Source: a virus
Length of the DNA stretch: 38,632 nt
Virus record (IMG/VR): IMGVR_UViG_3300009488_000034
Coordinates: 1-38,632 of that record
Direction: 5' to 3' (one strand)
Shown: in pieces, positions 1 through 38,632 of the stretch
How the letters are laid out: each line of letters opens with the position of its first letter
Position numbering within the stretch: position 1 is the stretch's first letter
Program-made: the position numbers and the translations under genes
The notes under the pieces: model-generated
What the model saw: the letters and a program-made list of their open reading frames with translations, nothing else
What the model was told of the DNA's origin: nothing
Database searches by the model: none

Positions 1-1
1 A

Positions 2-439
2 TATTTTAGTGAAATAGGCGCAGGTAGGGCGGGTGAGCTGCTAGAGCTTGGCGGTCCTTTTGGTGATCTGCCCGAAGAGGAGCGAATTCAGGCAATTCGT
101 CAGGCTTTACGGAGTCTCGGCTTGCGTAAGGCCCAAGTGCCGCCTGATTTAGTTAAGATGTTGGCTGCGCAGGGTGTTGGATTAGGCGGAATTGACCGCT
201 TTATAGGCGATATTCAGGCCCGACAGTCGTTAATGGATAAATCCTCTACCGAAGCGGAACAAGAGGCCCAACAAGATAGGATAGTAGGCCCCGGTAGGCG
301 TGGTGATACCGTTTTTGGCATTGGGCAATATACTCCACCTGATCCAAGGGACACAATGAGGCTCGATCCCGAAAGATTGCTTGAAATTCAAAACATTTTG
401 CTTTACGGCTCGCCTCGGGGCGGGTTAAGGAGTATCTAA
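2..439 (+). CDS. C-terminal part of a phage virion-associated protein (5' end outside window)
   Basis: The reading frame is open from base 2 to the TAA at 437-439, so the gene begins upstream of the window and at least 145 residues are seen. A TTG at 122 is an internal codon rather than a needed start. The visible part is hydrophilic, mostly helical, and rich in Gly, Arg, Gln and Leu, with no motif I recognise. Its composition resembles the Gln/Arg-rich internal proteins at 33741-35633, so a virion-internal or ejected protein is possible but not shown. Its stop overlaps the ATG of the next gene (TAATG), which suggests translational coupling. Confidence 0.6.
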   Translation, partial: YFSEIGAGRAGELLELGGPFGDLPEEERIQAIRQALRSLGLRKAQVPPDLVKMLAAQGVGLGGIDRFIGDIQARQSLMDKSSTEAEQEAQQDRIVGPGRRGDTVFGIGQYTPPDPRDTMRLDPERLLEIQNILLYGSPRGGLRSI

Positions 440-654
440 TGGATGAAAGGCCGCAATTAGAGGTACATTGCCCGATAGGTATGGACTTAGCGCTCCAGTT
501 AAACAGGGTTAACGTCGCAATAGGCCATTGGGTAACTGAAATTGGCACTAATTATAAGATTCATCTGCAAGGTGTTCGAGTAGATAGAGTAAAAGAGCAG
601 TTAATTTGCCTTTATGAAGCCGTTTCAGGTGGAAAAGGCGAAAGATACGGATAA
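439..654 (+). CDS. Small hypothetical phage protein (71 aa)
   Basis: The ATG at 439 shares its A with the stop of the upstream gene. The 71-residue product has alternating hydrophobic and polar residues and no Cys pairs, signal peptide or membrane segment. I do not recognise the family. The sequence looks compact and folded, with predicted beta strands around VAIGHWVTEIG and a helix near the C terminus. It is followed closely by the exported FnIII-like gene. A role as a small structural or accessory protein is only suggested by the surrounding virion genes. Confidence 0.55.
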   Translation: MDERPQLEVHCPIGMDLALQLNRVNVAIGHWVTEIGTNYKIHLQGVRVDRVKEQLICLYEAVSGGKGERYG

Positions 655-665
655 AGGAGGTAGTG

Positions 666-1085
666 ATGAAAAAAAGATGGCTAATTATCCCTTTTTTGCT
701 CGTTTTCCTCTTTGCTGGCCTTGCGCTGGCCCAAACGTGGCATACCGCGAATCAGGCTACCGTTGCCTGGGATGCCGTGACAGTACCCGCCGATAGTACA
801 GTTGAATACGTTGTTTATCTCTCAAATGCAGTTACAGACCCCGATAAGAATAATCCAGCCGAAGTTGCCACGACTACAAATACAGATCAGCTAATTACTC
901 TAAATGTGGAGGGCTCTTACTTCGTCGGCGTTAAATCGAGGCGCATTCTTACTGCAGATGGGACCAATGTGGGGGAGAGCGACATTTCTTGGTCGGATGA
1001 CCCTACACGAGTGCAGAACGGCGAGACTTTCGGATTGCGCTACTTCATCCCGCCCGATGCACCAGGGAATCTCAGACCTGTATAA
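666..1085 (+). CDS. Exported protein with FnIII-like beta domain
   Basis: I chose the ATG at 666 because GGAGG at 656-660 lies five bases upstream; the GTG at 663 is too close to it. The N terminus is a textbook Sec signal peptide: MKKR, then a hydrophobic core of about 17 residues, then an A-L-A cleavage site after residue 22. The mature part of about 117 residues has the look of a fibronectin type III or similar beta sandwich (TVAWDAVTVP, VEYVVYLS, then a Pro/Gly-rich DAPGNLRPV end). A cleaved signal peptide is unusual among cytoplasmically assembled virion proteins. The product may be secreted or surface-exposed during infection. Its function is unknown. Confidence 0.75.
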   Translation: MKKRWLIIPFLLVFLFAGLALAQTWHTANQATVAWDAVTVPADSTVEYVVYLSNAVTDPDKNNPAEVATTTNTDQLITLNVEGSYFVGVKSRRILTADGTNVGESDISWSDDPTRVQNGETFGLRYFIPPDAPGNLRPV

Positions 1086-1110
1086 GATATTGTAAAGGGG
1101 ATGGTACTGG

Positions 1111-1374
1111 ATGCCGAAAGCCTCACGCATGGCACAGCAGTTGTCTGTGGCCTCTAGGCTCCGTCGAATCCGCCCAATCGTTGAAGCTCTATCCGAAACC
1201 GATCCTGATAGGGAAGATTTAATCCTGATCTTCGATGCGCTGGAAGATGCGCTTGAAGCCAAACGCCAACTCCAGGGTGCGTTAAATGCAGCAAAATGGG
1301 CTCTCGAGGTAGCCCTGGAGAAAATATCTAAACAACAAGAAGCACTAGACGTACTTTCAATAGGCAAAGACTAG
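1111..1374 (+). CDS. Small helical hypothetical protein (87 aa)
   Basis: The ATG at 1111 follows AAAGGGG (1094-1100) by ten bases. The product is almost entirely helical, with heptad-like Leu/Ala spacing (DALEDALEAKRQLQGAL, then WALEVALEKISKQQEAL), so a short coiled coil or helical hairpin is likely. I recognise no family. The stop codon runs directly into an intrinsic terminator, so this gene closes the transcription unit that begins upstream. The length and coiled-coil nature would fit a small virion chaperone or spanin-like accessory, but nothing in the sequence decides this. Confidence 0.65.
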   Translation: MPKASRMAQQLSVASRLRRIRPIVEALSETDPDREDLILIFDALEDALEAKRQLQGALNAAKWALEVALEKISKQQEALDVLSIGKD

Positions 1375-1400
1375 GCCGCTTTCGAGCGGCCTTTTCTTTT
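1374..1400 (+). terminator. Rho-independent terminator
   Basis: A perfect seven-base-pair stem GGCCGCT/AGCGGCC (1374-1380 and 1385-1391) with a TTCG tetraloop is followed at once by TTTTCTTTT (1392-1400). It lies exactly at the end of the 1111-1374 gene and before the RBS of the 1417 gene. It should stop or reduce transcription entering the fibre gene from upstream, which implies a promoter nearby or partial read-through. I could not identify a convincing sigma-70 promoter in the short gap. Confidence 0.9.
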
Positions 1401-1416
1401 GAAGGGGGGTTTTACC

Positions 1417-1932
1417 GTGACAACGGCTCTATACAGAATATCGTCCGGTGAGTGCATCAAGATCAGCCTGTCAGATCAACAATGGGATGATCGAGACACG
1501 ACTTTTTGGGGAGTTCTTACTGATCCACCCTTTCCTGATGGCACAATGACACGACCATTAGAAGGTGATCTCAGAGTCCTTGGCTATTCAAAGATAAATG
1601 ATGCTGGAACGGTCAGGAACGCCATACAAGCCGAAATTGATACCTTCGCTGCCGCCCAGGAGGATGATGAGAACCAGCAGGACGCTACAGGCGCTCAAGC
1701 CCTATTTCTGGTTCATCCACGAAACCGTAAACAAATGACCGCCTTTGCCGACATTATCAAGGATGAAATGAATATCCTGCGTGGCTGGCTCACTCAATTC
1801 AAGGCTGATGTGGCTGCAGCAACTAACCTTGGGGATCTCCAAACCAGCGTTGCCGCACAGCCGGATCTTCCTGATCGTACCCTGGCGCAACTGAAAACTG
1901 CCATTACAGCAAGAATAGACAAGGACGACTAA
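1417..1932 (+). CDS. Hypothetical phage structural protein
   Basis: I place the start at GTG 1417, seven bases after AAGGGGGG (1402-1408). A TTG at 1399 would put that ribosome site inside the gene. The 171-residue product starts with a beta-rich segment (TALYRISSGECIKISLS), then an acidic linker (QEDDENQQ) and a helical C-terminal half. I do not recognise it. It is the first gene after the terminator, and its stop overlaps the next start (TAATG), which in turn overlaps the giant fibre gene. A role in attaching, assembling or chaperoning the fibre is a reasonable inference from this chain. Confidence 0.65.
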   Translation: MTTALYRISSGECIKISLSDQQWDDRDTTFWGVLTDPPFPDGTMTRPLEGDLRVLGYSKINDAGTVRNAIQAEIDTFAAAQEDDENQQDATGAQALFLVHPRNRKQMTAFADIIKDEMNILRGWLTQFKADVAAATNLGDLQTSVAAQPDLPDRTLAQLKTAITARIDKDD

Positions 1933-2387
1933 TGGGCGAAACGAATCCGAATTACCCGACGATGGAAATTGCCCTCTGCATGGTAAATGCGCCTGACAAT
2001 GCTGATGGCACAGAGCGCATGAAAAAAGGCGATATTATCGCCATTCGCAAGCCAGCAGATTTCATTGGAACCCAAGAAGGCAAAATCTTCCTCTGGCTCC
2101 ATATCGAAGGGCCGGAAGAGAATGAATTTGCTCTCTTTGCTCAACAAGTCTATGAACCAACTGATCCTGAAACTGGCACAAGATTCGACAAGCGAAGATA
2201 TGAAATTCCCCTTGGACGCTTACAGATTCTATATCCAGCTTTGAATCAATCGCGGGCAACAGATCCGAATGATTTTTATCAACCATTCTTGCTCATTGAT
2301 AGCGAAGATTATGAAATAGTTGCTGCAGATCCAGCATACGCAGTTAGCGGCCTCGTCTTTGATAAGGCCATAGGAGACTATCTCTGA
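1932..2387 (+). CDS. Hypothetical protein translationally coupled to the giant fibre gene
   Basis: The ATG at 1932 overlaps the upstream stop, and the TGA at 2385-2387 overlaps the ATG of the 11-kb gene. The 151-residue protein has alternating strands (MEIALCMV, GDIIAIRKP, KIFLWLHIEG, RLQILYP, PFLLIDSEDYEIVA) and an acidic surface. This suggests a small beta barrel. No catalytic motif or membrane segment is visible. The tight coupling suggests production in step with the fibre, as expected for a fibre adaptor or chaperone, but the family is not recognised. Confidence 0.65.
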   Translation: MGETNPNYPTMEIALCMVNAPDNADGTERMKKGDIIAIRKPADFIGTQEGKIFLWLHIEGPEENEFALFAQQVYEPTDPETGTRFDKRRYEIPLGRLQILYPALNQSRATDPNDFYQPFLLIDSEDYEIVAADPAYAVSGLVFDKAIGDYL

Positions 2388-5300
2388 TGGCTACCTCAAG
2401 ACGAGTTGCCACAAATGAGAATATAAGCACCTATGATAGCGGGGGTGGACAGGATTACACCGCCCTTGCTACCTGGGAAGCTGCAACTGATATAGATTTA
2501 GTCACCGCAACTCAATCTGAGGTTTTAGAGTGCTTTGCTGGCGTTCATGGTGATGAAGTCACCGTTGATGGCGCAACTACCGATTCTTCGTATTTTAGAA
2601 TCATCCGGGCCGCCTCTGGCGAAGGTCACGATGGCTACCCCCACCAGGACGGATCAGCCGCCTATTTCATCACCACAGTCGCTCAAGATATGTTCACCAT
2701 GCTTGAGGACAACTGCCAGCTTCAAGACTTGGTGATGAGCCTTAATCAGAATTCAGGCACAGGCTGGTATAACGCAAATCAAAGGGGCGATAACCAGCTA
2801 TTCGTTGGCTGTCTAGTTATCAATCCGGTTAATGCTGGCAGCGGTCAATCTAAGGGTTTCAGAGAGAATCATACTGGCGCATTTACAGGCTTTTTTATCA
2901 ACTGCATCGCCATAGCCTGTGAAGATGCTGCCTTTCAGTTTGATGCAGGAACCAGCTACGTCTATAACTGTGATGCCATCAATTCCGGCGAAGGTTTCAA
3001 TGAGAGTGGCGGTACAGTTATCTGTATCAACTGCCTCGGTGATGGCACTACCGCATCGAGTGACTTTGATGGTAGTTTCGATGCCGCGAGTGACTATAAC
3101 AGTTCCGGCGATGGCACAGCCCCAGGCACAAACAGCAGACAAAATCAGACCTTTACATTCTCTAATGCTGGCAATGATGATTACCGATTAGGCTTTACCG
3201 ATGGTGGGGCAAGGAATTTCGGTACGGATCTCAGCGCAGATGGCAATTTTGCTTTCGACGATGATATTGCCGATGGCGTAATGGGAGCTGGTAAGGCCGG
3301 GATAACTCGACCACAAGAATCAGTATGGGATATAGGCTTTCACGAAAGAACGGCAAGCTCATCAAGCTCTAGCTCTTCATCCTGCTCCAGTTCGTGTTCT
3401 TCTAGCAGTTTTTCGTCCAGTTCCTCCAGTTTTTCAAGCTCAAGTTCCTGTTCTTCTTCGTCGTTTTCGTCCTCTAGCTCATGCAGTTCCAGCTCTTTTT
3501 CTAGCTCCAGTTCGAGCTTTTCATCATCATGTTCGAGTTCGTGTTCTTCTTCGAGTTTCAGCAGCTCTTCAAGCTGTTCGTCGAGCTTTTCCTCCAGCTC
3601 TTCTTGCTCTAGTTCCTTTAGCTCATCGAGTTCTTCTTCACCCTCTTGCGTTCCTCCAGATTGGCGCTGGCCTTATAATTCGGCATTGCAAGTAGGCACG
3701 ATAAATAGTGGTACTTTCTGCGATACCCAATCCTGTGATCTTACTGAGTATGTAATCAATGAGCTTCCAGGGGTGGGTATCCCGGCTTTTGATGTAAGGT
3801 TCACCTTTCAAAACGTCCCGAAAGACACATTGGACGTTTCGATTACAGGCTATTACAACGGCGGGCCAGCGCATCTTGTCAAAATAGCTATCTTCAACTG
3901 GAATACCTTGTTTTGGAATGATATGACAGGCGCGGCAACGGACTTTCCAACACAGGGTACACCTTCTAATTATGTATTTCCGTTAGCAGGTGCAGGAACA
4001 CCGTCTGACTATATTAGTGTTGGGAATCTGGTAGCAATTAAGATCGACCATCGCTCTGCCGGATCAGCCGGACACACATTGCACCTGGATTGCATTGAGT
4101 TGACCGATACAAGCTCTTCTAGCTCTTCAAGCTCGTCGTCCTCATGCTCAAGTAGCTTTTCGAGTTCAAGTTCATCGTTTTCTTCAAGTTGCTCGTCGTC
4201 TTGTTCTTCAAGTTTCTCAAGCAGCTCATCGTCATCTAGCTCTTCTTGCTCGTCCTCTTGTTCGTCAAGTTTTTCAAGTAGTTGTAGCTCGTCTTGTTCA
4301 TCTAGCTGCAGCAGCTCTTTCTCGTCGAGTAGCTGTAGCTCATCCTTTAGCAGTTCATCGAGTTCATCATGCTCATCAAGTTTTTCGAGTTCATCTTCGT
4401 CGCTTTCTTCGTCCTCTTCATCCTCGTCCTTCTCCAGCTCCAGCTTCTCAAGTTCCTCATCCTGTTCTTCCTCGTCCTCCTGTTCATCTTCGTTTTCGAG
4501 CAGTTCTTCTTTCTCCTCTTCATCTTCTTCAAGTTTTAGCTCTTCAAGCTCATCGTTCTCTAGCAGCTCGTCAAGCTCTTATTCTTCGTCCTCATCGAGC
4601 TTTTCATCAAGCTCTAGCAGCTTTTCATCTTCGAGTTCTTGTTCTTCCTCCAGTAGCTCATTTTCAAGCTCGTCAAGCTCCTTTTCGTCCTCAAGCTCGT
4701 CTAGTTTCTCTTCATCCTCTTGTAGTAGCAGCTTTTCTTCTTCCTCGTCGTCTTTTTCTTCATCTTCGAGTTCTTTCTCATCTTCATGCTCTTCGTCCAG
4801 TTTCAGTAGCTCATCGTCCTGTAGTAGCTCTTTTTCCTCGTCGAGTTCGTGTTCCTCGTCCTCATTTAGCTCTTCAAGCTCAAGTTCCTCTTTCTCAAGC
4901 TCATCTTCGTCGTCCTGTTCGAGTTCGTTTTCATCATCTTCTTGCAGTAGCTCTTTTTCGAGTTCTTCGTCCTCTTGTAGCTCGTCATTTTCCTCAAGCT
5001 CGTCGTCCAGTTGCTCATCTAGCTCTAGTAGCTCTTTTTCTTCAAGTTCTTCGTGTTCGAGTAGTAGTTTCTCATCCTCATGCTCATCTAGCTCTTTTTC
5101 GAGTTCAAGTAGCTCTTTTTCTTCATCTTCGTCGTCTTTTTCGTCCTCTTGCTCTTCCTCTTGCTCGTCGTCCTTCTCTTCAAGCTCTAGCTGTAGCTCA
5201 TCCTCTTTTTCGAGTTCCTGTAGCTCTAGCTCGTTTTCATCCTCTTCTTCGTCGTCTTGCTCTAGTTCTTTTTCGTCGTCAAGTTCGAGCTGTTCAAGCT

Positions 5301-8300
5301 CGTCGTTTTCAAGTTCTTCCAGCTCCAGTTGCTCAAGCTCATTCTCTTCTTCATCATCCAGCTCTTGTTCTTCAAGCTGTAGTAGTAGCTCGTCGTGTTC
5401 CTCAAGCTCATCCTCATCTTCATTCTCTTCCAGTAGTAGCTCGTTTTCATCCTCATCAAGCTCATTTTCATCTTCATGTTCTTCATCCTCCTCGAGCTAT
5501 TCAAGTAGCTGTTCAAGCTCAAGTAGCTGTTCTTCATGCGATTCTGCCTTCTCTTCGAGTTCTTCATCTTCAAGCTCCTCATCCTGTTCATCTTCAAGCT
5601 CTGTTTCTTGCGATACGATAATTGAATATGGGCCTAATTTACTCCCAGGTGATTGGTTTGATTTTGGCAGAGTATCAGTAAATGAGGACAGTATAGAACA
5701 AGTACATTTAGATTCAAGAAGATATGCTGGTTTTGAATCACGTAAATTCGTTGCCAAATTCAAACCTGGAGATCAAGGCCCACAAGGAATAGAACAACGG
5801 TTCACCCTTGGGAATCCAGCTAATCCAGTTAGTACAGGGACATACGCTCTTGATTTTTGGGTATTTCCAGTTGATAGGAATAAAATCAGGGTAACTTTTG
5901 ATTACGACGATGACACAGTACAGGTAATTAACTTTACTGGCCTTATTCCTAATATCTGGAATCATGGTCGCAGAATCCTAACAATCAAGAAAAATCTAAC
6001 TGTTAGGCTGGCATGGCACTCTGGAGCGCAAGAATCCGGTACTTGGTACATAGATGAAGCATATCTGCGGGAATTCCTCTGTAGTGGCTCATCCTCATCC
6101 AGTTCGTGCGATTCAGCCTTTTCCTCCTCTAGCTGCTCATCGAGTTGTTCAAGTTGCTCCAGCTCCTTCTCTTCATCAAGCTCGGCTGTGTCTTATTCGA
6201 GTTCGAGTTCTTGTTTCTCATCATCTAGCAGTTGTTCAAGCTCATCTTGCTCTTCTTCGTTCTCGTCCAGTTCATCTTGCTTTTCATCATCTTCGAGCTG
6301 CAGTTCTTCATCTTGTTCCTCTTCATTCTCTTCATGCTCGTCCTGTAGCAGTTCATCGTTCTGTGACTCAGCATTTTCCTCAAGCTCATCGAGTTCTTGT
6401 AGCTCAAGTTCTTGTAGTTCTTCACTCTCTTTTAGCAGTTGTTCGAGTAGTTTCAGCTTCTCATCATCAAGCTCTTCATCCTGTGACTCAGCATTTTCTT
6501 CTTCATCATGTTCTAGCTCTTGCTCTTCATCTTCGAGCCAGAGCTTTCAAGAATTACAAGGCCAGTATTGGTATCCAATTAGTGAGGACGGTGGATATAC
6601 TGTTTCTCCTGTGGGATCTGGCACTAATATCGCAGATCGAGTAAATAACGGCATTATAGGCCCAGGTTTCTCACCAGGGCCAGATGATACGAATGGTTTC
6701 CAGGGTAGGGACGGAGATTTCATTAGATTCAGGCTTTCCGATCCGACTTTCCAGGGAGATTCTTTAGAGGTTCAAGTATTGGTAAGGGCATTTGCTTTCG
6801 CAAATCCACCTGGAACGATTGATGTAACTTTTTATAGCGATAGCGGGACTCCTTACGAAACACAGACGATAAATACTCTCACGACTTTCCCTGCAGACTA
6901 CTTCCTAGTTTGGAAGGTGGCTTTGACAGCCGCAGAGCTTACAGATGCACGATTAAGGTTTGAGTGCCTAGATTCAGTCTGGAATGATCGAGTAACTGAG
7001 GTTGAGCTAACACTCGTTGCAACTTCATCTTCCAGTTCCTCATCTTCCAGCTCTTCATGTGATTCTGCCTTCTCATCCTCATCTTGTTCTTCGTCTGAAT
7101 CTTCCGTATCATCTAGCTCTTCATCTTCGTCCTGTGATTCTGCTTTCTCATCCTGTAGCTCCAGTTCTTGTTCATCGTCGTTCTCATCAGCCTCCAGCTC
7201 AAGCTCATTCTCATCATCGTCCTTTAGCAGTTGTTCCTCATGTAGCAGCTCAAGCTCTTGCGATTCGGCTTTCTCATCCTCTTCTTCAAGCTCTTCGTTC
7301 TCAAGCTCTTCTAGCTCAAGCTCCTGCAGTTCTTCATTTAGCTCATCGTCGAGCTGCAGTTCTTGTGATTCAGCCTTCTCATCTTCATCTTCTTCATCGT
7401 CTTGTTCTTCATGCTCTTCCAGCTTCTCGTCCTGCTCAAGCAGCTTTAGCTCATCGTCCTTTTCATCCGGTAGTATTTCATTCTCTTCATCTTCGAGTTC
7501 ATCTTGCGATTCTGCCTTCTCATCTTCGAGTTCATGTTCATCATCATCATTCAGCTCCTCTTCGTGGAGTTCGTCCTCATTCGTTAGCTTCTCATCCTCA
7601 TGCTCCTCTTGTGATTCGGCATTTAGCTCTTCAAGTTCGAGTTCGTCCTGCAGCTCTTCGTTCTCCAGTAGCTCGTTTTCAAGTATCTCGTTCTCGGATT
7701 CATCATCGTCCTCTTGCAGTTCATCGTTCTCAAGCTCAAGCTCTTCATTTTCATCGAGTTGTTCATCATCAAGTAGCTCTTTCTCGTCGTCGAGTTCCAG
7801 TTTCTCGTCGTCGAGTTCTTCTTTCTCTAGCAGTTCATCTTCTTCGGAATCATCATCTTCAAGCTCATTTTCGTCAAGCTCCAGCTCTTTTAGTTCAAGC
7901 TGTAGCAGTAGCTCTTTCTCATCGTCGTCGTCGCTCTCAAGCTCCTCGTCGAGTTTTTCTAGCAGTTCCTCATGCTCTAGCTCTTTCTCATCCAGTTCCT
8001 CGTTCTCATCCTCAAGCTCTTTCAGTAGCTCATCCTCATCTTTCTCAAGCTCGTCGTCCTTCTCATCCTCATCCTGTTCAAGCAGTTTCTCGTCGTCGAG
8101 TTCGTCCTTCTCATCTTCATCTTCGATCTGCTCCAGTAGCTCTTGCAGCTCTTCGTCGTCGTCTTTCTCGTCGTCGTCGAGTAGCTGTTCATCGAGCTTT
8201 AGCTCTAGCAGTAGCTTTTCATCATCAAGCAGTTCATTTTCAAGCTCTTGCTCTAGCTCTTTCTCATCTTCAAGTAGTAGTTTCAGCAGCTCAAGCTCTT

Positions 8301-11300
8301 CATTCTCCAGCTCAAGCAGTTCATCCTCAAGCTCATCTTCTAGCTCTCTCTCAAGCAGTTCTTCATCTTTCAGTAGCTCTTCAAGCTCTTCTTTCTCAAG
8401 CTCAAGCAGTTCATTCTCAAGCTCATCGAGCCAGAGTTTTGTAGCCCTGCAAAGCCTATTCATCGTACCGGATAGCGATATTACCACCACGGCGGGTACT
8501 TTTGGGAGTGGTACTGCTCATTGGGATCGCATAAATAGTGGAATCCTGGGCGGCACTCCAGATGATACAAATGGAGTCTATGTTATTGACGGTGGTGATT
8601 GGCGTGGCGGGTTTATAAATCCAAGTTTTGTAGGAACCTGTTTAGAGATCAAGGTTCATGTAAGAGCAAAAGAACGAACAGCCGGACCCGCAGATTTTAC
8701 GGTAGAGCTTTATTCAGATGGGGCTACTTTAGATGATGATGATTTCTTTTCACCTACTGGCAGTTATGTGAATTATACGTTGACTCCAAGCACACCTATT
8801 GCAAAGACAGCGGCACAGCTTACAAATCTTGAAGTTAGACTTAAAGGTGAAAGCGCCAGTTGGGAAGCTCAGATTTCAGAAGTTGAAGTTGAAATTGTCC
8901 TGACTTCATCTTCGAGTTCATCTTTCTCAAGCTGTAGCTCTTCATTCAGTAGTTCTTCATTCTCAAGCTCCAGCTCTTCGTTCAGCAGCTCATCCTCTTC
9001 CTCTTCTTCCTTCTCTAGCAGTTCTTCCAGCTCCTCATTCTCAAGCTCGTCGTCGTTGAGTTCTTCATCTTCATCTACAGGCCCAAGCTCATTCTTGAAC
9101 CTAGATCCAAATCAAGACGTTGATGGTTCATGGACACAATTCGGTGGTGGGCCGAACAACTACGATAATATCAACGATTGGGATGAGGGAACACCGGATA
9201 GATCACTACCGTACATCTATTCCACAGTTGGTTTGACTGAAAAGACAGGATTTGACGATCCGACTTATCCAGGCGTTTGCACCAACATTGATGTAAAAAC
9301 CGATATGGTTACAAACGTCGATAATTCACAGATAGGCGTTTCGCTCTATGATGGCGCTGTGCAAATCGGTAGCGAAAAGTTATTTGATCTGCCTAATGGT
9401 ACGAGAGTTTTTCCGACATTTACTTGGATAGTGCAAAAAACGGCTGCAGAGCTTAGTGATCTCCAGGTTTGGTTCCGCAATGCTGGCGCTGTCCTGATCG
9501 GTCTAAGTTCTACTCAGGTAACTCTAAAATATAATTCGGTTTCATCTTCGAGTTCTTGCTCTAGCTCCTTTAGCTCATGCTCAAGCTCATTCAGCTCTTC
9601 ATGCTCATCGTCAGTTTCAAGTTCCTCTAGCTCATTTTCTTCATCTTCATTTTCCTCATCTTCTTTCTCAAGCTGTTCATCCTCTCTCTCAAGCTCAAGC
9701 CATTCATCATCCTCATCGAGTTCTTCTACCGAAGTTGGACAAGAGTTCAAATGGGGCGACGAGCTAACTCGTCTGGATCGCTCTACTGTTAATTGGGTTC
9801 GCGCAATGGGCGGTGATTTTATAAGCATCCCGCCAGGAAACAGAGCCCTACTGAAAGCCGTTTCTATCTTTGTCGAAAATAATAATAGTAACCCTGTGCG
9901 AATGGCTGTCTATCAAGGTGGTAGTGCCAGTTCGCCAGCAGGGGCTACTCTAATATGGGATGCTGGCAAAACGGATGCTGTAAGCACCGGAACATTTAGA
10001 TGGATAACTCTTGACCATCCTGGCCCTGATTATCCAATCCTTCAACCTGACACATTTACTTGGATTGTCGTTAAAGGCACAGGTGGTTTCAGGGTAGAAC
10101 GCCAGAGTGACCACGATCCTAGTTCGATGAATTGGCAAGCTGCCAATGCGTATTGGATTACAACTGATTTTACCAATGATGAAGATACCGCTTATCCATC
10201 TTCATGGCCCGATCCTGATGTTTCAGGCAGCTATGGTAGTGTTTATTATGTATGGAATCTCACATACGAAATTGAAGAGTTCTCATCCTCATCAAGCTCT
10301 TCTTCATGCTCAAGTTGCGACTCAGCTTTCTCATCCAGTTCATCTTCAAGCTGCTCTTCATCTTCATCCTGTGATTCGGCATTTAGCTCTAGTTCATCAA
10401 GCTCTTCCTTCTCATCGAGTTCGGATTCTTCCAGTTCAACCTGTTCATCTAGCTCGTCGAGCAAGAGTTCCACATATCAGAGTGTGTGGATCGTACCGGA
10501 TGGCGATATACAAACTATGCTTACATTTGGCTCTGGATCTGCTAATTGGGATCGAATCAATAGCGGCCTGGACACTCCAGACGACACTAACGGAATCAAA
10601 GGTCTTGACCTTGATACTTGGCGCGGTACATTTACAAGTCCGTCTTTCGCGGGTGTTACACACGCAATTTACGTTTGGATAAGAGGGAGAAATCCAGGTA
10701 GTCCCAATAATTGGTCAGTAGATGTTGATCTTTATTTAGATGGCGGTGTTGAGTCTGATAGTTATGGAGTAGGCCCATTACAAGCCACATTCGGAAATCA
10801 TGTAAGCTCGACTACTGATACTGTGCAAAGGACAGCGGCACAGTTACAGAACCTAGAAGTCAGAATTATCTCTGGAAGTCCTAGTACAGATGATGAAATC
10901 TCAGAAGTAGCAGTTGAGCTTGTTCTCGGTTCATCCTCAAGCTCCAGCTCTTCACAATCATTTAGCTCAAGTTCTTCATCTTGTGATTCGGCATTTTCAT
11001 CATGCTCAAGCAGTAGCTCATTTTCATCTTCGAGTTTTAGTTCAGAGTCTATATCATCATCTTCAAGCTCATTCTCATCCTCTTCAAGCTCACAATCATC
11101 AAGCTCATCTTGTGACGCTTTTGGATGGGTACAGCATTTTAAGAATGACAGTACAGGTTGGGGTTGTCTTGCCAACTGTTCCTCTTCGCCGCCTTGGACT
11201 GTAGCAGGGCCAGGAATGAGCCTACAGCCGCAAGGAACCTGGGCTGATGGTTATCGACCTACTCACGTTAGAATGACAGGTACTCACAATATATCTGGTG

Positions 11301-13429
11301 ATACCTGGACGATCCGGCTGCAACAAGAAATACCCGCTCTCAATACTATCGCTACAGTTGAAATACCAGCTTCTCCAGGCGGGAGGAGTCCACCTGTTGC
11401 TATTGATTGGTCAAATGACTTCGATATGAGCCGGATCTCAGACATTGATGCTCCAACTGGACAAATCACTAACATCGAATTCTTGGAGTGTGGTGGATCA
11501 TTCAGCTCAAGCTCAAGCTCAAACTCCAGTAGCTCTAGCTCATTCTCATCTAGCTCCTCTTGCAGTTCTTCATTCTCAAGTTCTTCAAGTAATTCCATTG
11601 CACAAGGTACATTCGTTGTGCCGGATAGTGATATAGCTTCTAGTGGAGTTACTGCATTTGGATCAGGCACAGGCTATTGGGATCGCACGAATGATGGGAT
11701 TAGCACACCTGATGATACCAATGGGTATCAGGTCACAACGACTTTTGGTGGTGCGCGAGTTGGCCTTACTAATCCTTCATTCCAGGGCGAATCTACTGCA
11801 ATAAAGGTTCATACACGCGGTAAAAACCTTTTTGAAGCTGATAGTCTTTTCCAAGTAACCTTCTGGTCAGATGGTTCAGGGAGTTCAGATGGTACAGATT
11901 CAGGGCTAAGTTTCAGCGTTGATGATACTTGGGAAGTTATTACTTCAACATTCATCGTAAAGAAATCGGCTGCACAACTTACCAATATGCACGTTTCAGT
12001 CGGCGGGCAAATTCCTGGCTCAGAGGGGGATAGATTTTCAGAGATTGAAATTGAGGTTGTGCATCCTTCATCCTCTTCCAGCTCCTCATGCTCAAGTTCT
12101 TCGTTCTCATCTTCTAGCAGCTCGTTCTCAAGCTCAAGTTCTTCGTTCTCAAGCAGCAGCTCGTTCTCAAGCTCAAGCTCAAGCAGCTCATTTTCCAGCT
12201 CATCATCCTCTTGCTCAAGCTCGTCCAGCCAGAGCTTTGAAGCCTTGCAAAGTCGATTCTCGGTTCCCAATGGCGATCCTAGTGCAACGATGGCAACTTA
12301 TGGCTCCGGTAGTGGACGTTGGGGCCGTACAAATGACGGTATCTTCGGCGGTACGCCTGACGATACGAATGGAATCTATGGTCTTGATGGCGACCATTAC
12401 CTTGCGAATATGACCACCCCGAATTATGGAGGATCGTCCTTAGAGATCAAAACTCATGTTCGAGCGCAAAACTTTAGTGCAGGAAACAATACTGAATTTC
12501 TTGTAAAACTTTTAACAAATGGCGGTGATGTTGATGGTGAAGATCAATTCACTACAGGCGATGCTTGGCAGAATTTCACATTCACATTACCGCTTGTAAA
12601 AACGGATACAGACCTACAGTTCATGCGTGTCAGGGTAGAGCCTCTGGATGCTAGTTTTGATACGCGGATTTCAGAGATAGAAGTCGAAGTTGTTTTGACT
12701 TCATCATCCTCTTCAAGCTGTAGCTCCAGTTCTTCCTCATTTAGCTCCTGTTCAAGCAGTTCGAGTTCCTGCGATTCAGCATTTTCATCTTCTTCGAGTT
12801 CATCATCTTTTAGCTCAAGCAGTTCAAGCTCCTGTGATTCAGCTTTCTCATCTTCATCTAGCTCTTGTTCATCTTGCTCCAGCTCAAGTTCATCAGAGAG
12901 CTTTCAATTTTTTCAGAGCATTTGGATCTATCCTCAAGTACCCGATGATTTGAATGGTGGATTTACTTTCGGTGCTGGTAGTAACCCTGGCAATATCAAT
13001 AATGGCATCGTTGGCCCTGGAGCATCACCGGATGATACGAATGGAATAGGCGGGAATGGGCCGGACGATTTTTACGACTGTGAGCTAACTAATAATCCCA
13101 TTTTTGTAGGTCAATGTCTATTCATCAGATCCCGTTGGAGATTAAAGGCTGATGCTGGCACAGGCGATGTGGACGTAAACCTGAGAATTGGTGGATCACC
13201 AATAACGAGTGAAACCAGCATATTCCCGACTACAAGTTGGGTGACTTATACTGCAACGCATGACGTACAGTTTAATTATACTCAATGTCAGGCACTAGAG
13301 GGATTCATTGGCTTTAACGATGTGGCTAACGCTGATCGCCTATCTGAGTTAGAAGTTGAAATTGTTTTAGGTGGTTCATCAAGCTCTTCGTCCTCTTGCT
13401 CCAGCTCAAGCTCATCAACATCGACTTAG
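2387..13429 (+). CDS. Giant multidomain serine-rich virion protein, probable fibre/adhesin (3,680 aa)
   Basis: The frame is uninterrupted for 3,680 codons. Residues 1-322 look like a right-handed beta-helix domain ending in a WDIGFHE motif typical of such phage proteins. Eleven further folded domains follow, at about residues 419-575, 1074-1235, 1385-1546, 2016-2173, 2231-2385, 2448-2632, 2695-2848, 2909-3038, 3068-3227, 3281-3439 and 3503-3663. Seven of these are related copies of one module. The domains are joined by serine-rich linkers totalling about 1,620 residues; the two largest are near 500 and 470 residues. The linkers are roughly four-fifths Ser with single Phe or Cys every few residues and almost no charge. 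A long surface fibre or adhesin is the best guess. The adjacent glycosyltransferases suggest O-glycosylation of the Ser linkers. No signal peptide or sortase motif is visible, so it is not a cell-wall protein. Confidence 0.85.
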   Translation: MATSRRVATNENISTYDSGGGQDYTALATWEAATDIDLVTATQSEVLECFAGVHGDEVTVDGATTDSSYFRIIRAASGEGHDGYPHQDGSAAYFITTVAQDMFTMLEDNCQLQDLVMSLNQNSGTGWYNANQRGDNQLFVGCLVINPVNAGSGQSKGFRENHTGAFTGFFINCIAIACEDAAFQFDAGTSYVYNCDAINSGEGFNESGGTVICINCLGDGTTASSDFDGSFDAASDYNSSGDGTAPGTNSRQNQTFTFSNAGNDDYRLGFTDGGARNFGTDLSADGNFAFDDDIADGVMGAGKAGITRPQESVWDIGFHERTASSSSSSSSSCSSSCSSSSFSSSSSSFSSSSSCSSSSFSSSSSCSSSSFSSSSSSFSSSCSSSCSSSSFSSSSSCSSSFSSSSSCSSSFSSSSSSSPSCVPPDWRWPYNSALQVGTINSGTFCDTQSCDLTEYVINELPGVGIPAFDVRFTFQNVPKDTLDVSITGYYNGGPAHLVKIAIFNWNTLFWNDMTGAATDFPTQGTPSNYVFPLAGAGTPSDYISVGNLVAIKIDHRSAGSAGHTLHLDCIELTDTSSSSSSSSSSSCSSSFSSSSSSFSSSCSSSCSSSFSSSSSSSSSSCSSSCSSSFSSSCSSSCSSSCSSSFSSSSCSSSFSSSSSSSCSSSFSSSSSSLSSSSSSSSFSSSSFSSSSSCSSSSSCSSSFSSSSSFSSSSSSSFSSSSSSFSSSSSSSYSSSSSSFSSSSSSFSSSSSCSSSSSSFSSSSSSFSSSSSSSFSSSSCSSSFSSSSSSFSSSSSSFSSSCSSSSFSSSSSCSSSFSSSSSCSSSSFSSSSSSSSFSSSSSSSCSSSFSSSSCSSSFSSSSSSCSSSFSSSSSSSCSSSSSSSFSSSSSCSSSSFSSSCSSSSFSSSSSSFSSSSSSFSSSCSSSCSSSFSSSSSCSSSSFSSSCSSSSFSSSSSSSCSSSFSSSSSSCSSSSFSSSSSSSCSSSFSSSSSSSCSSSCSSSSSCSSSSSSSSFSSSSSSFSSSSSSFSSSCSSSSSSYSSSCSSSSSCSSCDSAFSSSSSSSSSSSCSSSSSVSCDTIIEYGPNLLPGDWFDFGRVSVNEDSIEQVHLDSRRYAGFESRKFVAKFKPGDQGPQGIEQRFTLGNPANPVSTGTYALDFWVFPVDRNKIRVTFDYDDDTVQVINFTGLIPNIWNHGRRILTIKKNLTVRLAWHSGAQESGTWYIDEAYLREFLCSGSSSSSSCDSAFSSSSCSSSCSSCSSSFSSSSSAVSYSSSSSCFSSSSSCSSSSCSSSFSSSSSCFSSSSSCSSSSCSSSFSSCSSCSSSSFCDSAFSSSSSSSCSSSSCSSSLSFSSCSSSFSFSSSSSSSCDSAFSSSSCSSSCSSSSSQSFQELQGQYWYPISEDGGYTVSPVGSGTNIADRVNNGIIGPGFSPGPDDTNGFQGRDGDFIRFRLSDPTFQGDSLEVQVLVRAFAFANPPGTIDVTFYSDSGTPYETQTINTLTTFPADYFLVWKVALTAAELTDARLRFECLDSVWNDRVTEVELTLVATSSSSSSSSSSSCDSAFSSSSCSSSESSVSSSSSSSSCDSAFSSCSSSSCSSSFSSASSSSSFSSSSFSSCSSCSSSSSCDSAFSSSSSSSSFSSSSSSSSCSSSFSSSSSCSSCDSAFSSSSSSSSCSSCSSSFSSCSSSFSSSSFSSGSISFSSSSSSSCDSAFSSSSSCSSSSFSSSSWSSSSFVSFSSSCSSCDSAFSSSSSSSSCSSSFSSSSFSSISFSDSSSSSCSSSFSSSSSSFSSSCSSSSSSFSSSSSSFSSSSSSFSSSSSSSESSSSSSFSSSSSSFSSSCSSSSFSSSSSLSSSSSSFSSSSSCSSSFSSSSSFSSSSSFSSSSSSFSSSSSFSSSSCSSSFSSSSSSFSSSSSICSSSSCSSSSSSFSSSSSSCSSSFSSSSSFSSSSSSFSSSCSSSFSSSSSSFSSSSSSFSSSSSSSSSSSSSSLSSSSSSFSSSSSSSFSSSSSSFSSSSSQSFVALQSLFIVPDSDITTTAGTFGSGTAHWDRINSGILGGTPDDTNGVYVIDGGDWRGGFINPSFVGTCLEIKVHVRAKERTAGPADFTVELYSDGATLDDDDFFSPTGSYVNYTLTPSTPIAKTAAQLTNLEVRLKGESASWEAQISEVEVEIVLTSSSSSSFSSCSSSFSSSSFSSSSSSFSSSSSSSSSFSSSSSSSSFSSSSSLSSSSSSTGPSSFLNLDPNQDVDGSWTQFGGGPNNYDNINDWDEGTPDRSLPYIYSTVGLTEKTGFDDPTYPGVCTNIDVKTDMVTNVDNSQIGVSLYDGAVQIGSEKLFDLPNGTRVFPTFTWIVQKTAAELSDLQVWFRNAGAVLIGLSSTQVTLKYNSVSSSSSCSSSFSSCSSSFSSSCSSSVSSSSSSFSSSSFSSSSFSSCSSSLSSSSHSSSSSSSSTEVGQEFKWGDELTRLDRSTVNWVRAMGGDFISIPPGNRALLKAVSIFVENNNSNPVRMAVYQGGSASSPAGATLIWDAGKTDAVSTGTFRWITLDHPGPDYPILQPDTFTWIVVKGTGGFRVERQSDHDPSSMNWQAANAYWITTDFTNDEDTAYPSSWPDPDVSGSYGSVYYVWNLTYEIEEFSSSSSSSSCSSCDSAFSSSSSSSCSSSSSCDSAFSSSSSSSSFSSSSDSSSSTCSSSSSSKSSTYQSVWIVPDGDIQTMLTFGSGSANWDRINSGLDTPDDTNGIKGLDLDTWRGTFTSPSFAGVTHAIYVWIRGRNPGSPNNWSVDVDLYLDGGVESDSYGVGPLQATFGNHVSSTTDTVQRTAAQLQNLEVRIISGSPSTDDEISEVAVELVLGSSSSSSSSQSFSSSSSSCDSAFSSCSSSSSFSSSSFSSESISSSSSSFSSSSSSQSSSSSCDAFGWVQHFKNDSTGWGCLANCSSSPPWTVAGPGMSLQPQGTWADGYRPTHVRMTGTHNISGDTWTIRLQQEIPALNTIATVEIPASPGGRSPPVAIDWSNDFDMSRISDIDAPTGQITNIEFLECGGSFSSSSSSNSSSSSSFSSSSSCSSSFSSSSSNSIAQGTFVVPDSDIASSGVTAFGSGTGYWDRTNDGISTPDDTNGYQVTTTFGGARVGLTNPSFQGESTAIKVHTRGKNLFEADSLFQVTFWSDGSGSSDGTDSGLSFSVDDTWEVITSTFIVKKSAAQLTNMHVSVGGQIPGSEGDRFSEIEIEVVHPSSSSSSSCSSSSFSSSSSSFSSSSSSFSSSSSFSSSSSSSSFSSSSSSCSSSSSQSFEALQSRFSVPNGDPSATMATYGSGSGRWGRTNDGIFGGTPDDTNGIYGLDGDHYLANMTTPNYGGSSLEIKTHVRAQNFSAGNNTEFLVKLLTNGGDVDGEDQFTTGDAWQNFTFTLPLVKTDTDLQFMRVRVEPLDASFDTRISEIEVEVVLTSSSSSSCSSSSSSFSSCSSSSSSCDSAFSSSSSSSSFSSSSSSSCDSAFSSSSSSCSSCSSSSSSESFQFFQSIWIYPQVPDDLNGGFTFGAGSNPGNINNGIVGPGASPDDTNGIGGNGPDDFYDCELTNNPIFVGQCLFIRSRWRLKADAGTGDVDVNLRIGGSPITSETSIFPTTSWVTYTATHDVQFNYTQCQALEGFIGFNDVANADRLSELEVEIVLGGSSSSSSSCSSSSSSTST
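4112..5607 (+). repeat. Serine-rich linker 2 (about 499 codons)
   Basis: This is the longest uninterrupted low-complexity stretch of the giant gene. Runs of three to ten Ser are broken by single Phe or Cys, rarely Tyr or Leu. All six serine codons are mixed, so the DNA is a degenerate repeat rather than a trinucleotide microsatellite. Near its 3' end it carries the first Cys-Asp-Ser-Ala-Phe motif (5537). Confidence 0.9.
6539..7024 (+). repeat. PDDTNG module, copy 1
   Basis: This is the first of seven related domains of about 160 residues in the giant protein. It starts with QSFQELQ, has GSGTN..DRVNNGI, PDDTNG and NPTF-like motifs (here DPTFQG), then a TAAELTDARLRF strand, and ends with VTEVELTLV directly before the next Ser linker. 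A beta sandwich of lectin-like type is likely, but no ligand site can be read. Confidence 0.8.
7025..8430 (+). repeat. Serine-rich linker 4 (about 469 codons)
   Basis: This is the second very long Ser linker, lying between two copies of the PDDTNG module. Its first half is rich in Cys-Asp-Ser-Ala-Phe motifs (for example at 7058) and its second half in plain Ser/Phe/Cys units. Rare Glu, Trp, Gly or Ile residues appear. Long out-of-frame reading frames on both strands here arise from the composition and are not genes. Confidence 0.9.
8431..8905 (+). repeat. PDDTNG module, copy 2
   Basis: This copy has the full pattern: QSFVALQS, VPDSDI, FGSGTAHWDRINSGI, TPDDTNG, NPSFVG, LEIKVHVRA, AAQLTNLEVRL, and a closing ISEVEVEIVLT. 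It is close to copy 6 (12229-12702) at the protein level. The DNA at the module entry is also similar, which suggests fairly recent duplication. Confidence 0.85.
9077..9540 (+). repeat. PDDTNG module, divergent copy 3
   Basis: This is a distant relative. The middle reads DWDEGTPDRS instead of PDDTNG, but a DPTYPG step, the strand KTAAELSDLQVWF and the overall length match the other copies. It ends at a Ser linker as they do. Confidence 0.55.
10470..10930 (+). repeat. PDDTNG module, copy 4
   Basis: It shows TYQSVWIVPDGDI, FGSGSANWDRINSGL, TPDDTNGI, SPSFAG, RTAAQLQNLEVRI and a closing ISEVAVELVLG before the next Ser linker. Confidence 0.8.
11590..12067 (+). repeat. PDDTNG module, copy 5
   Basis: It shows FVVPDSDI, FGSGTGYWDRTNDGI, TPDDTNGY, NPSFQG, SAAQLTNMHVSV and a closing FSEIEIEVVHP before a Ser linker. 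Confidence 0.8.
12229..12702 (+). repeat. PDDTNG module, copy 6
   Basis: It shows QSFEALQSRFSVP, YGSGSGRWGRTNDGI, TPDDTNGIYGLDGD, LEIKTHVRAQ, LQFMRVRV and a closing ISEIEVEVVLT. It is the copy closest to the one at 8431. Confidence 0.85.
12893..13375 (+). repeat. PDDTNG module, copy 7 (C-terminal domain)
   Basis: This is the last folded domain of the giant protein: ESFQFFQSIWIYP, FGAGSNPGNINNGI, SPDDTNGI, NPIFVG and a closing LSELEVEIVLG. Only a short Ser tail (about 17 residues ending STST) follows. It carries two Cys absent from the other copies. Confidence 0.75.
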
Positions 13430-13438
13430 GGGTTGCGA

Positions 13439-13981
13439 ATGTACGATCTCGATTACTACGAGAACATGCTGAGAATGTATAGCAAAACGGCAGAGGAGAT
13501 TTGCAGGATAAGATGGGAGTTTATAACTGATTTTCTAGGCATAGGAGGTAAAGGGAAAAGCCATACCATTTTGGATTATGGTTCAGGTGTAGGTTGGTTC
13601 CGGGCTTGGCGGCCTCGGGGAAAAAATGTGAAGGTGTACTCTTTTGATATTGCATCTTACCCGCAAACCGGGTTAGACTTGCAAATCTTCGATTGCACCT
13701 GTTTTTGGGACGTGCTGGAGCATCTACCTGATTTCAAGGTAATTGAGCCTATTCTGGCACTTAGCAAACACGTTGCTATTAGTCTCCCGATTGCCCCTGA
13801 TGATCTTAGTAACCTTAAAGATTGGAAGCATTGGAAGCCTGGGGAACACCTACATTACTTTACAAGTGATTCTTTGGGAGCGCTTTTCGCTGAATACGGC
13901 TTCTACCCCCTGGTAGAGAAAAATGTTGAGTGTCCACCCAGGACCGACATTAAATCCTTTATCTTTCGGAGGGAACCGTGA
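13439..13981 (+). CDS. SAM-dependent methyltransferase, class I
   Basis: I chose the ATG at 13439, six bases after AGGGG (13428-13432); a TTG at 13433 is less likely. The 180-residue protein has the SAM-binding motif I ILDYGSGVGWF (residues 44-54), an acidic strand end (YSFD, near residue 70), the WDVLEHL motif (90-96) typical of Methyltransf_23-type enzymes, and the HLHYFTSDSLGALFAEYGF segment common at their C-terminal side. The substrate cannot be read; in sugar clusters such enzymes often methylate glycans. It begins nine bases after the giant gene stops and opens the glycosyltransferase island, so a role in decorating the fibre or its glycans is plausible. Confidence 0.8.
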   Translation: MYDLDYYENMLRMYSKTAEEICRIRWEFITDFLGIGGKGKSHTILDYGSGVGWFRAWRPRGKNVKVYSFDIASYPQTGLDLQIFDCTCFWDVLEHLPDFKVIEPILALSKHVAISLPIAPDDLSNLKDWKHWKPGEHLHYFTSDSLGALFAEYGFYPLVEKNVECPPRTDIKSFIFRREP

Positions 13982-14217
13982 GCCTAGATTTCATCGAAAT
14001 GCGAAAAAAGATTCAAGAGGCCCTTGGTGCTGGTAGATTCTTCATCACGATCAGCTATGTTGAGGAAGTGACCAGGGAAGGTTTGTCAGAAGATGAGATC
14101 CAGCATTATTACCTAACGCATAATTTTCCAAGGGATGATCTGATGCAGAGCTTGGAACACCTATCTAAACAGATTCTCCCTGAGTCGCTAGAGGTCGATG
14201 AGGAAAGTAATCCTTAG
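13978..14217 (+). CDS. Small hypothetical protein (79 aa) in glycosylation island
   Basis: The GTG at 13978 overlaps the TGA of the methyltransferase gene, with CGGAGGGA just upstream. The 79-residue product is acidic and helical, with no Cys pairs or membrane segment. Its last 20 bases overlap the next glycosyltransferase. I do not recognise it. It could be a small subunit or chaperone of the neighbouring enzymes, but only the coupling supports this. Confidence 0.55.
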   Translation: MSLDFIEMRKKIQEALGAGRFFITISYVEEVTREGLSEDEIQHYYLTHNFPRDDLMQSLEHLSKQILPESLEVDEESNP

Positions 14218-15124
14218 AAACGGCCAAAGTCCTGGCGATGTATTGACAATGACCAGGGCGGTTGCCGATCTAGCTCATACATATCCTGATTATCTGATTG
14301 ATGTAAGAAGTCCCTGTGCCGAGGTGTGGGAGAATAATCCTTGGCTACACCCGCTCAATGAAGATGATGAAGATGTGGAACAGTTTGACATTGGCTACGA
14401 TGCAATTCATCAAAGCGGTATCACAGGGATTCATTTCAGCGATGGTTTCAGGCTCGATATTGAGAAGAAACTTGACGTTGAGATTCAATCGTCAGGGCTC
14501 TTGCCCGAGCTGTGGCTGAGTGATGAAGAAAAGAATTGGATAAATCAGGTGGAAGTTGAGTTCGGCTGGAGGGATAAATTCTGGCTCCTTAATGCCGGGA
14601 GTAAGCCGGACAATGCCTTGAAGCAATATCACCGCTGGCAGGAAGTGATTGATATTCTCACGCGGTACTTTGGCGAGAAAATAAAGATCGTGCAGATAGG
14701 CCATGAGGCCCACCATCATCCTGATCTTACTGGAGTCCTCTCCCTGGTGGGTAAAACCGATTTAAGGCAGCTCATAAGGCTGTGCCATTGGTCGGAAGGG
14801 ACTATAGGACCAATTAGCTTTCAATTCGTCATGGCTGCGGCACTTCAAAAGCCTCATGTTTGTGTGGCTGCAGGGAAAGAGGGTGTACGCTGGCATTTAT
14901 ACCCCCACGGCAGATACTTATATACTAATGGCGCTCTCGGCTGTTGTGAATGGGATGGTTGCTGGCGGGGCGGTGGTCATACAAAGTGCCTAACCATGGA
15001 GAACGGACACCCGAAATGTTTTGGGATGATTAAGCCCTATATGATAACTGACGCGGTTAAGATGTACTATGAGGGTGGGAAGTTAAACTTTGATTACCGA
15101 GTACCACGAGAAGAAACTGGTTGA
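14198..15124 (+). CDS. Glycosyltransferase family 9-like (heptosyltransferase-type)
   Basis: The ATG at 14198 lies inside the end of the previous gene. The 308-residue protein has the GT9 pattern: an N-terminal SPGDVLTMTRAV segment with the conserved Gly-Asp (D14), a second Rossmann half with KIVQIG-like strand, and the sugar-nucleotide side motif LTGVLSLVGKTDLRQLI...GTIGPISFQFVMAAALQKPHV. This matches the 'asp..g..H.AaAl.kP' region of ADP-heptose transferases, although the usual Asp/His there are changed (IGPISFQF). A C-terminal CCEWDGCW...C...C cluster follows. Members transfer sugars from nucleotide donors, classically to LPS core. Here, next to a serine-rich protein, the acceptor may be protein or a growing glycan. 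Confidence 0.75.
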   Translation: MRKVILRNGQSPGDVLTMTRAVADLAHTYPDYLIDVRSPCAEVWENNPWLHPLNEDDEDVEQFDIGYDAIHQSGITGIHFSDGFRLDIEKKLDVEIQSSGLLPELWLSDEEKNWINQVEVEFGWRDKFWLLNAGSKPDNALKQYHRWQEVIDILTRYFGEKIKIVQIGHEAHHHPDLTGVLSLVGKTDLRQLIRLCHWSEGTIGPISFQFVMAAALQKPHVCVAAGKEGVRWHLYPHGRYLYTNGALGCCEWDGCWRGGGHTKCLTMENGHPKCFGMIKPYMITDAVKMYYEGGKLNFDYRVPREETG

Positions 15125-15857
15125 GTACCTGGAGCCGGGGCTGTCAGTCCTGATTAGATTCGGCCATGGGTGGGGCGATACGCTCATGTTCATGCCGATC
15201 TTCTGGCGGCTGCAGGATCTTTATGCGGAAGTTAAATTTGACCTCTATCTGGAATGTGGTCAAGAATGTGTATTTGATTCGTTTCCAGACAAAGAGGGGC
15301 CGGATCACGATTACGTTTTTCATCTTGATTTTCCAATGTCGGAGGGGTCTGGACTCACTAAAGCGCAGAAATGCTGCATAGACGAGCTTGGAATTGAACC
15401 TTTATCTGAAATTGCGCCTTTACCAAAAGTAGAATCACCAATCGTATCTGTGCATTTTCAAGGGACAGCGCTACCCAATTCGGTTAACTGTCCAGAGGAG
15501 ACAGCTCGGCAAATATGGCAGGAGATTTTAGATGCGGGCAAAATACCTATTGAGGCCCATTTTAGGCATACTTTTCACAATCCTGTTAACACTCGGTATG
15601 GCTTCGTTGATCGTCATGTACGGTATTGTCATGCTAATCTCGATAACCTCATTGGGCTTATACAAAGTTCTTTTGCCTTTGTCGGAATTGCTTCGGGGCC
15701 TTTTGTTACGGCTCTTTCAATCATGCCTGGACGAACATTCTACCTTGAGAGGAATCACGCGGCTACGGATTATGTGAAGCACCTGGATATTCGATCAGCT
15801 CATGTGGACAGTTACGAAGATGGGACGGTGAAAGAATGGCTAACTTCGCTATCGTAA
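15090..15857 (+). CDS. Second glycosyltransferase family 9-like protein
   Basis: The only start that keeps the N-terminal strand is TTG 15090, overlapping the previous gene by 35 bases; GGGTGGGA lies upstream. The 255-residue protein has the GT9 N-terminal motif SVLIRFGHGWGDTLMFMPIFWRL (core GWGDT, D30) and the C-terminal sequence LIGLIQSSFAFVGIASGPF, which is the donor-side region of the fold. It is shorter than typical heptosyltransferases (about 320-350 residues), with a reduced middle. A sugar-transfer role in the same pathway as the upstream GT9 is likely. Activity is less certain because of the reduction. Confidence 0.65.
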   Translation: MITEYHEKKLVEYLEPGLSVLIRFGHGWGDTLMFMPIFWRLQDLYAEVKFDLYLECGQECVFDSFPDKEGPDHDYVFHLDFPMSEGSGLTKAQKCCIDELGIEPLSEIAPLPKVESPIVSVHFQGTALPNSVNCPEETARQIWQEILDAGKIPIEAHFRHTFHNPVNTRYGFVDRHVRYCHANLDNLIGLIQSSFAFVGIASGPFVTALSIMPGRTFYLERNHAATDYVKHLDIRSAHVDSYEDGTVKEWLTSLS

Positions 15858-16753
15858 TTACCGATACAGGCATGATCCCTGGCACGAATGGGATGCTCAA
15901 TGCTCTCGAATACTACGGCAATGATATAGATTTCTACTACCTACACATGGGTAAATGGGTAGAGCCCTATCTGGAGGGCTGGCAAAAAGCATTTCCGTTT
16001 TTTCATCCGATAAAGATTCTCGATCTCCAGGCTGACGGATACCCAAAGCATCCGAAAGTTGGCGAAAATGTGTGGTACTGCAAGATGTACCGCTACTTAT
16101 ACGCAGTTAGAGAGCTGCAAAAATATGATGCTGTTTCGGTATTCGATGCAGATATGCAGATCACGAATAACATTGAAATTTGGTTCGAGATAGCTGCTGA
16201 AACAGGCAGATTCTTACTCCCGAACAACGACTTTAGCGGTCAGGAATACGATCAGCATAATATCGAAGGGATCAGGGGAGCATCATCACCGCCCCTCCAC
16301 AATATGCCGAATTTTTTTGATCCTAAGAAATATGGCTGGATGCTGGAGCAAATACCGGAAGAGAGCTTGGCTGAAAACCTTGGCGATATGAGTTCATTGA
16401 GCCGGATTCTTATAAAGACAGGTGAAATTGACAAGATAATGCCATTGCCGAATCTGTTTTGGGTTCAATCAAATTATTACTATGTGAACCTCATTAAGCG
16501 GGTTATCAACGGCAAATGGTATCTGTGTCTGAACAAAATGGGTGACAGGGTAAATGCTTTTCATAGGCGCTGGTGGTTTGAATCTGTTTGCAGACAATTT
16601 CTCCAGGGGCCAAAAGAGGACATAGCTATAGAATTTGCAAGAAACAACGTGCGCTTATTTTGGGACTTCACTCGGCATTTCAACCTGAGCCTAAAGCATA
16701 AAATTGAGTGGAATGAAGATAAGTGGGGCGGCTATCCTGCGGAGTTTGCATAA
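15836..16753 (+). CDS. GT-A fold glycosyltransferase, GT8-like
   Basis: The ATG at 15836 overlaps the previous gene by 22 bases. The 305-residue protein has the metal/nucleotide-sugar DxD motif as VFDADMQI (D104-A-D106), preceded by the helix KMYRYLYAVRELQKYDAV as in glycogenin/galactosyltransferase-type GT8 enzymes. It also has a later NAFHRRWW motif (H243) where GT8 enzymes have a second metal-binding His. The N-terminal IVITDTGMIPGTNGMLNAL fits the start of the Rossmann-like GT-A domain. It should use a UDP-type sugar donor with a divalent metal; the sugar and acceptor are unknown. Confidence 0.75.
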   Translation: MANFAIVITDTGMIPGTNGMLNALEYYGNDIDFYYLHMGKWVEPYLEGWQKAFPFFHPIKILDLQADGYPKHPKVGENVWYCKMYRYLYAVRELQKYDAVSVFDADMQITNNIEIWFEIAAETGRFLLPNNDFSGQEYDQHNIEGIRGASSPPLHNMPNFFDPKKYGWMLEQIPEESLAENLGDMSSLSRILIKTGEIDKIMPLPNLFWVQSNYYYVNLIKRVINGKWYLCLNKMGDRVNAFHRRWWFESVCRQFLQGPKEDIAIEFARNNVRLFWDFTRHFNLSLKHKIEWNEDKWGGYPAEFA

Positions 16754-17346
16754 TGATCTGTGATTGTTGCAAGCGCGACTTTGGGGATATGCGTCCTGAT
16801 GAACCACAATTTCCAATCCTTGAGTACACAGTCTGCCATTGGTGCTTGTGGATGCTCAAGGGCTACATTGAATCAATTTTGCAGGAAACTAACCTGAAAA
16901 TCATGTGGGGCAACCGCTCTCTATACAGACCGCATTGGGTCGAGTTGAAAAGGTTTCTGAAAGAGCATGAACCTAAGAGTGTAATCGAATACGGATCAGG
17001 ACTTTCTACGGAATTATTGGCCCTTGAAGGTTTTGATCTATGGTCGTTTGAACCGTCTGAGCATTACGCTCAAATGTGTCGTCGAGTACACAGTAGGATT
17101 ACAGCTTACGATCCAAAGGTGGGGCCTCCATTGGTGGATAGAAGATTTGACTTCGCCCTGGTGGACGCTACGCAGACACATCGCTTCAATGAAATGGCTC
17201 ACGCGGTACAGCACACAGACCGCTACATTTATATGCACGATCCAGAGCCAGTACAGGTAGAGATACTAGAGCGCCACGGCTGGCTACCGATGGAGCAATG
17301 GAGTATTTGGAAGGAATGGCACAGATTCTATGAAGCACCAAGCTAA
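16753..17346 (+). CDS. Zinc-knuckle plus SAM-methyltransferase-like protein
   Basis: The start is ATG 16753, overlapping the previous TAA (TAATG) with GGAG upstream; a GTG at 16723 is an unneeded extension. The first 35 residues carry two Cys pairs (C3/C6 and C28/C31), a likely zinc knuckle. The rest is a Rossmann domain with motif I VIEYGSGLST (77-86), an acidic residue closing strand 2 (WSFE, E100) and FALVDATQ (near 141), typical of class I methyltransferases. The 197-residue protein lies between two GT8-like genes. The substrate may be a sugar, a peptide or the fibre. Confidence 0.7.
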   Translation: MICDCCKRDFGDMRPDEPQFPILEYTVCHWCLWMLKGYIESILQETNLKIMWGNRSLYRPHWVELKRFLKEHEPKSVIEYGSGLSTELLALEGFDLWSFEPSEHYAQMCRRVHSRITAYDPKVGPPLVDRRFDFALVDATQTHRFNEMAHAVQHTDRYIYMHDPEPVQVEILERHGWLPMEQWSIWKEWHRFYEAPS

Positions 17347-18244
17347 TTACGCCTTCATCGTGGCGGCCAGCTCAAATTATATCCCTGGCCTTGTGGCAAT
17401 GTTCAATAGTCTAAAACGGCTTGGCAATGAACATGACGTTATCCTGATTTCATTTCGTTTGCCGGAAGAATATCTTGAATCGCTCAAGGCGTATTCATTT
17501 ACGGTAAGGGTTATTGAAACAGAAGGTGAAAATCAGACTCACCAAACAGCCATCGAGCGATTTCGCGTGGCCTGTGAGATCGGCCATGAGTATGATGCGA
17601 TCTGTCTGCTCGATGCCGATATGTTTCTGGAAGCAAATGTAGATGTTTTCTTTATGGCTGGCAGTAAAGGACTGATAGTTACTGGCAGCAATGGCATGAT
17701 TATCAATTTCAACAAAAAGTATCAGGAACAATATGATTGCTATCTGGATGAAGATGAATGGCCCTATCCTCAAATCCATACTACTGTGCCTATTTTTCTT
17801 GATGCTCGTAACCTTGATTGGTTTGATGCTCTTTATAAGTCCAGGCGGGTAGATTCCTGGGATGATTTTCTTTACTTGAATATCCTGGGGATTAAGCTGG
17901 AGAAGTACAAGAAGATGATTTGTATGCCGCCCTATGCGTTCACAGGAATTCACCATTGGCAGATGAAACCTGAAACTGCGGCCATGGAGAAGGGGGAGCT
18001 GCTGCTGTCCGGCACAGAAGAACAAATCTACATGGTTCACGGTAAGTGGTGGGATCAAGGCTGGTTACAGGATTTAGTTCCAACCATGGAAAGATACTGG
18101 CACGATGAGGAAATAAGTTTCAGAGGCCAGGGAAGAACACATAATGCAATTAACAGTTTATTGGGGCGTTTTCGCAACTTAATCCAAGAAGGAGATATGT
18201 CATGGCTAACGTTGTTACCCGAGGGGGCGGTTTCCTTACCTTAA
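17330..18244 (+). CDS. GT-A fold glycosyltransferase, GT8-like (second)
   Basis: The ATG at 17330 overlaps the methyltransferase gene by 17 bases. The 304-residue protein begins with NYAFIVAASSNYIPGLVAMFNSL, a classic GT8 N terminus. It has the DxD motif LLDADMFL (D95-A-D97), an acceptor-side region around FLDARNLDWFD, and HGKWW (H237-W241) as the second metal-binding site. It looks intact and of usual GT8 length. It is the last enzyme of the island. Its 3' end overlaps the next small structural gene by 43 bases, which ties the island to the packaging genes in one transcript. Confidence 0.8.
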   Translation: MKHQANYAFIVAASSNYIPGLVAMFNSLKRLGNEHDVILISFRLPEEYLESLKAYSFTVRVIETEGENQTHQTAIERFRVACEIGHEYDAICLLDADMFLEANVDVFFMAGSKGLIVTGSNGMIINFNKKYQEQYDCYLDEDEWPYPQIHTTVPIFLDARNLDWFDALYKSRRVDSWDDFLYLNILGIKLEKYKKMICMPPYAFTGIHHWQMKPETAAMEKGELLLSGTEEQIYMVHGKWWDQGWLQDLVPTMERYWHDEEISFRGQGRTHNAINSLLGRFRNLIQEGDMSWLTLLPEGAVSLP

Positions 18245-18516
18245 CAGGTATTGACACAGATTTTGTCTGGAGTGATCTCTGGCCGAATGCAACTGGCGGT
18301 GTTCCAATACAGAGCATTGACTTTGTAATTGGAGCTGCAGGAGACAAAGCCGTTATCAGGGAAGGATCGCTAACAGGTCCGATAATCTTCGGAAATGATG
18401 CAGGCGTAAGCAGGCAAAAGTATTTCGACGGTCAACCTGTGCGGCCCTGTATAGACGTATCAGACGGAACCTACAATGCTGCCGCAGCCATAATCATTCA
18501 CATAGGATCGAAATAA
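18202..18516 (+). CDS. Small beta-rich hypothetical virion protein (104 aa)
   Basis: The ATG at 18202 has GGAG (18191-18194) seven bases upstream, inside the previous gene. The 104-residue product has alternating strands and Gly turns (GGGFLTLTGIDTDFVW, IDFVIGAAGDKAVIREG, AAAIIIHIGSK), like small phage beta-sandwich proteins such as decoration or connector-associated proteins. I do not recognise a specific family. The gene sits between the glycosylation island and the terminase genes. Confidence 0.6.
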   Translation: MANVVTRGGGFLTLTGIDTDFVWSDLWPNATGGVPIQSIDFVIGAAGDKAVIREGSLTGPIIFGNDAGVSRQKYFDGQPVRPCIDVSDGTYNAAAAIIIHIGSK

Positions 18517-18920
18517 TGCCTGGACCGCATGCACAAGATACATTTTTAGAGAAATTACAGGTACGAAGAGTGCTGGATCGCAGCAATACTGATCTTGAAA
18601 GAATCGGTGCGGCTCTGCGTGACGGAGATATGGCTGATCTCAGGAAAGTTTTGAGGAAACACTCGAGAGAGATACAGATGGTCTTGCTTGCCGAGGCTTG
18701 CGAGCTGCATGATCGAGAGCGGCTGAATTATCTCACTCAGAGGAATTTGGATCGTTACGAACCTAAACAGAAACATATCCAACAGCAAACTCAGGTACTC
18801 GAAGAAGTACATTTGATTGTTTCTGAGTTGGAGGCTGTGCCAACGGATGAGTTACTCGAGAGAGCAAGAGCTATCTCAGGACGCAGAGAAACTAGACAGC
18901 TTAGAGTTATCTCTGATTGA
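18516..18920 (+). CDS. Candidate small terminase subunit
   Basis: The ATG at 18516 overlaps the previous stop (TAATG). The 134-residue protein is almost entirely helical with charged surfaces (MADLRKVLRKHSREIQMVLLAEA core, then a QKHIQQQTQVLEE coiled-coil-like helix). It lies directly upstream of, and overlaps by 74 bases, the large terminase gene, the normal place for TerS. A small terminase binds phage DNA and presents it to TerL as a ring oligomer. I see no clear helix-turn-helix signature, so this call rests mainly on position, size and helical character. Confidence 0.5.
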   Translation: MPGPHAQDTFLEKLQVRRVLDRSNTDLERIGAALRDGDMADLRKVLRKHSREIQMVLLAEACELHDRERLNYLTQRNLDRYEPKQKHIQQQTQVLEEVHLIVSELEAVPTDELLERARAISGRRETRQLRVISD

Positions 18921-20490
18921 ACAGGTTCTCAAAGAGCGGGACCCCGACCAGTATTATCAATATAGGATCGAGCCATATTTGGACGATCCTATTTTATTTT
19001 GTAGGGAGATTCTAAACTTTGAACCTGTGGATGAGCAGATTGAAATGCTCACGGCAGTTGCCGAGCATAATCATATAAGCGCCCGCTCCGGCAGAGGTAT
19101 CGGCAAGACCAGGACTTTAGCTGCCGCTATGTGGTGGTACATGGTTACTCGTCCTTTTTGCATTATTCCATGTACCGCCCCTACTGAGAACCAACTGCGA
19201 GACGTGCTATGGGCTGAATTGGCTAGGATACAGCGTGATATGGACCCCTATTTTGCCGATCAATTCATTTTGACGATAGATCGCATGGTTCATGTTGACA
19301 ATGCTAAAACGTGGTACGCAGTTGCGAGGACAGCAAGAAAGGAGAATAGTGAGAGCTTTCAGGGATTCCATGAGGAAAACATGCTTTTCATCTGTGATGA
19401 GGCTAGCGGTATTCCTGATGAAATCTTTGACGTTATGGAAGGTGCAATGACTGACGCGGCCAACAAAGCCTTGTTGGTGGGAAACCCGACAAGGACTGTT
19501 GGCTTTTTTCATGCAACCCACAATGAGTACAGGGACAAACCGTGGAAGGTTTTTCACTATAGTAGTGAAGATTCAGAGCTTGTAAGTAAAAATCCACAAT
19601 TCATCGAGCGCATGGCCGAGCGACCTGGAGGAAAATCATCTAATTTTTATCGAGTCCATGTGCAAGGTGAATTTCCGATTGAGGATGATGCAACCGTGAT
19701 TCCTAGACCATGGATTGACGCAGCGGTAGATAGAAAGATTGACTACATTCGTCCACTTTCAGACAGGCCCTTTGATTCTGTGGGGGTTGATGTGGCTGCG
19801 GGTGGTGATTCCAATACCGTGTTCTGTTTCGTTAAAGGTGTCCGGGTCCTGGCACTCGCAGTTTTTGAAAAAGAAGATACGATGATATGCGCAGGCCGCA
19901 TTGCAGGTATGACTAGGCGTGGACCCGATATGTTGAACTTAAAATCAACAAGGCTGCGACCAATACCTGCAGAATTCATCCGTATGGACGTTATCGGCGT
20001 GGGAATAGGTGTTTTTGACCGCTTGATGGAGCAAGGGATTGATATTAACGGTGTTGATGTGCGTGAGGCTTCATCAGATCCCACGTTGTTTATCAATCGT
20101 AGGGCAGAGCTGTATTGGGGTCTTAGGGAGCGCTTTGAGGAAGGAAGTATCAGCATCCCTAACGATAAGCATTTGATTCGGGAGCTGGCCAATATGCGCT
20201 ATGAGCTAGATAGTCGAGGTCGTGTTCAAATCTGGAGTAAACAGCGCATGAAGAAAGACAATATCCCTAGTCCTGACAGGGCAGAGGCTCTAATGCTGGC
20301 CTTTGCTGATTACTTTCCAGAAGAAAAGGCCAAGAAGCCTAAGACTTGGAGCCAGAAATGGATTGACAAGACGAATAAGCGAGACGTTGAACAAGATCCC
20401 TGGCTTGATTATGCCAAAAAGAATCTGAAAGAAGTCGCTGGTGGTGATTTTCTTTACGACGATGATGAATTTGCAGGATTCCAATGGTAA
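18847..20490 (+). CDS. terL: Terminase large subunit (packaging ATPase and nuclease)
   Basis: I chose ATG 18847 over TTG 18817; GGAGG lies about 12 bases upstream. The 547-residue protein has a Walker A ARSGRGIGKT (79-88), a Walker B plus catalytic Glu in LFICDEASG (D184, E185), and a C-terminal RNase H-like nuclease with metal-binding Asp in GVDVAAGGDSN (D315), FIRMDVIG (D381) and SPDRAEALMLAF (D477). It pumps DNA into the prohead and cuts it, working with the portal. Length and motif order are normal. The start overlaps the candidate TerS, and the stop overlaps the next gene. Confidence 0.93.
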   Translation: MSYSREQELSQDAEKLDSLELSLIEQVLKERDPDQYYQYRIEPYLDDPILFCREILNFEPVDEQIEMLTAVAEHNHISARSGRGIGKTRTLAAAMWWYMVTRPFCIIPCTAPTENQLRDVLWAELARIQRDMDPYFADQFILTIDRMVHVDNAKTWYAVARTARKENSESFQGFHEENMLFICDEASGIPDEIFDVMEGAMTDAANKALLVGNPTRTVGFFHATHNEYRDKPWKVFHYSSEDSELVSKNPQFIERMAERPGGKSSNFYRVHVQGEFPIEDDATVIPRPWIDAAVDRKIDYIRPLSDRPFDSVGVDVAAGGDSNTVFCFVKGVRVLALAVFEKEDTMICAGRIAGMTRRGPDMLNLKSTRLRPIPAEFIRMDVIGVGIGVFDRLMEQGIDINGVDVREASSDPTLFINRRAELYWGLRERFEEGSISIPNDKHLIRELANMRYELDSRGRVQIWSKQRMKKDNIPSPDRAEALMLAFADYFPEEKAKKPKTWSQKWIDKTNKRDVEQDPWLDYAKKNLKEVAGGDFLYDDDEFAGFQW

Positions 20491-20744
20491 CGATACAGAT
20501 ATTACATGCAGGAGCATTGGTAGGTGCGGGGATTGTAGTTACTATAATCCTCATTTTTTTTGGCTTTTGGCTCGGGCGTAAAACTCAAGGTGAATCTCTT
20601 CTACCGCCCATGTTTGAGGGGGAGCCCAAAATGCCAGAAATGGACGTATTTGAGCGAGCGCAGCTTCCTCCAGAAGAAGGGGGATACACAGATGATGAAC
20701 TCGCTGATATGGCTCGTGCAAGACCATACGAAGGGATACAGTAA
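20484..20744 (+). CDS. Small single-pass membrane protein (86 aa)
   Basis: The ATG at 20484 overlaps the terminase stop. Residues 9-30 form one strong transmembrane segment (AGALVGAGIVVTIILIFFGFWLG), followed by a positively charged GRKT and then an acidic, Pro-rich cytoplasmic tail. This topology occurs in small phage membrane proteins, including some holin-like or DNA-entry proteins. Nothing specific identifies it as a holin, and no endolysin is nearby. Its function is unknown. Confidence 0.6.
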   Translation: MVTIQILHAGALVGAGIVVTIILIFFGFWLGRKTQGESLLPPMFEGEPKMPEMDVFERAQLPPEEGGYTDDELADMARARPYEGIQ

Positions 20745-21214
20745 TGGAACTATTGCAAAACATAGAAGAGTTTCATGCAGGACAGCCCCAAGAAGTCACA
20801 GAATTGCAGGTAGCCTGTTGTGTTTGCAAGCTGTGGATAGGCAATGCTCTATCATCTGAGCTTGATGTGCCGATTAAGGGCAGTATGTTTTATCATCGAC
20901 CCGGAACAGAGTCCCTGGAACTGCCCGGTGATGATGCAATGGGTATGGACTTAATCTGTCCGTTTTCTAAAACCGATGATCCGGCTGATTTGCATCTATT
21001 TGTCCCGCATATTACTTTTCGTGAAATCGAGGCTGACACGCTCGAATTATTCAGGAGTGTAGTCCAGTACAAAATCGAGCCTAAAGTGTCTCAGATCGAA
21101 GAAAAAGAGGCCCAGGATGGCATTTGTCCGTGTGGCTGCGGTAGGGAAGTCAGGGAAGGTCGGACTTATGCTGCGCGGGGGTGTAATCAGAGACATAGGT
21201 GGAGGAGAAAGTAA
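20744..21214 (+). CDS. Zinc-binding-like hypothetical protein
   Basis: The ATG at 20744 overlaps the upstream TAA. The 156-residue product has Cys at both ends: ACCVCK near residue 25, and a C-terminal CPCGCGREV...CNQRHRWRRK cluster resembling a compact zinc finger with a basic tail. The middle is acidic and has no motif I know. It lies between the membrane peptide and the portal. The basic zinc tail suggests nucleic acid or protein contact, perhaps in packaging, but this is inference. Confidence 0.6.
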   Translation: MELLQNIEEFHAGQPQEVTELQVACCVCKLWIGNALSSELDVPIKGSMFYHRPGTESLELPGDDAMGMDLICPFSKTDDPADLHLFVPHITFREIEADTLELFRSVVQYKIEPKVSQIEEKEAQDGICPCGCGREVREGRTYAARGCNQRHRWRRK

Positions 21215-23221
21215 ATGCCAAAGGCAACTGACACTCAGGGGAAACCCATTACCCGCAATCGTGACGAGATAGAGAAGCAGCATGTAACCTCGTTGCTGCC
21301 GAAGTCGGGAGAGAAGAATGTGGGCCACGCCTCTTTTGCAATCTTAGAGGCGGTGATTGAGGACAAAGAGAAAAAGCGGCTGCCTCAAAAATGGCACAGA
21401 AATTATGAAATGTACCGCAATCATCATTGGAGATCAGGCGCTTTCGCTCCCATTTCTCTTGCTTCCATAAGTCTCGTAGCAGCTCACATAGAACGGACGG
21501 TGAACCTGCTTACCGATAATAATCCTACATTCGATATTATCGGGGAGAATGAGGAGACAGCTTCGAGCTTGCAGAAGATGGCCCGCTACTGGTGGAACGA
21601 AACGGAGCAGCAAGATATTTTTGGCGATTCAGTCAAAATGGCTGAGATCAACGGTTCGGCAATCGAGAAGGTTATCTTCAATCCCGCCTTAAATAATGGC
21701 CTGGGTGAAGTGGAGACGATTAGTGTCGATCCTCATAATTTTGGATTCTGGCCATTGAATGAGAAGAATCCGAGGAAATGGGAAGCAGCTCTCCATTACT
21801 TTACTATGCCGCTTAATCAGGCCAAGAGACGATGGCCAGATAAGGCAGACGAAATAAAGGCCGACGAGGAATGGAAAGAAAATCTCGGAGAGAAAAGGCG
21901 TGAAATTGTAGGCGGCTCTGCAAGGCCAATACCGAAAGCAGGCATGGGTGACTTCGCTCGTAGTCGTGCCTTCATTCATGGCAATCCAGCGCTCTTGAGT
22001 GTCATGGGCCGTGGTGATGAAGTATTGATTCTGGAGCTTTGGGTTAAAGACTATTCGATGGTTCAAGAAGTCGTTAAACCTGTGGTACAGGAACTTGATG
22101 TAGATCAAGGCACATTATCGGAGGTAGAGCCCGAACAAGTAGAACTCAGACCTAAATATGCTGGCTTTGTTCGTGTAGTAACGAGCTGCAATGGTGGTGA
22201 TCTGGTTCTCTCAGACAGACCTAACCCGAGCATCAATCACACTATGCCGCCAGAACAGTCATCACAGACGTTTCTTTATAATAGATTCCCTTTCACCCTC
22301 ACCCCTTCTGTCAAAGATCCTGTTACACCGTGGGGATTCTCTGGAATTGAGCAACTGGAACAGCTCAATATCGAGATAGACAAGTGCATTAGCCAGCTCA
22401 ATTATATGAAAGATCGTGTTTCTCGTTCTCCGCTTATCAATCCGAAAGATACCATGGTGGACAATGCTGATTTCACCAATGCCGCCAGGATCGTTAGGCC
22501 GAAAAACAGTATCGTTGCTAAATCTATCAGGTACATGGATAGCCCACCTGTCCAGACTGATATTCATAATATCCTCACTATCTATCGAGAGCTGTTTGAT
22601 AAAGTGGCCGGGACTTTCGACCTCACAGATCCTCAGATAATGAAAGGCCGCCTCGCCTTCAAGTCCATTGCTGCGATTTTAGAGAATATGCACACTCTAA
22701 TCAGGGGCAAAATCAGAACCTATGGCCGGATGATTAGAGATCGAGGCAGAATGTATGTCTCGCACCTCCAAAACTGGTACACAGAAGAGCGCTTCTTTTA
22801 CTTAGAGGAAGATGGATTACCAATACAGGGCTCTTTGACTGGCTCTGATGCAATTATGCCTCTTCATTTCCAGGTGGTTGCAGGATCTACCATGCCTACC
22901 TCTCGCCTGCAAAGACGTGAGGAAGCTATGGAATTATTTAAGATGCAAGCCATTGGAGTGCGAGAGTTACTGGAAGCGCTTGAATGGCCTGATAGGGCTA
23001 ACATAGCAACTAAGATGGAAATGGGTGTTGTGGGGCCGATTATTGAGCGCATGCAAGCTCTAGGTGTTGACCAACAGGTATTGGAGATTGTTCAGGAAGT
23101 AGCAGAGATGGATGAATCAACTTATAACGCCCTGGTGCAGCAAGTAAAAGAGCTGCAGGGTGAACAAATTCAAGAACAAGGACAAATAGAAGGAGGTGGA
23201 GGGAACCTTGCCGCTGTATAG
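21215..23221 (+). CDS. Portal protein
   Basis: The ATG at 21215 follows GGAGGAGAAA and abuts the previous stop. The 668-residue protein has the features of large podovirus portals: an N-terminal helix pair (RNYEMYRNHHWRSG), the clip and stem helices (AAHIERTVNLLTDNNPTFDI), a YWWNETEQQDIFGDSVKMAEINGSA segment, a wing region (FTLTPSVKDPVTPWGFSGIEQLEQLNIEID), and a long Gln/Glu-rich C-terminal barrel-like helix. The portal is the dodecameric DNA gate at one capsid vertex and docks TerL and the adaptor. Position after the terminase and before scaffold and capsid fits. The exact family is assigned by pattern, not by search. Confidence 0.88.
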   Translation: MPKATDTQGKPITRNRDEIEKQHVTSLLPKSGEKNVGHASFAILEAVIEDKEKKRLPQKWHRNYEMYRNHHWRSGAFAPISLASISLVAAHIERTVNLLTDNNPTFDIIGENEETASSLQKMARYWWNETEQQDIFGDSVKMAEINGSAIEKVIFNPALNNGLGEVETISVDPHNFGFWPLNEKNPRKWEAALHYFTMPLNQAKRRWPDKADEIKADEEWKENLGEKRREIVGGSARPIPKAGMGDFARSRAFIHGNPALLSVMGRGDEVLILELWVKDYSMVQEVVKPVVQELDVDQGTLSEVEPEQVELRPKYAGFVRVVTSCNGGDLVLSDRPNPSINHTMPPEQSSQTFLYNRFPFTLTPSVKDPVTPWGFSGIEQLEQLNIEIDKCISQLNYMKDRVSRSPLINPKDTMVDNADFTNAARIVRPKNSIVAKSIRYMDSPPVQTDIHNILTIYRELFDKVAGTFDLTDPQIMKGRLAFKSIAAILENMHTLIRGKIRTYGRMIRDRGRMYVSHLQNWYTEERFFYLEEDGLPIQGSLTGSDAIMPLHFQVVAGSTMPTSRLQRREEAMELFKMQAIGVRELLEALEWPDRANIATKMEMGVVGPIIERMQALGVDQQVLEIVQEVAEMDESTYNALVQQVKELQGEQIQEQGQIEGGGGNLAAV

Positions 23222-23528
23222 CTACAAGTGCAAGTCTTGTAGCTATGAATTCGATGCCGTTAATAAAATAGCAGACAGAAATTATCAGACCTGCAATCGT
23301 TGTGAAAGCCTGTGTGAAATACAGATCACAGGCTTTTTTAATAAGAGGTCTGATGCTGAATGGATTCAGTCTGTTAACGGCTTTCTGAATGACCCCGAAT
23401 TCGTAGCTCAAGGCCGCCAAGAACATATAGAGACGAGAGAGCAATATCGCAATCGTATCGAAGAAGTTTATTCCGATCCTGATCCCAAGGTTAAAGCTCT
23501 CAAGGACGAGTATTTAGATAGAGCATAG
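23208..23528 (+). CDS. FmdB-type zinc-ribbon protein
   Basis: I place the start at TTG 23208, giving MPLYSYKCKSC, the usual N terminus of the FmdB zinc-ribbon family; GGAGGTGGAGGG lies just upstream. A GTG at 23196 would lie in that ribosome site. Two Cys pairs (C8/C11 and C29/C32) form the ribbon. The remaining 70 or so residues are charged and helical. The gene overlaps the end of the portal gene by 14 bases. FmdB-like ribbons appear widely in phages next to portal genes. Their role is not settled; they may bind the portal or nucleic acid. Confidence 0.75.
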   Translation: MPLYSYKCKSCSYEFDAVNKIADRNYQTCNRCESLCEIQITGFFNKRSDAEWIQSVNGFLNDPEFVAQGRQEHIETREQYRNRIEEVYSDPDPKVKALKDEYLDRA

Positions 23529-23537
23529 GAGCCAGCC

Positions 23538-23690
23538 ATGCCACAGCCAAAGGCCGGGGAAAAGCGCAATAAATTCGTATCCCGCTGTATCAGGGCCATT
23601 CGCAATGAGGGAGACAAACGCCCTACCAGACAGGTAGCGGGTAAATGTTTCGGTATTTACGATACTTGGAAGAAGAAGGGGGGGAGATAA
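23538..23690 (+). CDS. Conserved small phage basic protein (50 aa)
   Basis: An ATG at 23538, six bases after AGGAG, opens a 50-codon gene ending at TAA 23688-23690. The product begins MPQPKAGEKRNKFVSRCIRA and later has PTRQVAGKCFGIYDTWKKK. This 'KPKKGE...F(I/M)SRC....QR.AIC...W' pattern recurs in small proteins or N-terminal segments beside phage portal and protease genes. It is strongly basic with two Cys. Its stop is three bases before the ATG of the next gene. Its exact role is unknown; contact with DNA, portal or prohead is possible. Confidence 0.7.
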   Translation: MPQPKAGEKRNKFVSRCIRAIRNEGDKRPTRQVAGKCFGIYDTWKKKGGR

Positions 23691-23692
23691 TA

Positions 23693-24703
23693 ATGGCCGC
23701 AAAGAAAAAGACAGTAGAAGGCGTTTCTGCACGTCAGCCAGGAGAGAGGCAAGGAGAAGGTCGGCTAGGGCGAGTTGAGAAACAACAAAAGAAAGAGAGA
23801 AAAGTACCAGTTGGCCAAGTCCAACGAGGAATCAAGCCGGGTGATGTTGATGTGCAAACTGGCAAACCCAAGACAAGTAGATTCGGCAGGCTTAAAGCAT
23901 TTGCGACGAGGAAAGAAAGACCTACTAGGCCGCCGCGCACTATGGGTGAGCGCTTGGGGAGCATAGGTCGCACAGCTCAACGCACATTTCCTGCTGAGAA
24001 GGGAACAAGACCAGGGGGTATTCTTGATATTGAAGCATTGAGAAGGGAAACGGCAGGGCCAATGGGCAAGACACAGAAGCCAAGAACACCGCCCCCTGGC
24101 AGAGCATTGTCACTCGAAGAGAAAAAGAGAAAGGGTATGCGAGTAACAGCGGCAGATGTTCCCGGTAGTGGTGAAGAGGCAGGAAGGGGAACAGCTATAC
24201 CCGAAATTACACGAGAAGAGGGCGGTAAAGGTCTTGGAAAATTCAGGGGCCGTGGCTATAAGCCCCCTCCCCCCAAGAAGAAACCGCCGAGGAAAGCGAA
24301 AGCGAAACCGAAGCCCAAACCGAAAAAGAAATGGTGGGAAAGAGCATTGGAAGTGACGAAAGAATTGAGTGCGGAAGCGCAACGTGACGCAGCGAAATAC
24401 GAAGAAAGAAAGGCGGGCAAAAGGAAAGACGTAAAGAAGGTTCAAAAGAAAATTGAGAAGTTACCGCCCAAGCCGAAGAGGAAAAAACCAAAACCGACCA
24501 AGCCAAAAGCGACCAAGCCAAAAGCGACCCAACCACCACCGACAAGAACAGGTGGGCCTAAGAGGGTTGAGAAATTCGTTACTAAACCACCACCTGTGCC
24601 AGAAGATCAAGCTGAACGCGCCAAGGGGATCACAGAAAGACTGATGAAACGACGAACAGAACAAGAGAGAAAAGCAAGAGAGAGAGCTGAGAAAAGGAGG
24701 TGA
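23693..24703 (+). CDS. Lys/Pro/Arg-rich disordered basic protein (336 aa)
   Basis: The start is ATG 23693, seven bases after GGGGAG; an upstream TTT-containing frame from 23645 is not needed. The 336-residue product is extremely basic and Pro-rich (KPPRKAKAKPKPKPKKKWW, TKPKATKPKATQ), with hardly any hydrophobic core, so it should be largely disordered, like histone H1 tails. A short amphipathic helix (WERALEVTKELSAEAQRDAAKY) is the exception. It lies just before the scaffold and capsid genes. DNA neutralisation inside the head, or an ejected protein, would fit. Its function is inferred only from composition and place. Confidence 0.65.
   Translation: MAAKKKTVEGVSARQPGERQGEGRLGRVEKQQKKERKVPVGQVQRGIKPGDVDVQTGKPKTSRFGRLKAFATRKERPTRPPRTMGERLGSIGRTAQRTFPAEKGTRPGGILDIEALRRETAGPMGKTQKPRTPPPGRALSLEEKKRKGMRVTAADVPGSGEEAGRGTAIPEITREEGGKGLGKFRGRGYKPPPPKKKPPRKAKAKPKPKPKKKWWERALEVTKELSAEAQRDAAKYEERKAGKRKDVKKVQKKIEKLPPKPKRKKPKPTKPKATKPKATQPPPTRTGGPKRVEKFVTKPPPVPEDQAERAKGITERLMKRRTEQERKARERAEKRR
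24497..24526 (+). repeat. Two tandem 15-base units
   Basis: Two identical 15-base units, accaagccaaaagcg, lie head to tail (24497-24511 and 24512-24526) inside the Lys/Pro-rich gene. They encode TKPKA twice, so the basic tail can grow in frame by slippage or unequal crossover. Confidence 0.9.
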
Positions 24704-24708
24704 CAAAA

Positions 24709-25293
24709 ATGCCAGAAGGAGTTGGATATGGTGGTGAAGTTGCTTCAACCACCAAAAAGAAAGTAATTACGAAAAAGGCTGTGCCGCAAAAGACACCAAC
24801 GGCAAATCCTCCCATTCATCCCGAGACTCCAAGACCCACGGGTATTCCTTCACGGCCAAAGGGAAATACACCCGAAGCGATAGCAGAATTCCAGAGGCAG
24901 GTTGCTGAATCTGGAGCTGATGAAGCAACACAGCGCGACATATTGAAAGCTGCGAAAGTACCCCTGCCTGGAGTTGGCATTTCCGGGGTGGGTAAAGCCT
25001 TTGTGCGTGGCGTTAAGGGTATAGGAAAAGCCGTGGATGAAGGGGCAGAGGCCGTAGGATTGAAGCGACGACAGAAAACCACACAACCAATACCCTCACC
25101 TAAAGCAAAGCGAGCTGGTGAGCTACAACGTGCAGGGCCAGCCGGGGAGGAGACAAGGAGAAAAGAAGATGCAATGAAGGCGGGTGGTTTTCCCCCTGCT
25201 GAGATAGCTGCTTTCAAAACCAACGAAGAGCAAAGGCTCTTGCGTAAGAGGAAAAAAGAACCAGTATTTGAAACAGAACAACCAGGACCCTGA
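24709..25293 (+). CDS. Hypothetical protein with amphipathic Gly-rich helix (194 aa)
   Basis: The start is ATG 24709, eight bases after the near-perfect AAGGAGGTGA (24694-24703); the GTG at 24700 is part of that site. The N-terminal 60 residues are Pro/Lys/Thr-rich and disordered. The middle is a Gly/Val-rich amphipathic stretch (LPGVGISGVGKAFVRGVKGIGKAVDEGAEAVGL) and the C terminus is charged. I do not recognise it. The strong ribosome site implies high expression, as for virion components. The amphipathic stretch might contact membrane, as internal ejection proteins do. Confidence 0.6.
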   Translation: MPEGVGYGGEVASTTKKKVITKKAVPQKTPTANPPIHPETPRPTGIPSRPKGNTPEAIAEFQRQVAESGADEATQRDILKAAKVPLPGVGISGVGKAFVRGVKGIGKAVDEGAEAVGLKRRQKTTQPIPSPKAKRAGELQRAGPAGEETRRKEDAMKAGGFPPAEIAAFKTNEEQRLLRKRKKEPVFETEQPGP

Positions 25294-25312
25294 ATAGAAA
25301 GGAGTTAAGTAA

Positions 25313-26269
25313 ATGGAAGATGTAGAGAAGATTATAGAGGACGCTAAAGAGCATGACCACGATGCCGGGGTTTCGTCTCTCCCCGAGGAGGACACCCACC
25401 AACTCGATCACGATGATTATGAGCATGAGGACCTCTATCCGAGTGACGACTCGCTAAAAACGGAGGACGATGTAGAGGCCGAAGGCGAACTCATCGAGGC
25501 CGATCCAGAGGCAGAGGACCAGCCTCCCTTCCATGAACACCCTCGCTGGCAAGAATTACTTGCCGAGAGAGACGACCTTCAAGGCAAGGTTACTGACCTT
25601 GAGGGTAGAGTTGATGGCTACCAATCCCTAGAAGATCGCATAAACCAAAGGTTCCAATTATACGAGAGAGAGTTGGATAGATACCGATACATGCCTGAAC
25701 ACACCGTCCCCCAGGAGCAGCCCGATCCATTCGCTACGATTATGGACAAAGAAGATAGCGAAATCGTCGAGCAATTCCAAGAGGACCCCAAGGGTTTTCT
25801 TACAGGTTTCGGTGAGAGTATCCAGAGTCAGGTTATGAGGTCGGTAGATGAGCGAAACATCGTTGCAGAGACAGACAGAGCTTTGCAATATGGTCTTGAG
25901 CATTTTGCCGAAGAGCATGAAGATTTTATGCCATTGGTGGAAAGCGGAGACATTGCTCATTACATTCAGATGAATCCTATCCACAATGCTATCTCCGCAT
26001 ATTGGGCCATTAGAGAATCGAGGGATCTAGGCGGCTCAGACCATGAAAGGGAAGCGCTGGAACAGCAAATAAGAGAGGACGAGCGCGATAAAACGCTCGC
26101 ATCAGTAAGGGCGAAACAGGGAGCCGAAGTTCTCGACGGTAGTTCTTCTGTAACTCCAGTTGGGTCCGGCTCTTCTGTTGAACCTGAATTGCAGGATACT
26201 GCAAAGCATGGGGGCAAGCGCTCGGTAATCGCCGCTCGCCTGAAACGTTTCAGGGAGCGTCTCGGTTAG
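25313..26269 (+). CDS. Candidate scaffolding protein
   Basis: The ATG at 25313 follows AAGGAG. The 318-residue protein has the composition of a capsid scaffold: a highly acidic N terminus (EEDTHQLDHDDYEHEDLYPSDD), a coiled coil (LLAERDDLQGKVTDLEGRVDGYQSLEDRINQRFQLYEREL, residues about 85-125), a central helical region, and a basic C-terminal helix (KRSVIAARLKRFRERLG), which in P22-type scaffolds binds the coat. It lies directly before the major capsid gene, whose RBS overlaps its stop. It would guide coat assembly and then leave the head. No protease domain is seen. Confidence 0.78.
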   Translation: MEDVEKIIEDAKEHDHDAGVSSLPEEDTHQLDHDDYEHEDLYPSDDSLKTEDDVEAEGELIEADPEAEDQPPFHEHPRWQELLAERDDLQGKVTDLEGRVDGYQSLEDRINQRFQLYERELDRYRYMPEHTVPQEQPDPFATIMDKEDSEIVEQFQEDPKGFLTGFGESIQSQVMRSVDERNIVAETDRALQYGLEHFAEEHEDFMPLVESGDIAHYIQMNPIHNAISAYWAIRESRDLGGSDHEREALEQQIREDERDKTLASVRAKQGAEVLDGSSSVTPVGSGSSVEPELQDTAKHGGKRSVIAARLKRFRERLG

Positions 26270-26281
26270 GAGGTTCCGAAG

Positions 26282-27229
26282 ATGGCGCTTACTCGAAGTG
26301 AGCTGGAATCCATAACCAGAGATCATTGGGTAACTGATAATGGGAAGGCGTTTGACAACTATTTCACGTCAAACTACCTGATCTTTCGGGTTATGAAAAA
26401 ACCGAAATATCGTCCCGCTGGTGGCGTTCAGATCAAAGTGCCGTTGACCTATGATCGCCTGACAGGTGGATCATTCGATGGTACGGATCAGTTCGACGTT
26501 GCCCGCAAGGATATTATCAATTCTGCCCTGTTCGATTGGCGGCACTACTACGTCAACGTCACAATCGTTTGGACCGAGGAGTTGGAGAATGCAGGTCCCG
26601 AGGAAGAGGTTGATATGGTGCTGACCAAGCTGGACAATGCGCAGGAAACTATCCGGTGGGATCTTGGCGATGGGCTTTACAGCGATGGTTCAGGGAATGC
26701 TCAGAAGGACCTAGACGGTCTGGAAGCCCTGTTTGACACGACAACCTCAACACCTTATGGCGCAATAGCAAACGACGACATGCCAACATGGAGCGCCGGA
26801 GTAGATACTACTGCGGAGCCGTTGACGAGTGCTGTTCTGCGAGCCATGAGGACTTCTGCAAAGATTGGTGATGGCTCGAATGACAAGCCGAAGCTAATTG
26901 TGACGACTGATGCTCTGCTGGATAGTTGGTTGAACCAACTGCAAACTCAGCAACGTTTTCAATCGCCACAGGCGGCCAAAGCTGGTTTCGACGGTGTGTT
27001 TATGATCGACCAAGCAGAGATATTCAGCGACGGTAAATGCCCCGCTGGTAATTGCTATGCTCTGAATGATCGGCATTGGGGATTTGCAGTACATCGAAGC
27101 GGTATGTTCGTCAGGACCGCATGGAAGGTCCCCACCAATCAAGCTGTGAAGAGCATGCAGATTCTCTGGAAGGGCAACATGATCTGCACCCGGAGAAACA
27201 GTCATTTCAAGCACAGCAACTTGACCTAA
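26282..27229 (+). CDS. Major capsid protein, HK97-like
   Basis: The ATG at 26282 follows AGGAGG. The 315-residue protein has the arrangement of a family of HK97-fold coats without a cleaved N-terminal delta domain: an N-terminal helix (SELESITRDHWVTD), an extended beta strand (GGVQIKVPLTYDRLTGGSFDG), a spine-type helix (EEEVDMVLTKLDNAQETIRWDLGDGLYSDGSG), the ALFDTTTSTPYGAIAN turn, and an A domain with IVTTDALLDSWLNQL and ENSYALND-like CYALNDRHWGFAV. It forms the head shell. It sits between scaffold and a decoration-like protein and is followed by a hairpin. Confidence 0.88.
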   Translation: MALTRSELESITRDHWVTDNGKAFDNYFTSNYLIFRVMKKPKYRPAGGVQIKVPLTYDRLTGGSFDGTDQFDVARKDIINSALFDWRHYYVNVTIVWTEELENAGPEEEVDMVLTKLDNAQETIRWDLGDGLYSDGSGNAQKDLDGLEALFDTTTSTPYGAIANDDMPTWSAGVDTTAEPLTSAVLRAMRTSAKIGDGSNDKPKLIVTTDALLDSWLNQLQTQQRFQSPQAAKAGFDGVFMIDQAEIFSDGKCPAGNCYALNDRHWGFAVHRSGMFVRTAWKVPTNQAVKSMQILWKGNMICTRRNSHFKHSNLT

Positions 27230-27246
27230 ACCTTAACTGGCGGAGA

Positions 27247-27266
27247 GGGGAGGCGTGATTCTCCCC
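27247..27266 (+). other. Intergenic hairpin after major capsid gene
   Basis: GGGGAG (27247-27252) and CTCCCC (27261-27266) can pair around an eight-base loop, with one more A-T pair outside. No T-run follows, so it is a weak terminator at best. The RBS of the next gene (AAGGAG) lies just downstream. Confidence 0.6.
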
Positions 27267-27285
27267 TACGCCAAGGAGAAAGAAT

Positions 27286-28035
27286 ATGCCAGTAAATCAA
27301 ACTGGAAGTAAGTACGGTTACGAAACCACAACCGGGCTCGTTATTCAGCAAGGTTTGTTCGAGGAGTCTGAGGAGCAGAAACACAAGATAGATACTTGTG
27401 TGAAGCTGGCTGATGGTAGGTGTTTTCACTACGCCCAGGCTGGCGCAGTTGCTCTGAGTGCTGGATACCTCAACAAAGCCGTTGAAACTCCAGCGGGCCA
27501 TGAGGACTGTGATGTTGTTGCCGCAGTTTCCATTGGCGAGAAGATAGTCTCGGTAACTCCTGCTACCGCACCTGTCACCAAGAATCAGTATGCCGAGGGT
27601 TATCTTTCTACCCGCTCTGCAACTGGTCAAGGTCAGATGCGCAAGATCAGGAGTCATCCGGCGGCTGCTATCGCTGCAGATGTGGAGCTGACGCTCTACG
27701 ATCCGATTACCATTGCGCTAGACGCAACGAGTCAAGCGGATCTCATCAAGAGTCCTTATGATGGAGTTGTTGAAAACGCAACCCTGGCTAACCCGGTTTC
27801 AGGAGTACCGCTGATCGACGTACAGGCGAGTTACTTCTTCTGGAACCAAACCTTCGGACCAGCAAGTGTGTTGAACCAAGACGGTACTGCATTGGGAAGC
27901 CTCGTTGTCCCGGCGGCTACTGATCCTGGCGCTGTTGCTACTGCTGCGGCTTTCACAGGCCCGATTGTCGGATGGGCCATGATCGCCCTGGTAGATACCT
28001 TGCATGGCGCTGTGTTCCTCACAATCTGTCCGTAA
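27286..28035 (+). CDS. Capsid decoration-like protein
   Basis: The ATG at 27286 follows AAGGAGAAAG. The 249-residue protein is beta-rich and resembles the conserved proteins found next to such capsid genes: an N-terminal arm, two repeated 'CV.L.DGR.F.YAQAGAVAL..G' and 'Y.EGYLST.....G....I..HPAA....' sheets, and a YFFWNQTFGPASVL segment near the end typical of this group. Such proteins cap or stabilise the coat surface. The assignment rests on pattern and position. Confidence 0.72.
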   Translation: MPVNQTGSKYGYETTTGLVIQQGLFEESEEQKHKIDTCVKLADGRCFHYAQAGAVALSAGYLNKAVETPAGHEDCDVVAAVSIGEKIVSVTPATAPVTKNQYAEGYLSTRSATGQGQMRKIRSHPAAAIAADVELTLYDPITIALDATSQADLIKSPYDGVVENATLANPVSGVPLIDVQASYFFWNQTFGPASVLNQDGTALGSLVVPAATDPGAVATAAAFTGPIVGWAMIALVDTLHGAVFLTICP

Positions 28036-28042
28036 AAACAGG

Positions 28043-28066
28043 TGGGGGGGGATTTGTCCCCCCCCA
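28043..28066 (+). terminator. G8/C8 intergenic hairpin, possible weak terminator
   Basis: T plus eight G (28043-28051) pairs with eight C plus A (28058-28066) around a six-base loop ATTTGT. It is a very stable nine-pair stem right after the stop of the decoration-like gene. The following sequence (atctcctcattttg) has only a short T-run. It could attenuate transcription or protect the 3' end of the capsid mRNA. A second small inverted repeat (CACCG/CGGTG, 28084-28099) follows. Confidence 0.65.
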
Positions 28067-28137
28067 ATCTCCTCATTTTGTTTCACCGTCCTGGCGGTGT
28101 GAATTACGCCCTAAACAAAGGGCAGGAGGCAATTAAA

Positions 28138-28395
28138 ATGGCGAATACTTTTGACATACAGAAGATCACTCATATTGGTGACTTCCGAATGACGATTACA
28201 GAAGTCACAGGTGATGGTAGCGAAACCGCCATTACCGCTACCGAGCTTGGCCTTGCCAAGATTCGGTTTGCATGGTTGCAGGATATTGACGATGGTGCTG
28301 CGCTCGGCATTGCATCAATCACTACCGATACCCTCACTCTCTCTGCAGCCATCGGCAATACACAAAAACAGTACGTTTTTGCGTTAGGCTGGTAA
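28138..28395 (+). CDS. Small beta-rich virion protein (85 aa)
   Basis: The start is ATG 28138, eight bases after AGGAGG (28124-28129); a frame from 28042 upstream has no ribosome site and covers the hairpin. The 85-residue product has alternating strands (FRMTITEVTGDGSETAITATELGLAKIRFAWLQDI, then LTLSAAIGNTQKQYVFALGW), typical of small phage head or head-tail beta proteins. Its length and position after the decoration protein fit a capsid accessory or connector-associated protein. Confidence 0.65.
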   Translation: MANTFDIQKITHIGDFRMTITEVTGDGSETAITATELGLAKIRFAWLQDIDDGAALGIASITTDTLTLSAAIGNTQKQYVFALGW

Positions 28396-28402
28396 CAATA
28401 AA

Positions 28403-28421
28403 GGGGGGGCTTAGTCCCCCC
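28403..28421 (+). other. G-run/C-run intergenic hairpin
   Basis: GGGGGG (28404-28409) pairs with CCCCCC (28416-28421) around a CTTAGT loop, with one more G-T pair outside. It lies directly before GGAGG of the 28438 gene. It is the third such element in the capsid region. Confidence 0.65.
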
Positions 28422-28437
28422 TCTTCGGAGGAAAGAA

Positions 28438-29670
28438 ATGGGAGCGAATCTATTTACCTTGAGAAAATTTGTTAGGCAAGAGATCGACGATCCGGCTCCC
28501 CTGAGAAAGCCTGGGCCAACGGTCAGTTTCCAACAAGACGGTGGGGATAATCAAACCAGCTTTTTTATAGATTCGTCTGAGGATTTCGCAGCGTTGGGAG
28601 TGGTCGTGGGTGACGTAATCTACAACATCAGCGATGGCGGTTCTCTGGCAACTATACGAGCTATCATAGATGCCTTTGGCACTAACGATAGGCTGGACGT
28701 AGATTCGATTGATGGCGGCAATGACAACGATTATGACAATGGCGATATAGTTTATATCTATGATCGCCATGCACAGAAGGGGCTTGATGGCACTCGATTT
28801 ACTAATGCCGAAGTCTTGGATGCGATCAATCAGGCTCAGAAACAGGTAGCGCGGAAATTTGGTGGAGTTCAAAAGACTGACTATCATCAGGATATTAAGG
28901 TTCAGACGAAGATCCCGATTGACACTCTAGTTTCAACCCTGGTTGTGGGGGAAACCGTCACAGGTGGGAACAATGGCTATACTGCTATCATTGAATATCA
29001 GGCTGTTGATTTTATCGTCGTCGAAGATTTCAGGGATGCTACTGGTACGTTAGATGATACAGCTCTCTTTGAGGATAACGAAGTTCTGACAGGCAATACG
29101 AGTGGTGCTACCTGTCAGGTGAACAGTCCAGGCGTAGCTCCAGCCCTGCAGGGATATAGCGTCAACAATTTCAATGTCGGACAGAATTTACCTACCGATC
29201 TCAAATCCCTTATAGCTGCCTATTACTTAGACCCAAGCAATCAGCGCTATGGCCTGGGTAAGCAATATATTGAGGAGCATTTTCGCTATCCTCGGTCAAC
29301 TGGAGAGCCCATTACTGCAGCTCCTTGGCAAGATAGTAATCGTATATGGCTCTGGCCAAACAGATCAACAGGAGGGCTTAATAGTATCCACCTAATCTAT
29401 TGGGCGTGGCCTGCTGATCTTGCGGCTGATGCAGATGAAACAGACTTGGATTTTCTTTACGAGCGTCTCTTGGTTTTGTTGTCTGCAAGGATTCTGGCTG
29501 GACAGATGAGAGACGATGAAATGACCGCCCGAATCGTGGCTGAGTTGCAAGAAGAACAATTCGACGTAATGACAACGAGAGACGATGAGCCAAGACATTT
29601 CCGGCAGGAGATCCCTTGGGATCTTTATGAGGATGGTGATTATTTCTCGGGCCGAGGCAGGTATATATGA
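28438..29670 (+). CDS. Head-tail adaptor/connector-like protein with inserted beta domain
   Basis: The ATG at 28438 follows CGGAGGAAAG. The 410-residue product has signs of an adaptor docking on the portal: NLFTLRKFVRQEIDDPAP at the start, FTNAEVLDAINQAQKQVARKF and a LPTDLKSLIAAYYLD...DFLYERLLVLLSARIL helix bundle. Two insertions are unusual. One (residues about 30-110) is a beta domain. The other (about 165-225) has two similar strand-turn units (VGETVTGGNNGYTAIIEY and DNEVLTGNTSGATCQV). It should connect the portal ring to the hub. Family assigned by pattern. Confidence 0.65.
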   Translation: MGANLFTLRKFVRQEIDDPAPLRKPGPTVSFQQDGGDNQTSFFIDSSEDFAALGVVVGDVIYNISDGGSLATIRAIIDAFGTNDRLDVDSIDGGNDNDYDNGDIVYIYDRHAQKGLDGTRFTNAEVLDAINQAQKQVARKFGGVQKTDYHQDIKVQTKIPIDTLVSTLVVGETVTGGNNGYTAIIEYQAVDFIVVEDFRDATGTLDDTALFEDNEVLTGNTSGATCQVNSPGVAPALQGYSVNNFNVGQNLPTDLKSLIAAYYLDPSNQRYGLGKQYIEEHFRYPRSTGEPITAAPWQDSNRIWLWPNRSTGGLNSIHLIYWAWPADLAADADETDLDFLYERLLVLLSARILAGQMRDDEMTARIVAELQEEQFDVMTTRDDEPRHFRQEIPWDLYEDGDYFSGRGRYI

Positions 29671-32084
29671 TAAAGCGCACAGATAGTCAATTCAGAAACA
29701 AATTCGGCAAATTAGTAAAGGGTATAAGTTCCTTTCTCTTGGAGAATGAACAGCTCTCAGACATTCTCAACATGCTTCCCGGCTATGAGTGGCGGCAGCG
29801 CAAGGGCCAGAGTGAATTAACCACGACTGAAATAGCTGCCAATCTTGAATTCAAGAGTATGTTTCACTTCTCGCAGCTTAATCAGCCTGGAGATTACATT
29901 CTGGCCCATGTATCTGATCCTGTAAATGGTGATCGGATTATGAGAGCTTCCGCTCTCCCGCCTGCAACTGGCGTTACTTGGATTGACGAATACCAGCTTA
30001 CTACCGGGGCTAATCCAGCGCAGTTTTGTCAAGTTGGCGATGCTGTAATCGTTGCCGACGATAATGAGTTTCTTATCTGGCGTGGCGAATCTCAATACGC
30101 TACTGGTGTTTGGGTCTATGATGATTCAGCCGATCAGTACATTGACTATTGGGATGAAATGACAGATGGGCGCACGACGACCATTCTAAATTTAAGCAGC
30201 TTTCCCACGGCAGACCGCGTTCACATAATGGCGGATAGCCCAATCAATAGAATTATCGTGACCGTTGGACAAACAAACGCTGCTGGCGCTGTTCTTTCAG
30301 TTTACTCCTATCAGTCCGGCGGATACACCTTAGTTGGAGGGTTGTCTGATGGGACGAGCGCTGCCGGACGTTCCGTTGCTCAGTCCGGGGAGATTACCTT
30401 TAACCTAACAGGAAATGAAGAACAGACTATCATTGATGGGCAGGGCGGTTTTGTTGTCTATCTAACCTGGAACAACGTGCTTGATGCAAGCTGTGATCTT
30501 ACTGAATTGAGGGTAGAAACCGAGTGGGGTCCAGTTCAAGACGTATGGGATGGAGATAGGATAGATCCTTCTGGAGCTTATGTAACTGCTGACGATGTGA
30601 CCTTTGAAGATTATTGGGCCAAGGTTTTGAATACCGCTGTTTCAGACTACCTCGATGCAGGCGGCCTTGTAACGGCGGGGTACGTCTATGTAGGTTTTGA
30701 CAGACAGGTAAATGCTATTGATTTCTGGCCCGATGTTGATAATTCACAGACAAACAATTCTAGCGTGGCCTCATTAGAGTATTGGTCAAATCTTGGAGCG
30801 TGGACAGCCGTAAGTGGTCTAGTAGATACAACGGAGGCGGGTAATTCCTCATGGACACAAAAGGGAAGTATCGGCTGGACCCAAGTAGATCAAGATGTAG
30901 AGAAAGCCACGATAGTAGCTGGCGATATTAACCCCTGGTACTGGTATCGAATCAAATGGGATGCAAATTTCTCTGCAGAGGCAAGAATTTATCGAATCAC
31001 AGGTGTTGGATCTCCCCAAAGAATTGATCCTTCCTACGGAGTGCAAGCCTGGAAGCGCAGAGCTTGGCAGATTGCTCCGAATAGAAGAGCGAATCAGTTG
31101 CGTTTCTCTGCTGATGGTTTGCCGAGTACCTGGAATGGGGTTGATTCTGGCTATGTAGCATTTGGTGAGAGGCCCTGTCGTGCTGCGTTGCCCTTTTTTA
31201 ATGAGCTGGTGATCTGGTGTGACCGTGAGATGTGGATGTTACAGGGCGATCATCCAGCTAATTATGGTCGCATGAGATTGAGTGCCAGGGTAGGCATTGA
31301 TGCTCCTCATTCTGCAATAGCCATAGAGAGCGGGGTAATTGACCAGCGAAACATACGCCGTATTACTCTGGCATGGTTCTTTCAGGCCATTTGGTTTTTT
31401 GATGGAATCAGGTGGTGGATAATTTCCTCTCCAGACATAGATTCATTTTTTGATCCCGAGCATTTAGATTATATCAACCCGAATTTCAATGACAGAACTT
31501 ACGGTGAGTATGACATTGAAACTGAATGCGCTTATTGGGTAGTTTACAGCGGTGCTAATCAGACTACACCTAATAAAGTCCTGGTCATGCACATTCCAAC
31601 ATTACAATACTCCATCTATCAGTACGCCACTCCGCTCTCGAGCATTCTTTCGGCTTTTAATAAGCGCTTCTATTTCATGGGCGGCGGGTATGATTCAGGG
31701 AAACATTACCTTTTGAATGATACCGACCAGGACGTTGATGCTACCGGGCAAGCAGTAGCCATTGATGCCTTTATGATTACAAAAGATGCGTGGGCTGCAT
31801 ACGATCAAGGATTGAAGCAGAGAGTTTTCAGTTTGGTTGTTGAGTCCAAGGCTAAAGGCATGGTTGAGCTGGATGAGTATCCTGATGGATCTAAAACTCC
31901 GCAAGCGGCTGGCTCGATGAAACAGACAGCTCTCGGCAAGAGTCTAAAAGATGTTCAATGGACGCTCAAAGAATACCCAGGCCAGCTTACTACCAAGTTT
32001 AGAATCCGTCACCGCTCACTCAACGAAGGCTTTATTCCCTATGGATACAGCACGACTTGGGACGTGGATAGGAGCGAAGAGTAG
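29667..32084 (+). CDS. Tail hub-like protein (805 aa)
   Basis: The ATG at 29667 overlaps the adaptor stop. The 805-residue product has a repeated WD/Gly/aromatic beta pattern, including PSTWNGVDSGYVAFGERPCRAALPFFNELVIWCDREMWMLQG and GIDAPHSAIAIESGVID, that resembles beta-propeller hub proteins of podovirus tails, such as P22 gp10. An additional beta-sandwich region lies around residues 180-420. The hub would cap the connector and carry fibres. Position after the adaptor and length both fit. The hub role is inferred, not proven. Confidence 0.65.
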   Translation: MIKRTDSQFRNKFGKLVKGISSFLLENEQLSDILNMLPGYEWRQRKGQSELTTTEIAANLEFKSMFHFSQLNQPGDYILAHVSDPVNGDRIMRASALPPATGVTWIDEYQLTTGANPAQFCQVGDAVIVADDNEFLIWRGESQYATGVWVYDDSADQYIDYWDEMTDGRTTTILNLSSFPTADRVHIMADSPINRIIVTVGQTNAAGAVLSVYSYQSGGYTLVGGLSDGTSAAGRSVAQSGEITFNLTGNEEQTIIDGQGGFVVYLTWNNVLDASCDLTELRVETEWGPVQDVWDGDRIDPSGAYVTADDVTFEDYWAKVLNTAVSDYLDAGGLVTAGYVYVGFDRQVNAIDFWPDVDNSQTNNSSVASLEYWSNLGAWTAVSGLVDTTEAGNSSWTQKGSIGWTQVDQDVEKATIVAGDINPWYWYRIKWDANFSAEARIYRITGVGSPQRIDPSYGVQAWKRRAWQIAPNRRANQLRFSADGLPSTWNGVDSGYVAFGERPCRAALPFFNELVIWCDREMWMLQGDHPANYGRMRLSARVGIDAPHSAIAIESGVIDQRNIRRITLAWFFQAIWFFDGIRWWIISSPDIDSFFDPEHLDYINPNFNDRTYGEYDIETECAYWVVYSGANQTTPNKVLVMHIPTLQYSIYQYATPLSSILSAFNKRFYFMGGGYDSGKHYLLNDTDQDVDATGQAVAIDAFMITKDAWAAYDQGLKQRVFSLVVESKAKGMVELDEYPDGSKTPQAAGSMKQTALGKSLKDVQWTLKEYPGQLTTKFRIRHRSLNEGFIPYGYSTTWDVDRSEE

Positions 32085-33238
32085 TGAGTAGGCGGCGACC
32101 CTATATTTATCAAGATAGGGAGTGGGCGGAGATAGCAGGCATAGAGGAGAAAGTTGATGTTCAGGGTGATGAAGTACCATTAAGCGAATTCGATCAGCCT
32201 TATCTTTTCGGCAACGATGAGGATGATACTTATCCTAGTTATGAAACTGATTACCCTGACTTCCCGCGCTATCCATTTCCCGATCCCGATCCTGTTCCGA
32301 TCCCTGGCCCCTGCAATGCAGAAGATGGCTGTGGATTTGTAAATTTTGTAGATTTTCCTGACGAAATTGAATGTGAAGATGAGTATTGGTTTAGAACGGT
32401 ACATTCAGTCCACGGTTGCGAGCCAGCGAGCTTTGAAGATGCCTTTCTGGTGTGGTGGATAGCAGAGGGTCCAGGCGAATTGATAGGTGGGGGGGCTGGC
32501 GATCCTCCGGTTGGCGGCGTAGGTGTGAAATATATAGCTCCTGAGAATAACGATGGAGCAACAGTCGTACTATGCGTTTCATCCATTGATGGTTCTTGTA
32601 GCATTTGCAGAGATTTTAAGATTAAGTGTGCTGCTTGCTGCGAAGAGTTTGAAATCATTGGAGCGGATACCGCGAATCCTAGCAGTATTTGGTCTGGTGC
32701 TATAACTCCTCCCTGTCCAGGTGCAGAGTGTACCGTTACCAATAATTCCGGCTGCCCGATGGAATGCTCAGTCAATCCAGATGGCACAACGGTAACTGTT
32801 GGTGTCGGTGCAAAGAATTGTGGGTCTTTCACAGTCACAGTAACGGAGGATACATCAACGCCTCAGAAGCAGGAAGATAACTGTCCTGGTGAATCAGCAT
32901 CAAAGAGTGTGCGGATCAACGGCAATGGTGGTTTTTGGAAAACTTGTTGGTTCTCTTCGGCTATATTTTGTAATGGCCCCTTCTGTAGTTGTAGTTGGAC
33001 AGAGGGTGAAAGAAGGTGGGGTGTTGGAGTAGGCGCAGGGATATTCTGTGGCCCTGATGCTGTTACTCGTAGTTGCTTTGATAATTGGAATCCCGGTGGG
33101 CCAGGACACCCTGGAAATATACTTTTCTCAATAAGAATTGACGTAAGAGCCTGTGATAACAATGGCCCTTGTGCTGGTAGCAGAAGATGGGGTGAAAGTA
33201 TTGCTTATTGGGTTAATCCAGACTGTGAATGTATATGA
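32084..33238 (+). CDS. Cys-rich virion-associated protein (384 aa)
   Basis: The GTG at 32084 overlaps the hub stop (TAGTG). After an acidic N terminus comes a Tyr/Pro-rich neck (residues about 55-80), then about 300 residues with 26 Cys in clusters (DGSCSICRDFKIKCAACCEEF; FCNGPFCSCSW; NPDCECI). The Gly/Trp/Thr-rich strands look like beta sandwiches. No signal peptide is visible, yet the Cys density suggests either zinc binding or disulfides formed after release. Its place after the hub suggests a tail spike, stopper or fibre-tip protein. I do not recognise it. Confidence 0.6.
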   Translation: MSRRRPYIYQDREWAEIAGIEEKVDVQGDEVPLSEFDQPYLFGNDEDDTYPSYETDYPDFPRYPFPDPDPVPIPGPCNAEDGCGFVNFVDFPDEIECEDEYWFRTVHSVHGCEPASFEDAFLVWWIAEGPGELIGGGAGDPPVGGVGVKYIAPENNDGATVVLCVSSIDGSCSICRDFKIKCAACCEEFEIIGADTANPSSIWSGAITPPCPGAECTVTNNSGCPMECSVNPDGTTVTVGVGAKNCGSFTVTVTEDTSTPQKQEDNCPGESASKSVRINGNGGFWKTCWFSSAIFCNGPFCSCSWTEGERRWGVGVGAGIFCGPDAVTRSCFDNWNPGGPGHPGNILFSIRIDVRACDNNGPCAGSRRWGESIAYWVNPDCECI

Positions 33239-33738
33239 ACCGCAAAGAAAACATACATGATTATTGCGAATCATTTAATCCGCAACACCTCTACTCGGTC
33301 ATGCAGTTTTTCGAGTGGTTTGAGTGCTGCGAAGATTTGATAGCTCCGATACAGGCATTCCTTGATTCAAAGACCAAGGAACTCGCAGAACTAAAAAGGA
33401 GAGCAAGGGCTCAGTTTGAGCGAGCTGATATGCCTCTGGTAACAGAAGGAGAGAAAAAGGTTTATCAGGATGCTAGTCCTTGCATTGAAGCAACTGATCC
33501 ATCAGATCCATTGGACGATCATTGGCGCAAGGAACCTCAATTTGCTGAACCACCTAGACTTCGAGTGGTAGTCGGCTTCTGTCCTAAATGCACTAGCACA
33601 ATGGTCGGTGATGTTCTACCGGAGTGCGAAGCAAAGGAAACAGGCAGACATTTCTATAGTGAATGTACTGTCTGTCGATATTACACAGAAATTTTTAAGG
33701 GCCGTAAAGGTCGATACATTGAAATAAAGGGGGAATGA
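33235..33738 (+). CDS. Zinc-ribbon hypothetical protein (167 aa)
   Basis: The start ATG 33235 shares ATGA with the previous stop; an ATG at 33229 is possible. The product has a helical N terminus with CC (residues 31-32), a long charged helix (KTKELAELKRRARAQFERA), and a C-terminal ribbon CPKC (116-119) and CTVC (144-147) spaced like a zinc ribbon, ending in RKGRYIEIKGE. Its stop overlaps the next start region. Such ribbons in virion operons may act in assembly or DNA contact. The function is unknown. Confidence 0.65.
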   Translation: MNRKENIHDYCESFNPQHLYSVMQFFEWFECCEDLIAPIQAFLDSKTKELAELKRRARAQFERADMPLVTEGEKKVYQDASPCIEATDPSDPLDDHWRKEPQFAEPPRLRVVVGFCPKCTSTMVGDVLPECEAKETGRHFYSECTVCRYYTEIFKGRKGRYIEIKGE

Positions 33739-33740
33739 CA

Positions 33741-34421
33741 ATGGCTGTTTTACCTCAAGGTGATTATTCGACACAAGGGATAGTTGGTAGGATGCAAGCT
33801 GCTTTAGGGCCAACTTTTCGTCAAACTTCTCAGGCTGTCCGGCAAGCTGCGGGCGGGGCAGCTCGACGAAGGGGTATATTCGGCGCTGCCGACATTGCAT
33901 CACAGGCTACTCAACCTCTTGGCGCACAGCTAGGCAGGGCTGCCGCTCAAGCTGGAGTAGCTGGCGAACAGTTGGGAGCGCGGTTTGAACAGCAGGCAAG
34001 AGATTTGGAATTTCAACGAGAACGATTGGCGCAGCAAAAGGGGTTGGAGGAAGCTCGTCTTGCAGAGATAATGGCCGGGAGGCAACAGCGCGGCCAGCTA
34101 GCCTTACTTCCCCACACAGGTTTTACTCAAGAAATGTTGCAGAGCTTGGGCTACCCTGGTACGCCACGAGAACCATTTGGCCCTCAATTCGAGTTGGGTC
34201 AATTCCAAAGGAGCCTTGAACAACAGCAAAGACAGGGACAGCTCCCAGGCATACCTTTCGCTGGTGGACGTTTCGGAGGAGGGCAACAAGGCTTGAATGC
34301 TCAACAGAGTTTGATGTTATCAAGAATGTATCCTGGTAGTAGTAGAGCATTCAGGATGCAGCAAGCACAGAACTTGGGGCTTATGGGCGGGCCAATACAG
34401 CCAGGACAATTTGCAAGATAA
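33741..34421 (+). CDS. Ala/Gln/Gly-rich probable internal virion protein (226 aa)
   Basis: I chose ATG 33741, seven bases after AAAGGGGG (33726-33733); ATG 33735 is too close. The product is rich in Ala, Gln, Gly and Arg with a GRMQAALGPTFRQTSQAVRQAAGGAARR helix, an Ala-rich helix pair, and a Gln-rich C terminus. This composition is common in ejected internal proteins of podoviruses (gp7/gp20-type). Its location before a larger charged protein and the polyvalent protein supports this. No catalytic motif is visible. Confidence 0.6.
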   Translation: MAVLPQGDYSTQGIVGRMQAALGPTFRQTSQAVRQAAGGAARRRGIFGAADIASQATQPLGAQLGRAAAQAGVAGEQLGARFEQQARDLEFQRERLAQQKGLEEARLAEIMAGRQQRGQLALLPHTGFTQEMLQSLGYPGTPREPFGPQFELGQFQRSLEQQQRQGQLPGIPFAGGRFGGGQQGLNAQQSLMLSRMYPGSSRAFRMQQAQNLGLMGGPIQPGQFAR

Positions 34422-34433
34422 GGGGGTGAGATA

Positions 34434-35633
34434 ATGGCCGTTCAGAGGGTTATAGGTGCAGTAGAAGAACGGATGAGGGCGGTAAGACGACTCGAAAAAG
34501 AAGAGGAACGGAGGAGAAAGAAAGCCAGCGATAGATCCTCTCTTATAAGAGCAGAAATATCCCGCCGAGGTCGGGGAGCTGCCTCAAGAGCCTATCAGCA
34601 TGCAAAGCAACGAGAAAAGGATCGGTTAGTAGAGGATATTCTGCAAACCATTGTTGCAGGTGAACCAATGGGTAGATTTGCAGCAACGCAACCCGAGATC
34701 AGAAACTTTGCTATCTCTGAGGAGGAACAGGTGGCGCGGCCCCCAGGCGCTCCGGGCCGTACTCGTGGTGAGGAACTAGCCTACATCAAACCGTCACATC
34801 TTAAAAGGCTAAGAGCGAAAGGTATCAGGCGGGTAAGCATTGAAGGTGGGAAAATCTCACCAGACGCAAAAACGCTGAATACTTTAAGGCTCCTGCAGGA
34901 TGGAAGAATACCAGTTGAAGAGGGTGATCCGAATCAACTCCAGCTTGGCAGATTAGGGCAGCCCCCACCGCTATCTACTGACCAAGCGCAAGACATAATG
35001 CGAACTGGCAGAATGCCAGAACAAGCTCAAGCAGGTGGTCAGTTTATGCAAGAGCCCATATTCACCCCTGGGCAGCGGGAAGATTTGAGAGGTCTATACG
35101 GTCAGTTTGAACCAACACCTCTTGAACAACCTGAGACTGATCTGACTCAATGGGCTCAACAGTTTGTGGGTGAACCGCAGCCAGCTACACCACCCGAAAA
35201 CATACAAGCCTTGTGGCAAAGTTTGCAAGAGGGTGGGGCCAAACAAAAACCAGCAAAACTCATCACCGTATTTAAGACGGATGAAAATGCAATAGGTCCC
35301 CGAACAATGAGAGTACCTGATGTTGGAGGCCATCCCCCTAGAGGATATGAATTCAAAGAGGAAAAGAAAGGGGGTACTGTGACTTTTGAGGACGCAGAGA
35401 AAGAACTTAAACGCAGAACTAGAGGTGGTGGTGGAGGGATAGCTGGACAAAGAGGAGCCCCGATGGTTGAGGGTGATGAACGCTTAACACCTCCAGGCCC
35501 AGGTGCAACAGAGGAAGAATGGGCAAGATACTATTGGGAGCTAGCGAGAATGAGATTAAAGGGAGCATCACCATCGCAGATCGCAGCCGAAGCACGTAGG
35601 CTAGCGGCCCAAGGTGGAATGCAAATAGGATAG
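34434..35633 (+). CDS. Charged probable internal virion protein (399 aa)
   Basis: The ATG at 34434 follows AAGGGGGTGA. The 399-residue product begins with a strongly basic and acidic coiled coil (RMRAVRRLEKEEERRRKK), followed by Pro/Gln-rich, mostly disordered sequence, then a Gly-rich patch (RTRGGGGGIAGQRG) and a C-terminal helix pair (EEEWARYYWELARMRLKGASPSQIAAEARRLAAQGG). The C-terminal pattern occurs in phage ejection or tape-like proteins. It is probably packaged in the virion and ejected with DNA; the sequence does not prove that. Confidence 0.58.
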   Translation: MAVQRVIGAVEERMRAVRRLEKEEERRRKKASDRSSLIRAEISRRGRGAASRAYQHAKQREKDRLVEDILQTIVAGEPMGRFAATQPEIRNFAISEEEQVARPPGAPGRTRGEELAYIKPSHLKRLRAKGIRRVSIEGGKISPDAKTLNTLRLLQDGRIPVEEGDPNQLQLGRLGQPPPLSTDQAQDIMRTGRMPEQAQAGGQFMQEPIFTPGQREDLRGLYGQFEPTPLEQPETDLTQWAQQFVGEPQPATPPENIQALWQSLQEGGAKQKPAKLITVFKTDENAIGPRTMRVPDVGGHPPRGYEFKEEKKGGTVTFEDAEKELKRRTRGGGGGIAGQRGAPMVEGDERLTPPGPGATEEEWARYYWELARMRLKGASPSQIAAEARRLAAQGGMQIG

Positions 35634-35639
35634 GTAACT

Positions 35640-38632
35640 ATGCCCTTAGAAGATTACTTCCAGCAATTCGAGCGCGACGAAACTACTGCGCAGCAAAAAG
35701 TAGCGGGTCGTTCAATGCAGGATATTATTGAGCCCCCTGTTCAAGCAGGTACGTTAATCTTAAAACGGCCTACTGATCCTGTGCGAACAGGTACACAGTT
35801 GCGCAACCCTACATTACAGCAACAATTTCAAATGCTGGAAAACGAGGAACGAGAACGGCAAGATCCTACTGGCATGAACTTTATCAAGGAGTTAGCCAAG
35901 CGCCCGATAGCTGGAGCTTACCAAACATATAGGGGCTTGGGACAGATGCTAAGAGCCGTTAGTGAACCCTTTGAGAAGGACGCTAAAGGCCGTATCATTG
36001 ATCCGAGAGCCCATATGTGGGCCGAAGCAGGTAGGAAAGCAGAGGCACAGGCTGATAGATGGCTACAGCATCCTTGGATACAAGCGCCCGAAGCATGGCG
36101 TGAACCTATTGAGTGGGCAGACGTAGAGGAAGATGCTCAAGTAGATTTCGCCAAAAGAATAGAGCAAGGTGAGCATCCATATCTGGCCCAAGCAGGTTCT
36201 TGGAGAACATCGCTTAGAAAGAATGCTCCTCGTCTAGCCGCTGTGACCGCAGAGGCTTCAACATCAATGGTGATTGCCTTTGGTGCAGGCTTTCTTACAG
36301 GTCAATACTGGCTCGGCCCTGCAATCTTAGGTCTTGCCGAAGCTGGTCCCATTTATGACAGAGCTTTGGAGGCTGGAGTTGATCCTTATGTAGCATCATC
36401 AGTAGGTGTTGTTTCCGCTGCCGTGATTGGCGCTCTGGAAATGTTACCAGTAGAAGTGTTGCTAAGATATGGTGGAAAGAGAAGAATTATAGCAGCACTC
36501 CGAAGTGGTACGGCTGAAATGACCCAGGAATTATTGCAGAATCTTTACAGTAATACAGTTGAGCATTACGGATGGGATAAAACGCAAGAGATATGGGAAG
36601 GTGCTTTTGAGAGTGCAGTTTCATCATTCTTACTTGGTTCAGGAGCGGGTGTACTATCTCCCGAATATCAACAACAGGCCAGGAAGCATGAAGAGTCAAG
36701 AGAGCCCCCCCCAATAGAGTTATCTGAGGTATTTGAAGAGCCAGCGATTGAACTTGATGAGCCAGCATTTCCACCTCACCCAACAAAAGTAGTTGACGAT
36801 CCCGGCCTTTACATAAGAGCAAGAAAAGATTCGCCTGTCTTTATGTCATTTCGTGGCGCTTCTATGAATTTGGAGAAGGCTAGTAAAGAAGTAGGCAGGC
36901 CGCACGAACTCGTAACGATTTTGAATGACAAGAATGAACCTATTGGTTGGGGCTTATGGTCTGCACCTGCAGCCGTTCCCGAAGCTGGCGATGTAGAAGG
37001 TGTTGAGCCTACTCCAGAAGAAGAAGCAGCTCCCCCCACCATAGATCAAGAGATAGAGGATATAACTGATGAAGAGATAGACGATCTCCTTGAACCAACC
37101 CCCGAAGGTGAAGCCCCCGAAGCCCCACCATTATCTACACCAACTATCTCTGTCAAGTTAGCCGAAGTCCTCCAACAGACAGAGGAAAGTGTCGTTGATG
37201 AATTCAATAATGTAACCCCACCTGACCTTGACATAAATACACCTGTTTCACCAGAGGGAGAGCTTCATGTTAAAAGGCCAGATGGGAGTATGGTCACAGT
37301 AGAGAATGCTACTGATCCCGAATTAGAAGAAATTGTCAGACGCAGGAGACAGCAGGTTCTACAACTCTGGCCGCAATTAGGCAAGGGCTTGGGTGACGTT
37401 CCTATGTTGGTAAAAAGCCGTGTCGAATCTCTGATCCGAGCCGAGAATGAGATTGTCAGACGCAGGGATGAAATTGAAGCTCCCGAGCCTACTCCCGATA
37501 TTGACTATGGCACACCTGCAGAACTGAATGTAGGTATGCTGACTGAGATGTTCCTGCAAAGACTGAGAGAAGGTCAAACTGATCTTAATAAAGTTAAGTT
37601 ACAGCAAATCGTGGCAGCACAGTTAGGCATGACTCGTGGCGAGCTGCTAGCATCAGAAGGCTTTCTACACAAACCGATTGAAGAGGCGTTTGAATACGCC
37701 ATTGTCAAGCGGGCTCGTGAGATTATCAGCGACCTTGGACACCCGACCATACCCGCTCCCGCTATCTATGAAGAGCTAAAAGCTCTCTATGAATCACAAC
37801 CACGATTGGCAACACGAACAGGTATTAGCATACAGACTCAGCAATACTCTACACCTGTGCATCTAGCTTACTTGATGCAGGTAATGACTGAAACTGATGG
37901 ACAAACCACGGTGTATGAGCCCACCGCTGGTACAGGCATGCTCCTTACTACCACAACTCCTTCAAGAGTGCTGGCTAATGAATTAGTAAGGAGCAGGGCA
38001 GACATTCTCAGGGATCAGGGCTTTGTGGTTAGTGAGGAAGATGCTCGTGGCCGTATCATAGGTTCAACTTCCCAGGGCAGAATGGACGCGATGCTTGCTA
38101 ATCCTCCCTTTGGAAGTCAGCTAGCCGTAACTGTTGAAGATGTAAGAGTAATGAAACTAGAGCATCAGATCGTTATGGATGCTCTATTGGCCATGAAAGA
38201 TGATGGTAAGGCTGCTTTCTTAATCGGAGAGCATACATTTAAGAGGGGTGAAACTGAGCCCACCCGAGCCAGAAAGAACTTCCTGAATTGGCTTTACAGC
38301 AACTATAAGGTCATTGCAAATATAGAAATCCCTGGTAGTGAGTACGCTAGACAGGGAACTACATTTGATGTAACATTACACGTAGTCGATGGGCGTTTGG
38401 CCGAAGTGAATCCCAACCTCGGTTGGTGGACAGCTTTCGATCAAATGGTAAAAATCCAGAGCATTGACGAGCTTGCGCCCATTGCAGAGGAGATTGGCCG
38501 TGGCAGAGAACCAAGAGAAATTTTGGCTCCCGAAGGAGTTGAGGAAGTACCCCCTCGCGGTGAAGTTGTTGGGCCTCCTGTTGCACCCGAGCCAGAAGGT
38601 GTCGAAGAAGAATTACCGCCAGCTCCACCGCC
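35640..38632 (+). CDS. Polyvalent virion protein with N6-adenine methyltransferase domain (3' end outside window)
   Basis: The ATG at 35640 opens a frame with no stop to the window edge, at least 997 residues. Residues 1-200 are charged and helical. Residues about 201-280 are Ala/Gly-rich and hydrophobic, able to enter a membrane. An acidic, Pro-rich linker follows. Residues about 700-880 form an adenine-N6 methyltransferase domain: QQYSTPVHLAYLM, motif I EPTAGTGM (760-767) and catalytic NPPFG (821-825). This order matches large phage 'polyvalent' proteins, where the domain often precedes a Strawberry-notch-type helicase; none is visible before the edge. It may be ejected to modify or protect incoming DNA. 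Confidence 0.75.
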   Translation, partial: MPLEDYFQQFERDETTAQQKVAGRSMQDIIEPPVQAGTLILKRPTDPVRTGTQLRNPTLQQQFQMLENEERERQDPTGMNFIKELAKRPIAGAYQTYRGLGQMLRAVSEPFEKDAKGRIIDPRAHMWAEAGRKAEAQADRWLQHPWIQAPEAWREPIEWADVEEDAQVDFAKRIEQGEHPYLAQAGSWRTSLRKNAPRLAAVTAEASTSMVIAFGAGFLTGQYWLGPAILGLAEAGPIYDRALEAGVDPYVASSVGVVSAAVIGALEMLPVEVLLRYGGKRRIIAALRSGTAEMTQELLQNLYSNTVEHYGWDKTQEIWEGAFESAVSSFLLGSGAGVLSPEYQQQARKHEESREPPPIELSEVFEEPAIELDEPAFPPHPTKVVDDPGLYIRARKDSPVFMSFRGASMNLEKASKEVGRPHELVTILNDKNEPIGWGLWSAPAAVPEAGDVEGVEPTPEEEAAPPTIDQEIEDITDEEIDDLLEPTPEGEAPEAPPLSTPTISVKLAEVLQQTEESVVDEFNNVTPPDLDINTPVSPEGELHVKRPDGSMVTVENATDPELEEIVRRRRQQVLQLWPQLGKGLGDVPMLVKSRVESLIRAENEIVRRRDEIEAPEPTPDIDYGTPAELNVGMLTEMFLQRLREGQTDLNKVKLQQIVAAQLGMTRGELLASEGFLHKPIEEAFEYAIVKRAREIISDLGHPTIPAPAIYEELKALYESQPRLATRTGISIQTQQYSTPVHLAYLMQVMTETDGQTTVYEPTAGTGMLLTTTTPSRVLANELVRSRADILRDQGFVVSEEDARGRIIGSTSQGRMDAMLANPPFGSQLAVTVEDVRVMKLEHQIVMDALLAMKDDGKAAFLIGEHTFKRGETEPTRARKNFLNWLYSNYKVIANIEIPGSEYARQGTTFDVTLHVVDGRLAEVNPNLGWWTAFDQMVKIQSIDELAPIAEEIGRGREPREILAPEGVEEVPPRGEVVGPPVAPEPEGVEEELPPAPP

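Follow-up and report, generated by a model that had tools for sequence, protein, structure and literature searches.

Our results point with good confidence to a phage-encoded module that O-glycosylates poly-Ser tracts in virion proteins, probably with heptose as the first sugar, a reading that draws on sequence comparison. The stretch of DNA analysed here, called the window, comprises a virus record of 38.6 kb with a tailed-phage structural operon, in which terminase, portal, major head protein, and head-closure-like and tail genes were recognized. It encodes a giant protein in which an N-terminal domain is followed by about 10 more globular domains linked by Ser tracts, and by a C-terminal Ser tail. 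Directly downstream lies an island of overlapping genes in the order MT1, 79-aa ORF, GT9a, GT9b, GT8a, MT2, and GT8b (Table 1).

Table 1. Coordinates in the window of the giant protein, its Ser tracts and domains, and the genes of the downstream island.
Feature	Position	Strand	Remarks
Giant Ser-tract protein	2387..13429	+	3,680 aa; counterparts of 3,504-3,699 aa in G002, G003, G020
N-terminal globular domain	2387..3355	+	323 aa
Ser tract 1	3356..3637	+	94 aa
Ser tract 2	4112..5599	+	496 aa
Ser tract 3	6089..6535	+	149 aa
Ser tract 4	7025..8428	+	468 aa
Ser tract 5	8906..9091	+	62 aa
Ser tract 6	9542..9727	+	62 aa
Ser tract 7	10283..10471	+	63 aa
Ser tract 8	10931..11107	+	59 aa
Ser tract 9	11504..11587	+	28 aa
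Ser tract 10	12068..12226	+	53 aa
Ser tract 11	12701..12895	+	65 aa
Ser tract 12, C-terminal tail without a domain beyond	13376..13417	+	giant protein ends SSSSSSTST
Repeated globular domain of ~160 aa, example copy	8429..8905	+	further copies: 6536-7024, 10472-10930, 11588-12067, 12227-12700, 12896-13375
MT1, SAM methyltransferase	13439..13981	+	PF13489, E 8e-15
79-aa ORF	13978..14217	+	kept across the clade
GT9a, heptosyltransferase-like	14198..15124	+	by profile comparison; five invariant Cys
GT9b, GT9-like, weaker support	15090..15857	+	hhalign 79%, N-terminal part only
GT8a, GT8-like paralogue of GT8b	15836..16753	+	DxD motif (FDADM)
MT2, methyltransferase-like	16723..17346	+	weak family match, 0.027
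GT8b, GT8-like	17330..18244	+	CLLDADM motif invariant over 23-78% identity
Small conserved ORF	18202..18516	+	ends the overlapping run; terminase genes come next

A first-pass annotation of the window had described a gene of about 11 kb with some 1,600 residues of nearly pure Ser linker, followed within nine bases by seven overlapping genes, and both descriptions were borne out. The protein of 3,680 aa contains 12 tracts amounting to 1,613 aa, and the ATG of MT1 at 13439 is placed nine bases past the stop of the giant gene (the longest ORF opens with a TTG at 13433), the number of seven being reached when the conserved 79-aa ORF is counted. Across the six copies of the repeated domain, identity to the first copy is 36-46%. 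No match to the N-terminal domain was found among 50,697 annotated phages, and searches of annotated phages with this domain, one globular domain, GT8b, and GT9a yielded no homologues. A scan of the island for promoters and terminators gave no excess over shuffled sequences.

Within the 12 tracts, 1,293 residues are Ser (80%), 140 are Phe (9%), and 115 are Cys (7%), with 17 Asp and 17 Ala, and Thr is nearly absent. All six Ser codons are in use (TCA 343, TCT 265, AGC 220, TCG 174, TCC 148, AGT 143; AGY codons 28%), and the tracts are therefore maintained through selection on the protein, not through slippage; a microsatellite origin was ruled out on the basis of this intermixing of codons. The residues follow a spacing grammar in which C-SSS-F and F-SSSSSS-F are commonest, and runs of at least 10 Ser are far rarer than in shuffled tracts. 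A possible phage supply of Ser tRNA was looked for in the window, G002, and G003, and no tRNA genes were found.

The Pfam search gave no match above cut-off for the window's own GT9-like and GT8-like genes, and these were assigned through profile and structure comparisons. For GT9a, hhalign against heptosyltransferases gave 95% (E 3e-8) with the clade alignment alone and 98% (E 3e-12, 219 columns) with distant homologues included. Its best PDB profile match was heptosyltransferase II (1psw, E 0.004), and the RfaQ model was matched by all 8 of 8 GT9a homologues. These matches indicate that GT9a is related to glycosyltransferase family 9, the heptosyltransferases. The curated cut-off of TIGR04414, the TibC/AAH model, was not reached: one of the 8 homologues matched weakly (E 0.011), and GT9a of the window gave no match. 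In the C-terminal part of GT9a, cysteines 249, 250, 255, 264, and 274 are invariant among the 8 homologues, with a spacing unlike that of the TibC finger. An AlphaFold model of GT9a was unusable (pLDDT 31).

The predicted structure of GT8b is confident over only about 100 residues, the first ones, and a Foldseek search with it retrieved GT8 structures, the best being 3tzt (E 6.9e-6), together with glycogenin, LgtC, and GlyE, the glycosyltransferase of a pneumococcal Ser-rich adhesin. Profile searches agree weakly with GT8 (E 0.007 and 0.025), and an acidic DAD motif is invariant among GT8b homologues, so that on this partly confident model GT8b is predicted to have the GT-A fold with a DxD motif that characterizes GT8. 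The GT8-like profiles gave no match to WaaJ/WaaO of E. coli, and PDB searches with single GT8a or GT9a sequences or with the narrow profiles A2-A5 returned nothing useful. Values of dN/dS between 0.03 and 0.14 were obtained for GT9a, GT9b, and GT8b (dS was saturated in several other genes), and therefore point to purifying selection, as expected of working enzymes. The first-pass annotation had listed two GT9-like, two GT8-like, and two methyltransferase genes; GT9a, GT8b, and MT1 are upheld and GT8a is a paralogue of GT8b by profile comparison, but GT9b resembles GT9 at its N-terminus only (hhalign 79%) and MT2 matches its family weakly (0.027).

The giant gene and the island were found together in every relative with a capsid at least 82% identical and a visible flank: both are complete in G002 and G003, both are present in G020, and they are partial in G011 and G021, while in G001, G004, and G013, with capsids at least 82% identical, the island lies at the contig edge. 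A Ser-rich gene without glycosyltransferases, which the first-pass annotation had named as evidence against its reading, was seen in no clade member with a visible flank. Six other relatives, G005-G010, with capsids 60-67% identical and the flank visible, carry ordinary fibre genes and, at this location, neither the giant gene nor the island. Within the clade, GT9a, GT9b, and GT8b are 70-90% identical. The slot of MT2 is occupied by a UDP-GlcNAc 2-epimerase in G001, G002, G003, G020, G021, and L056 (PF02350, E 2e-74 in G003), an enzyme that recurs in L316, and several relatives have a divergent paralogue in place of GT8a.

A scan with the GT8b profile revealed islands in phages without detectable similarity to the backbone of the window, for example beside a different head-protein family (L323), in a phage with a tape-measure tail (L327), and inside a 140-kb contig (L324), and in most of these unrelated phages Ser tracts adjoin the island. 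Genes swapped between the islands of different phages encode the epimerase, a sulfotransferase, extra methyltransferases, and a GT2. A second scan was made with the GT9a profile, a query free of Ser-tract information, and yielded 29 distinct non-clade viruses after removal of duplicates by eye, to which two bacterial-genome records were added, giving 31 distinct non-clade viruses. With a tract defined as an ORF having at least 15 Ser in 25 residues within a fetched locus extending about 10 kb to either side, a poly-Ser tract was found near GT9a in 21 of the 31. Two extra tracts close to contig ends (L343, L370) had been overlooked by the gene caller, and in 8 of the 31 the neighbourhood was without a poly-Ser tract even after a wider look.

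Among control loci from a poly-Thr scan (1.06 Mb), 2 of 120 had a called ORF with 16 Ser in 25 residues, these loci being shorter, picked for poly-Thr, and judged at a threshold one residue stricter than that for the 31 viruses; among distant-relative records, called ORFs at the same 16 in 25 gave 0 of 9. A six-frame search of the 120 loci gave 18 but was too permissive, including frames antisense to other genes, and the called-ORF count was used. Fisher's test of 21/31 against 2/120 gave p 4e-16, for viruses that share GT9a by descent and are thus not fully independent. The comparative search for genomes combining a Ser-tract gene with glycosyltransferase genes, proposed in the first-pass annotation, thus strongly supports its pairing of a Ser-rich virion-region protein with dedicated glycosyl- and methyltransferases. 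The idea of a system limited to this structural operon had to be given up, since the same pairing recurs in unrelated phages. The pairing stands, but its unit is the poly-Ser tract, present also on cement-like and tail proteins, and not a fibre. The same enzymes do occur beside unrelated fibres, which the annotation had regarded as speaking against it, but most of these fibre, tail, and capsid proteins bear Ser tracts.

Two cases retrieved by tract composition alone appear to be independent parallels, in which glycosyltransferase and methyltransferase clusters adjoin the tracts. The first is G023, an unrelated contig of 548 kb in which GT9, GT4, and methyltransferase genes lie next to poly-Ser/Leu tracts. 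In the second, L301, a poly-Ser protein adjoins a member of the GlcNAc-transferase family (PF11397, E 2e-67) along with a GT4 and a GT2, and the cluster also includes a weak methyltransferase match. In a 113-kb phage (G022), globular domains are shared with the giant protein, but the linkers are poly-Thr, and GT4, GT9, methyltransferase, and GT2 genes adjoin. The system may have a parallel version in phages whose poly-Thr tracts adjoin other glycosyltransferases (G022, G029). Among poly-Thr phages, GT2/GT9 genes were present in 7 of 14 long records, compared with 5 of 25 among the controls, and a general link of this kind was set aside as proof, the trend being too weak.

The position of the tracts bears on their role. 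The tracts could be merely flexible spacers, comparable to the polyserine linkers found in carbohydrate-degrading enzymes of marine bacteria, and the transferases could act elsewhere, for instance on the polysaccharide of the host surface, so as to alter receptors or prevent superinfection; the usual substrate of GT9 enzymes is LPS, and serotype conversion by phages is well known. We consider this unlikely. In L342 and L344, the Ser tract forms the C-terminal tail of a protein with matches to phage cement protein models, and in L327 it follows a tail-protein domain whose last residue is 336 of 365. A spacer must connect two parts, and the many Ser tails that have no domain after them, in cement-like as well as tail proteins, therefore argue against that role, as do the length of the tracts (up to 496 aa, far more than a spacer requires) and the co-occurrence of tract and enzymes across unrelated phages. 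The ending SSSSSSTST is common to the window phage, L351, and L356, and GT9a, GT9b, and MT1 of the latter two are only 47-59% identical to those of the window.

Far less probable is that the targets of the enzymes are the phage DNA or a different virion protein, with the Ser-rich protein a chance neighbour. Phages do glucosylate DNA, and the glycosyltransferase genes for mycobacteriophage capsids need not adjoin the gene of their target, but the element that recurs beside the enzymes here is the tract and no single protein family. Equally improbable is a different chemistry on the Cys/Ser tracts (S-glycosylation of Cys, thioether rings, or disulfide cross-links), with Ser sugars minor, for although the tracts of the window contain 115 Cys, with preferred spacings that include CSSSF, Cys is scarce or absent and Ser kept in the tracts of the related systems L337, L338, L358, and L359, and the island of the window gave no match to a lanthionine-type enzyme.

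For O-glycosylation of the tracts, the supply of the putative first sugar was also considered. Several of the deeper islands encode homologues of the ADP-heptose enzymes HldE kinase (3e-55), HldE adenylyltransferase (1e-39), and HldD epimerase (4e-60), which would supply the ADP-heptose that a heptosyltransferase needs, and we counted this in favour of heptose. The UDP-GlcNAc 2-epimerase found in the MT2 slot of relatives (2e-74) was also counted as sugar supply. ADP-heptose genes are absent from the island of the window, which would therefore rely on the host for that sugar.

We propose that the acceptors are poly-Ser tracts in virion proteins, here in one giant multidomain protein, and that the neighbouring enzymes would glycosylate them inside the infected cell, either ahead of assembly or while it proceeds. 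GT9a would be the likeliest priming enzyme, transferring heptose onto Ser as in the TibC/AAH family, followed by chain extension by GT9b and the GT8-like enzymes and methylation of the chain by MT1 and MT2. The sequence of priming, extension, and methyl capping suggested in the first-pass annotation is thus kept as a putative one, with GT9a resembling heptosyltransferases and its set of partner enzymes varying. Exchanged genes (epimerase, sulfotransferase, extra methyltransferases, GT2) could diversify the glycan between phages. On the particle, the glycosylated Ser segments may be stiffened and form a bristle, and any benefit might lie in shielding, particle stability, or adhesion. We also lean, by a small measure, towards a broader proposal, namely that poly-Ser tags serve in general as a portable acceptor, grafted by diverse phages onto capsid-decoration, tail, and fibre proteins, on which a shared recombining island, in some cases with its own ADP-heptose supply, would build a heptose-based glycan of variable structure, methylated or sulfated, as a glycocalyx system exchanged between unrelated phages.

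The enzyme families, phage virion glycosylation, and Ser-rich adhesin loci are already known; no account of a module of poly-Ser tag and enzymes was found in the literature searched, which comprised open-licence papers. If the proposal is true, glycosylation of the particle could be read from sequence as a poly-Ser tag beside a GT9/GT8/methyltransferase island, the module predicting acceptor, first sugar, and enzymes. It would explain the LPS-type sugar genes inside the structural operons of some phages, and would bear on phage particle stability and on contact with host surfaces.

Among known systems, the serine-rich-repeat protein (SRRP) loci, such as that of pneumococcal PsrP with GlyE, are similar in having a very long Ser-rich protein beside several glycosyltransferases, and GlyE is among the nearest structures to GT8b. 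In SRRP repeats, Ser alternates with other residues, and accessory secretion proteins are encoded at the locus. The window differs in its near-pure Ser with Phe and Cys, its phage structural operon, its GT9-like enzymes, and its methyltransferases, and the SRRP marks SecA2/SecY2 and the GtfA/GtfB priming pair were not found among the ORF translations of the window or in the family scans of the island. In TibC, the modified residues are Ser and not Thr, and a four-Cys iron finger is essential (PMC4358343). The heptosyltransferase-like GT9a, tracts nearly free of Thr, five invariant Cys, and ADP-heptose genes in several phage islands recall TibC/AAH, but the acceptors there are autotransporter adhesins, and GT9a falls below the family cut-off and differs in Cys spacing, so that by analogy the relation is one of likeness and not of membership.

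The mycobacteriophages Che8 and Rita have phage-encoded glycosyltransferases and virion-protein glycans, according to PMC11256854 (citing Freeman et al. 2023). Their target is the major capsid protein, and that paper reports no module of poly-Ser tag and enzymes. In marine carbohydrate-degrading bacteria, near-pure Ser linkers between enzyme modules are treated as spacers (PMC2386152); the phage tracts resemble them as near-pure Ser joining domains, but differ in that many are terminal tails.

The Ser tracts of the giant window protein and those in relatives are built predominantly on the spacings C-SSS-F and F-SSSSSS-F, and Ser runs of at least 10 residues are suppressed in them. The C-terminal motif of the window protein, SSSSSSTST, is common to the C-termini of the Ser-tract proteins of L351 and L356, two viruses outside the window clade that carry GT9a homologues, and the phages having this motif are otherwise unrelated.

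Globular domains of the same families as those of the window protein occur in the phage G022, connected by poly-Thr linkers and adjoining GT4, GT9, methyltransferase and GT2 genes. The neighbourhoods of three other poly-Thr genes are as follows: in G029, a GT6-family gene (PF03414) is located one gene downstream, and the genes flanking the GT6 gene on both sides have no Pfam match; in G026, the upstream region encodes a collagen-like protein, repeated oxygenase-looking genes, and GT genes; and in G037, a GT2 gene and a protein resembling a sulfotransferase by its sequence, without a Pfam match, are found immediately upstream.

The poly-Ser/Leu tracts of contig G023 adjoin two GT9 genes and an FkbM methyltransferase; a neighbouring 1,126-aa protein matches GT9, methyltransferase, and GT4 models. 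At locus L301, the neighbours of the poly-Ser protein include a member of the GlcNAc-transferase family (PF11397). GT4 and GT2 genes lie there too, and the methyltransferase match in this neighbourhood is weak.

Coordinates of the features described (L-handles, fetched loci with their own coordinates)
Feature	Source	Coordinates
Giant Ser-tract protein	window	2387-13429 (+)
C-terminal motif	window	13400-13429
Major head protein	window	26282-27229
Very large protein, N-terminal part only (gene cut by window end)	window	35640-38630
Poly-Thr-linked protein	G022, 113-kb phage	L061 6396-11615; region L060-L061
Poly-Thr gene and GT6-family gene	G029	L313 6178-10036
Region upstream of poly-Thr gene	G026	L315 1-9455
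GT2 gene and sulfotransferase-like protein near poly-Thr gene	G037	L312 8423-13008
Poly-Ser/Leu tracts and GT genes	G023, 548-kb contig	L311 2971-17867
Poly-Ser protein and GT genes		L301 59-6539

The very large protein at the window end gave weak DNA-methyltransferase-like matches, and relatives carry large genes of 2,030-3,134 aa at the matching position. The major head protein shares 28% identity with a Methanosarcina virus protein and 26-28% with head proteins of Myxococcus phage Mx8/Mx9.
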